DNA of 64,000 nucleotides from Ceratothoa steindachneri (Eukaryota; Arthropoda; Malacostraca; Isopoda; Cymothoidae): the NCBI GenBank assembly GCA_963969495.1, contig OZ018321.1, positions 71,056,286-71,120,285 on the forward strand. Reading direction: 5' to 3'. This document shows, in pieces, positions 1 through 64,000 of the stretch; the stretch's first letter is position 1; every line of letters starts with the position of its first letter. The position numbers and the translations under genes were made by a program. The notes under the pieces were generated by a model. It was not told where the DNA came from and did not search any database. It saw only the letters and a list, made by a program, of their open reading frames with translations.

Positions 1-720
1 ATCAGACTCTAAAGTTAGAAATTAATGCATTACAGAAGGAGACTATTCCAATGGGGAGGGTTAACTCAAATGGGTTGCTGAAAGGGGAAGGGGTTGGCTT
101 ACAGAGGATTCAGGGTGAGACGTCAGGGTAAGGTTTTACGGATGTCTTTTGCAGGCAATAAACGTGAGGGCGAGGGCCCTTGGAGCTTCTGAGCGGAAAG
201 TTGACGTGATGACGGTTCTCCAAGGAGGGGGGGGGGGGGGAGCGGTAACGTTCGATCCAAGGGAGAGTAGTTCGGCCACCCGAAGACGAGGAGGGAACGA
301 AAAGGGCTTCTACAGGAGTTAGTTAGTGTAGTCAGAAAAATCGCTTGGTGACGATCGTCAAATGGAAATACCTCACTGGCTGGGCTAATTCCAACGAAAC
401 GAAAAGTTCAGCCGTTACTTTGATTCGTTGTTGAGCACCTGACTTGGAACTAGGCGGAATGCTTCTTGGATCCTGGCGGGACTCCTTAACTCTGTATCTC
501 CCACCTGGAAGACGAGCCCTATATATCCGAGGATCCCTCAGTAGGGGTGGGGGAAACATTGGGTGTTTGGCCAGCGCTACTTTCGAATGGCTCGAACCTT
601 CACGCCCAGGTGATTCTAACTAGCTAAAATGTGGTCCGAGGTGGACGCGGTTCGAGACTACCGCTTGTCTATGAGGGGGGTGGGAGGCTTACCAATTTAA
701 GCCTAACCAAATTCTAGAAT
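1..720 (-). mobile_element. GC-rich LTR-like fragment
   Basis: This block is clearly richer in G and C than the DNA after it and carries a run of 14 G (227-240). Read on the minus strand it has a TATA-like box (519-526) of the kind seen in the better-supported LTRs of this window, and it shares short phrases such as AGGGCCCTTGG with the LTR-like block at 22926-24138. I find no coding motif of a retroelement in it, and its left end is cut by the window edge. An LTR or LTR-adjacent fragment is the likeliest reading; a host promoter or CpG-rich region is the alternative. Confidence 0.3.
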
Positions 721-3700
721 TTTCTTAAACGCATGGCCGTCACTTCCGTGCTGGAAAATAAATTAATTTCCTCACACATATGTTACCTCGAAAGCCAGTA
801 AATATACTCCTAAATAAAAAATAATAAATTAAGATGCAGGATCCTTTCTACCAATCTGATCCTCTGTTTTAACAACAAGCCTATTCAATGCAAATAATGA
901 TTTTTTATGCTTAAATAGAGAAATAAGCCACCTCCAACTTAATACATCACACGAAAGGCTTTTATCTTTGGTAAGAAAAAGTTGATTACTATAATCAATA
1001 ATTCACACATCCCATCAAAGAGACGTATTATACTTTACCAGTTGACTTTAAAGACTGATTGGAATAGCAGAATAAGGTTGCGTATCCCACTACCGTTATA
1101 GTTAATAAGATTCACAAGAATCAAATAAACGAGTATACAGATGAACTACTGGAGCCTAGTCCTAGTGAAAGAAGTAGATAAATTTATCAAACATTAAAAG
1201 ATACACAAGGATTCGATTGCGATAATGCGTTAATTATCATCAATGATAAAAACTTCCTTAGTCTAACATTATCGCCCATCTTACTTCCTCGCTTCTATGA
1301 AGAAGTAAGAGTAAAATTAATATCTTCTAATTTCCCTAAATCTATCATAAATTCGGAAAGTGTTAGAAACGATTACTCACAAACCAATTTCTTCAGCATC
1401 AAAATCAGTGCTTCGCACAAACACGCTGTACTTCTCTCTATCTCCCACAGTGAAATCTAAGAGAGTGGTTAAATTATTAATCAATTTATCCTTGAAAAAT
1501 AGCAACTAGACCAACCAATTAGAGATTTGTAAAAAGTGAATTGGTATCTCTGATGGTATACTAATACGAAACAATACATGAATATGAGACTAAGTCAAAG
1601 ACTCCATAGCCATATTGGACCTTCTCTTTCATTGTCTGTCCAGATTCACCTCGATTCCAGGTGAAGAAGTTTATACAAGAATCTAAAATTAATAAATTCA
1701 GCCTTTGACGAATATTAGAGCAAAGGCCGGTTATATTAGAGTGATCTTTAAAAATACCTGCGGAAGATCTCGCTATAACGATAAACTATTACCTTAGTGA
1801 TGATTTTTTGGGCAATACACAGGTAAAAACATGAAAATTTAGCTCGTGTAGATCGATTGGTGAAGGAAAACGGTGTAAAAGAAATGAAATTTTTAGTGAG
1901 AACAAACCATAAATGTCTATTTCCATGTATACGTTTCTGTATTTATTGGATAAGCGACGAATAATTCATTCCTACACGATTTTAAAACGCATTGTACAAC
2001 GAATATGAAGTCATTATTTTTCTAAAACTTTAAAGAGTTTCATCGAAGTTTTCTTCCAGAAGAAGTGTTTGCAAAATTCGGTTGATGCTTGTTATCTTTC
2101 ATTCAACAATGGCCTCGATGAATATCTTTAACTTCGCCTCCGAAGCTGCGTATATAAAAAAATGTGTCGTTTGTTGGGTTTTATTGTTTTCTGAACATGA
2201 GAAGGAACACTATGGAATGTATGAAACAATTTATCCTCAAAGGTTCTTCATGAATAGTTCGTGAGCATTACGCGTAAAGAAGATGTAATCGAATATCCAC
2301 ATATAAATAAATATCAACATAGAAGTCCAGAGGATGAAGTGCAGCCAGCCTCGTTCAAGACTTTCAAGAAGAAAGTTAAGTTCATCCAAGATAAAAATAA
2401 TTTTTTATTTCAGCACGATTCCTTAACAAATACGTTATTCATATTCCAGCTCATATAAATAACCCTTATCAACTGCAGTTTCATAAATATAGAGTGAATA
2501 AATAGAAACAGTGATAATTTTTATCCACTGCATATCGAATACCGTTCTCCTGACTAGGTTAAATCAACTCTTTTGATTCACAGAATCAGGAAATGTATAC
2601 AAAGTAATAAGGTTGCGAATATCCATCAGATTCTAAATGAAGTCATGCATTTTAATTAGCCTTGATGCAAAATAAATATGTTTTAATATAGATGTATTTT
2701 ATTGAATAGTTTTATAAAAGAGTAAACGTATCACTTATTCACTTCAAAATTAATCGCCAATTGTCACGGTTATATACATCCCAGAGTCTGCCAACATCCT
2801 TTAGTGGCGTAAGTCGAATATTTCAATTTGTCAAAAATATTGCTAAAAGATCTGATGTGGACAACCCTTTCTCGGATTTGGATAGTTACACTCTACACAA
2901 TCCGTGTGAATAAAGTTTAAGTCAAAACATGTAAAAACACGAGGTAGAAATGAGATTTGACTGACTGAATTCAGTGTAATCCAGAAGTTTCAATGTTTCA
3001 ATTATGGTGTACGCTATATATTATTTGTAATTAACGTCCATTCTAGATATTTATTGTTAATTCCTTTGAAGTAGAAGACGGATCAGGTAGTAACAAGCGC
3101 TATACTATATCTCATGAAAGAAACCCAATGAATTCCAGGTTATATATGTTCTGATGATGAAAGAAAGATTAAAGGAATGAAGATGAAAGGCTTATTTTGC
3201 GAATGTAATATCGGAGTATATAATGTCCATTCACTAAGCAAAGGTAGTATTTTAGACTGGATACAAAGAATTATAAAGGAAAGAATTTTTAGATATTTTA
3301 GCTTCAATAAAACATGGAAATATATCTACGTGCTGGGTGATTTTGTAAACCCTTATAATAATTCTAGTCATATAATGATTGCGAACACAACGTTTAAAGT
3401 TAAGCATCCTGTTGTTATATTAAACCCAAAGCGGTTTAAAGGCAAGCATAGAATAATTAGAGAGTTTACTTGACCTAAGAAACGTCTGCCTTTCAGCATC
3501 TACTCAAATGGATTTGGAAAATAGGTGCTTGTCTCAAACGATAATTATCCGGTCACACAATTTGAATGAGAAATTTCCCAATTGTGAGTAAAATATTAAT
3601 GAAAAGCGTGAATAATATTTTTCTAAAGATAATACCTAGGCGGATGGTGATTGCTATCGTTGACGATTCGGAATTTTCTGGTATGTATTCTGCAACATCT

Positions 3701-5090
3701 TTTACATTTTTCCTTTTAATGTAAATCACATTACTAACTAGAGACGCAAAGGGATTTGAAAGGCCATTTGAAATAGCCTAAGTGTATGATGTAGATCCGT
3801 TTTTTTAAAGGATTTTTACTCTGTGTAAAACAGTGGGTGTATTGGAGGTGGACAAACTATTGGACTTAAAGATGAACAATTTCTAAAAACTAACCTTAAT
3901 CATGGTAAGAGTACTACTACCTCTTTTGTCGAATTTTACAATCGGTACATATTCAATACAGTTAAGGTTTAGATCTCAATTAATAGAGCTAGTCTTCTTT
4001 GTTTCTTTTGTAGGATTCCGGCCTAATATTGAGATATATAACTCACGGTACGTATTGGTTCATTCTTATAATAATGAATTGCATAGAAATAGAAGAAATA
4101 TTGAATCGAAATAAAACAACGAAACCAAGTTTTATGGGTGTTTTGGGAGACACATTTAATTATGCCTGCCTATAATACTACTATCAGCTTATATCATTAA
4201 TCTGGACAGCAGTCAACGACCTAGGGCGCATTGAGTAGCTGTTTTTTTTAGACAAATATTTAGTATTAATTTGATAGCCTCTATCTAATGGTTCCATAAC
4301 GATATTAATATTCGTAAAAAATTAGTAAAATGAATAAAATTGTTATCGTCATTCCATTGAGATTTCTTAAGTTGTTTTTCAGACACTTATGGTTATTTTT
4401 TCGTCTATTTTATACATTACTTGACAAGAAGTAAATTTTATCGAAGACTTTTACAATATAAATAAAATCGATATTACACCCTCAATAAATATTGATTTTA
4501 GTTAGAAATGTATTATATTACATGCATTATATGTAATATATTGTATATATTATATGCCATCATGTCTTCTGGATAGAATCAATAAAATAATAGATAAAAA
4601 TAAAATAATTGAGCGTGTGGCAGCTCCTGGCTGAGAAAAATATCCTCGTGATCGATTAACTATTCTACTTACCTGAGCTTGCACCATGTTCCTTTTATCC
4701 TTTTCCCAAGCTCAAAGTGGTCATATAAAATGAGAAGGGTAGCCTTTTTCTTCTTTATTTTCATTATGGGCTTGTTATTGAATCATCTTCTTGTTTTTAA
4801 CTGAATTTCCTTTTTCTTTGAGTTAGCCATTCTTATATATTTTTTTCATTTTGAGCTTGTATTCCTTATCCTTTTGATTTTTCTTTCTTCTTCTGCTATC
4901 GTATAGTTTCTGGGGTTGCTTTCCACTAAATTTTTTTTTTTCAGGTTGCTTCGTCTAATTTATCTTCTTCTTCTTTAGCTGGTCCTTTAAGCGTTTTCTT
5001 CCGTTTTCCTTGGGCTTCCGTATTCTTGTTTAGTTGGTCCTTCATCTTCGCTTTTTTTCTTGTGAAATTTTCATGAAATTTATTTGGACT
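721..5090. other. AT-rich stretch without recognisable gene
   Basis: About 4.4 kb of AT-rich sequence. Short open frames occur (for example 98 codons at 3177-3473 plus and 70 codons at 3902-4114 plus), but none shows a domain, repeat pattern or codon bias I recognise, and frames of this size arise by chance. A small perfect palindrome lies at 4514-4540, with 10-bp arms (TATATTACAT and its complement) around a 7-base loop. I see nothing else. Confidence 0.5.
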
Positions 5091-5106
5091 CGCTGAGATT
5101 CGAACG

Positions 5107-5217
5107 AGGTACCTCTTGATTCCATTTCCGATACGCATGCCACACGACTGGCGAGGCCGAATGAGGTTTTTCTTGATTCCGTTTCCGATATGCATGCCAC
5201 ACGAGTGGCGAAGTCCG
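5107..5217. repeat. Two-copy 57-bp tandem duplication
   Basis: Two direct copies, 5107-5163 and 5164-5217, share a core running from CTTGATTCC through GCATGCCACACGA to TGGCGA, with a few substitutions. On the minus strand the right-hand part contains GTTCGAAT, which resembles a pol III B box. The flanking bases cannot form a T stem, so it is not a functional tRNA gene. It could be a remnant of a tRNA-derived SINE or an unrelated duplication. Confidence 0.6.
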
Positions 5218-5510
5218 TTCTCTTGTAAGGTAAGTTTTTCTGCTATTTATATTATCGAGTCGAAAGGAATTTCTTTCATACATTTCATACAGTTATCAAG
5301 GGGCCAAGTTTTCTGGACTTAAAAACATCATGAGGGCCGTGACGTACGAGCTACGGAGAATCCAGGGATAAACCATTCAAAAGGGCATAGAAGCGTTGCT
5401 GAGAAGTACGGGAATGTGCGTTAGACTTGAAGGCAATTAATGTGAACAATACTTGTAGTTTAGAGTTAAATTATTTTTTGTTAGCACAGTCTTATTTATT
5501 TACACACCTC

Positions 5511-5578
<68 letters not shown>

Positions 5579-6562
5579 TCTCTCACCTAGTCATTCAGTA
5601 ATAGCGCAATTACATGTTTTTAGTTTTGTGATAGTACCTGTACCCTTCCACTATCTTTGATATACTCGCTTACAAATGATATTCATATGTGCGAGTACAG
5701 AATTACCAAATTAAATAAAATACAGTTACCTTCACACAGTTTTAAATTTTGTTATTTCCAGGATACTTAATTCATGGAATTTTGTTAGAAGGAACTGCAC
5801 TGAAGAGATTCCATAGTCTTGTGCCAAGTCTCATTGTTATCTCCCATGACGTCTTGAAGTCTATCCACCCAAACTAGCTGGTATTCTTCAATCACAACCA
5901 CATTTAGCATATTAAATAAAACCCTATTTTTTGTGTAAATTTTATCCGCATTTTGTAGACGTTAGGACGTTACATACATACTCGTGCATATGCTTTATCC
6001 CAATTTCTTCTAAATTGCTTTTTTAACAAAACTATTTATCTACTGTATATGCTTCATTGAGAGAGTAGATTGGAGATGTATTTGGATTGCAAATTAGGTG
6101 GTAGATACACAATAACTTGCAGTAGCTTGAGTAAACTGTATAAGAAAACCAAAGTAGAGAGAGGAGAATGGAAAATTCTTTAGTTTTTTTGGTTTATATC
6201 ATTGGATGATTTTGAACACATTAAAGTCCTGTTTAACTTGTCTTCGAGTGACCTAAAAATTTTATAATTCTGTTCATTCATTAGCTTAAGCTTTAAAGTA
6301 CGTATTTTTAAGCATAGTGTGCAATTTATGAGTATCTTTAGAAGGACGAACCCTTTACCTTTATCTCCCACGGTAATGATAAGAACATATCTGAATAGAT
6401 TTAAGTTCTAAGTTTTTGATAAAATTGTGTGCTAAATCTGAGAAGTTAGATTTATATCTAACGAATTCATTATATACGTTCAATTTATAAATATCATATG
6501 AAACCATACAAAGTTTAAATAGCAGGAAGAATAATTAGAAAATTATACAACTTGTAGCAAAA
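5218..6562. repeat. AT-rich spacer with (TA)n microsatellite
   Basis: An uninterrupted TA dinucleotide run occupies about 5512-5575. The rest is AT-rich with no recognisable gene or element up to the left LTR at 6563. The open frame through the TA run (poly Ile-Tyr) is an artefact of the repeat. Confidence 0.8.
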
Positions 6563-7640
6563 TGAGGTCAAATGGCAGCCACGTGCCTCCTGTACCCACG
6601 TGGATCCGGAGATCAACGCATTGGCTGGAGAAACCATGGGAGGCGGCTGACGCTGTTATCACTTGCCCCAGCTGTATTTGCCTAAGGAACAATGGTATCT
6701 CTCCCCTCCCTCACGGGGCCACCTCTCCGTGAGCCTGCGGGCACTCTGCTCAAAGATTGGAATCCGTTGGACATTCTAACGAGCGTTATCAAGATTTTCC
6801 CTTCCCCCGAAGGAGTCACTGACTTTTCACTTAAGATCGCGTGAGCCGCCTCTCCAGGCGCCTATATAACGCTTTGACAGAGTTTCGAGAGGAGCACTGT
6901 CACACTTCTACCTACTCTGACGAACAAGCTAAAAGACGCTACATCCCCCCCCCTTTCTTCAGCGACGATTTAGATTCAAATGAAGGCTAAATCGATCCGT
7001 AAACTCTGCCTTAGTCATTCGGCAAGTTTCGACTTCAGTGAACTCTGCCATAGTGAATTGGCATGGACTGAGAACGATTCCCAACTCCGAAGACGACAAG
7101 TGCTCCCTAGTACTGAAGCCCGATGTAAAGAACTTCTACGGCAGTTCACCGTATCCCACTGGCTCCATTTTGGCAACGAGCTCATTAGGTAATCCTAACC
7201 GTTGCCACCTGCACATTGATCTTAAATCTGGCTTATCCCAATTGCTCCATTATTTGTGTGCAGGCCCGAGTTAAAATCCCCCTTTAAATCACCAACTATA
7301 TCTGACCTCTTTTATCCCTTAATCAACGTACCTGATCGCGTGTATATTTTTAAACCCCACCTGGGCCACCATTCCATTTAAATCCAATTTCTATGTAAAT
7401 ATATATATTCTTTTTTTGTTGTTAGTAAAGTTATATTTTCGTCATTGTCTTTCCTTTGTAACCCCAACGCGTACCAGCTAACTTTTAATCTTTGACCAAC
7501 TTGCACTCTGAAATAATTGTTTAAAAGGACCCCGCAAAGAATAAACCATCCCTCCCCTTTCACTCTCGGTCTTCAACCCACTTTGGGTCAATCCCCAAAG
7601 AGCACCCACGTATATATAAATATATCGCCTGGCCATTCCA
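6563..7640 (+). repeat. 5' LTR of element 1
   Basis: Starts TGAGG and ends TTCCA. It contains a TATA box (TATATAA, 6863-6869) about 300 bp in, which would end a U3 of ordinary size, and an AATAAA signal at 7540-7545. The 78-codon and 70-codon frames inside it are not conserved as protein in the other LTR and are discounted. Downstream comes an AT-rich spacer and then TGGTGATCAGGT near 7682. Element 2 has a similar phrase (TGGTGTCAGGT) at the same place, so this may be the primer-binding region. Confidence 0.88.
6863..6869 (+). promoter_or_regulatory. LTR TATA box
   Basis: TATATAA is preserved in both LTRs of element 1 (6863-6869 and 10736-10742) with the same flanks (GCC before, CGCT after), as expected for the pol II promoter at the end of U3. 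Activity is unlikely to matter given the decayed coding region. Confidence 0.6.
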
Positions 7641-8073
7641 CTAAATATACTTATATATACACTTTACTATATTATAAAATCTGGTGATCAGGTGTGTGAG
7701 TTGCAAATACGAAACGAAACAGGAAATAATCTTGCCATATTTATTGTTCGTTTACTGTTTGTATATGTGTTTTGACCGACAACCTTTAATAGGAAAATCA
7801 TATTAGGCGACAGAATTTCCCCACGGTCACTTTAATCCCCCACGGATTAGTAAAGTCTGTCTGAGCCCTTCTCATCTCAATAAGACTCAATTATTTTATT
7901 TTTTATTTTTGTTTAATCGTATATTATATTAGTGTTAGTATTTGGATAGCAAAGCTTCTGCGTTTAAATAAGCATATTCCTCCGTGTGTCAGTAATTTGT
8001 GAGAGAAGCCTCATCTTCCCCATGTTGACGGCCCATTCAAACCATTTCTTTCCAACAACGTACTTCCCGTGTT

Positions 8074-9105
8074 ATGAACAAAATGTCGTCGTTTGAGAGG
8101 TCTAAACTCCAAGGAGAATCCGTCGGTTTAAGTGCCAAAGACCTTGTAACTTATATACAGGAAGAGGAGAGAAATGAGAGAGCTTATAATAGAGAACGAG
8201 AAGAACTAGAAAGGGCTGAAAGTGTACTAAGAAAAATTAGAGAGAGCGAAGAACGTTGGAGAATTCGTCAATATGAACTGGAATCGAATCGTGATTGACT
8301 CGAAACCAGTTCAGTAAATTCCAGGGTAGGAACCCCTCAGTCAACCTCCGTTAAACTTCCCACGTTCTAAAAAGGAGAGGACTTCGGATCTTTTATCACT
8401 CACTTCGAGAACATTTTTTAACTTAATCATGGGGACATATAGGCGGATGGTGTAGCTAAGCTTCTTCCCCTCCTAAGCCCACCGCTCCGTGATCTAGTCG
8501 TACCACTTTCCTCTGAGGTTACGGTGGATTACTCTACCCTCAAGTCTAAACTTCTTGCGGCGTACAATATGACGCCTAACTTCTACCAAGCCAAATTTCG
8601 CCACGTCCGCATCCAGCCAAATATGACCTTCCGTTATTTTGGATATACCCTTTCCTGGACTTTTAATTTTCGGTTAGACGCATCGAAAGTCCCCCACGAT
8701 TATAAGGCCCTAGTAGATTTTGTTTTACAGGATCAGTTGCTGGCATCACTAACACCAGAGATCCGCTCGTTTGTGAAGGATCGTCGGTGTAACTTCTTCA
8801 AAGAGTGCATAGAAGAGGCAGATATCTTTGCGGCGAGCCCCAACTTATACCCTAAGGAAAATAAAATGCCTCCCCCTTCATCCCCCAAGAATAAATTTAA
8901 TAACTCGTGGTTCCCTCCAAAGAACTTCCCAGAATTCGCCAAGATTACGTGCCCCTTTATGCCCAGAAATTTCACTCCATCAAAACCCCGTGACGTCAAG
9001 CCCCTCATAACTAATCCCCCAGCGTCAACTTTTCCCCGTAGGCCAATTATATGTTTTGCGTGCGGTGTCGAAGGCCACACGCGCCCAAATTGCCCCCAAA
9101 ATTAA
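8074..9105 (+). pseudogene. gag: Gag polyprotein with CCHC zinc knuckle, element 1
   Basis: One reading frame of about 343 codons encodes the structural protein that would pack the retrotransposon RNA. Four stops interrupt it: TGA at 8296-8298, TAA at 8368-8370, TAA at 8419-8421 and TAG at 8440-8442. The N-terminal third is charged and probably coiled coil (EEERNERAYNREREELERAE). The middle holds a capsid-like block (DYSTLKSKLLAAYNM, then FVKDRRCNFFKECIEEAD). A proline-rich linker precedes a zinc knuckle near the C terminus, CFAC-GVEG-H-TRPN-C, which fits C-x2-C-x4-H-x4-C. The minus-strand gag at 49409-50498 aligns along its whole length (STLKSKLL, KECIEEAD, the same knuckle spacing), which supports treating the stops as mutations and not as introns. 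Confidence 0.9.
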
Positions 9106-9287
9106 AAAATCGGTGGTAATCCCATTCACCAAGTCCACCAGGTGAATGCTGCTCCCGTTTTCCTTCCATCGCGAACAGAGTCTCAAGATCTGATCTCATA
9201 TCCCAGTGCCCCAGGGCACTATATAAATTTCTTCTTCGACAAGAATTATCCAGGAAATATTAAATTTGAACCGGAAGCGTTAATGGG

Positions 9288-9641
9288 TGCCGAGTCTCCA
9301 CCCTCGTCCGCGATACCAGGTGCCCGTGTATCATGGTATCAAATGAGCTTCTTTTCCCGGTGGCTCCCGACCACAAAAAGTTTGTCGTAGTCCGTAACTA
9401 CTTGGGACGCGCAAACCGCTTTCCCATTGTAAACTGTTACCTCGAGTGTAAGTACTTTTCCGGATGGGCTGAAGTCGTGTCAGCCCCTAACCAATTATGT
9501 TCTGTTTTGGTAGGGCAGTGCCCCCAAGTCTCGTCTAACTCTGTGGCTCAGCCCATTATCACGAGAGCCCAGGCAGAGAAAGGGCGTGTTAAACCGGCCC
9601 CCCTTCAGAAGGGCCCAAGCATATCGAAATCCGTTCGTTAG
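9288..9641 (+). pseudogene. Retroviral-type aspartic protease, element 1
   Basis: This frame carries STLVRDTRCPC, which I read as the catalytic Asp-Thr-Gly loop of a retrotransposon protease with the glycine changed to arginine. About 40 residues on comes RFPIVNCYLECKYFSGWAEV, then VLVGQ, resembling the flap and C-terminal part. The minus-strand element has the equivalent STLARDTSFPC and ECMLFTSWAEV. The upstream codons (9142-9280) are in another frame, so a frameshift lies near 9280. After ITRAQ the homologous element continues to integrase, but here the sequence turns into reverse transcriptase, showing an internal deletion. Cleavage of Gag-Pol would be its normal role. Confidence 0.7.
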
Positions 9642-9924
9642 AGATCTTCTCCCCATTCCAATTCATCCAAGAAAGGCTTTTAACACTGAGATTAACAATC
9701 CGCTCAACCCCCAAATCCTTGAAACCTCTACGACAAATTATTTTTCCCCGATAGTTCTGGTACGGAAACCAGATAACTCTTACCGCATGTATGTAGATTT
9801 TAGTAAATTAAATCCCGTGACCGTTTTCGATGCTGATTTGATTTATTTAATGGATCAAAACCTGCACTTGTTCAAAAAGAAAAATTTATTAGCGAGCTCT
9901 ACACCCGCTAAATTTTATTTATAA
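9598..9924 (+). pseudogene. N-terminal part of gypsy-type reverse transcriptase, element 1
   Basis: The frame gives SPIVLVRKPDNSYRMYVDF followed by KLNPVTVFDADLI, the first two conserved blocks of Ty3/gypsy reverse transcriptase (PIVLVKK, then R-x-C/Y-VD-[YF]-R-x-LN). It stops at 9924 before the catalytic Asp blocks, RNase H or integrase. The minus-strand element has the same blocks (FPIVVVKKPDQSFRM, then LNAVTVFDAE). It is a fragment and cannot be functional. Confidence 0.85.
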
Positions 9925-10440
9925 TTGTTCTATACCGATTGTCCACCTTGTCATTATTATAACTGCCAGCTAGAGATTTACTTATATGCAGTTAATTATG
10001 TTATGTCTTTTTGTTTTTTCGATGTGTACGTCTATGATGCACACCGCCTTGTATAGATGAAATTAGTAATTATAAACATGGTCCGGCACCAAAAGATGTG
10101 TATGTTTACCACCCATTTCATTCGTTTTGTTCCTTTTCCTTGTTTTTGCTTTGTATAGCTTAGTGTATAAATATTATTCAGTTTTTTTATTTCTTTTATT
10201 TTTATGTCATCTTTATTGCTCTTATGGTCGGCAATAAATAAATTTCCTTTTTCGTTTATATGTAATCGCAGTCAGGTAGGCTTAGCTGGTACGCTTGCTC
10301 AACGACAGGTAAGGTATTCCGTGTTGTTGTTTTTTTCCTTTTTCGCTTACCCTGTGACCACAAATGAGTCTGAGGGAAGGTCACTTTTCTCCCCCAACTC
10401 CGAAAGTGCCATCATTTTAGATGGGAGGAGTGTATGAGAA
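9925..10440 (+). other. Non-coding remnant between pol fragment and 3' LTR of element 1
   Basis: This is AT-rich sequence without reverse transcriptase, RNase H or integrase motifs. Just before the right LTR is a purine-rich run (GATGGGAGGAG, about 10419-10429) that may be the polypurine tract. The missing pol portion was lost here or replaced by unrelated sequence. Confidence 0.5.
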
Positions 10441-11454
10441 TGAGGTCAAATGGCGGCCACGTGCCCTCCTATACCGGCATTGAGCTGGGTAAACCATGGG
10501 AACCTAGGCGAGGAGGTGGCTAACGCTACCACTCGCCCCAGCTGTATTTGCCAAGGGACCAATGTCATCTCCCCGCTTCCCCCTCACGCAGACACCTATC
10601 CGCAAGCATGCGGGCTTTCTGCTCAAAGAATGGAATCCGTTGTACATTCCAACGAGCGTTATCAAGATTCCCCCTTCACTCGAAGGAATCGCTGACTTTT
10701 CACTCAAGATCGCGTGCTCCGCCTCCCCAGGTGCCTATATAACGCTACGACAGAGTTTCAAGAGGAGCACTCCAGCGGCTATTTCGATTCAAGAAAAGGC
10801 TAAATCGATCCGTGAACTCTGTCTTAGTCAATCGGCAAGTTTCGACTTCAGTGAACCTGCCCTAGTAAATTGGCAAGGACTGAGAAGGATTCCAAACTCC
10901 GAAGACGACAAGTGCTCCCTCGTATTGAAGCCAAAGGTAAACAACTTCTACCGTTGCTTCACTGTACCCCACTGGCCCTATTTTGGCAAGGAGCTCATAA
11001 AGTAATCGTAACCGTTGCCGCCTGCAGATTGATCTAAAATCTGGCTTATCACAATTGCTTCATTATTTATGTGCACGCTTTAGCTAAAATCCCCCTTTAA
11101 ATCACCAACTGTATCTGACCTCTTTAATCCCTTAATCAATCTACCTGATCGCGTGTAGATCTTTAAACCCCGTCTAGGCGACCATTCCATTTAAATCCAA
11201 TTTCTATGTAAATATCTATATTCTTTTTTTGTTAGTAAAGTTTTAGGTTCGTAATTGTCTTTCTTTTGCAACCCCAACGCGTACCAGCTAACTTTTAATC
11301 TTTGGCCAACTTGAACTCTAAAATAATTGTTTAAAAGGACCCCGCAAAGTAAAAATAAACCATCCCTCCCCTTTCACTTTCGGTCTTCAACCCACTTTGG
11401 GTTAATCCCGAAAAAGCACCCACGTATATATAAATATATCGTCTGGCCATTCCA
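10441..11454 (+). repeat. 3' LTR of element 1
   Basis: This is a direct repeat of 6563-7640 with the same TG and CA ends, the same TATA box (10736-10742) and the same internal text. It lacks about 65 bp that the left LTR has after the GAGGAGCAC block. Numerous substitutions separate the two, which argues for an old insertion. Confidence 0.88.
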
Positions 11455-12047
11455 CGAAACAAGTTGAATTGAGAAGCCAACGAGATTAAAAACTTCTAAC
11501 TGATAGATAGCTGATAGCTTATTGTATAATTTTTCTGCAATAAGAAAGTTTAGGTTATCCAAGACATAATCTTTGAAGTTCTAATTATGTTCTAGTAATA
11601 GATACCTGATTAAAATAGACTAAAATATCTCGGTGACTAAGAATCGAAAGCGGACAAAATCTAAAGTGAAAAGAATTTAAGTACGTAAGAATCTCAAGCA
11701 TTTTAATCATACATACATATGTTAGTAAGTTTAAGACACTAATTTATATTCAATTTCATTATCTATAGCCAATATAGAGAAGATTTTTTTAAATAAGACT
11801 GGTAGAGTGGTAACGTAGTGATCGGTAAAGCTTCATATATACAAAACCGTTCTAGATATTACCATTTTTACAAATTTCAAGGAAATTGCGGTTTGGGTGG
11901 TCGGACAATTCGGAAATAGCTCTTAGGCACATACGTCCACGAGCTCCATATTGATTATATATCTATTAAGACTGGCTACTGCCAATCAAACTAGTTGTCA
12001 AATTGATACGATGATGAAAGCAAAAATGAGGTCAGAATAATGTCTTG
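11455..12047. other. AT-rich spacer
   Basis: About 590 bp between element 1 and the R1 array. I recognise no gene, repeat or regulatory site. Confidence 0.5.
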
Positions 12048-12210
12048 TTTTTTAGTCGTGGGCGAGTCCAATCGCGGAAGAAACTACATCTCACTATGTC
12101 GGTCGGTCCCCGTTTTGCATTTTTGTTTGTAATAACATTGTAACTATTCGGCCGATTCCATCGAAATTTGAAAGTCATATGTTGTTTTATATTTTCCTTT
12201 GAATGATATA
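12048..12210 (+). repeat. R1 element: head and first monomer
   Basis: Begins TTTTTAGTCGTGGGCGA, a variant of the palindromic head TTTTTAGTCGCGGGCGAC found intact at 21096 and 62839. Then come CATCTCACTATGTCGGTCGG and the first roughly 120-bp monomer, recognisable from TAACATTGTAACTATTCGG to TTTGAATGATATA. The monomer array continues at 13324 after an insertion. Confidence 0.75.
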
Positions 12211-13323
12211 TGTCGAAGTATGGCCAAATATACGGGAATATGCGCACACAAGCTCTAAGGTAGGCCAAGCAAGGCGACAACTGTTTTTGTTCTAAGAGTG
12301 CCATTTGAATAGATAGTGGCAGCTGCATGACAAAGGAATATACCAAACACAACGAGAAAAATAGATTTTAATGCACAATAAATAAAAGGCACAACAATAA
12401 ATATGGATATATATGAGTACATGAATAAGATGGAATTAGGTTCCGAATACTAATTAGATAACCTGGGTTATTGAATGGTTATAATGGGATATTTAGGGTA
12501 GTAGGTGATTTAGGTTCTTTGAACCTCGAGAGTAAATCGGGGCAAACTTGGGAGAGGTCTTGGTGACATTGCTTACTCACGGGGGGTAGCCACAAACCAG
12601 CACCACGTGAGGCTACTTTCTTGAACTTGTGTTTTGAAAGATGCGGGCTTCTTGTCTTCAAGATGTCACCGAACAAAATTCGAAGGGGGATGGAGGGGAG
12701 GGGAATAACTTCTCCAACCTCAGGTTGAGCAAGTTATCGGGCTTCTTGTCCTCAAGAGGTCACTGGTCGAACTTCAAAAGGGCGGGAAGGGATGACTTCT
12801 CCACACTCGGCTTGAGCGAACTAACGGGCCTCTTGTCCTCAAGAAGTCACTAGAAGAACTTCGGAGGACGGCTTCTCCAATCCTTGATCCGAAGTCGGTT
12901 GAGAAAGGCTAACGTTGCCTCACAAAACTCTTCTCCCTGACCTGAAGATACAGGGGTGATGTCCAGCTCTTCCGTGGCTTGCGACCGTCACTCGCACTTC
13001 TCGGGAGAGAGCTTCGTTGAATTGAACTTCTTTTGGGAAGTGTCGTCTAACCAAATCTGTCTGTAATCCTGTAAAGGGTGCATATATACCCGGAGTTCTC
13101 CAAAACAGGGAGAGAGAGAGGCCTTCTCGAACCCAAATTATCGGCCGTGACAAACCGAGCGTCTCCTGGCGGGGAAGTGTCAACGACAGGGGAGGTAGGC
13201 TTCAATTTCAGCGTCATGCCTCGGTGTGAAGTCGAAGGGGGGGGGGAGTAACGGCTCGCTTTCACTCCCGAAGTAATAACTTAGGATGTGGGGAAATAAT
13301 ATTACTCTAGGGGATACCTCTAC
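12211..13323 (-). mobile_element. LTR-like insertion (probable solo LTR) inside an R1 array
   Basis: The insertion breaks an R1 monomer between two copies of GATATA (12205-12210 and 13324-13329). Joined across it, the monomer reads on as in the intact arrays, so GATATA looks like a target duplication. Its left end TGTCGAAGTATGG resembles the inner LTR end of element 2 (TGTCGAGGTATG), and its right end is roughly complementary (GATACCTCTAC). Read on the minus strand it has a TATA box near 13092 (GGGTATATATGC). It encodes no pol motif and is about 1.1 kb, close to the LTR size of element 2, so a solo LTR left by recombination is the simplest reading. The right terminus lacks a perfect CA, which keeps this tentative. 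Confidence 0.55.
12645..12890 (+). repeat. Three imperfect ~85-bp tandem units
   Basis: Three successive units each open with GGGC(T/C)TCTTGTC(C/T)TCAAGA and GTCAC, then run through AACTTC and CTTCTCCA. The units differ by substitutions and small indels. They lie inside the LTR-like insertion and may be a tandem enhancer-like block within it. The open frames across them are a by-product. Confidence 0.65.
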
Positions 13324-13960
13324 GATATAATTACCAAAATCCTCGCAAGTTTAGCCCGGGAATTATATTGTTTTCGTGATAAGATCATAACTACTAGGTC
13401 CATTCTAACGAAATTTGAAGGCCTATGTTGTTTCATATTCTCTTTCTAATCAAATAATTGCAAAAGTCCTCCTAATGATAGCCCGGAAAATATATTGTTT
13501 TGCCCATAACATAATAACCCTAATTTGAAACCCTTATGTTTTTTTACATTCTTTCTTGAATAGTATAATTGCCAAAGTCCTTCCAAGTTTGGCAATGAAA
13601 TTCTTTTGGAGTAATGGGGCGCAATAACATCATAACTATGAGGCCCATTCTAGCGAAATTTGAAGCTCTTCTGTTGTTTTACATTCTTTTTCGAATAATA
13701 TAATTTACAAGGTCCTCCTAACATCAGCCCGGGAATTATATTCCATTGGCATTAACGTCATAACTATTCCGATGATTCTAGTGAAATTTGAAACCCATAT
13801 ATTGTTTTCCAGTCTCTTTCGAAAAATATAAAATTCCTCCTAAGGTTAGTCCTGGAATTATTCAAAGTTTTGAAGGTCGTAAGGTCACAAATCAGAATAA
13901 GTTAGAGCAAGCGGCATTTTGGTCAGCAGACCTTGCTCAGTTTGAGACAGATTGCCCAGA
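13324..13960 (+). repeat. R1 array, continued
   Basis: Four to five degenerate monomers of about 110-125 bp. Each contains GATATAATT-CCAAAGTCCTC, TTAGCCCGGGAATTATATTG, ATAACATCATAACTAT and CGAAATTTGAA, followed by TGTTGTTTTACATTCT. The array ends around 13860 in a tail, GTTTTGAAGGTCGTAAGGTCA, which also occurs near 59400. The 60-codon frame at 13788-13970 only reads through the repeat and tail. Confidence 0.8.
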
Positions 13961-14337
13961 TTTAGTTTGAAAACATTAAAATGAATAGTTTCAATAAATT
14001 AATAAGGATGTTAGCAATTTAACATCATCTTTCCTTAACATAAATTAATATATTTTATTCATTAAATTTGTAAGAGAATTAATCCGCTATTTCTGAGAAA
14101 TTAGATTTTAACAATCCTATGAATTTTTTCCCGTATTTCAGTTTTAATGACTATTATATCTTCAATTCTATGCTCCATATTTACATAAGAAGTGGCTTAG
14201 TTAATTATTCTGAATTTTAGAACCTGAAGTTTGATGGTTGGACGAAATGATTTTGAACGAAATTAACTACATGTAACATTCTCATTATATATATAGAATA
14301 TATATATATGATGTCGTAACTAACTAACTTTGGTGCA
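13961..14337. other. AT-rich spacer
   Basis: About 380 bp of AT-rich sequence with a short TA run (14285-14310). It holds nothing recognisable and ends at the left inverted repeat of the next element. Confidence 0.5.
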
Positions 14338-16515
14338 CTGGTTCCGAATCTGTATTCAAATTTACCCTAGCATGTAAGGTTCCTGCGTTGTGCAACTAGA
14401 CCCAATGGCTCCCTTTGTCACCTTGTATCAATTAGTGATATAATTATTATGACTTTGAGAAGAATGAGACATTTCTGGGCAAAGGTTTGGAATCGGGGCA
14501 CCTTATTTGGCATTATGTATGTCCTTTTGCAGACCCAGACAAGATATGTAATACATATAAAAGAGGTAGTACTCACCTAACTATAAATTTCTTCAAAAAT
14601 ATTTGAGACTCTTGCTCTTGCTCTTGTACCTGCATACAGGATGCCCAGAATTAATTAGTCACCCATCATGCTTTCGTTGAAGTGGCCTTGATACCTGCTT
14701 TCCATCATTGCGATATCTCGGTGAAACCTTTCTTCATGTTCGTTACAAATATCACCCATATTAGATGGAAAGAAATCTAGATGCGAATGCAAGAAATGCA
14801 TCTTAAGAGATATCCGACACCTTAATCGTTGATTGGCCTTTAGCATGTTGTCCACTAGTTCTTTATAGTTTTCAGCCCTATGATTACCAATAAAGTTCTG
14901 CACAACATGGACAAATGAATCCTATGATGCCAACTCAAGTGGAGCTAGTTTATTTCTGAACTCCCTGTCACGTATCAATTCTCTGATCTCCAGCCCTACA
15001 AAAATGCCAGCTTTAAATTTTTCACCAAATTTATAATTGAGATACTGGAATCCATCAGAATCATGGGCAAAGTTCGATATGAAGTGGTGGAAGGTCGATC
15101 TTATGTGAATGTACCAAAGGCATGTGCTTCACATTGTATCGGCCAACTATGTGTTCTTCTCTTTCGGGACACCTTTTGACAATACAATGAATCCTGTCTT
15201 CCCCGAGGTTCCTAGGCATAATAAGCACATATTCTTTGTATATCATAGCTGCAGTCCAAGAAGTAAAGAAATTACTTTTAGATCACCACAGATATTCTAC
15301 TTATGATGGAAATAATGAACACCTTCCAAAATAAATTTCATCGAGTCATATGTCTCTATCATTCCAACAATAAGTGCGACAGGAATTGAAAGTTTTTTGT
15401 TTCCATTGTGTAGCAACACAGCTTGAGGCTAGCAGTGCTTGCATCGATGAATATTCTCTATTCATCAGGTAAATGCTCGTTTCCTAGCTGATCCATGAGG
15501 CCCTTAACATCAGTACAAAAAAAACACCATCTTCCTCTTTATAGAAGGCAGCTAAGGCTTCATGGCGTTTCCAGAAAGTAGGTCTTTTTTCACCGATTTC
15601 TAGAAGATTCGATTGCTTAGTCGGGAGTCCAGCAGTTCTGCGTTCTCCTTTGACAATAACAAATCCCTCAACAAAATATTCAATCTTTCTTTATTTATCA
15701 ACTGGATCTTCTTTTCCTTAGAATCCCCCTCATGCATTTCATCGTCATTGCTATCCTCCTATTTAGGCGATGAATCATCTTCTTTGACTGCATTAGATGA
15801 TGGAAGAACTTGGATTGGCATCTCCATATTATGGGGGATTGGTTTTATAGCTGACTTACAATCTGGATATACAATTTTGGACTTGTTCCTATTTGAGAAT
15901 TCCGCAATATTTGTCCTACAAAAGTAGTAATCAAAAACATGATTTATTGGCACACGCCACAACATTCATACTGCAAAAGGCATACCTTTCCATTTGCCAT
16001 TTAAACACTGTGTGAGCCCAATATAACACACAGTACAAGATTTGTGAGGTGACCAAGGCTTGTCTTGGTCACCAACTTTACAAATAAAATAACAATTGTA
16101 TGCAGTTTTGATTCTTTTAGCTAAATTTTTCCGCTGGTTGATTGGAGTATATCTTCCACAGATATAACAAAGGTTGTCTAGGCTATTTATGCATCCTTTC
16201 TGATTCATGTTTTCAACTTAGTTCGTATATACTTTGTTATATACTTTTGTACAATCTTATTTTATTCAAAAATTAATTGAGAGATAAATCTGAAAGAAAA
16301 ATGCCATTAATCACTGTATGTAAATACCGTTTCAACACCGCTACTATAATGGCTATATTTGACAACATGATAAATCAGGGGTGTAACGCAGGAAACAAAC
16401 ACATCCTCTTACTACGGTAGCCGAAGCAACACTGCCCATATGTGTAACTAAGAGTATGTGTGTAACTCAGGAACCTTACATGCTAGAACAATTTTGATTA
16501 CAGACTCGGAATCAG
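14338..16515 (-). mobile_element. Putative DNA transposon with terminal inverted repeats (copy A)
   Basis: Inverted repeats of 57 bp lie at 14338-14394 and 16459-16515. They match at 46 of 57 positions by my count and share an identical 19-base core, CTAGCATGTAAGGTTCCTG. They stand 261 and 251 bp from the ends of the decayed gene between them, a symmetry expected of a cut-and-paste element carrying one transposase. True outer ends and target duplication are not resolved; similarity may extend outwards (AATGATTTTG occurs on both sides). A related end is seen downstream of copy C near 55089-55138. I cannot assign a superfamily. Confidence 0.6.
14655..16208 (-). pseudogene. Cys-rich putative transposase, copy A (decayed)
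   Basis: On the minus strand, pieces in several frames line up into one protein of roughly 500 residues that matches copies B and C. In order: an N-terminal zinc-like block (LCYICGRYTP, then DQDKPWSPHKSCTVC; 16208-15966); an acidic linker; FIDAS followed by VLLHNGNK; ICGDLKVISLLLGLQ; LPPLHIEL; FIGNHRAENY; MHFLHSHLDFFPSN; and HEERFHRDIAMMESRYQGH near the end (14655-14903). Stops and frameshifts lie throughout. The aspartates in FIDAS and GDLKV and the glutamate in EERFH are kept in all copies and could form a DDE-type site, which is inference. I know this architecture only as an uncharacterised multicopy protein family of invertebrate genomes. Its position between inverted repeats suggests a transposase. 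Confidence 0.75.
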
Positions 16516-17571
16516 CATACTTGATTTAGTTTAAATCACAAGCTAATACCCAAGTAGCAAAATCATTGTTGACTAGTGTAAGCGAAAAGTACATGGAACT
16601 TAATATACAATAAATGTATTTAAAGGCCCACAAAAATGAAAACTGGTATCACAAGCCGGAAAAAGGCTAAGGAAGATATTACTTAAATCATTAAAAGCTT
16701 AAGAGAGTAAAGGGCAGAAATAGAAGCAGAGAAATAGGGGACAATATTTTAACCGCTATATGAAGGTGAATGGGATTCGAACTTGTGTCATCAAGTGCTC
16801 ATTGCTATCAGGAAAACCAGTTTTCATTTCATTGTGCCTTTAAATAGAAATATATATATATTAAGGAATGGTTATATTCAACAGCAGAACAAGTATTGTT
16901 TAGCTTCCTGAGAACTTTTTAATTTCCATAAGTGACAGTTTATTAAAGAGAAAAAGATCGTAAAGGATCATTTTAAATCATTATTCATTATTTGCCCGAC
17001 TCACCTTGCGACTAAAGTGGTCATCTTCTTGGCTACACTGATAAATATGAATAAATTTATCTATATACGTACAAAATACAAGCGTTTAGACGAGCAACAC
17101 TCATTATATTTTTTAATATTAAAATATAAAAAAAAAATAATTTGTGCTGAAAATAAAAAATAAATTAGTCTAAAATGAACATATTTTACGCTATTTATTG
17201 TAGAAAAACAACAGAAAAAAACCGTAAAATTAACACCCATCTATCAGAAATAGTACCCGATGTCACGCCTATCTACCTAAAGTTGCGGTGCGTACTCTCA
17301 CCCACAGGAAATGAAAGTTGGTAAAAAGGACGTAGACCTAGAAGTAGGTTTTGCTTGATGGAGACGTCACGCATTAGACGTGAGTTCCTCTTTGAATTTC
17401 TCTTTTTTTTTCTAAATTCTTCAGTTAAATATGTGTTAAGTTCTTAGCTGAATTTCTTCATATTTATCAATGTAGTCACTTATGGAAATTAAATAGTTCT
17501 CAAGAAGTTAAACAATACCTCTTCTGCCGTTGAATATAACCATACCTTTATAAAAACATGACTTTATTACA

Positions 17572-17576
<5 letters not shown>
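16516..17576. other. AT-rich spacer
   Basis: No gene recognised. On the minus strand near 16760-16840 there is a B-box-like AGTTCGAATCC with an A-box-like GGCACAATG upstream, but no tRNA cloverleaf can be drawn. It may be a worn tRNA-derived SINE. Confidence 0.4.

Positions 17577-17664
<88 letters not shown>
17577..17664. repeat. (TA)n microsatellite
   Basis: About 88 bp of uninterrupted TA dinucleotide. Confidence 0.95.
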
Positions 17665-17666
<2 letters not shown>

Positions 17667-18379
17667 AGAAAAACCACTGTTTTGGAGTATAAAATTGATT
17701 AGAACTGGACTAGTTTAAATATGTAACTTCCCATATGATCTTCAGCCGTAAATTAAGAAAGGATGACAAATAAACTGAAATACTAGAATTTATAATCACA
17801 CGCAACTGACATTAATCTGGAGGCGTTAGCTTTAGATGATTAACAATATCTTTTAAAATGAGAATTGAGACATAGGGACTGCATTTATGCTGCCCATTAG
17901 ATAAAGTGAAATTTAGAATTTCTTCAATCAATGAGGATTCGATAATTTTTCATTTGTTATATAATCAATACAATGGTAAGTTATTTGGGTTACAAATATT
18001 TGAAGCATTGCTTGCTCTACGAATATCCTCTATGTTCGTATTTGCATTTGTCTAATAACCTTCTAGTCTCTCCTACATATAAAGAGGGACAATTTGGAGC
18101 TTTTCACTGGATTAAATATATTGCTGCATCTTTATTTTGCGATTTTGGTTTAGGGGAAGGAAAATATTTTATGACAGTTGAAGGATATTTGAAAGTGGTC
18201 AAGTTGGGATATACTCGTACAATGGAGTTTACTCCTTCAAGCAAGGGCGAATATACTAGAGATAAGCAATTCTTTTTAATTGTAAGATTTTCTTTTTTGA
18301 TGTTTTCATCTATAGAGTAAAGTGGATATTTTAACTCAATGAACATGCATGTTATGAAGGTGATTTCATCTTGTAAATA
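17665..18379. other. AT-rich spacer with one unassigned open frame
   Basis: It contains a plus-strand open frame of 115 codons (17973-18320, starting MVSYLGYKYL). The frame is hydrophobic and aromatic-rich with no motif I recognise. A reverse-strand frame of 80 codons overlaps it, so chance is as good an explanation as a gene. Confidence 0.3.
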
Positions 18380-20110
18380 TATGGGTCACACATTCGAAAG
18401 GGTCTATTCTAGGCTAGGCAATACTATGATATACTATACTATACTAACTAGGGTAGGGTTGGGTAAGATAAGCTATGGTAGACTATTCTAGGCTATGCTA
18501 GTCTATGCTAGAATATGTTAACTAGGCTAGTATAGGATAGAATATACTAGGCTAGGCTCCAGTGACGAGGCTAAGTTAGGTTATACTAAGATAGACTCTA
18601 CTAGACTACGGTAAGCTAAGCTAGGCTAGAGTAAGTTTATATACAATTATAGTCTTCGCTAAGCTAGGCTAGGTTATACTCTGCTAGGCAGGCTAGGCTA
18701 TACTTTGATAAGCTAGGCTAGGATACACTGTGATAGGCTGGGATACACTGTGGTAAGTTTGGGTATACTATACTAAGCTAGGTTATTCTAATATATACTA
18801 TGCTAGGCTATATATGCAAATCTATACTAGGCTAGGCTAGGCTAGGGTATACTATGCTATTTTACGCCATTCTATGTTATGATATACTAAGCTTAGCTAT
18901 ACAAGGGTATGCTATTCTATGCACGGCTATGCTGGACTAAACTACGATAGACTAAGCTAGATTATAGTGTACCATGCTAAGCTAGCATAGGCTAGGGTAA
19001 GCTATAATAATCTATGTTTGGGTGTGCCATGCCAAGATACACCATGCCAGAATAGGATAGTATATACTATGCTAAGCTAGGCTATACTATGCTAGACTAG
19101 TTTATGCTAAGCTAGGCTAGGTTATATTATGCTTATGCTTTACTATACTAAGCTAGATTAGAGTAAGATAGGCTATGGTAGATAGGCTATACTATGCTAG
19201 GCTTTGCAAGGCTAGGCTAGCCTAGGCTATACGAGAATAGGATAGGCAATACTATGTAAAACTATTCTAAACTATAATAGGTTAGGCTATGCTATACTAT
19301 ACTATTCTAGGCTAGACTATATTATGATAAGCTATACTATACTATACTATAGTAAGCTTTGCTATCCTGTATATGCTAGGCTGTACTAGGCTATGTTTGG
19401 CCAGGCTTTAGTTTGGTTTTTATGCTAAGATAGGGCATAATATGCATTCTCTGCTAGACTTGACTAGATTAGTTTAGGCTAAGTCGTACGATGCCACGGT
19501 AAGCTATACTATGTAAGTCTAGGCTATACTATGCAAGCTCCTTAAGAGTATGGTATGGTAAGTTCTACTATTATAGGAAATCATAGACTAGACTTGTTAT
19601 ACTAAACTAGGCTACGCTAGACTAGGCTATACTATGGTAGGCTATGCTATGACATAAACTACTCTGTTATACTATGCTATAATATACTAAGATAGGCTAA
19701 GCTAGGTATCATTTAATATGTTAGGCAATCTAGGATAGTCTATAGTATGCTAGGCTTTATTATGCTAGGTCAGGTAATACTATGGTAGGCTATCCTACGT
19801 TAAGCTAGGTTTTGCCAGGCTACTATTCGAGACTATACTAGGCTATTCTATAAAATGTTATACTATTCTAGACAATAGTAGGCTATACTAAGATATGCTA
19901 GGCTATGCTATACTATGCTAGGAGAAACTATACCACATATACTATACTATAATATACTTTACTATACTATGTTTTGCTATGAATTGCTATACTATACTAT
20001 GTTATGCTATAATATAATATGCCATGTTATACCATGCTATAATATGATAAGCACCACTATGCAATAATATGCTATGTTATACAATGCTATACTATTCTTT
20101 GCTATGCAAT
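18380..20110. repeat. Degenerate pentanucleotide satellite (CTAGG/CTATA/CTATG)n
   Basis: About 1.7 kb is built almost entirely of five-base words CTAGG, CTATA, CTATG and CTAAG in varying order, for example GCTAGGCTATACTATG, with scattered single-base slips. The right part (after about 19900) drifts to CTATA and CTATG only. Nothing in it codes. The period of five equals that of the arthropod telomere repeat TTAGG, but the word differs, and there are no long perfect TTAGG runs. Confidence 0.9.
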
Positions 20111-20194
20111 TAGGATGTGACCATTTTTTCAACTTTCTAATTCCATAAATGAGTGATGACAAAAAGTTAAGTCCCGCCATTTTAATTAAGAAAA

Positions 20195-20690
20195 TAGATT
20201 TCCTCAATAATCATCACTTCATCATCATCATCACTAACTATAATTGAAGAGGGGATTTTTTTGAGTATTTCAAATAATAATTTCATCTTAGTTTGGTTAT
20301 GACATGTTCTTTTTATCAAAGTTATTTCTAATAATTCTTTTAGAAAATCAAAAAACAAAATGGTGAAGTTCAGAAATAAATATAAGTATCGAAATTTTGT
20401 GAATTTTTTTAATCCCAAAGAATTACAAATAGTGAAGTTTAGAAAATTTATTTTTATATATCTTCTTCTATAACTATATTTTACCAACGTGATATTTTGA
20501 AAGGGGGAAAATTTAGTTTAGAGTTCCTTTTTAAAATTATTATAATTGGCGAAGTTCAGAAAATTGCTAAAAATTTGACAATTGCTGCTTTCTATAGATT
20601 TGAAATTTTAATCTTAGTAGTTTAGCGCAAGCTCTCCCCATAGGGGTAACTGGCGATGCCATTGCCTGGTAAGCTCATATTTTAAGAACG
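20195..20690 (+). repeat. Dispersed repeat R2, longer copy
   Basis: It opens with an ATCATC-type run (20210-20235). It then carries GTGAAGTTCAGAAATAAATA, TTTGTGAATTTTTT, AAGAATTACAAAT and GTGAAGTT-AGAAAATTTATT, and ends with TGCCATTGCCTGGTAAGCTC near 20672. The same series in the same order lies reverse-complemented at 61480-61815. It has no coding potential and could be a non-autonomous element. Ends and target duplications are not resolved. Confidence 0.75.
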
Positions 20691-20749
20691 AGAATTTTTT
20701 AAGATTTTAATAAGATTTTTTCTTTTAGTTTAGTTGTAATCTAAGTATA

Positions 20750-20905
20750 TTTAATTTGGTTTTTAAAGTTGTTTATAATAATTCCGTTATAATAACAAAA
20801 AAGTAAAATGGTGAAGTTCAGAAATAAATATAAGTATGTAATATTTGTGAATTTTTTAAAACTAAAAGAATTACAAATGGTGAAGTTGAGAAAATTTATT
20901 AAAAT
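20750..20905 (+). repeat. Dispersed repeat R2, partial second copy
   Basis: Repeats the centre of the preceding R2 copy in direct orientation: AAAATGGTGAAGTTCAGAAA, then GTGAATTTTTTAAAAC and GAATTACAAATGGTGAAGTT. The two copies stand about 450 bp apart, so R2 may itself contain a direct repeat. Confidence 0.7.
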
Positions 20906-21095
20906 TATGGCATGGAAATTATTAGAGCGAATTTAGATGAAAAAAAAGAAAAAGAATCATGATAGGCCGTAGGTCAGAGACCAAAAGTCAGCCAGCTAAG
21001 CGCAAGCTCCTTCTGTAAGGAGTAGTGGAGAAGCTCTACTCTTGTTTTAATATAATTTAGTTCTGCTTTTTAATATGCCTTTAGAAATGTGTGAC

Positions 21096-21860
21096 TTTTT
21101 AGTCGCGGGCGACACTTCATCTCACTATATCGGTCGGTCGGTCAACGTTTTTTTTTTTTAATAACATTCTAGCAAGTCAGCCAATTCTAACGGAATTTAA
21201 AACCATTATGTTGTTTTAGATTTTCTTTCAGATGCTATAATTGCCAAAGTCCTCCCATGTTAGCTCAGAAATTATATTGTTTTAGCAATAACATCATAAC
21301 TATTTTGCAGATTCTAACCTGAATGAAACCCTTATGTTGTTGAACATTCTCTTTTGAATGATATAATTGCCAGAGTCGTCCCAATGTTAGCCAGGGAATT
21401 ATTTTCTTTTGGTAATAACATCATAACTATTCCGACCACACCAACGAAATTTTAAACCCTTTTGTTCTTTTAAATTATATTTCGAAAAAAATAATTGTAA
21501 AGTCCTCCCAACGTTAGCTAGGGAATTATTTTGTTTTGGTAATACATAATAACTATTCGGCCGATTCTAACGAAATTTGAACCAATTAGGTTGTTTTACA
21601 TTCTCCTTCGAAAGATATAATTGATAAGGTCCTCCTAAGGTTAGCCCGGAAATTAGTTTTTTATTTTGCAATAACATCATAACTATTTGGCTGATTCTAG
21701 CGGAATTTGAAACGCTTATATTGTTTTACATTCCCTTTCAAATAATAAAATTGCCAAAGTTACCCAAGGTTAGCCAGGAAATTGGGTTTGGGGGAATAAC
21801 ATCATAACTATTCGTCCGATCCTAACGAAATTTGAAACCCTTAAAGTGTTTGCATGCCTT
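21096..21860 (+). repeat. R1 array with intact palindromic head
   Basis: Starts TTTTTAGTCGCGGGCGACA. GTCGCGGGCGAC (21102-21113) is a perfect palindrome with 5-bp arms around GG. After TCTCACTATATCGGTCGGTC come about six monomers of roughly 125 bp, with the same consensus as at 13324-13860 (CATAACTATTCGGCCGATTC, CGAAATTTGAAACCCTTATG, GTCCTCCCAANGTTAGCC). The orientation is the same as at 12048 and 62839. Confidence 0.85.
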
Positions 21861-22925
21861 TTGTTGAATATGTTCGTATTATTGTTTTTGTTGCCCCGTG
21901 CTAAAGGGAAGAGCGGTGTAACTGGCTAATAAGCAGATTTGCCTGAGTCATAGCTGAAAAAAGCCACTTACTTCCACCAATTACAGCAGCTACATAGGTT
22001 ACAAAAAAATCTTATCATCTGGCAGTTTCACTCTACCCTTTCGGGCAAGTAAATTTTTGATTGGTATTCTAACCTTCAGGCGGAATCAATGAGTACTTTA
22101 CGCAAGTCATTTTCAAAATTCTAATTGTTTATTAGTAGATTTGTTTCCTAGTTTATGTATATTATATAAAGATTTTTCCAAAAATGCATAACCTTTTCAT
22201 GTAGTTATCAACTCAAAACTGCGTTTAGTGGAACTAACTATACAGCCAGGTTCAAACTGAAAAGATTCAGAACCTTGATTGTAGCACAAGGAGTAGAACT
22301 GTCTGTTTATATGAAGTAAGTTCTTTAACCTATAAGCATTTCTCCCCAATACGGCTTATTGGTCTGATATGAGATTCAAACCTGTCAAAGCATACAGCCG
22401 AAATTTTAGAAACCATCTTAAAAGAAAAGAAATCTTCATCAAAAACCTAAATTAGTATTTTGGGGGAAAAAGAAAGGAGGGATATAGTCCTTAGTGTAAT
22501 AACATCTTTGGACATCTCTAAATGGCAATAACAGAATGTCGTAAAATGGACTCTCGACGATATACCATATATGACTATTCGTTGAGAGAACTATTCAATT
22601 ATATTTAGAGTGCGTGGTGTCTGGTTGACCGATATTATTTATCTCCAATATGCTTAAGAAGTGGAACGGAGCTTAAGGATAATAATATGGCTATCATTAA
22701 TAGAATAGAGTTTTATTAATAAAAATATCAACAACACACAAAACGGAAAATATTGACATAAACAGAGAATGAAAGGGGTCGTGGGAAATCTGGCTAATCC
22801 GAGGATTAAGATTTGGTAGAGATTTAAAAAGGTAAAACAAATAAAAATTAAAGGGATGGGATGGTTTGCTAAACCATTTAAAGCACAGGATAGGGTTGAC
22901 GAAAAGGTTAAATACTCAAAGGTAA
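21861..22925. other. AT-rich spacer
   Basis: About 1 kb with no recognisable gene or repeat. Confidence 0.5.
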
Positions 22926-24138
22926 TGTTCAGCTTACGTAATTACACGTTGTTGTGCAGAGGAAAGCGAAGGGGGGGGGGGAATTAAATGATCCTGACGT
23001 GGCGTCTTGGGAATGAGAACCGTTTCTTGGCGAACGGGCTTGAAGAACAATGGTGGTTCTACGTTGTTATCTAATGAACAACAGGGGGGGGGGGGTGATA
23101 ACCGTCTCTTGTCTACGGGCCTAAAGAACAATAGCTGTTCTAACGTTGTTCTCTTTCTGAACAACAGGGGGGAGGGTGAGAACCGTTTTTTGTCAACGGG
23201 TTCAAGGAACAATGGCTGTTCTAATGTTATACTCTTTCTGAACAACAGGGGGAAAGGGTGAGAACCGTTTCTTGTCTACGGGCTCAAAGAACAATGGCTG
23301 TTCCAACGTTGTTCTCTTTCTGAACAACAGGGGGGAAGTGTGAGAACCGTTTCTTGTCAACGGGCTCAAAGAACAATGGCTGTTCTAATGTTGTTCTCTT
23401 TCTGAACAACAGGGGGGTAGGGTGAGAACCGTTTCTTGTCAATGGGCTCAAAGAACAATGGCTGTTCTAAGGTTGTTCTCTTTCTGAACAACAGGGGAGG
23501 AGGTTGAGAACCGTTTTCTTGTCAACGGGCTCAAAGAACAATGGCTGTTCTAAGGTTGTTCTCTTTCTGAACAACAGGGGGGATGGGTGAGAACCGTTTC
23601 TTGTCAACGGGCTCAAAGAACATTGGCTGTTCTAACGTTGTTCTCTTTCTGAACAACAGGGGAAGCCTTGTGGAGTTGGCGTCTTGAAGGCTCGAGCCTT
23701 ATCACTCAAGGGATATTGTCCTCTTTTGGACAATGATGGTGGATCTCAAGGTAGAGGGCCCTTGGTGCACAAGGTGAGACCGGATCGTAGTGATGTCTCG
23801 CGAAGAAAATCTGGATTTGAATCTGCTCTTAGTGGTAAAGTTTCCCTTTAAATAGTCGAACCATCCCCTTGGCGTAGGGGACAATAGAGTGGGGGCTTCG
23901 AGGGAATGCACAGCCGCGCCTGAGAACAATATCTTATCCGCCCATAAGCCTAACTCAATCTGGCGAGGTCGACGCATGGGGCAAAATGGGAGGACATGAA
24001 CTTCCTTGGTTAAATATTGACTCAGGTGGCGCGATAACGCGCCCGGCTTCAAGGCGAAGATGCACGCGGGTAGCATCGTGTTTCTAAACAACATGTGATA
24101 ACGGTTGAAATTAAGCGGCCTCAAACCGTTCTATCACA
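22926..24138 (-). mobile_element. LTR-like block with internal tandem repeats
   Basis: A GC-richer block. Read on the minus strand its start (ending at plus position 24138) is TGTGATAGAACGG, like the start of the element 2 LTRs (TGTGA...). It has a TATA-like CTATTTAAAGGG near 23852, upstream (on that strand) of eight tandem units. The left limit is uncertain; TG at 22926 is only one candidate. It encodes no pol motif. A solo LTR of another family is my reading; no partner LTR occurs in the window. The 140-codon minus frame at 23702-24124 has no recognised motif. Confidence 0.4.
23008..23665 (+). repeat. Eight ~81-bp tandem units with paired hairpins
   Basis: Eight consecutive units follow the pattern TGAGAACCGTTTCTTGTCAA, CGGGCTCAAAGAACAATGGC, TGTTCTAACGTTGTTCTCTT, TCTGAACAACAGGGG. 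The first unit is the most diverged. Each unit holds two small hairpins: AGAACA/TGTTCT with a 5-base loop, and GTTGTTC/GAACAAC with a 7-base loop. Units are separated by runs of 4 to 12 G that vary in length. The repeats abut with no unique spacers, so this is not a CRISPR array. The long open frames on both strands follow from the period being near a multiple of three. Confidence 0.9.
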
Positions 24139-27100
24139 CAGAATATCGAAAACAGTATTGGCTGCCTTTTAACACAGCTCTCCAGAAGATGGAACTGTGC
24201 TTTCTAACCAAATTGTAACTGTTCTGACTTGTAATGAGGCACTTCTCACCTATCTCTTCATAAATAAGTGTAAAATCGTTTAAGAACTTTAACCGATATA
24301 GTTGGTAATCTCACATAATAAATACAATTCTTCATAATACAATGAATGATGTTGATTTGATCACTATTTTTGAAACAAAGTAGAATTATAGCAAATTTAG
24401 GCATACTGTTTTTGAAGAAGTAAAAAAAAGATTGATTTCGAAACTTACTATGGTAAAATCGATTAGAGATTAGTTAAGATACCATCATCAAGGATTTGAT
24501 GAAAAAAAGAAATTTAAATCATTTGAGCAATATTTCAAAATGTCGTATTGAAGAGTTTTATGCCCTCTTTGGTATTATTCCTCTGATACGCTCGACCCGT
24601 GTTACGAGCGTTTCAAAACCTGAAAACAAATTATATAAATTTATATTAAAAGATTACGGGTACTGGCGAGCAGTGGCTGCAAAATATCAGACCGTGTAAA
24701 TTCATATGACTGAGTACTGATAGACCCTTTAACGTAAGTGTCCTGGTGAACCATACAAAGGAAACGTAAAAACAGTGTCTTGCGAGGGATTAATTGTTAT
24801 TAGTAAAATATGCTTAAGTAGTCATTGCTCGTAATTTTTTCAATAAGATCCTGATTCCTTAAAATTTAATCGGGGAGTAAAATTTATTACACACTATATA
24901 TTAATAAATTGATCATTTAATACCGAAAAATAACCTCAGCCAATAATGTATATCAGGAAAAGTAGGGAGGATCTGAAAGCTGAGCGAACACATTTGTCAA
25001 ATAATTAGACTTAATATCTCAGAAATTATACCCAATCTAGCAAAACCGATATCGTATTCTGATTAAGCATTTCAAAGTAACCATTAATTTTCTCCAAAAC
25101 TATTAGCAATGGAAACAATGTTATTAGTATTTGATGTTTTATGACATTGTGATAATATGAGTAAATGCGTTTATCTGTTTTTAGAGGCAACTCTTGATTA
25201 TAATCTTATCATTATGAGATTTTAGAGGTTGGATTAAATTATTCGTTACCATATTTGATGTTTTATCCTTTATACTGTCTCTTTAAACCAGGTTTTATCA
25301 TTATTATTCTTCTCTTTTAGTTCTGCAACCCGATTAATTATCATCAATTAGTTAAAGGGTTACTCGACTTGCTCTTCGATACATATGGTGAGAGTTTGGC
25401 AAAGAAGAGGAAGAGAAGAGTTGTAATATAAATGATTACCCCTCAGTTAATAGCTTTGATGCCCTCTTCCCCTTAGAAAATTGGTACAGAAAGCTGTAAA
25501 CATCTTTCAGTAAATGATGTTTTCTACATTAATATTCTAAAGGAAGGACATAAAGTAAAATATGACAGGAATTTGATTCATCCCCCTTAGTTGTCAAATT
25601 CTTCCAATACTGTTTACGTTTTTGTATTTCTTTTATTATTGACTATCACTTGAATTCCCTCTGATACTGGAATCTAGATTCACATTTACCCCACTTCTTT
25701 TTGCTTTCTAATGCATAAAAATGAACTTTATTAGCAGAAAACTAGTAGCTGATATTAAAAACACATCAAGATTTCCCCTAAATTCATATTAATTTCAGTA
25801 TTATGGGTTACCTCATTTTGTCTATGTAATAAAATATTATAGTTAGTGTCAGTCATTTGTCTCTGTGATTGTAAAAGGAATATATATATTAATTTTTACA
25901 TTACTCGACAATAAGGACACATTAGTAGGGTAAAAGAAAAAAAAAGTACTCTACTATTCAAAAAATCGTAAGTGACGTTGACGGATAAATTATATATTTT
26001 TTAAACTTTGAAATGTTGGGTTGGCGCATGGAAGTTTTAAAACTAGAGAGTGTGTAAGATAAAAATAAAAGAATCGTTACTACTACCTTGCTTTTTTTTC
26101 GTTGTTGAACTTGAGTTGTTTCTTTTGGGAAAAATAAGTTCGTCATATCACAACATTAATAGGTACATTCTTTCAAATGTCATCCTAGATGCAGACGTAC
26201 AAAGGGATCTTCCTATAAAGAACAACCAAATCAGTATTTAAAGTGAATATCTAAATCAAAATATATTATAGACGACCAATTATAGACGACCAAATAATTC
26301 GAAAGACCTTTGTAAGTCTCTTGGCACTGAAAATTTAATATAAACAATGCTTTCATGAATCAAAGTGTAAGTGAAAAGATTGTGGAATTTCGCGAGAAAC
26401 TTAGGAACAATATTTTCTTCCTAAAAACGAACAAAGAGGTTGAAAATATCTATCTAATGAAGAAAGTTTTCGATAAACAAGTTTTCGGTTTAAAGATAGC
26501 AACTGCTTCCTTACATATATGAGTGATAACGGGCAAATTATGAGGAAAAGGTAAATTTATTGACAAAAAATTTGACTATAGATTTTAGCCCCTGCCGGAC
26601 TTGTCTAGTGTAGTAGAGGGTATTAAAATATAAGATGTAGTGGAGGGTTGGAATATTATTTATTGATTTGTATCGCTAAACACAGAAACAAATTTAGCAA
26701 TCATACCAAATGAAATTTATGTTTAAATAATTCCTAAATCTTTGCATTATCAAAAATCTTAAACGAGAACCTAGCTCAATACAAATCGTTATCGGAAACG
26801 CCAAATGACCTAGATAAAATACCAATTAACCAAGCTAATATAATTATAACCTATCAAAGAAATTCGACCGTTATCAACTCTTCGTTTGCGAGAATAACTG
26901 TTTACTTCTTGGAAATAAGTTGGACTTTTTATATTTTTCTTGGAAAATAAATTGGCAATTTTAAGAAGGAAATATGGTGTCTTAACTATCCATATATCAA
27001 TTAGTATGTTGGAGGTTAAAATCTGAAATATATAGATACATAATTTCCTGAGAAATTGTGGATACCAAGGTAATATACCTAAACATATTTTACTTTGCAA

Positions 27101-27690
27101 AGTGAAACTGGTTCCGAAATTAAAGAGGAAACATAAGTGATTAGTAAAACCAGAAGTGGATTAAAATAATTATATTAATCCTTAATTTCATTAAAGGAAC
27201 TCTTTATTCATTTTTGTTCTTAAATAATGAACTATGTATCCAGCTTCAAACAATGAAACTATCAGAGTAACAATGAATCTGGAGAGGATCAATGTTCTTT
27301 ATTAGTATTCAGCTGGATTGCTCCAAGTTAGGCGGAATGGAAGAGAATACAATCTAGGTGGATACGCTGAAGTTGTAGATTTGTCATAATGGTCGAATAT
27401 CATTATTTCAGTTATCGCTTTTTTTCTCTCTCTGTCGCGAGACACTGTGTATGTATATGGGTGAGTGAATGTCTTTCAAAATGGAAATGAATCAGTATAG
27501 TTTGTGTATGAATCTGAAATCAAATTTATTTCCCAATAATAAGTTACTTCCCAAGAGATCTGTCGATGTATATAATAATAAGCGCATGCATTGATAAGAA
27601 TATATTGCACGCTTATGCAGATAAAACTGCCCTAGCATTACTCTAAGGTAAAAGTTTGAATCAGAAAAGTTTGAAAGCAATTACCAGATA
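24139..27690. other. AT-rich spacer
   Basis: About 3.5 kb of AT-rich sequence. Open frames up to 96 codons (26810-27100 minus) and 67 codons (24496-24699 plus) show no recognisable domain. A 16-base tandem duplicate (ATTATAGACGACCA) lies near 26266-26295. I find no element ends or gene. Confidence 0.5.
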
Positions 27691-28175
27691 CAATTGCAGC
27701 CAAAAGTTTTCGTACACAGCTAAATTTATTATTCTTTCGGTTAGTCTTAATATGTTGGTGTAGATTTGAATGCATGTGCCCAATACATGTGGAAAGTAAC
27801 ATAAAAGTACCAGCTTTTTTATAATTTTTTATGGTATATCTAAATTGACGATGCTATTGAACTTAAGGAAAGCCTGGTATCAATATGTGGTATAGTACAG
27901 TCAAGCTGCCATCATATAGCACATTAATATGATATTTCATGTAGAAAATATCTGACAATACTATGATAATCGCAAAAACACATAACGATATAGTGGAGGA
28001 AAGAAGTCTTATATACATGTGGAGGAGTATGGTCTCAACTTTCGTCTGATCATATTCCATGGTTACATAGGTATTAAAGAGGTTCCGATGAGGTGGGAAA
28101 TTCAATGGACAGCTTAAGATCAGTACACAACCCGACGACTTGTACTTCTGTCGGATGAGCCTTATGTTTTGCAAG

Positions 28176-28513
28176 CTAACGGCAGTCCAGCTGCAACATC
28201 AATGGACAGAGGGCAGGTTAATGCATCCTTCAGAACACACACTCCGTCGCATACTGATTGGAAAAGGCCTGAACTCACGTAAAGCCTACAAGAAGCTACT
28301 GATCAACCTTTAGTAGGTTCGATGTCGAATGGCTGGGCACGGTTTTACCGGAATTGGACCATGGGTTATTCGGAAGGTGCCTTATTGTCCGACGAATCTA
28401 TGTTCCAGTGGTTTTCGGTACTAGGCAATGTTAGAGTCAGCAGAATGCCAGGGGAGCAGTTTAATCGAGAATGCATAGTGCCAACATTAAAAATAGTGAC
28501 CGCTCTGTAATGC
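28176..28513 (+). pseudogene. Tc1-type transposase, 5' part
   Basis: The first frame gives SEHTLRRILIGKGLNSRKAY (the HTH region T-x-RR-x-L). A frameshift near 28320 then leads to WARFYRNWTMGYSEGALLSD and ESMFQWFSVLGNVRV, the Tc1 block R-x-x-WA-x-x-H-x-x-W with the first catalytic aspartate in SDES. CIVPTLK follows. Another frameshift near 28490 precedes SVML, which continues across the mariner into WGC. The transposase would bind the inverted repeats and catalyse excision and insertion at TA. Confidence 0.8.
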
Positions 28514-28515
28514 TA

Positions 28516-29447
28516 CGAGGGGCGGTCAATAAGTTTTGCGAATCGGTAATGCAAAACAGAGGCAAGGGGGGTGACTGTTTGTGGCGATGTTAGGAAAAGT
28601 TATGACAAGTGAGGACCTGCAGCCGCACGCTCCTTCCTCGTCTATTTAAGAAGCAGTAGCAGATCGCAAATCGTCAGTCACAAATATTTGAACAATGGAG
28701 AAGGTAAAGCACCGCGCAGTGATCAAATATTTGACCAAGGAAGGCAAGAAGGCAAAAGAGATCCATGAACGCATGGTTGCAGTGTACAGCGCCTCGGCCA
28801 TTCCTATGCAACCATTACTCGCAGGAATAGAGAGTTCCGCTATGGTCCTGAGTCCCTTGAAGATGACCCCCGTCCAGGACACCTGTCAGACGTGACCAAC
28901 GAGGACAATGTAGCCCGTGTGGAGAGGATGATCCTCGAAAATCGACGGGTGAAGGTCGGAGAAATCGAGAGACAACTTGGAATATCACATAGAAGTGTTA
29001 TGAACATCATCCACTAGAATTTGGCCATGACCAAGGTCTCTGACCGTTGTGTCCTCAGAAACCTCACGCCCCATGATCAACTTCAAAGTTGTCAAAGTCC
29101 ACAAGGTCAGAGTTGCACAAGCGGCCCTGCGCGAGTGCGGATTCGAGGAGCTCAACCATCCCCTCTACAGTCCAGAAGTGGCCCCTAGCGACTACTTTTT
29201 ATTCCGCCAGCTCAAGGCTGCACTGTGTGGACGCCGGTTTAGGAACGATGAAGATGTCCAGCTCGCCGTCCAGGAGTGGATTGAACAGCACTCGCGAGAT
29301 TTCTCATTGTCGGGAATTCGAAGCCTCAGGGACAAGTTGCGCAAGTGCATTGAAGTCGAGGATAGGTAGATTGAAAAATAATAAAACACTTTTCCTCATA
29401 TCTTGTTTCCTTATATCCGAATTGCAAAAATTATTGACCGCCCCTCA
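28516..29447 (+). mobile_element. Mariner-type transposon inserted in Tc1, internally deleted
   Basis: Terminal inverted repeats start CGAGGGGCGGTCAATAAG at 28516 and, reverse-complemented, TGAGGGGCGGTCAATAAT at 29447. They stay similar for about 30 bp (TTTTGC-A-TCGG). A TA stands immediately outside each end (28514-28515, 29448-29449), the target duplication typical of the superfamily. At 932 bp it is shorter than a usual mariner of about 1.3 kb, because the middle of its transposase is missing. Confidence 0.92.
28695..29369 (+). pseudogene. Mariner transposase, internally deleted
   Basis: The N-terminal part begins MEKVKHRAVIKYLTKEGKKA, a mariner DNA-binding start, and continues in other frames through ENRRVKVGEIERQLGISHRS (28936-28995) to RNLTPHDQL. 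The text then jumps to VRVAQAALRECGFEELNHP and YSPEVAPSDYFLF, which holds the third catalytic Asp of the DD34D triad, and ends with GRRFRNDEDV and KCIEVEDR. The segment that should contain the first two catalytic aspartates is absent or unrecognisable, so it is inactive. The junction is near 29075-29110. Confidence 0.88.
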
Positions 29448-29449
29448 TA

Positions 29450-29815
29450 TGGGGATGCATGTTAATTTCCGAGGTGAGGCGTCTGACCGTTTGTGGTGGC
29501 ACGATAACTTCAGTGAACTACCAAGCTATCTTGAGAGATTACATGCTTTCCTTAGCTCGAGATCTCTCCAGAAATGCCCGGAATGTGATTTTTCATTTTC
29601 ATTTCATGTGATTTTTCATAAGCCTGTGTCCAACATATAGTTGTTCTGCCACAACAATATAACGTGGATGGAGTGGTCATCTTAGAATACGGATAGAAAT
29701 CCAATAGAAAATCTCTTGCAATAACTAAATGAAGCCTTATGAATTCGTCAGACAGCTTCTAATGAGCAAATTTTGAAATTTCGTGCTAAATTTGATCTAT
29801 TAAATTCATGGAACA
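29450..29815 (+). pseudogene. Tc1-type transposase, 3' part
   Basis: Right after the second TA the Tc1 frame resumes: WGC completes the SVMLWGC motif begun at 28503, then TSVNYQAIL follows. Further on, in another frame, NTDRNPIENLLQ (about 29692-29727) is the D-x-NPIENLW block near the third catalytic residue, and NEQILKFRAKFD leads to the C terminus. Several stops are present. The clean resumption across the TA shows that mariner entered an existing Tc1 copy. Confidence 0.8.
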
Positions 29816-29830
29816 GTAGTGACTTAAAAT

Positions 29831-32690
29831 GGCGCGGCATCTTAGGCTTGAAAGTCATACAGACAGCATTCAGCTACCGGATTATGCTGTAAAGAGATCA
29901 TGTACATAAGTTACAACGAAATTTAAGCATTTTATTCGTTATATACTATAAACATAATACATAATGTATCGAGAAATACAAATATAAGTGTCATATAGAT
30001 ATTATTTTCGTCAAAATTACATTATAAACAAAAATGTTCACATTGTCTATTACTTAATTTTAATTCGTCCTTGCTCATTAAGTTGTATGCCCTCATTTTA
30101 CACCTTGTGTTAAGCAGCAAGTAGTTGGAGCTCTTGGTAAAATCGATGATGTTATAGATTTTGAAAGAGTAAGGGATGATATGCTTTAGAAGAAGCACCA
30201 ATAAACATAACAAATCTTAACTTTCGCAACAGTGTCGCTTTATTCTTTTTTTATGTTATGCCTGGTTTCCTAGCAGAGGAGCGTACTACCTTTGATGCCC
30301 CTATTACGAATGATGGACGGACGTTATCAGAGCTCCAATCAAATTTGCTAGTGTCTCGGTTGATAATATTCTAGGATTTAGATATCCTAATGTCGCTAAA
30401 CGCTTGCCTTCCACAGCTAATGACAAAGTTGTCTCTTCGCATCTGGATTCTGCCATTCAACGTCCGGCATGGAATGCTCCGTTAGTGACATCCTTTGCTT
30501 CAAGAGAGCTTTCCTTGGATTCGTTTAGGGGGTCAATACAATTTCATCCTCAACTCACAGAATCTGTTATCCACATGGAAATAAATTAGGGGCAAAATGA
30601 CACATTTTGACTATTAAAATGCCACGAAATATCACTCTTTTCTGAAAGATTTGTTGGGCATTATTAGTCTTATTTTCATAAATAGGTCTGTTATTGTTTT
30701 GTTCAATAGTTTGGACGGTATGAAAGAAAATAGAATATTTTGTAAAATTTCTTTCGAAATTAAAGGAGTATTTTCGATTAAATCTCGATTTTGTATTTTT
30801 TTCTAGTTTTCTACGCTACTATTCTTTAGTGGAAATAGTAACCCGTAGGGATTAAAACTTAAGTTAATTGATTTAATTTTGAAACATTTTAGTTTTTCCT
30901 AGTTTTAATTTACTGGTGTGGATATTAAGCAAAAAACTTCCCTTTGTGAGTCGGAGACCAGATTTTTAATAGGTTAGTTCTCCTGATGTAGTCACTGCAC
31001 GAGTAAATCAGACGATGCTTTCCCTTGTTTACCCAAAGGCCGATTGCTTGACAACTTAATTAATAGAAAGTAATACCCAGAATTTTGAGTGTCTTTTGAA
31101 TAAACTCGTGCTATCTTTACAAATAGTTGCTAGTGCTTTTATATGCCATCTTGTCCAAGGTTTCTTTATCCTTTTACACCCTATCAGTTATTTTTATTTA
31201 TCCATCCTTTTACTTCATCAGTCTTTTCTTTACACCATAATTTTTCACTAGCTTATCATTGCTTTTTTGTTACAATATTTTCCTTTATTTATTAAAAAGA
31301 AAATATATTAAAGCCGGTGCAAAATACCGTGTTTTTTTACGTCTCTATTTATGAATCGTTTCTCATTCATATTACTCCATTAATCAATATGGAAAAGACA
31401 CATGTCTATGAGATTCGTATATTTTTCAATAATCAATAGCCCCATGTACAAGTAAGTGCTCTTTATGTATCAAATATGCATACACAAAGTGTGTATTTTA
31501 CACATTAATTACTTCCACCAGAATAAAATTGTTGCATAAACACAATTAATTACCGATACTTTTAAACTTCAAAGTGGAATTTGCAGGAGGCAAAATAACG
31601 ATGATTAATTCTAACCAAAGAAAACTCATTTGGACGTATAAATAACCATGCCGAGACTAATTTAAACGATGCGATATTTACATTTACAGAAATAAAGAGA
31701 TTTAGAATTTTGTAGAGTCTTGTTCCTAGTTGTGTTTACATTTAACTGGAACGGAGAGATAGCAGCGCTTAAAGTTGGTCATATAAATCAGTAAGGAAGT
31801 GTGTGTTAAGGAATGAAGATAAAATAAATGAAAACTACTGGACACCCAACGTGCAAAAAGGAAATATATAGGATGTAATATGTGCCTATGTGGCCCGCAA
31901 TTTTATCATTTCACCCCTTGATTTGATCATTTAATAAAAAGATTCAATTTAAATTTTATTTCCTGTCAATCTTTCATTGCCTGTTATATTTTATTTATTT
32001 TGCGTGATTAATGAAAGGGATCCTCAAAATAAGACGGTCAGAAATTTATGCAATACGTAATAATTATAGATACTATTACCTATATTTTGTTTTAATTATC
32101 CAACGATATATTTTCAATCTATCGACGGCAATATACACCTATATAGAGTGGTTGTGATGTTTTATTTATTTTTTCCAAGATGCGTGGAAATCAACACACC
32201 TCACTTTATTTATCTTAAAACAGACACTTTATTAGTGAATTCCAAATTGATTTGTTAAAATATGATACAGTGGCTATAATTTCCTTCCTTTCAGCCCTTT
32301 TTTCTCTTTGAAAAAACATCTTCAGGAATATTTTAAAATGCTTATTTCTGAATTCCAGATTTTTTTTGTTCAAATTTAATGCAGCATCTTTTGCTCTATG
32401 AGACCTATATATTTTGATGCTATTTGACTTTTTACAACTAAGTGGATATTTCCTCATTTTATCAGCGAGTTATTTTTGTAAAAAGATGAAGTTATTCACT
32501 AACCATTATTGACCTCAACACGGGGCTGTGAGGGTCGAACCAAGTAAACATTCGTTTGAAAAATTTTAACGGTTCACACAAAATTTTCGGAGCTCGTTGA
32601 CACTTTTTTTCCACTTGACTTTACCTCCTTTTGCAAATACAACGTACGAGAGGAGTAATCATAACACGAAAATGAAATAAAAGGGAAAGT
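29831..32690. other. AT-rich spacer
   Basis: About 2.9 kb without a recognisable gene or repeat. Open frames reach only about 80 codons (32215-32457 minus) and show no domain. The minus-strand text GGTTCGACCCTC near 32528 resembles a B box, but no A box stands at the right distance. Confidence 0.5.
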
Positions 32691-33639
32691 GTGAGAAAAA
32701 GTTTTAGATCCCCGTGCCTCTCCTCCACCCCCAAACAGTCCCTCCCAGAGGAGGCACCCGGTCGTGTGTGTGTGGGGGGGGGTCCCCCAAGTTTCCCAGG
32801 CGCCCTCCTTCCTCTAGGCCTGAAGGCACCTAGGGAAAAGAGCTCCGAAGATGGGGAAAGAGGAAGGTGAAGAAGAAAGAAGTAAGGATAGGACAGAATG
32901 AAATAAAGTCAAAGGCTTGAAAGTTGACCAGGTTGGCCTGTGGACCTGCTTAACGTGGGACCCAGACCACGGTGTTTTTATGTTTCCGTAACTTTTAATT
33001 GTTACGATTTGCTGTACCTGTCCCTGGTGTTAGTGTTTGGCCTATCTTTAGATAGCGGTAAAGAAGGAAGATGATTGAAGTGGAAGGAAGTTGGAGGCTT
33101 GCAACTACTGTAGGTGCAAGTTGCGTGGAGGTCACGCTAGTCTTTGTACTATAAACTAATTTTAGAATTAAGTAGAAAATAAGTTAGAGTGAAAGTGTGT
33201 CTGTTTGTAATTTATGTGGCAGCTTTGTTGTTAGGTTATGAGTGTATGAGTTAGGCTTTCAAACCGTTGTAAGCGTTATTTTGTTTTCCTGTCATGTTAA
33301 TAACTCGAGTTTCTATGATTTTATAGCATAATTCTCGTATATGTACTCGTATCTGTTATGTGGGCTCATGTCCCTTGGTTATTTATTTGTTTAATTCTCT
33401 TCTTTATTCATGTTGTTTTTTCTTTTCCGTTTATTTGCACTTTTTGGTTTGTTTTGTCATTCTTTGTGGCTACCAAGTCCAATCCTTGTGCTATTTGATT
33501 ATTTAGTTCCTCTCCTATTTCTTCTTGTGTTTTTTCTATGATATTTTTGGCTCTTTTTTCAATTATTTTGTTTGATGGTTTTATTTTCGCTTCGATGTGT
33601 AAGTCTCTCTATTTTTTCCTCTCTAATCTTCGCGTGTTC
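32691..33639 (-). other. Probable 3' untranslated or flanking part of LINE-A
   Basis: A GC-richer patch (32700-32960, with a short GT run and poly G) is followed by plain sequence up to the last recognisable LINE-A codons. On the minus strand this would be the element's 3' region, but I see no poly(A) or short-repeat tail that fixes the end. Confidence 0.3.
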
Positions 33640-35100
33640 GTAATTATGTATACTGCTTTATTCTGTATACGTTGCTTCTTGAAACCGTATACGTAGACAT
33701 TGTTGGATATATCAAGGTAGGCTGTATCATGGCCTGGTAGATCTTTTTCTTATTTTTCATGTTTAGTTTTATTAATCTGTAGAGTAAAGTTAGCATGCCT
33801 CGTGCTTTGTTTATTCTTTCAGGCACGTGTTTCTTGTATCCATTTTTGGTAATAGTTAGGCCTAAAATCTTGCTTTCACCATTACACCTGTATCGCTATC
33901 CATCTACGTAAACGTTAGATAGATTTCTGTGATACATAGATATAATTTTAAATTTATCTTTATTCAGTTTAATTTTCCATTTGCGTTTATACTCGTTTAG
34001 ATTTTATATTTCTGTTGCCGTTACTCTGACCTCCATCTAAGGGTTCCGATAAACACAGGGAATTAATTAAGTGAAATCATCTGCGTATTATATGTTCACA
34101 CAGCCCCTCGTTTCTGGGTGGGAAAATGTCCGAGGTACGAGTATACACTGAGTATAGCGAAGGACTTAAACACCCTCCCTGAGCGAGGCCCGCATTAAGC
34201 TTGCATCTTTTATCTTGGTAATTCCCCCTTGTCTATGTATGCATATCTTTTCCTGACGTAGTCACATAAAATTCTTTCCAAATAGTTGTTCATTTCCAGA
34301 ATTAGAATTTTATGCTGTATGCCTCTTTGCCAGACTTTATCCAATGCTTTCGATAAATCCTAGCATACAATGTCCATACTGCATTTCTCTGCTTCAACTT
34401 TACCTATTTTATCTGTAATCATTCTAAGGGCCATCTCCGTATTCTTGTGCTTTCTGAAGCCGAATTGTTGATTGTTCCAAAGATTGTTTGCTGTGTGATA
34501 TTTATTTAAACTTGTGTTCATGATTTTTTCAAACACCTTCCCGATGTAGTCGAGAAGGAAAAGGGGTTGGAAGTTTTCGAACTCCGAAGGTGGTTTTCCC
34601 GGCTTCGGTGTAAATATCATTTTGGCTATCTTTAACTCATCTAGAAAGTATTCCGTGTTTATACAAGCGTTAAACACGTTCCGTATCCCTACGAGTATAT
34701 TATTAGGTGCTTCTATATATTTTTTTCTGGTGAGGCCCGATTTCCCAAGGTCTTTTTGTTTAATATTTGAGATGGTATTCTTTAATTCCTCGATTGTGAT
34801 TTTGGCATTGAATCCATCGTTCGCATACCGTTCCTCTTCTACCTAGTGATATGGGAAAGTCCTCTCACTCCGTTCATTTAGTTCATCAATTATTTAGTTT
34901 TCGAAGTCTATATCGTAGTTTTCATTTTCCTCTTCGCCGATCTTGAGCATTCTTTTCCAGTGTTACCTGAACAATTTTTCAATCTCGCGTTCATCTTCCA
35001 TTAATTTCCCGTTTCTGTCCTTAATCTTTATTTTTTCTGTACCTTTAGCATTTCCCATTCTTTTTATCATTTCTCCAAAATTCTTGGGGCAATAGCTCGT
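33640..35100 (-). pseudogene. LINE-A reverse transcriptase, decayed
   Basis: Recognisable blocks on the minus strand are FTPKPGKPPSEFENFQP and KVFEKIMN (34360-34677), FGFRKHKNTEMAL, the catalytic YADD (34078-34089, preceded by a stop) and, near the end, LGLTITKNGYKKHVPERINKA and LIKLNMKNKKKIYQAM (33826-33644). The order and spacing fit jockey-type reverse transcriptase. Frameshifts and about ten stops separate the blocks. Confidence 0.8.
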
Positions 35101-35111
35101 TGTCAATATTT

Positions 35112-36060
35112 TTAAAGGCTATGTCCAAGTATTCTCTTTGTTTGTCCGTTATTGCGCTTAGTAGTTCTCACTTCTTCGTTTTCAGATTGCAGTATTTTCA
35201 TTTCTTCTGTCCATATAAAGTATTTAAATGTTTTGTATGTGTTTCTGGGTATTGCATTTTCGTTAGCTGTTTGTATTCGTGTCCATATTTTTTCCAGCTC
35301 GCCGTCGATTTCTTCTAAAGTAGCTTCATTTAGTCTGTTTGGTGCGTAGTCATTCAATTCTTGTTTGTATTTTACCCAGTCTGCTCTATGGTATGCCTTC
35401 CATTTTTTAGCGAGTATTTGTATTGGTTGCTGGTTCACAGTAAGTAGTGTCGCTGTGTGGTCGCTGCAGATAACATCTACAGGTTCCATGTGGTTGTTGA
35501 AATGAATATTATTGTTTGCTAGGCAAATGTCTGGAGTTGTCACTGTTCTGTCTTTAATTAGCGTTGGGTACTTTGGTCTTAGTCTTCTTATTATCCGTCT
35601 GTCTATTAGAGCTTGTTGCTCTTTTGCTGTTAGGTTTCTGTTCCTATATCCTATATACCTGCATTTTGCTTTCAGGTCTCCCAAAAACAAAGTTGGAAGT
35701 CTATTGTTAAATATTCTCACAAAGATATTTATTGGGAGTCCAGGTCGTCGCGGTGGTTGGTATCCCGTAGCGATTATTATATTGGTTAATTCCATTTTAA
35801 CATCAATTGCGAGGTAATATTTGGTTAGTCCTTGCTTTGTTTTGTACTCTATTCCTTTTTTTATTGCTATTGCTACTCCGTCGTGTGGTTCTTTTGTGTG
35901 ATTAGTCACTATTAAGTCGTAGTTCTATATTTTTAGTTTGTGAGTCTCAAGGTTAATAACTTGATCTGAAATTTGAATGATATAGGGATCTATTTCTCTA
36001 AAGATATTTCCGTATATGTTTTTTTTATCCTTCTAGCCATTCGTATTTATTTGTAGAATT
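35112..36060 (-). pseudogene. LINE-A endonuclease domain of ORF2
   Basis: It begins ILQINTNG (36059-36036), the first block of LINE apurinic-type endonucleases. EPHDGVAIAIKKG, LFLGDLKAKCRYIG (the GD-x-NA block), TPDICLANN and CSDHTATLLTV (the catalytic SDH) then follow in the 265-codon open frame 35909-35112. A stop after ITNG-type residues and a break before 35909 inactivate it. The domain nicks target DNA to prime reverse transcription. The remaining 100 codons lead into the linker before reverse transcriptase. Confidence 0.85.
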
Positions 36061-36061
36061 C

Positions 36062-36960
36062 TTAATTTACTATTATCCATCTTGTTTGTATGTTCTTAAG
36101 CGGTTCTTCTTTTGAAGAAAGTGGAGTTATTACCCTAAATTTATTTTTATCTTTTCCTGGTATTTCTGCCTTCATCTCTGTCCTTGCTGAGGTCTGAATC
36201 TTATCTATTTCACATTTCGCAGTTGGTATTTCCGGTCTTTGGCCACAAGGCGAGGTGTCCCTAGTCAATATTTTTTGTTTTTGCTTTTGTGTGTGGTTTT
36301 TTAACGTTTTTCTTATTATTCTCGTCGGTGCTGCGCTCAGATTCTGTTTCCTCCTTTCTGTTTCTTCCTCTTCTTCAGATTTGCTTTCCTTTCTTTGTGT
36401 TTCTTCCAAGAGTTTGTTTTTTGTATCTTCTGAAATTTTTAAGTTAAATATAGCCGATAAATCAATATTTTCGGGAATTTCATTGGCTCCAGCAAATTTT
36501 CCTTGAGGATAGAGTTCAACGTGGTGGCATATGTTCCTGGTGGGGCAATGTTTAAGACGTGTGAGTGTAGAATGAATGTCAGTATTTCTACGTTCAGAGT
36601 TCCATCAAGCGTCATTTTAGTGCTTGTTCCATTGTTTTTCGTTGCTGCTGCCGCCGCATATGAGGTGTTTTTTGTTCCTTTTATTCTTTGTTGTGTTTCA
36701 GTTTCTTTTCTCTTTATTATTTTTTTCGCTTCAGACATGTCATTGCCATTGTTCTGTGGATCCCTCCACAATTATCACACTTTTTCGTGTTTTGTGCAGT
36801 TCCTCCAAGAATGTGATCCACTGCATTCTGAACATATTTCTCCTTCATTTATTGGGCGGTTTGCGGTGATGTGGTCTTCCATTTTTTAGCATCTAAAACA
36901 GATTTGTATATTGTAATACTGGTCCTTTTAAATGTCACAAGTTTTGAGTCTCATATTGTA
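36062..36960 (-). pseudogene. LINE-A ORF1 (Gag-like, zinc knuckles)
   Basis: Reading leftwards from about 36930, three zinc knuckles follow each other: CFRC with a following stop and DHITANR (last cysteine lost), ICSECSGSHSWRNC, and CDNCGGIHRTMAMTC. Downstream is a charged tail (36771-36439 and 36409-36062) rich in Lys, Glu and Ala, including TSYAAAAATKN. Jockey-type ORF1 proteins carry such triple knuckles and bind the element's RNA. At least one stop and a frameshift break the frame. Confidence 0.75.
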
Positions 36961-37869
36961 TGCGAGGATTCCCTTAAGTAGTGCCTTTTTGTGATCTCGG
37001 TTTACTCGCACACTATTTTAAACACACATGTGTGTTCCTTAAATTTGATTATGTCGTGTATCTTCATCCAGGGTTGTTGTTCCATTATTTCATGTTTTAT
37101 TTCATCTGGGGAGTGTTCCCCCACCCATGATTCCTAAAAGTGATGGTTCCTGCCGATGAAAGTAGCAGTTCGACATCGTTGTTTTCCCACACAGATGACA
37201 ATAAATCCATTAGCTGTTTCTATGTATTTGATCAGGGCGATTTGTAAATCCTTGAAAATGCTTTGTACCACATCCTGTGGTTTTGGTTTTATTCCGTTCT
37301 GAATTAGCCGAAGTGTTGCCTTTTGGTGAACTCCTTTGGGTTCATGTTCATTTTTATGCCCCCTCCCCTTGTGGTTCTCTGGAAAAATAATGTAGTAGAT
37401 TATTTATCTACTCCACTAGTGGAAGAAGCCCCCTATCTGTTCTTAATACTACCTCGCCTGCTTGCTCTGGAGCGCACGCTCCCTGATCACCATACCTTAT
37501 TAGCCCTAGCTCTATAAGCCGTCATGCAGTCAGATTTGGGCTCGTCACCGATAATCGGGCTCCTTCTCTGGCCCCCTAACGGAGTCTCCTTGGGAGTTCA
37601 CTACATCCTACTATTGAATGCTTCTGAGATCTTGCTGGTGGTCAGGTTATACTGTGCTATATGGAATTAAAGTAGGAAAATTTGAGATATAAACAGGTAT
37701 AGTATGAGATAGGAAAAATTTAAGGAGATAACCGCTTAGGGGTTATTCCCCGCAAATAAGCAATAGGAGGTATCTCCAATCAGTAGCTGAATTCAACAAG
37801 AAGTGATACTACTCAAATGGAAGTATACTATGAATCACCAACAAATGAACATCCCAAACTCTGCAACCA
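36961..37869. other. Possible LINE-A 5' region and spacer
   Basis: GC-richer sequence from about 37330 to 37620 may be the 5' untranslated region of LINE-A. It includes a small hairpin (AGTAGAT/ATCTACT around TATTT, near 37391). No coding motif. Confidence 0.3.
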
Positions 37870-39000
37870 AGCTGAGCTCAACGCCTGGTGCGAGATCTTA
37901 ACCTTCCAAAACAAATTGCACAGTTACTTGGCTATAGACTGAAGGAACACAGTCTTCTAGTTTCTGGAACAACATTCACTTTGTGCCATCATCGTGAAGC
38001 AAAATTCATTCAGTTCTTTAAGAAAGAGGATTCTTTAGTTTCCCGTTCAAATATTTCTGGCCTTAAAGAATACATGGGGATGCCGTACAAAGCAAATAAA
38101 TAGAGGATCTTCATTGATTCTTCTAACAGAAGTTTAATGGCTGTTCTTCTCTACAATGGCAACACGGCTGCATTTGTGCCAATTGGCCATAGTATCCAAA
38201 TGTCCAAAACCTATGAAAATTTGAAAACACTGATAACTGCAATCAAGTAGCATCAGCACAATTTTCTCATTTGTGGTGATTTAAAAGTTATTGCTCTCCT
38301 ATTAGGTCTTCAAGGGACATACACCAAGTATCCATGTTTTTTGTGTCTCTGGGATGGTAGGGCTGACAGCCAGCATTATGAAAAAAAGGAATGGCCACCA
38401 AAAACCAGCTTTTACCCGGAAATCACAATGTGAGAGCTATGCCACTAGTTGACCCCTAGAAAATTCTGCTACCAACACTACACATCAAATTAGGGCTTTT
38501 GAAAATTTTTGTGAAGGCCTTGAACAAGAATGGAACTGCTTTCGAGTACCTGTAGTCAGTTTCCTCGTGTAAGTGAAGGCAAGCTAAAGGCAGGAAACTT
38601 GGTTAGCCCTCAGATTCGGGAATTGATGAAGGAGAAGCATTTTGGGGAAGCATTAGCAGGTTTCGAGGTGAATGCCTGGTTTTCCTTTAAGCAGATTGTC
38701 CATAACTTCTTGGGAAACACCCGCTCCCCAGAATATGAAAAATGATCCAAGATCTGATTTCAAGTTTGCAGCAACTTAGGTCTAGAATGAGTGTGAAGTT
38801 GCACTTTTCCACTCACATCATGGCTATTTTCCCACCAATTGTGGGAACTAGAGTGTGGGAACAAGAAGAGCGTTTCCATCAGGATATTTGCACCATGGAA
38901 ACTCGATAGCAGGGTAAATGGAATGTCAGCATGATGGCGGATTACTGCTGGTCATTAAAACGTGATGATCCCGATGCACAGCACAAGCGAAAATCACAGC
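37870..39000 (+). pseudogene. Cys-rich putative transposase, copy B (decayed, 5'-truncated)
   Basis: One frame runs from 37888 to about 38430 with stops at 38101-38103 and 38248-38250: LNLPKQIAQLLGYRLKEHSL, FFKKEDSLVSRSNISGL, RIFIDSSNRSL (Asp at 38116), LICGDLKVIALLLGLQ (Asp at 38278), YTKYPCFLCLWDGRAD. Other frames continue with GFLKIFVKALNKNG, KLKAGNLVSPQIRELMKE, HNFLGNTRSPEYEK, MSVKLHF and QEERFHQDICTMETR (Glu near 38868), then ADYCWSLKRD. The N-terminal zinc-like block present in A and C is missing. I found no inverted repeats around this copy. The two conserved Asp and the Glu make a DDE-type nuclease possible; function is unproven. Confidence 0.75.
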
Positions 39001-40604
39001 GGTACGCCTTCCTTTGAATTTATATGTAGGCTTACCATGAGAGCATGTTTTTTGTTTACATTCATTCGATTTGATGTTGATGATTTTGATTCATTTCATG
39101 ATAACCGTGATTTATTTCATGTTGATTTGGTGTTCATATGTTCCCTAAAACTAAAATAATGTGCTTTTCCCTGATTACTTATTCATTTCAAATAAGTAAT
39201 AATATATTTAATATGCACATTTATTGTTATAATGAATTAGTATTTTATTCAAAATCTTGACGTGATAGAAAAAAATGGTTTAGATATTTAAAATCAGCAA
39301 CCTAAAAATATGTAAGATCACATCCATGAGTAAAAATAAAAATTAAAAAATTAAAAAATGCAGACTAGTGTTATTGCAGTGCTTATGTCTAAAAGTTGAT
39401 TGCTCAATTTGTTAACGCTAAGGTGTGTTATTCCAAAAATGAACATAGGTATGACGATTAAATGTATCTCAATCATGATTGGTTGAATTTTTTAGTATTA
39501 TGAGTAGATGAAATGACTATTTATATAGGTGTACTTTTGTGGAAAAAGAGAGTACAGAAAGATTTATCTTTATTATTCAAGAAGAAAAGTTGTCATTACT
39601 GTTTATTCAAGACTTATTCCAGCTAATTACCAAGAAATAAAGCATCCAGCTATATATATATATTTTCTTTTCATCCTACTGAAGCTCGATGATCACAGAA
39701 CCCAGTCTGCAAAACTACAAGAGAGAATTCTTACGCAGGTCGTAAACGAACAATAATCTCCAATACAGGTGCCTTTTTGCGGAGCAGTTTTCTGTATATC
39801 GCTTCTCACGCAAACTCTTCACAATGTTTTGGTGATGGGAACAGATTTCACTGTACGTGAATAAATGAATAGATTAATAAATTAATATATGTGGGAAATT
39901 AAAGCCTTTTAGCTGTAATTTGTTGCTGAAAGATTTTAGATTGTGCCTATCCTCAATGAGATAAGCTTCTTGAAAACAAGTGCAAATCGTGTTAAAAGAA
40001 AAACCTCACTAAAACAGAAATAGAAAGGTCGATTGACTAGGAGAAGCTAGATTTTTCTATTAGCAAAATATTTTTTAAATATTTAGAGGCTACTTGACAA
40101 ACCTTGTCTATTTTAAAAAGATTCTTAAATTTTAAGCAATTCCAAGCTTCAAGAAGAACTAGGAGCAAATACCTTGAAAATAGGATATAAATGTATGAAA
40201 TTTAATCAATAACGCATGATAAATAAATTGTGATGAACACTACTTTCACTTGAAAGGGTTCATGAACTTCCTCATCAAATTTATTTTTCAATCAAAATAC
40301 TGTGTATAAGAAATTATACCCAAGAGGTAATGCAAGTGGAAAATTGAAAGTGCTGCTTCTGAATATCTGAATCCAGCTATCAATTATTCTATTCATTTAA
40401 GCAAATTGTAAGGAATAGGAGCTTAAAAAATGCCCGTAAATATTTTAGATGTTTATTGACTTTTGAAATCTTTAAAACATAATTCATACTCCCGCCTCTA
40501 GTAATAGCATAAATGGACATAATTTTTTAACAATACCAAATCTAGTAGTTTCCATAAAAGATACTGTCAGCGTCTTATACAAATTAACCTCTCTAAAGAA
40601 TTAC
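39001..40604. other. AT-rich spacer
   Basis: About 1.6 kb of AT-rich sequence. A 75-codon plus frame (39529-39756) has no recognised motif. Confidence 0.5.
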
Positions 40605-41422
40605 TGTAGGGATAACCTACCACGTGATTTACGATGCATTTGTAACTTATGTCGTAACTCATGGTAAGCGCGGTTCGATAACTTACTACCTAGTTTACGC
40701 CGTAGCGACTGGAGCGCGGATCAACGAACTGAATTCTGGCTGAATTTAGTCTCGTAGGCGCTCATTGGTGAGGGGTATAAATAGGGACTCCCTGACTCTA
40801 AGAAGTAGAGCAGATCAGTAGTTCATACAGCGAGGACGTGCTGATACCTGTAGACCCCAGCCAGCATATGCTGCTATTTACTCTGCCACGGCACCGATTT
40901 CAAGCGCCCGATTTACTCGTCTCTCTCGTTCTCACCCGCAAGTCGGAATACGTTTGCCTCGTACGACTCTTACCGTTTCCAGGACAACCGCCATCCGTGT
41001 ATTGCCTCACTACTAAGGTGACAGGTATTTGGAGTATTTCTTTTGATCTTACGCCCAATTTTTAAGTTCTCGTTATCGAGACCTACAGCTATTTATAAAA
41101 GACGGAGGAAATATTCCTGTACCGATTGTCCGGAGTAGCAGTGCTTATTTAGTAACAACGTGTTGTCGTTGGTGGTTTAATCTTGTGACATATTTAATGT
41201 ACCTGTCTGTGCACTGTATTTATTTTATCAGTTTGCAATGTATTTAATGTGACCCTTTTATGCACTGTATTCATTTAATAGATTTAAATTATTTATTGTC
41301 ATTATACCCTTGCTGATATCTAAGCACCTTCCTTTGGCCCTATTTATTTCTTGTTTTTGGGGCCGAGAGAAGTTAGTACCCGTTTTGCCTTTACAATTAC
41401 TAATAGTTTGGGGTTTTTTACA
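40605..41422 (+). mobile_element. Possible solo LTR with promoter
   Basis: A GC-richer block begins TGTAGGGATAACC (40605) and may end TTTTTTACA (41422), giving short inverted TGTA/TACA ends. It has a clear TATA box (TATAAATAG, 40776-40784). About 40 bp further on comes AGATCAGTAGTTC, close to the arthropod initiator TCAGT. No flanking duplication is evident, and the open frame at 40838-41065 has no known motif. The alternative is the promoter and first exon of an unrecognised gene. Confidence 0.35.
40776..40784 (+). promoter_or_regulatory. TATA box with downstream initiator-like site
   Basis: TATAAATAG is followed by TCAGTA at 40815-40820. The spacing of about 40 bp is slightly longer than usual. 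Pol II transcription to the right is implied, but whether it serves an LTR or a gene is unknown. Confidence 0.45.
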
Positions 41423-42228
41423 TCTCTATAAATATTTAAAACTCCATGAATTGAAATATCCGGTTTAATTTTTGACTACATATTTACAAAATGATAAATA
41501 TAATGGTAAAAATTACGCTGTTCTAAGTACAAACACCACCAAGTAAGGCTTTATCTTAAGTTCATAATAAAAAGAGAAGCGAAGGATTGATTCAAGGCTC
41601 AAGTAGATATAAATTTATATCATGATACCTTTTTAACTTATTAAGCCCTAATTAATAATTATTTAAGTGGTCTTCCCCCATATCTAATCAATAGCTATTC
41701 TATGAATGCGTTTACTAATCTTAAGATCTATTTCAAAAGGTTAAACGTTAACAGGAATTACAGATGTTGATCGGTGGTATTAAGGTAGAAACCAAACTGT
41801 TTGTCTTTTGGGCGGCTCTATTGATCTTTTGCTATTTGAAACCACTCCTTAAAATTGGGCTCACTTGATATTATTAATTCTGTATCATTTTGCCAATATT
41901 TTCAGATACTACTACCTCTCCCCATATAATAACGTTTGAAGCTCTATCTAATGGCTAGCATAGGATATTCTGACCTAACAACGCTGGAAGAACTAGAACA
42001 CGGCAAGTTCTAGTTCTCAATTAAGCACAAAAATGTTCTCTACTGTTTGATAAATTTACATATTTTGTTGCCATTATTTTGAGTCCTTATTTACAAGTAC
42101 GTGACTGTGTTTTATTTTCGATTTCTCCTTTTTCTTCTCTCTCTCTCTCTCTCTCTTTGCTTTTCGTACTGGACATGCATGATATAGTTGTTGAACTAGA
42201 GTTTATTCAATTTTGAATCAAATGCATC
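41423..42228. other. AT-rich spacer
   Basis: About 800 bp with a CT microsatellite near 42138-42157. No gene recognised. Confidence 0.5.
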
Positions 42229-42450
42229 TGTCGAGGTATGTCTGTAAAGACTTTCTTAGCGCGCAAGGGCGCATACACACCGCGTGGGCAGATAGCCTAC
42301 ACGAGGCCGCCTGTGATATACTTTGGAGCAATTAATAGAGTCCGATTTATGGTTGACCGGGATTTATCTAATGGATTGCCAAGTAGCAGTTCAAAGGATA
42401 TATAAAGAACAAGTGCCCCCAAATATAATTTTTATATATATAATAAATGG

Positions 42451-42487
<37 letters not shown>

Positions 42488-43467
42488 AAAAGGGGAAAAA
42501 ACTAGTCGATTAAGTTAGTTAATTGTGAAAATTAACGTTAACTCGAACAAGAGAGATTAATTACGATTGAGTGGGAAGTCAATTCAAAAGTGGATGAGAG
42601 TGACGATTGACAAGGTAATCAGGGGATTACAACAAAAGATCACTTTACCTTGAAGCGCGAGGTAGGGCGTAAGGTGGGAGACTAACAGCAAAGATCTTCG
42701 AGGAGATATTACTGAGAGTTCTAACCAAGATGACTCTTCGATGCGGTTTGATTACTTCTTGTTGAAGAATGCAATTTTCTCTGCTCCAGATAAACGTAAT
42801 ATCAACTCGAGACGATTCTGCAGATCAACAGGGAGCCTCAGAATCGAAATAACGGGAATTTTTAATGGGGTCTGATATGAGGGAGGCCGCACAATTCTCC
42901 GGGAAGAAGGAGGATCGATAGCTTTCTTCTGAACAGGGACCAAACTTCACTAAGCGAGATTTGCTGGTGAGATCTTACACGAGGTACGACTCGAACGGGG
43001 GTTGCGGGACTTCGCTGGAGATCAGACAAGTGGTCTGAACGGCTGAAGTAACGGACTCACAGATAAATAGCCATATTGCTGGTTTGATAGATGGCTCCAA
43101 GGCATGGACGTCCCTAAAGGATTCTCGACGTCAGTATATGTAAACTTTCTTCGATATAACCAGTCGGATCGGACAGCGAAATTTGCCTCATGATATGGGG
43201 TTAGTGTTAGTACGGCTGCTCTCGTGGGGGAATAGACATGCCTTGGAAGCATAGAGTGAGAACTCGGCGTTATCGCGCGGAAGGGGGGAAGCAAAAAGCG
43301 TCCGAAAACAAATACAGCTGGGTCGAGTGACTCAGCGCGGAAGTGCCTCCTTCTCGAAGATTCTAAACTCTTCACGCTAAGGAGAACGTGGTTTAGAGCG
43401 AAGAGGCTGAAAGGGGTATTCCGAGGGGCTTGCTCTCACGCTGGTCTTTCGCAGGCATTCCCTCACA
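42229..43467 (-). repeat. 3' LTR of element 2
   Basis: In plus orientation it runs from TGTCGAGGTATG to GGCATTCCCTCACA, so on the element strand it begins TGTGAGGGAATGCC and ends CGACA. It is about 1.24 kb and matches 50953-52163 along its length, including a (TA)n run at the same place (42455-42485). The GC-rich half (42700-43467) would hold U3 and the promoter. Confidence 0.88.
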
Positions 43468-43989
43468 CGCCTCCCTTTCTGAAGATTAGATTTCCCTGAT
43501 ACGTAGAGGACAGAAAGGGCATCCCCAATCATGGTAAGGGTCGTGTATGGAAAAATTTTGACGTGGATCTACAGGTGTACACTAAGAGCGAGCATTTAAA
43601 TTTGAGTCGACACAGCGCTGACCAAATGAAAGAATAACTCGTTTAATTCCGGACGCATCGTATATTTAAAAGGGTATCGTCGTTAACTAGCGAATAAAAA
43701 CAAACAAGCAAAATAAATAAATATAGGAAATAGTTAAATGCGAGTTACCAAAAAAATCAATTTAAATAAAGATTCATTCATGAATATGGTAGTGGAGCCA
43801 TATTTAATATAAAAAAGACATACAACGCAAAAAGAAAATACACAAAGGACAAATATGTAAAACAAAAACAACCATATTTTCAGAGGAAAACCAAGGAGCA
43901 TAAACGTACAGAGTTAGGACGGAACTCTAGTATTATTAAAAAGTGGCGAGTACACAGACTCGATTATATACACCGGATTAAAAGGCTTA
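43468..43989 (-). other. Non-coding tail of element 2
   Basis: About 520 bp between the end of RNase H homology and the 3' LTR. No integrase motif (HHCC or D,D,E blocks) appears here, which matters for the pol order. The only feature is the purine-rich stretch beside the LTR. Confidence 0.6.
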
Positions 43990-44900
43990 ACACAATTTCC
44001 TTTACAGGGGGAGGATCCTCGACGGGATTCCTACTTAGACAGCCTGCAATACAGTCTTATGTCCATTTGATGTTCGCTATTCGGAACTGGTATTCCATTA
44101 GAAGTAAACTCCAACGCATAAGCCTTCCGTTCTGGCTTTTACAATTTTTTAAATAAAACAATGGACGATGATCAATTTTTTGCACGATGATGGAATTTCT
44201 GTTCGCTCCACACGATCGCTAGAGCTTCAAATTCTATTAATGCATAGTTCCTTTCGCGTAACGAGAGCTTCCGGCTGGCGTACGCAATAAAATAACTATT
44301 GCCATCCTCTTCATACAAGCATCTGTTCGTATTTCAAACGGTTTGCTCGGGTTCTGGAGTCTCAGTATGGTAGCTGACATTAGTTTTTCCTTCAGCTGAT
44401 GGAAGTGGGCGGTCGCCTTAGGGTTCCATACAAGGGGGTCCGGGAACGTTTAGAAAGTTGGGAGCTAAGGGGGGAAGCGAAAGAGCTGAAATTCTGGACA
44501 ATGGAGCTGTAAAAGGATGTCGATCGGAGAAAAGAGCGTAATTGCTTTTTAGCACGCGGAAGGGGCATGTCGGCGATGGCCTTCACCTTTTCTTTCTGAG
44601 TTGCCAGTTGATTTTCACCAAGGTAAAAACCAAGGTATTTACTAGTACCGTAGGCAAAATGGCACTAACGAGGGCCAATAGGGAGGCCGTGTTCACGAAG
44701 CCTATTGAGGAGGGAGCGTAGGAAGGTTAGATGCTGATCCCATGTGCGGGTGGCCACGTAAACGTTATCAAAGGAAGATGAAATGTTACTCATCCCATCC
44801 AGCATCCGGCGCATCATGCGAATATAGTTATTACAGGCAGTAACTAAACCAAAAGAAAGACGCCTAGTGTCGGAAATGCGGTGAATTTCCGGGCACTATC
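43990..44900 (-). pseudogene. Reverse transcriptase C-part and RNase H, element 2
   Basis: Minus-strand blocks in order are DSARKFTAF; NNYIRMMRRMLDGMSN; SSSFDNVYVATRTWDQHL, where the catalytic Y-x-DD reads SFDN, so the second aspartate is lost; FLRSLLNRLREHGLPIGP; and KVKAIADMPLPRAKKQLRSF (the connection). RNase H follows with YALIEFEALAIVWSEQKFHH, then IDHRPLFYLKN and RLMRWSLLLMEYQFRI, ending at CLSRNPVEDPP. These are textbook gypsy-type blocks, in mixed frames with stops. They follow directly on 47051 once LINE-B is taken out. Confidence 0.85.
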
Positions 44901-47050
44901 CTTAACAAGCAGTAACAAGGAGTAACAAGGAAAGGGGGTATCTTTGGAATAGCAATCGAGCAGGCACATGGCTGCTCAATTGTTTTGCGTCCCTAAACGG
45001 CCACTTTTCAAAACTGGGTTTAGTCTTGACTTGAACTGGTCAACAGATTCACTGTTGACAACTTCCACTGGAAGTGCGTTCCACTCACCGCAGATACTGT
45101 AAGTGAAAAAATTTCCACACAGATTGCGGTTGTAACGCTTCAGTTCAAGTTTGAAGCCGTGATTGTGCGTTCTGTTCCCCCTCAGTGTGAAAATAACCCG
45201 GTAGTGCACATTGTCAAACCCTCGAAGTATTTTAAAAACTTCGATGAGCTGATCACGCAGTCTACGGGTTTCCAGCGAGAACAGATTTAATTCCCTTAGT
45301 CTATCCTCATAACATTTATGTCGGATAGAGGGAATCAGCTTGGTTGCCCTGGCTTGTAGGCGTTCCAACCTTGCGATATCCTTTCGAAACGAAGGACTCC
45401 AAAATTGTACGGCATACTCCAGCTGCGGCCGAACAAGGGAGTTGTACAGACAAAGTACTATCTCTTTGTTACGGTATCTAAACTGGCGCTTTATGTAGCC
45501 TAACATCCTTTGGGCTTTCTTCTTTGCCTCGATGCACTGTTTCGAGAACTTGAGGTCGCTAGTGATAGTTACACCTAAAGTCCTTTTCAGTGTCACTTGA
45601 TTCAAGATCAGTGCCCTTAAGGATATACCGAGATTGGGGGTTTCTGTGGCCGATATGCATCACTTTGCCACGTGTTCGACCACTCTCCAATCTTCCCAAG
45701 ATTTTCCTGAAGGCGGGCAGGATTTCCATCCTTTGCAACGTTCATACCAAGCTTGGTATCGTCGGGAAATTTGGTAATCTTGGCAACCATGTCACCATCT
45801 ATGTCTTTGACGTAGATGATGAATAGTAGTGGTCCCAGGACAGAACCTTGAGGTACTTCGCTAGTAACGGGCACCCACTCAGAAGCCTGTCCATTCTCTA
45901 CCACCCGTTGCCGTTTGCCACTTAGCCAGTTCTCGATTCAGCCCGCTACTTTTCCGTCTATGCCGTGCACTCGCACTTTCCGGAGAAGGCGGCGGTGTGG
46001 TACTTTATCAAAGGCTGTCTGAAAGTTTAAGTACACCACATCCACCGCCTTGTCCCGATCGTGCTCACTGAACACGAAGTGTAAGAATTCCACAAGGTTC
46101 GTCAGGCATGACCGTTGCCTTCGGAAGCCGTGCTGTGGAACTCCTCAGTAGCAGGTTTGACTCTAAATGCGACGTCATTTTGTTAACCATCATGCTTTCT
46201 ATGAGTTTACCGACTATCGAAGTCAGACTAATAGGTCGGTAGTTTGACGGTTGGCTACGGTCTCCTTTCTTGAAGATAGGAGTCACATCCGCCTCACGCT
46301 AGTCTTTACGAACGCATTTTGTCTGGATTGACATGTTGAAGATTGCACTCAGGTGTCGTGACACTTGATCGCGCACTTTTTTCAACACTTTAGGTAGAAA
46401 GCTATCCGGGCCAGGTGACTTATTTGTCTTTAGGTCACTGATCTTCTTTTTTATTTCCTCGGTGAAGTCCATATCCTCCAGCTTTTCCCCCAAGAAGAAA
46501 TCCATTGGCTGGGGGATGGGACCACACTCTTCAGTAAACACTGAAGAGAAGTAGTCGTTGAGGAGGTTAGCATTTTCTGCATCTAAATGCTTTAATGACC
46601 TCTCCTCATTTCTCAAAGGGCCAATCGTTCGACGGATTGGTTTACGGCTGTTCACATATCCAAAAAACTTCGTGGGATTCTCTTTACAGATTCTCGCCAC
46701 TCGGAGTTCCTCAGACCGCTTAGCCGCCCTTATGCTGGACTTCACTCTTCTGGCTATCCTCCTGTATTCGTCAAAGTCGCCCGAGATCTTCGATTGCCGG
46801 TACACAGTTCTCTTCTCCTTAAGTAGTTGGCCGATTTTTCGATTAAACCACTTTGTTTGAACAGAAGACCGACGGGGACATTTCAGAGGGATGAAACGTG
46901 ATTGAAGACTCATGAATGTGGTTTTGAAACTGTTCCACGAGTCTTCAACATCATCGCACACTTCTAGCCTCGCGTCAGTCAGTCCAGCACGAAGACCTGC
47001 AAAGTCTGCTCTTTTCAAATCGAGTTTCCTAGATTTACTAGTTACAGGCC
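44901..47050 (-). mobile_element. LINE-B: 5'-truncated non-LTR retrotransposon nested in element 2
   Basis: About 2.15 kb inserted into the reverse transcriptase gene of element 2. It keeps reverse transcriptase and the C-terminal part of ORF2 but no endonuclease, as expected from incomplete reverse transcription. Its 3' end (left) consists of imperfect copies of CTTGTTACTC read on the minus strand. The host gene resumes on either side (ends KTYYQ at about 47051, resumes DSARKF at 44900), with perhaps five codons missing. A second copy lies at 57041-57875. Confidence 0.88.
44976..47018 (-). pseudogene. LINE-B ORF2 reverse transcriptase
   Basis: The open frame 47018-46299 gives RWFNRKIGQLLKEKRTVYRQ-type sequence, then NPTKFFGYVNSRK and LKTNKSPGPDSFLPKVLKKV. 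The next frame gives TPIFKKGDRSQPSNYRPISL and GKLIESMMVNKM, both canonical LINE reverse transcriptase blocks. Later come DKAVDVVYLNFQTAFDKVPH, EVPQGSVLGPLLFIIYVKDI and the catalytic FPDDTKLG (45904-45617). The last 209 codons (45605-44976) carry LGVTITSDLKFSKQC and LCLYNSLVRPQLEYAVQFWS, typical of CR1/jockey-like ends. Several frameshifts (near 46300, 46150 and 45620) inactivate it. The first Asp-Asp pair position reads F-P-DD instead of the usual F-A-DD. Confidence 0.9.
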
Positions 47051-47430
47051 CTGATAGTAGGTCTTACACAAATCTATCTCTAAAATGAACTTAGCCTCTT
47101 CAAATAGATGTAGGGTCTGCTCTATAAAAGGGATAGGCTCAGCGTCGAAAACTGTTACGGCGTTCAGCTTTCTAAATTCTACGCGCATGCGAAAAGACTG
47201 ATCTGGCTTTTTGACAACAACAATGGGAAAGCAATAATCTGACTTGAAAGGTTCAATGATCCCTAATTTTAGCAAGTTCTCTACTTCGGCGTTAAAAGTA
47301 GGACGCAAGTGAACGTGGAAGGGGTATGGTTTGGATCGAATTGGCTCCTGGGTGGTTAGGGCTATATCATGCTCAAAATATAAAGAGCAACCAGGCTTCT
47401 CGAAAATTACATCGGTGGAAGTCAGTCAAA
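47051..47430 (-). pseudogene. Reverse transcriptase N-part, element 2
   Basis: Frames on the minus strand give LYFEHDIALTTQEPIRSKPY and HVHLRPTFNAEVENLLKLGI, then FPIVVVKKPDQSFRMRVEF, KLNAVTVFDAEPIPFIEQ and KFILEIDLCKTYYQ. These are the first three conserved blocks of Ty3/gypsy reverse transcriptase with the first catalytic Asp in EIDL. LINE-B starts right after YYQ. Integrase sits upstream, not downstream. Confidence 0.88.
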
Positions 47431-48079
47431 AAAGAACCAATTGTGTCTTTTGAGGGGGTTCCAGCTGGGGATTTAAATCGAGTTCAGGGGCAGAGTTTTC
47501 ACGCGACCCGAGGAGCGAAGGGAGAGGGTAGTTTTTATCAGACTCGACAAGGACGGTTTGAATTAAATAGAGGCTCAGATGGATAAAAGGCTTCCATTAC
47601 GGACTCTTCATCAAGGAAAATGATATTATTAATGAAGGCGCGGTGGTGATAGCGCTTAAGCATATTTACATAAAATAATTTGTTCCCTGAGGGGTTCCTG
47701 TATTCCGTAATTCACGGGGCCGCGTGCTTCTAGGATTTGAAGAAGGTCTTTCTATTGGGACAAGAGCTTATTTGTCTCCATGGGTAGGATGAGCAGCACC
47801 TCGTCACCGGGATGAATCGCCTTTCTTTTGACCTAACGTCCAAATTGGTCCTATACTTTTCTAAGTTTAGGGTTTGTATTTTTGTAATCTATATTGTTGC
47901 ATTCTTCCCAGCGGTTCCTAAGGTCTAACACGTAAGAATACGAGGATTTGGTCTCATACAGGTGAAGATTGGAAAAACATTTATTCAATTTACTTATCGG
48001 GCCTTGAACGTTTCGGCTATACAAAAGATCGAAAGGGGCAAATCCTAAAGTTCTGTGGGAAATTTCTCACAGACGAACA
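47431..48079 (-). other. Pol spacer of element 2 between integrase and reverse transcriptase
   Basis: This is the C-terminal extension of integrase and a linker, too decayed for me to assign motifs. Plus-strand open frames here are shadows. Confidence 0.5.
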
Positions 48080-48918
48080 GGGCAACTGACAGGTATCGAT
48101 GCAATTATTGGGGCTGAGCATGGCATAGCTTTTTGAAAATAGTCTTCAGAGTACCATTCAACTTTTTACAGACGCCGTTAGCGGAGGGGTGAAAAGAAGA
48201 GGTGACTTAAGGCTTGATCATAAGGAACTTACAGACGTATTCCTTTAGTTTAAAGGGGAACTGTCTACCTCTGTCCGACAAGGTCTCCTTCGGGATGCCG
48301 ACGCGAGAAAGAAATATAAATCAGGGCCACCGCACATGGCAGACTATCTACCTTTTTAAGGGGAAAGGCGTCGGGCGATCTCGTTGCAAAATCAACAAGA
48401 GTGAGGTCGTACAAGTGTCTTTAACTAGACAGGGGGGGGGGGGGAATTGGGCCAATCAAATCTATAACCACTATAAAGGAAGGCTCTGAGACAATTCTGG
48501 TCTTCTGGAGGGGGGCAGGTGGCATTCGTTCTTTTGCTGTAGTCTTTTGACAAATGTCACACGACCTACAAAACTCGGCAATTTCTTTGGCAGCACCGGG
48601 CCAAAATAAATAACAGAAGATTCTCTAATCTGTTTTATTGTGACTAAAATAACCAGGCAGTAATCCATTGTGGGCGAGTCGGAGGACTTGGGTAACATGT
48701 GAATGGGGGATACATAAGGAGCAAGCTAGGGTTCTATCCTCAGTCAAGCTGGAGCGAAAAAGGAGTCCATCGCTAATGAGGTAAGCGACTTCTCTTTGAC
48801 CACGGCCAAGATCCTCCTTCATCATTTCTCGCTTTTTCCCACAGGGGCTAGAAGGTGGGGCATTCCTTCTGAGCGCTTGCAATAGTTTCGTTTGGAAGTG
48901 CTCCAAATTCTGGGGCAT
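48080..48918 (-). pseudogene. Integrase (zinc domain plus catalytic core), element 2
   Basis: The H2C2 zinc domain reads SHVTQVLRLAHNGLLPGYFS, then HNKT, and after a frameshift GAAKEIAEFCRSCDICQKT (48698-48530). The core follows: SFIVVIDLIGPIPPP (48480-48440, over a C/G homopolymer), LVDFATRSPDAFPL (48390-48360), GIPKETLSDRGRQFPFKLK with the second Asp (48297-48241), and FHPSANGVCKKLNGTLK (48195-48140), where the catalytic Glu of the N-x-x-x-E motif is Lys. Integrase would insert the element's cDNA. Its place upstream of reverse transcriptase is unusual for this reverse transcriptase type. Confidence 0.85.
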
Positions 48919-48989
48919 AAGGATGTTCTAATGGCACGGGCGAAGCAGTATTTTTCAGCACCTGAGCCCTTGTAATGTCGGGCTGTGCG

Positions 48990-49330
48990 ATGGGGTTAGG
49001 GGAGAGCTGCAGCCCCTGGCCAACCAATACGGCGCAAAAAATAATGGGAGTTGCTATCACTTCGGCCCAACTAGTAAATAACATACATTCGAGATAGCAG
49101 CGGACCACAGGGAACCGATTTGCACTTCCTAAGTAGTCATGGAATTTATCGTGGTCGGAGCCCACTGGAGGGAGCAACTTTTCTGAGGCCGAAGCAAGGA
49201 AAGCTAGTGTCTCTTGCGAGAGTTGACACTCTGTAACCATTAACAGTTCCATTTTTGAACTCAAAGGCACCGGGGGAGCTTTTGTTAAACAGGAAATTGA
49301 CGTACTGCCCCAGGGGACTGCTTGATGGGG
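48990..49330 (-). pseudogene. Aspartic protease, element 2
   Basis: In one frame the sequence reads STLARDTSFPC, the catalytic loop (DTS in place of DTG), and after a frameshift RFPVVRCYLECMLFTSWAEV and FCAVLVGQ. The plus-strand element has matching text at 9288-9641 (STLVRDTRCPC, GWAEV, VLVGQ). ITRAQ marks the end of the region before integrase in both elements. Confidence 0.65.
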
Positions 49331-49408
49331 AAGTTGCGCCAGGATGAGGAAGAGAGAGGCACTTATTTGTTGGATTAGCTGTTTTTGAGCAGAACGGAAT
49401 TTTGAGTT

Positions 49409-50498
49409 TTAGGGACAGTAGGTCCCTACATGTCCGGGAACACCGCAGAAAAAACACACTATAGTCCTTCGAAGGTAATCCGACGCTGGAGTATTATTTA
49501 TGTGGGGCCTAATATCACTCGATTCTGGTGGGGGATGGTACTTGGGCTTAAAGGGACCAGGTACCTTCACAAACCTGGGCGAGTTCTTTGGGGGAAACTT
49601 AGAGAGGTTACCTTTACTTTTGGGCGATGGGGGATGGAAAATGGAGGATGAGACTTCGTGGGGTCTTTCGGGTATAGGTAGTGACTTGTCGCGTGTACAT
49701 CCGCCTCTTCTATACATTCCTTGAATGAAGACAAGCGTCTATCCTTCACGAATGCGTGGATTTCGGAGAGTAGTGCAGCCATCAACCGATCCCGTAAGCA
49801 GAAATCAAATAGGGATAAGTCCAACCAGAATTGAAAAATCCTCTGGAGGGTGAAGCCAATTTCGCGGTAGATATGGCCAGGAAGTATCCTCGCCTGGCGG
49901 AACTTTGACCTATATAAATAAGGATTCATATTAACATTCGATAATAATTTCGACTTTAGGGTGGATTAGTCGAGGTTGGCTTTGGCTTGGAGCGAAATAA
50001 AGATTTCCTGCAGGTGGGTATTGAGGAGGAGGAGTACTCGAGCGACCTCATCGTCTTCAATGTCCCAATGGTTCACTTTGAAAATTTTCTCAAAGTGAGT
50101 TAAGTAGGCGTCGAAATCCTCGTGGTCCTTAAATACCGGCAACTTTACTGATGGGGTTTGGGGGGATTCATTCCTCCAACTAACGGTAAGGGTTTCCAAA
50201 TGATTTTTGTTAAGCTCACGCTCATGTTGACGAACTTTTTCTCTTTTTTCCATTTCTCTATTCTCTCTTTCTCTTCTCTCTTCAGCTTCTCTTTGTTCTT
50301 TTATATTTTCTCTTGAGCTTCTCTTTCTTCCTTTTCACTTTTCTTTGCCCTTTGATCTCTTTTTTTCTCATGAATATAGGTAACTAGGTCCTTGTCTGAC
50401 AACCCAAGGATCTCCTCCTTGCTGTCAGAAATGTTAAATGACGATATCTTGTTGGTGTAAATGCGCGTTTGGCCGCTCGGCGCGTCCACGGAGCTCAA
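49409..50498 (-). pseudogene. gag: Gag polyprotein with CCHC zinc knuckle, element 2
   Basis: Four frame segments form one protein: an N-terminal MSSVDAPSG with LSDKDLVTYIHEKKRDQRAK (50498-50301); a coiled-coil stretch and LPVFKDHEDFDAYLTHFEKI (50253-49966, ending in a stop after ANLD); STLKSKLL then RSKFRQARILPGHIYREIGF and VKDRRLSSFKECIEEAD (49929-49567); and, after a frameshift, a proline-rich linker with CFFCGVPGHVGTYC (49717-49409), a C-x2-C-x4-H-x4-C knuckle. The gag at 8074-9105 aligns over the full length. Confidence 0.9.
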
Positions 50499-50857
50499 GA
50501 AAAAAGATTATAGGGCTCTTACGATCGTACAAAAATTCAAACGGAGATTTAATTACACAATGATTGTACGCAATCAAAAAAGAAAGGAAAACAGGTAATA
50601 ATTAAAAAAATGATCCCTTTATGACCAGTAATTATAGGCCTTTTAATCCTGCAGGGGGATTCGCAGGGGGTTTTAGGGGAGGAAAAAATAAAAATAAAAA
50701 TAAGAATTTGTTCCACTCTCTTTGGATATCCTTGCACGAACTTGGCAAACTAGTTACTAAACAACTTAACGGTGGAAAAACTTGAAAAGAAAAAGGGGTC
50801 CTTTAATACAAAATAACTCAACTTTACCTGACACCAAATTCTAATATAAGGATAACG

Positions 50858-50938
<81 letters not shown>

Positions 50939-50952
50939 TATATATATATATA
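50499..50952 (-). other. Leader of element 2 with (TA)n
   Basis: Between the 5' LTR and gag. The minus strand reads TTTGGTGTCAGGTAAAG at about 50838-50822, possibly the primer-binding site, since element 1 has a like phrase in the same place. It is separated from the LTR by an AT-rich spacer that here has grown into a TA run (50858-50952). Confidence 0.5.
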
Positions 50953-51161
50953 TGTCTAGGTATCCCTGTGAAGACTCGTTCGGCCTAAGGGCATATACAC
51001 AAGCACGGGCAGACAGTTGACCCGATATACTTTAGGGCAATTAATATAGAGTGCGATTTACGTTTGACCCGGATTAATCTAATGGCTAGCAAAGTTGCAG
51101 TTCAAAGGATGTATAAAGAACAGGACATCAAAATATAATTTTAATATATATAATAAAAGGG

Positions 51162-51220
<59 letters not shown>

Positions 51221-52163
51221 AAAGCGGAACAAATTACTCGATAAAAATAGTTAATATTGGCAATTTATCATAAGACAGAGTTAAGCGGGAGAAGCAAAAT
51301 TAACGTTAACTCGAACAAGAGACTTGAATCACAAGATCGCTTTACCTGGAAGCGTAGTGGTGATCTGAGTGGGGAAATACCAACGGCACAGGCCTTCAAG
51401 AAGATACTTCGGGGAGTTCTAACGAGGAGGACTCGTAGTTGGGGGTTTTGATTACTCCTTTTTGAATAATGATATTTTCTCTGCTCCGCAGAGATGTAAT
51501 CTCAACTCGAGACTATTCTGCGGGTCGGCAGAGAGTCTCAGACTCGAAGGAACGCAAATCTTGAAGGGGGTAGAAGATGAGGGGGGCCGTACAATTCTCC
51601 AGGAAGAAGGGGGCTCGATAGCTTTCCTCTGAACAGATGCCAAGTCTTCCCGAATGGAGATCTGCTGATGAGAGCTTACGACGAGGTAAGACCCGAACAG
51701 GTTTTGCAGGACTTCCCTAGGGAACAGACAAACGGTTTGAACGGATGGACTGGTGGACTCTCAATTTCCTCGAGAATGGCGGACTCCGGTTTAAATAACT
51801 GGGTGGCTGGTCCGATAGATAGCCCCAGGGCCTTATCCTCCTTAGAGGATTCTCGACGTTAGTGTATGTAAACTTCCCTTAAGATAACGAGTCGGATGAG
51901 ACAACGAAGCTTGGCTCATCGTATGGAAGTAAAGTAAATAGAAATCCCCTCGTGGGGAAATAGGAATGCCTGGGAAGCATGGGGTATGGATAGTACGGCT
52001 GCGCTCGACGTTATCGTGGGGATGGGGGAGGGCGAAGACTGCCTCCTTCTCGAACATTCTAAACTTCCCACGCTAAAGAGCACGTGGTTTAGAGCGAAGG
52101 AAATGAAAGGGGCATTCCGAAGGGCTTCCTCTTACGCTGGTCCTTCGAGGGCATTTATTCACA
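50953..52163 (-). repeat. 5' LTR of element 2
   Basis: In plus orientation it runs from TGTCTAGGTATCC to CATTTATTCACA. It pairs with 42229-43467 throughout (for example GCGATTTACGTTTGACC, GAGGGGGGCCGTACAATTCT, GTTTAGAGCGAAGG). It includes a (TA)n run at 51163-51218 where the other LTR has a shorter one. The open frames inside are not shared as protein. Confidence 0.88.
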
Positions 52164-53059
52164 GGTACATTATTAAATCTTTCGGTTAAATAATAATAAG
52201 AAAGTTTAAAAATTCAGTAGTTACGCTGTGTAAAATGCATGGAAAATCGGATAAAAAAGCCTGATAACACATTTATGTAATTTGCATATAAGTTATTATT
52301 GTCCAAATCTTTGATAGAGGTAAAAGTCTAGTTATTGCCAAGAATATCTCATACTTCTGGTGAGTAGTTCGGATGAACTGCAGCTGAATCTGAGATGTTC
52401 TCATCCGAACCATGCGAGAGTTATATCTGGCTGGCAAAGAAGCGTCCAATAATATTTCACTACAGCTTAAAGTATATTAGGAATAGGCCTGAGTGTTGTA
52501 GACATCGTCTATTTTCAGTAACAACATTTGGTTCCGTTGATGCGCTAAAGTATAACTTTTGCGAGAGAATGGCACCGGGTGATGATGAGAATTTGTTCTA
52601 CCATCAATATTAACAGAAATAATTTTTTTTTTTTTAAATTAAGATCCAAAAAAAGATAAAGAATAGATTAAACGCTAAACCGTTACTACGCAGCCACCCT
52701 CACAAGAAATTTATTTAAATATCTTTAAAGAAGTAAAGTTAATTAAAATAGTTTTAAATCTAGCAGAATTCACAGGGCACTTGAGACATCGTCTGCAATG
52801 ATAATACAGGGGAGCAATTTTAATCAAATTTTCTTGTGACTTAGATTTATCTGCCAATTTTAATTCGTTTTTCCATGCTGATTTCAAATATATAATTCAT
52901 TTTTATTTGCATGCTATAGTTATTCTGTAATTTCTATTTTCTCGTTTCCCCGAAAGCTGCTCTCCGGATGGACAGAGAGGGTGCTTGTAGAAAGCGAATA
53001 CTTCACAGTACTACATAGTAATAAGATTGTAATAAGTGTTATTGTGCAAAATATTGACA
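52164..53059. other. AT-rich spacer
   Basis: About 900 bp with no recognisable gene; no inverted-repeat partner of the copy C end was found here. Confidence 0.5.
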
Positions 53060-54800
53060 TTATTGTTTTTTTCCAGGTCTCATGTTAGAGTGATTGCTTG
53101 GTCAAGAGGCAATTGCGGTAATGATCCAGACACCTTCTGCTACATGTGTGGCTATTACATGCTAGTTCGTCAAAGGCTCAATATATCAAACTTTGTGATC
53201 CGCACTTATAAAGCATATTTTGATGTTCCTCTTGGAGATCGAGATAAGAAGTAGCACCATATGCTGTTTGCCATAGTTGTGTAAAACATCTTCGAAATGA
53301 AAGAGAAATGGTCTTCATTTAGGATCCCCATTGTGTGGAGAGAGCCAAAGGATCATGTAACGGACTGTTATTTCTGTCTGGTGAATTTTAAAAGGATTGG
53401 CCAAAAAATAGGCACAAGATCAACTACCCCAACATTCCCTCGGTGATCCGGCCAGTACCTCATTCTGAGTCTTTACTAGTTCCGATTTTCAGTGGATATG
53501 CTACCTCCGACGATGAAAATGATGTATCTGATATGGACGTCCACGGAATGGATTCAGAGTCTGCAGATTCATCATCAGATGCTAAACAGTCATTAGCTCA
53601 TCACTGTTCCAATCAAGAGGATTTGAATGACTTGATACGTAATTTAGTGTTCTCCAAGAAAGCTACTAAACTTTTAGCCTCCAGGTTGAGTGAAAGACAT
53701 TTGTTTGAAAGGTTGGTACGGGTATTATATTACCGAAAAAGGAAGAGTACATTTGTTAAATATTTCTCTGAGGAAAAACAATTTGTATACTGCCACGATG
53801 TTCCTGGTCTGTTTACCAAGTTGGGACTTGGCACCTATAGCCCGGCTGAGTGGAGACTGTTTTTTTGGATAGCTCCAAGTGTAGCCTTAAGTGTGTCCTT
53901 TTGCATAATGGCAATGACTCTAGTGCAGGTTCTCTCGTCACTCTGTCCATCTGCGGGAAATTCACGATGATATAAGAATGGCCATGGATTTACTTGAGTA
54001 CCATGAACAAATTTGATCATAAGTGTAGACCTTAAGATGGTGAACTTCCCACCTGGCCAGCAGAAGGAATATACAAAGTTTCCATGCTATATCTGTATGT
54101 GGGACAGTCGAGCCCGTGACAAACACTGGTTCCCAAAAAATGGCCAGTTCAAAAAACTTTGGAAGCAGGAATGCCAAACATTGTTAATGAGCCAATCGTA
54201 AGTCGAGAGAAGATCGTTTTCCCTTCACTTCATCTCAAACTGGGGTTGATGAAGCAGTATGTTAAGGCGTTGAACACTGACAATGATTGTTTTCAGTACA
54301 TAGTATCGGCGTTTCCTGCTTTATCCTACGAAAAAGTAAAAGGCAAGAGTATTTGATGGTCCCCAAATCCGAAGACTTACGAGTGATTCTAGATTCCTGA
54401 ACACCATGATTGCAAAAGAGAATGCAGCCTGGCTCTCATTTTCTGCCGTTGTTCGTAACTTCTTGTGAAACAAAAAAGCGCATAACTACCAAGATCTGGT
54501 TACTAATATGATTTTAGCATATCGTGATCTGAGATACAACATGAGTGTTAAGCTGCATTTCATAAATAGTCACCTCGACCGATTCCCAGAGAATCTAGGA
54601 GCCATGAGCGACGAATAATGGGAAGGATTCCATCAGAATTTGATAGACAATGGAACAGCGCTACTAAGGTCACTGTGATAGACACATGATGGTGGACTAC
54701 AGCTAGACGAATAGAAGAAATGAGCCAGAGAAAACTTACAAGAGAAAGAGTTACAAACGCAAATATTTGCCCGATTAAAATCAAGAAGAGGTCCTCCAGC
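53060..54800 (+). pseudogene. Cys-rich putative transposase, copy C (decayed)
   Basis: This is the fullest copy. Blocks in order: TFCYMCGYYMLVRQRLN and LGDRDKK (53130-53253); IPIVWREPKDHVTDCYFCLV (53326-53388); IRPVPHSESLLVPIFSGYAT opening a 175-codon frame (53443-53970) with an acidic Ser-rich linker, DLNDLIRNLVFSKKATKLLA and EEKQFVYCHDVPGLF; then a frameshift in a run of seven T (53860-53866), after which LDSSKCSLK and VLLHNGN are read; ISVDLKMV and YTKFPCYICMWDSRARDKHW (54018-54126); LHLKLGLMKQYVKALN; and MSVKLHFINSHLDRFPENLG with E-x-FHQN near 54630. Repeated C-x2-C pairs suggest zinc binding. The same Asp, Asp and Glu positions are kept as in A and B. Function is unproven. Confidence 0.78.
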
Positions 54801-54801
54801 C

Positions 54802-55367
54802 TGGTATAAAGGATGAAAAATGAAGAAAATATTATTATGGCGGCGATCCGTTGCACGGACCAGTTGATAAACTATTGGTTGCTCTTGCTAAACAAAAGTC
54901 TTCTATTTGATTACAGTATTTGTAATCCTAATGTGTAATTCAGGTTTCTTCTCATATGCAATAAAATGTTTGTGCAAAAAACCTGCTTTACTATAAAACA
55001 CGCAAAAGGATGATTCAAAATTACTTCAGGGCATGATGATAGGCGGGATAAAATGAAAATTATTGTATAATATTAGTTATTGATATTACGGAAGATCTGT
55101 AGCATTTAGAGAGAATCTGATTTCAGATTTGAATTCAGTATGCTCGAATTAGCTAGAAAAATGTATTTTTGTCAATCTAACAAATACATTGTTCCCCAGT
55201 GTAATATAGAAAATATGAATTTTTTTTTGGGGGGGAGGGGTTGACTACAAATCAAACCTCTTCGGGAAGACTTTTGTTTAGCAAGAGCAACCAATAGTTT
55301 ATCGACTGGTCCGTGCAACGGATCGCCGCCATAATAATATTTTCTTCATTTTTCATCCTTTATACCA
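54802..55367. repeat. 101-bp near-perfect inverted repeat, 364-bp spacer
   Basis: The arms 54802-54902 and 55267-55367 are reverse complements with one mismatch in 101 bp by my reading (GTTGATAA against GTCGATAA). Similarity stops abruptly at both sides. The left arm lies just past the homology of copy C. The spacer contains a sequence (55089-55138) resembling the inverted-repeat end of copy A. A transcript through it would fold into a long hairpin. Confidence 0.9.
55089..55138 (+). repeat. Candidate terminal-repeat end of copy C
   Basis: The text TCTGATTTCAGATTTGAATT, CAG parallels the 3'-side end of copy A (TTTGAATACAGATTCGGAA, CCAG) with a similar lead-in. It lies about 400 bp after the last conserved codons, compared with 261 bp in copy A. 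The extra length roughly equals one 101-bp arm plus small indels. No matching left end was found for copy C. Confidence 0.45.
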
Positions 55368-55370
55368 AGG

Positions 55371-57040
55371 ATTTTGTGGTTGTAGTAGTAACTAATCGTA
55401 GATAAAATAATGAAGTTGAAATACCCAAACGTTATAGTTACTCATCAAAAGACAAATATAATGAGTCATTTTTTATTTAGGTAAAAATTTCAATAAACCT
55501 TTGGAAAGGTGAAAAAAATTAAAATCGCCACTTTCAAAAATAAATAAACAAGTTTTTCTTTTTTTGTAAGGTTAAGCCTAGTTGCAATTGGCGGTAATAA
55601 TATGAATCTTGAAAATAAATATTTAGTCATAAGATTAACAAATAAATGAGGCTTGTATATTTACATTCAAATAGAATAAAAAGGTGTTATATATTAAATA
55701 TTCAATATCATTTAATTCATACCTGGTCAGAAGTGAAGCATCACTTCGAGATGTTTGTTTCAGCAATATACCCACAATAGTGTAGACGCTTATTACAGTA
55801 TAGCTGTCCGATTTACGGCTTTAATTTAAGGTTATGTGCCATTTATTTCACGCAAGCTTGCTTTTAACGGAACGAAAGCTCACAGGTCTTCCGACCTTCA
55901 TCTTTCATCGATTGTGATAAAAGCATTGAGAGCATCTAAGACAGAATGTTTGTGAAGAGGGGTTTATAAATATTACGAAACCCACTTAAGCATACACAAA
56001 GAGAAATAAATAAAGAGAGAACGAAACATATTAATGTACATCATAATGAATTATAGATTTAGATAAAGAAATAAAAATTACTCTATAAGTCCTTTGTAAA
56101 GTTCATCTTTCCGTATCCTGAAGTTTATAGCGGCGAGTGAAATTGTTCTATCAGACACCAGCGGAGGTATAGTGTGTATAATCGAAAGAAGGATTTTTAG
56201 CCGTTTTGAGCCGAAGCATAGACTATATTGAGTGAAAATGAGTAGTATAAACCATTATCATAAATCAACAACAGACTTGTAAATACCCAAAAACAGATAC
56301 ACTAAAAGAAACAAAAACACAAGCACCCAATGTTGCAAACATCCATACAAGGACATCCAGTATTTTTCTTCGCTGTCAGAAATCCCCTCTGAACCTTGAA
56401 TCACGGAACAACTTCGTTACTTTTCCTCTTTTTGTTTCTCTAGAGAGACAATTGATGCAACTCTGCAATTGCAGACACGAGGAAAAAGTGGCCTGCATAA
56501 TTCTCTTTTCTCTAAAATTGATCTGTGCATTCTCTGTCTCTAAGTCATGGGTGTCTCTGTTCTCATTTCGTTTATTTCTGCGTAATCCACCATTTTATCA
56601 TTGTAAGATAGATGATAGAATTTTTTATTATTTACGAGACTGTAGATTATCAAAAATTTTAAATATCAGAAGATATTCTAATTAAATATATTAAACCAGA
56701 GCCCAGTTTAAAACAAATCAAATTATACACAAATTATTTATTTATAATCTTTGTTAATTTTTTTAACTTTCACTCTGGACTTTCTAACACTGAACTGAGG
56801 TCACCACTATCCCACTTGCTCTCTAACCTTTCCCCTTTACTATATGGATAAAATTAGTAACCTTTTATTATCTATTAAGAAATCAATAGTGTTTAAGGAA
56901 ACGTAGGAATTAATACATACAATACAAAATAAAAGAACTACGTTTATTCCTATCAAAAGGCATATTCAATATACTTCATTTCCAAATGTAAAAGATATTT
57001 CTCAAGTCCCAGTATTATCGATACTAAATATAGCCTTTTA
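55371..57040. other. AT-rich spacer
   Basis: About 1.7 kb, no gene recognised. The plus frame at 56452-56685 (77 codons) has no known motif. Confidence 0.5.
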
Positions 57041-57875
57041 ACATGAACAAATGCAAAGTAATGCATATCGGCCACAGAAACCCCCAATCTCATTATATCC
57101 TTAAGGGCACTGCTCTTGAATTGAGTGACACTGAGAAGGACTTGGGTGTATCTATCACTAGCGACCTCAAGTTTTCGAAACAGTGTAATGAGGCAGAGAA
57201 GAGAGCCCAAAGGATGTTAGGCTACATAAAGCACCAGTTTGGATACCGTAACAAGGAGATAGTACTTTGTCTGTACAACTCCCTCGTTCGGCCGCACCTG
57301 GAGTATGCCGTACAATTTTGGAGTCCTTCGTTTCGAAAGGATATCGCAAGGTTGGAACGCGTACAAGCCAGGGCAACCAAGCTGATTCCCCTATTCCGAC
57401 ATAAAAGTTATGAGGATAGACTAAGGGAATTAAATCTGTTCTCACTGGAAACCCGTAGACTGCGTGGTCAGCTCATCGAAGTTTTCCAAATACTTCGAGG
57501 GTTCAACAATGTTGACTACCGGGATATTTTCACACTGAGTGAGAACAGAACGCGCAATCACGGCTTCAAACTTGAACTGGAGCGTTACAACCACAATCTG
57601 TGTCGAAATCTTTTCACGTACAGTATCTGCGGTAAGTGGAACGCACTTCCAGTGGAAGTTGACAACAGTGAATCTGTTGACCAGTTTAAGTCAAGACTAG
57701 ACAAAGTCTTGAAAAGCGGCCGTTTAGGGACGCAAAACAATTGAGCAGCCATGTGCCTGTTCGATTGCTAATCCAAAGGTACCCTCTTTGAATGGACCGT
57801 AAGATCTCCTAGGGTACTTACTCTTCTTGTTACTCTTTGTTACTCCTTGTATGATGGGCAGGGAGAATACCCACA
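57041..57875 (+). mobile_element. LINE-B, second copy, strongly 5'-truncated
   Basis: It starts in the middle of ORF2 and runs to the shared tail CTTCTTGTTACTCTTTGTTAC. Beyond the stop codon both copies share ATTGAGCAGCCATGTGCCTG. This copy has about 37 bp extra before the tail. It lies on the opposite strand to the nested copy. The right edge is set at the end of the tail repeats, and no target duplication could be fixed. Confidence 0.88.
57043..57744 (+). pseudogene. LINE-B ORF2 C-terminal fragment
   Basis: An uninterrupted frame of 233 codons begins NKCKVMHIGHRNPQ, continues with LGVSITSDLKFSKQC, LCLYNSLVRPHLEYAVQFWS and RLERVQARATKLI, and ends at RLGTQNN. The nested copy has the same end, with more damage. 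The region follows the reverse transcriptase core, so catalytic residues are absent. The open frame implies that this insertion is younger than LINE-A. Confidence 0.88.
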
Positions 57876-60662
57876 TGACCTTCCTGGGAGTATAATAACA
57901 GGCAACAAAATTCAGATAAGGAGCGCTGACCTGGAAAGCCGCGGACACGAAAGTTTTGTTCTTGCCAACAATATACGCAATAGCCATAGTGAGTGTAGTT
58001 CTAGGGGACTCACTGGTATCATGCTGTAATCCTTGTCACTTAGTGACAGCAACTTTGTTGATGCCGATAATGATAATGATTAGAAGAATTATAATTAGTA
58101 CTAATGGAATTTTTCTTCTCATCCCGGACTTCTCCATACCTTCGATATGATTTAAATTAATTGTAATATGAGTTAGAGATAAATTATAGGTAGCAGATTA
58201 TTCTTTCTAGAATAAGATGATAATCAAATGAATGGTCTGCTCAAACTAAGCGTGGTGCTAACCGCACTAAGTATGTAGGGGAGGGGATTAAGGAAAACCT
58301 GAAGATATAGACTTGGAGTGAACTAGGGCGTAGTTTGTAAGGAGAGATCCGTAAAAAAAGTGCTCAAGCGAGAGAAAAGTAAAATGGGTAGAAAATACTT
58401 ATATAGCCGCAGAGGTTCGTGTGACATTTGGGTGGAGATGAAAGACTTCGGGTTTAGGGTATGGAGGGCAAAAAAACAAATCATCCAGATGTCAGTCATA
58501 CCAAGGTTGCTCCCAGTCATAAAAGTCAAGTTTGGTTGTTTGTTCTAGTATATAATAGTTATTTGCTATTAATTTATTGAATTTACGAAATTAGTTGAAT
58601 ACTGAGACAAGAAATAATTTTCCCATTATTAGAAGAAGTGGTGAGATATAGGTCAATTATTCATAGTGATAAATGGCGAGTACACATAAATCTGGCCAAT
58701 AATCATAATTACCAGCCTGTAGCCGTCAATCGCTGTTTGAATTTCGTTAATCGGTAAACAGGCGTTAATATACAACATATTTAATTGGATTGGGAAATAC
58801 ACAAGTCAAATTTAACGAGATACTTTTATGCAAACGAAAAATTATTCCAGGTTATTCATAATAGTTCACGTGCATAGTAAGAAATAAAGTGAACAAGTTA
58901 ATTAATTTGTGTAACTAAATTGCCACTCAATTTCCTTTTGAACAACTTAGCAAACCGTTCCGTTTCATAAAGAAGAAGATGAGGTATTTTTCTTATTTTC
59001 TTTAAATTATCTCTATTTTGGGGTTACTATTGATGACATGGTCAAATTGGGTTCTCTATTTTTGACAGGATCCCACTCTTTTTATTGACTCGTTTTTGCT
59101 ATTTGGAATCAAGTCTGTTAATATTCTTACTCATTGATGCTACATGGTGTAAGTAGCATGAAAATCAGTAAGATAATCTGTGTCTCCACTTGCCTGGTTT
59201 ACGAGCTTTGCTGAGCGATGAGAAATGAAGCGGTGATCTGAGCCATCTTTCCTCTTTCCGACAAAACCTAAGCAACGATAACATGGTTGCTACCTGAAAC
59301 TACTAGGCTGGTTTTTATTCGCCTGGTCGCGAATCTGTAAGTTACAATGTCGGTCCGTCGGATAGTAACCATTTTGCTTTTCAAAGAGTTTGGCAAAGGT
59401 TTGAAGGTCGTAAGGTCAGATGATAAGTTTGTTAATTGATACTACGTTTGTTATTTTTTTTCAAAAATATTGATATACTCGTAATTGAGAGCACGCGACT
59501 TAGGTCTGTTGCCTTTGTTAATTCATTTCGCAAAATGGTTGCGCAGTTTTATATAATACCAGAATTAAAAGTGGCTGACATTCAATCTATGGAGCATGAA
59601 TTATTAAAAGGTATGTAAGTATGGTTAATACTATTTACCTTTTTTATTATATTTACAATTAACTACACACTGGGAAACTCCAAGTAGAATTAAAATGGTG
59701 AATTTAATGTGCACTCTATGTAGTTTTACTTGAGTTCATTTGCCTTGGAAATTGCACCTAACACTCACTCATTTTTTGACGTTACCAACACCTCACTTAA
59801 ATTTACTCTTCTCTAATTAATTAAGGCAAAAAGAGCATTTAATGGCAACAAGGCAAAAAAATAAATAATTTATTTTGGCCAACAAAATAAATTAAATAAT
59901 TTTTTCATTAAGGGTTTTTTTTAGTTTTTTTTTTAACATATGGATAGTGTTTTAGCTTTAACTCTATCTTATTCTTCACTGTTTCTAACTCGAGTTTCAG
60001 ACATTATTTTTGCATATACATCTTGTATTTGTTGATGGTGAAGAAAAGTTTCTTAACGTAGATAGGAATTACAAGATAAAATTTCACTGCTGATGCTTAG
60101 CCATCTAGCTGAGACCAATGTAACTTTTCGGAGATTTTTTTAAAAGAAATAATATCGGGAAATACAATCCAGAAAGTTTCACCCATGATTAAATTAAATT
60201 TAAAAATTATCTAGCAATATATAGAGATGTATACCATACCTAAATTCCCTCTGCGATCCATTCTATGGGCAGAAAAATGCAATTAAGCGTCTACATATTC
60301 TAATGCTCAATATATTGTCTTGAAATCAACTCTAAACTATCCTAATGAATGAAGTTCATCTATTTATATTTCTGAACGCCATGGAAGGCAGGTCTTTTGC
60401 CCTACTTTCGATTTAAGACGAGAAGCCTCTACTTGATAATGAAATAAACAGGAAGTTCTGTATGACAGCATTATTGTGATTTTGTATGTGCATAATGATG
60501 TTGGTGAAAGAAACTGCCTGCGCGCATGCTTAAGATACCGACATGCTTATTGGGGGCAAACTCCCTCCTAGCGCCTAGATATTTTGTGACCACCCGCACT
60601 CAATACGAGTACAATCTTTACACAATTTTGTTACTCAAGATTAGAAATAGCTGTCTTTCCCA
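57876..60662. other. AT-rich spacer
   Basis: About 2.8 kb with no recognisable gene. Near 59343-59430 there is a worn stretch related to R1: TGTCGGTCCGTCGG and the R1 tail text TTTGAAGGTCGTAAGGTCA. That may be an R1 copy without its monomers. Confidence 0.5.
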
Positions 60663-61479
<817 letters not shown>

Positions 61480-61815
61480 TATTTAATTACCAGGCAATGG
61501 CTTCGCTACTAAGATAAATATTTAAAATCTGAAAAAAAGCAGCAATGGTTAAATTTTTAGAAATTTTCTGAACTTCACCATTTGTAATTCTTTGGGTTTT
61601 AAAAAATTCACAAAATTACGATACTTATATTTATTTCTTAACTTCATCATTTTGTTTTTGGATATTATAAAAAAATAATTAGAAATGACTTTAAAAAAAA
61701 ACAAGTCATAACCAAACTAAGATGAAATTATTATTCAAATACTCAAAAAATCTCCTTCTCAAATTATCGAGTTAGTGATGATGATGATGATGATGATGAT
61801 GATCATGATGATGTT
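61480..61815 (-). repeat. Dispersed repeat R2, inverted copy
   Basis: Reverse complement of 20195-20690: TTACCAGGCAATGGCTTCGC, then TTCTGAACTTCACCATTTGT, AATTCTTTGGGTTTT, ATACTTATATTTATTTCTTA, ending in a GATGAT run (61776-61812) that corresponds to the ATCATC run of the other copy. The GATGAT run is longer here. Confidence 0.78.
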
Positions 61816-62838
61816 AGAGAACCAGATTTCTATTTGAAATTATTCAAAATTTTGGACGCATAGATGGCGATCTCGTAATAATTTTAGGTGCCTCAGGCTA
61901 TCTTCATACGATCTATTTTTAAGTTCGATAAGTTATTTTGCCACCTAAACTCCTTTTCATGATTATGGTATTTAAAATGTGATAATTCATATTGTAATAA
62001 ATTCATACATCTGTCATGTTTTCGAGCATTCAACTAATCTAGGCAAACTTTTGCTGTTACTATAGTGTTTTGTTCTAGCATGGAGTTTTCCTCTATCAGC
62101 GATTTTGAAATTTTACAAAATAAGTCCATACTTGTATATTAAATAAAGCAAGAGTGCGAGAATAGTTCCAAGAGGAACGCCAACAATAACTAAAGGCTAC
62201 AAAGAACTATGTCCATTTAGAACAACTTGCTCTCCGCAGTTTTCCAGCTTGTATTCAATTCTTTTTAATACTGCTCAACATTCCGTGCGCCTTTAACTCT
62301 ATCAAAAGTCATTTTGGCAGAACGGTGTACAAAGCATTTTTAAAGTCAAATTAAAATACACCCACAGCATTAGCCTCTTAACAGGTTGTTTTTATTTCGT
62401 GGGGAAAAGATCAAACAAATTATTTAAGGATTTTGTAAATTTGCATTTCTTTTAATATACAGAGTAATTTCATTTTCAAGTATGTCGGAATTTAAAAGAA
62501 TAGTTTCTTCATTTAACTTTATTAAGTCATTTGTTGAACATAAATTAATTGTATCTTCGATGGTAAAATATTTTGCAAAATGTTAATTTCTTGTCTCTCC
62601 GACGTGATCTAAATTGTCACTAAAGCCTCCCTCGGCATCCTGGAGGGCACGGGTGCTCTCCCTAATTAGCATACGGTCATCTATATATCAATAAAATCGC
62701 CTAGGCTCTTAATTTTACAAAGGTGTTGGCTCCTTTTCATAATTCCTTTTGTAGTTAATATTTCAAGCTTGACAAAGGGACGATAATAAAGTGATCGGTT
62801 TCAGAATGTTATCAAATCAAATAAGTTCATTTATTAAA
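61816..62838. other. AT-rich spacer
   Basis: About 1 kb; no gene or repeat recognised. Confidence 0.5.
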
Positions 62839-62925
62839 TTTTTAGTCGCGGGCGACATTGTAACAACCGGTCGATCCTAGCGAAATTCGCAGCTCGTATG
62901 TTGTTTTACAAGCTCTTTTGAATTA
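62839..62925 (+). repeat. R1 head and part of one monomer
   Basis: Starts TTTTTAGTCGCGGGCGACA with the intact palindrome (62845-62856), goes through CGATCCTAGCGAAATTCG and TATGTTGTTTTACA to TTTTGAATTAT, then changes at once into the minisatellite. The break falls at nearly the same monomer position as the insertion at 12211. Confidence 0.75.
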
Positions 62926-64000
62926 TCACCTACACAACCTACACTACCACCACCACCAACAAAAAAAACAACATCAACACTTACACCACCACTTCAAAGT
63001 CTACCACCTATGTAGAACACCAATGCCTGCACCACCTACGCCTAAACCACCTAAACTTACACCACCTACGCCTACACCACCTACACCACACCAGCTACAA
63101 CACCACCACCCACACCACCTGCACCACCACCATCTACACCAACTACACCACACCATCTACATAAACACCACTTCAACCACCTATGCCACCTACACCACCG
63201 GAAGGTACACCACCACCACCAAATAAACTTAACCTACACTACCTAAAACACCACTACCTATACCTTCAACACCTACACTACCTGCACCGCCAACAGGTAC
63301 ACAACCACCTACAGTAAACCTTCACCACATACACCTACAACACATACACTACCTACACCACCGCCACCTACAACACATACACTACCTACACCACCGCCAC
63401 CTACAACACTACCACCTACACCTACGACACCTACAACATTGCTACCTACCACACCCTCGCCTACAAAACTGCAAACGCCACTACCACTGCCTACACCACC
63501 ATCGCCTACACTATCATTGACTACACCTACAACTCTACCACGATAACCAACACCACATACAAAACCAACACTTATACAATTAGTACCAACACCCCACCAC
63601 CTACAGTACCACCACAACCAGCTACAACACCACCGCCTCCTACACCACCGATACCTACACCACCACCATCTCCCCTATCACCACTTAGAGCACCTACTCC
63701 AACAACAACAACACCTACACTACCACAACCTACAGCACTACCACCTACAGCACTACCACCTACAACAGCACCACCTACACCACCACCCCATATACCGCAA
63801 AGACATACATCACATACACTACCATCAACTACACCATCTACAACACCGCCACATACTTCACTACCTGCTAAACCTCCACCACCTCCACCTCCACCACCTA
63901 CCCCACCAGTACCTACACCACTACCACCTATACCACCACCACCTATACCACCAAACCTATACCACCACCTACACCACCATCTACACCAATGCCACCTATA
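62926..64000 (+). repeat. CACCTA-rich, nearly G-free minisatellite
   Basis: More than 1 kb built from words such as CACCTACAC, CACCACCAC and CTACAACAC, with almost no G on this strand. It runs off the window edge. In one frame it would read as Pro-Pro-Thr repeats, but the frame is broken many times, there is no start context or domain, and I do not regard it as coding. Confidence 0.9.

What the first reader, a model, noticed from the sequence alone, without database searches (positions are those of the whole stretch)
14338..16515. Candidate undescribed DNA transposon: TIRs around an unnamed Cys-rich gene found three times
Seen: a decayed gene recurs at 14.7-16.2 (minus), 37.9-39.0 (plus) and 53.1-54.8 kb (plus). 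Copy A is centred between 57-bp inverted repeats (46 of 57 matching, with an identical 19-base core) at 261 and 251 bp from the gene, and copy C has a similar end at 55089-55138. All three copies keep FID-[SA]-S or LDSS, [GV]-DLK-[VM] and E-x-FH, plus several C-x2-C pairs. Known: I recall the protein only as an uncharacterised multicopy family in invertebrates. Inference: it is a transposase with an RNase H-like DDE site, D1 to D2 about 54 residues apart in copy B, and the family is mobile.
Basis: partly seen in the sequence, partly recalled or inferred. Interest (0 to 1): 0.82.

Follow-up and report, generated by a model that had tools for sequence, protein, structure and literature searches.

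The report
Decayed Chapaev3 cut-and-paste DNA transposons
The repeated cysteine-rich gene is most likely the decayed jumping enzyme of Chapaev3, an already described kind of animal DNA transposon distantly related to the RAG1 protein that cuts our antibody genes, so the find is real but of a known kind.

The parts
14305..16578 (-). Copy A: Chapaev3-type element of family A, outer 40 bp or so of the left end lost next to an AT microsatellite; gene on minus strand
   Evidence: Arms of copy L022 match 14305-14434 and 16578-16411; 27 other copies compared
14592..16208 (-). Copy A transposase gene, broken by frameshifts and stops
   Evidence: tblastn of P0001, 60-85% identity in three main pieces; frames
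14322..14389 (+).
   Evidence: internal to the element in other copies
16464..16531 (+). Subterminal inverted repeat, right arm
16565..16578 (-). True right terminus of copy A, 5'-CACTAGTCAACAAT on the minus strand, followed outside by TAA then G
37782..39370 (+). Copy B: second family; 5' part lost, and about 120 bp missing relative to copy L049; right terminus ...GCAGACTAGTG at 39370, followed by TTA-T
   Evidence: 33 of 39 other scored places run from window 37802-37804 to 39371-39377; compared with one longer copy, L049
37885..39005 (+). Copy B transposase remnant with D1 (FIDSS), D2 (GDLK), C-x2-C, E-x-FH
   Evidence: tblastn, frames
52805..55201 (+). Copy C: third family, both termini present (TACAGGGGAGCAAT...ATTGTTCCCCAGTG)
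53102..54642 (+). Copy C transposase gene, broken
   Evidence: tblastn
52802..52804 (+). Target site duplication TAA, left of copy C, preceded by A
55202..55204 (+). Target site duplication TAA, right of copy C, followed by T
54803..54902 (+). About 100-bp insert in copy C, skipped by the family copies aligned on both sides of it
   Evidence: gap between aligned pieces at query 2404-2503; inverted copy at 55266-55367

Best explanation
These are decayed copies of three families of Chapaev3 cut-and-paste DNA transposons. One gene encodes a transposase of about 557 aa: an N-terminal cysteine- and histidine-rich, probably zinc-binding region, then an RNase H-like DDE core with an insertion as in RAG1 and Transib. 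Inferred mechanism: the enzyme binds the terminal and subterminal inverted repeats, cuts the element out at its CAC/GTG ends, and joins it to an A-TWA-T target with a 3-bp stagger, leaving TWA duplications. Shown by computation: families, ends, duplications, empty sites, conserved residues, predicted fold. Inferred: the biochemistry, zinc binding, and which Glu is catalytic (E509, invariant, or E506, 29 of 30).
Confidence: 0.93

Rival explanations
1. A different CMC-group element (CACTA/EnSpm or Chapaev proper) rather than Chapaev3.
For: Family A termini read CACTAG; CACTA elements make 3-bp duplications (recalled).
Against: The duplication is mostly TWA within A-TWA-T, as stated for all Chapaev3 examined in PMC4079192. 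None of the nine Pfam families matched weakly by the 30 members is a CACTA transposase (that Pfam holds such a profile is recalled).
Confidence: 0.04
2. A new group of the RAG/Transib/CMC assemblage that resembles Chapaev3 in ends and motifs.
For: No curated profile fits and no named Chapaev3 protein was aligned.
Against: The Chapaev3 hallmarks that could be tested agree.
Confidence: 0.03
3. A host gene family spread by segmental duplication, with chance inverted repeats.
For: Multicopy gene; all 28 family-A copies examined are broken.
Against: Sharp shared ends with unrelated flanks, TWA duplications, empty sites.
Confidence: 0.005

Closest known systems
Chapaev3 transposons (Merrow, Garfield, Conan in PMC4079192; Kapitonov and Jurka 2008, Repbase Reports, as cited in PMC4411706)
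   Same: TWA duplication inside A-TWA-T, CAC/GTG ends, C(2)C, LH and H(4)H motifs, conserved D, D, E, element about 2.3-2.45 kb, transposase 556-562 aa
   Different: The gene here reads as one exon; Merrow and Garfield have two, and the paper says most other Chapaev3 appear to have one. Sequence identity to them not measured.
Transib / RAG1
CACTA/EnSpm
   Same: CACTA at the tip of family A; 3-bp duplication
   Different: TWA target, one small gene, no CACTA transposase profile matched

Membership tests
Chapaev3 | 3-bp TWA target duplication, flanked by A and T | tested here: met
   A: 14 of 22 identical, both-TWA 13 of 13 concordant, 12 in A-TWA-T; C: 10 of 17, 10 of 10, 9. Copy C itself TAA/TAA. 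Family B: one copy (L049) TAA/TAA
[quoted passage not shown]
   CACTAG...CTAGTG (A), CACAGG...CCAGTG (C), GTG at the right end of B and L049; left tips of single copies deviate (TACAGG in copy C, CAATGG in L049)
Chapaev3 | C(2)C, LH and H(4)H motifs | tested here: met
   C329/C332 30 of 30, L377/H378 30 of 30, H487 29 of 30, H492 30 of 30
Chapaev3 | Conserved DDE triad in the catalytic domain | tested here: met
   D256, D310, E509 in 30 of 30; RNase H-like order in the model and matches to RAG and Transib. Triad geometry not measured
Chapaev3 | N-terminal Chapa zinc-finger domain | tested here: inconclusive
   C14/C17, C61, C94/C97 in 30 of 30, H55 and C58 in 29 of 30; 4 of 30 members weakly match zf-AD, best E 0.0017. 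No Chapa model to compare
Chapaev3 | Sequence similarity to a named Chapaev3 transposase, or place in their tree | not tested
   No named Chapaev3 sequence came up; a viral-contig scan, where the published bracovirus copy might have been, found no relative
PIF/Harbinger | Harbinger-type DDE transposase (the TWA duplication is shared; recalled) | tested here: inconclusive
   No such profile among the nine Pfam families weakly matched by 30 members; best structural matches are RAG and Transib
CACTA/EnSpm | CACTA-type transposase | tested here: inconclusive
   No such profile among the Pfam matches of 30 members; no CACTA transposase was aligned
Transib | 5-bp target duplication (recalled) | tested here: not met
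   0 of 22 and 0 of 17 copies have identical 5-bp flanks

The most novel reading that the evidence does not exclude
The family is a separate clade beside Chapaev3 in the RAG/Transib/CMC assemblage, which would add an independent lineage for reading how RAG1's core and its zinc domains were put together.
Probability: 0.04. Interest if true: 0.45.

Novelty: new member of a known kind. Interest (0 to 1): 0.22.

Why it matters
It gives a likely name and function to an unnamed multicopy gene, for which 30 relatives gave only weak Pfam hits. That helps annotation of animal genomes: one search found 1885 relatives at E <= 1e-3, and those with a name among the 120 listed are called 'hypothetical' or 'uncharacterized'. 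The model also shows a match of most of the core to RAG1 and Transib, in line with the relationship already published (PMC4411706, passages).

Tried and rejected
Pfam on seven fragments and on 30 relatives: nothing convincing. Profile A1 against PDB sequences: two hits at E 0.022 and 0.14, neither a transposase; RAG1 not found by sequence. Viral structure library: no hit with E <= 0.001. Viral-contig scan with A1: 20 pattern stretches, none a relative. The first end-finding script looked in the wrong place for family A and found no clear end there; corrected. Rejected: copy C's right end at 55089-55138; the 102-nt inverted repeat as part of the transposon. Counting intact reading frames genome-wide was not done: the search with P0001 did not complete. 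The host species was not identified.

Full report
1. Observation. The window lies at G000:C5:71056286-71120285 of an unnamed 3.93-Gb genome in 529 contigs. Copy B lacks the N-terminal part.

2. The element and its ends. A genome search with 14338-16515 gave 3379 first-look candidates; 40 were scored, and 30 places other than copy A cover the query from base 38 or less to base 2175 or more, at 83-87% identity. I read copy A and 27 of those 30 with flanks. The 22 copies with clear ends are 2280-2384 bp long. Copy A keeps its right end at 16578 and lacks about the outer 40 bp on the left.

3. Target duplication. Terminal motifs and mismatch limits were chosen after looking at the copies. By gapless matching, 22 of 28 family-A copies have both ends clear (copy A itself does not); 14 of 22 have identical 3-bp flanks (permutation mean 6.5; 2 of 20,000 reach 14). 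Thirteen of the 22 have TWA on both sides, all concordant, 12 of 13 inside A-TWA-T; the fourteenth match is GTA/GTA. For family C, 17 of 20 are clear (copy C included), 10 identical (mean 5.5; 149 of 20,000), all TWA, 9 of 10 inside A-TWA-T. Flanks of 4 or 5 bp match in none; 2-bp flanks match in 2 of 22 and 0 of 17. Against: 8 of 22 and 7 of 17 have no exact duplication.

4. Empty sites. Joined flanks of the 24 copies with duplications were compared with the loci in hand and the window. Five comparisons cross the junction, copy C's match to itself left out. Three are clean: L032 against L009 (uninterrupted ATAAT), L038 against L009 (uninterrupted ATTAT) and L009 against L038 (one CTA where the filled site has TTA). 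The L032 and L038 sites are reverse complements of each other, so two family-C copies sit at the same target of one repeat in opposite orientation. L007 against L022 and L022 against L007 are ambiguous. One search had shown only four of the five. The empty-site repeats are 71-80% identical to the filled ones.

5. Copies B and C. Copy C runs from 52805 to 55201 with TAA on both sides. Copy B belongs to a third family: 40 places were scored including itself, and 33 of the 39 others run from window 37802-37804 to 39371-39377. One longer copy, L049, has tips CAATGGTCTGC and GCAGACCAGTG (10 of 11 complementary, by eye; the local aligner found no terminal match), TAA on both sides, and 2260 bp. Only this one other B-family copy was read, so duplication is not tested statistically for B.

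7. What it is. PMC4079192 (section 14 and passages read; figures and supplements not seen) states CAC/GTG termini for Chapaev, TWA duplications between A and T for all Chapaev3 examined, motifs C(2)C, LH and H(4)H, 2,289 bp and 556 aa for Garfield of the silkworm, and 2,451 bp with 78+484 aa for Merrow of the sea lamprey. What could be tested agrees, with the exceptions told above. PMC4411706 (passages) places Chapaev3 with Transib and RAG1 and ascribes a Chapa zinc-finger domain to it; the Cys/His pattern at residues 14-97 fits but was not tested against a model. The missing test is direct alignment to a named Chapaev3 protein.

8. Literature. Five paper searches were made; four papers of the library hold 'chapaev3' with 'transposon' and 'genome'. 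Passages of PMC3630058 and PMC13282606 were also seen. I make no claim that these three families are unpublished: Repbase could not be searched.

9. Verdict.

Noticed in passing
54802-54903 and 55266-55367: A 102-nt sequence at 99% complementarity sits inverted on both sides of copy C's right end; the left arm is an insert skipped by the other family copies that align on both sides, which have roughly 25 bp there. It looks like a templated repair insertion copied from the flank, or an assembly artefact.
   Followed up: partly
L032 and L038 (family C) against L009: Two family-C copies sit at the same target position of one repeat in opposite orientation, which suggests repeated use of one ATWAT site.
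   Followed up: partly
29031-29640: Open frames resembling a mariner transposase C-terminus (recalled resemblance, PSDYFLF); DNA like 29274-29449 flanks family-A copy L025 at 91% identity and DNA like 28584-28747 flanks family-C copy L035 at 90%.
   Followed up: no
8443-9924 and 47042-50334: Frames that look like retrotransposon gag (CCHC knuckle) and reverse transcriptase remnants, plus strand in the first stretch and minus in the second (by eye; recalled).
   Followed up: no
34360-36604, 44976-47063, 57034-57744: Frames that look like LINE endonuclease/reverse transcriptase remnants, including two similar pieces at 44976-45659 and 57034-57744 (by eye; recalled).
   Followed up: no
16610-16647 and 16816-16853: 38-nt inverted repeat, 82% complementary, just right of copy A; possibly a small separate element.
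   Followed up: no
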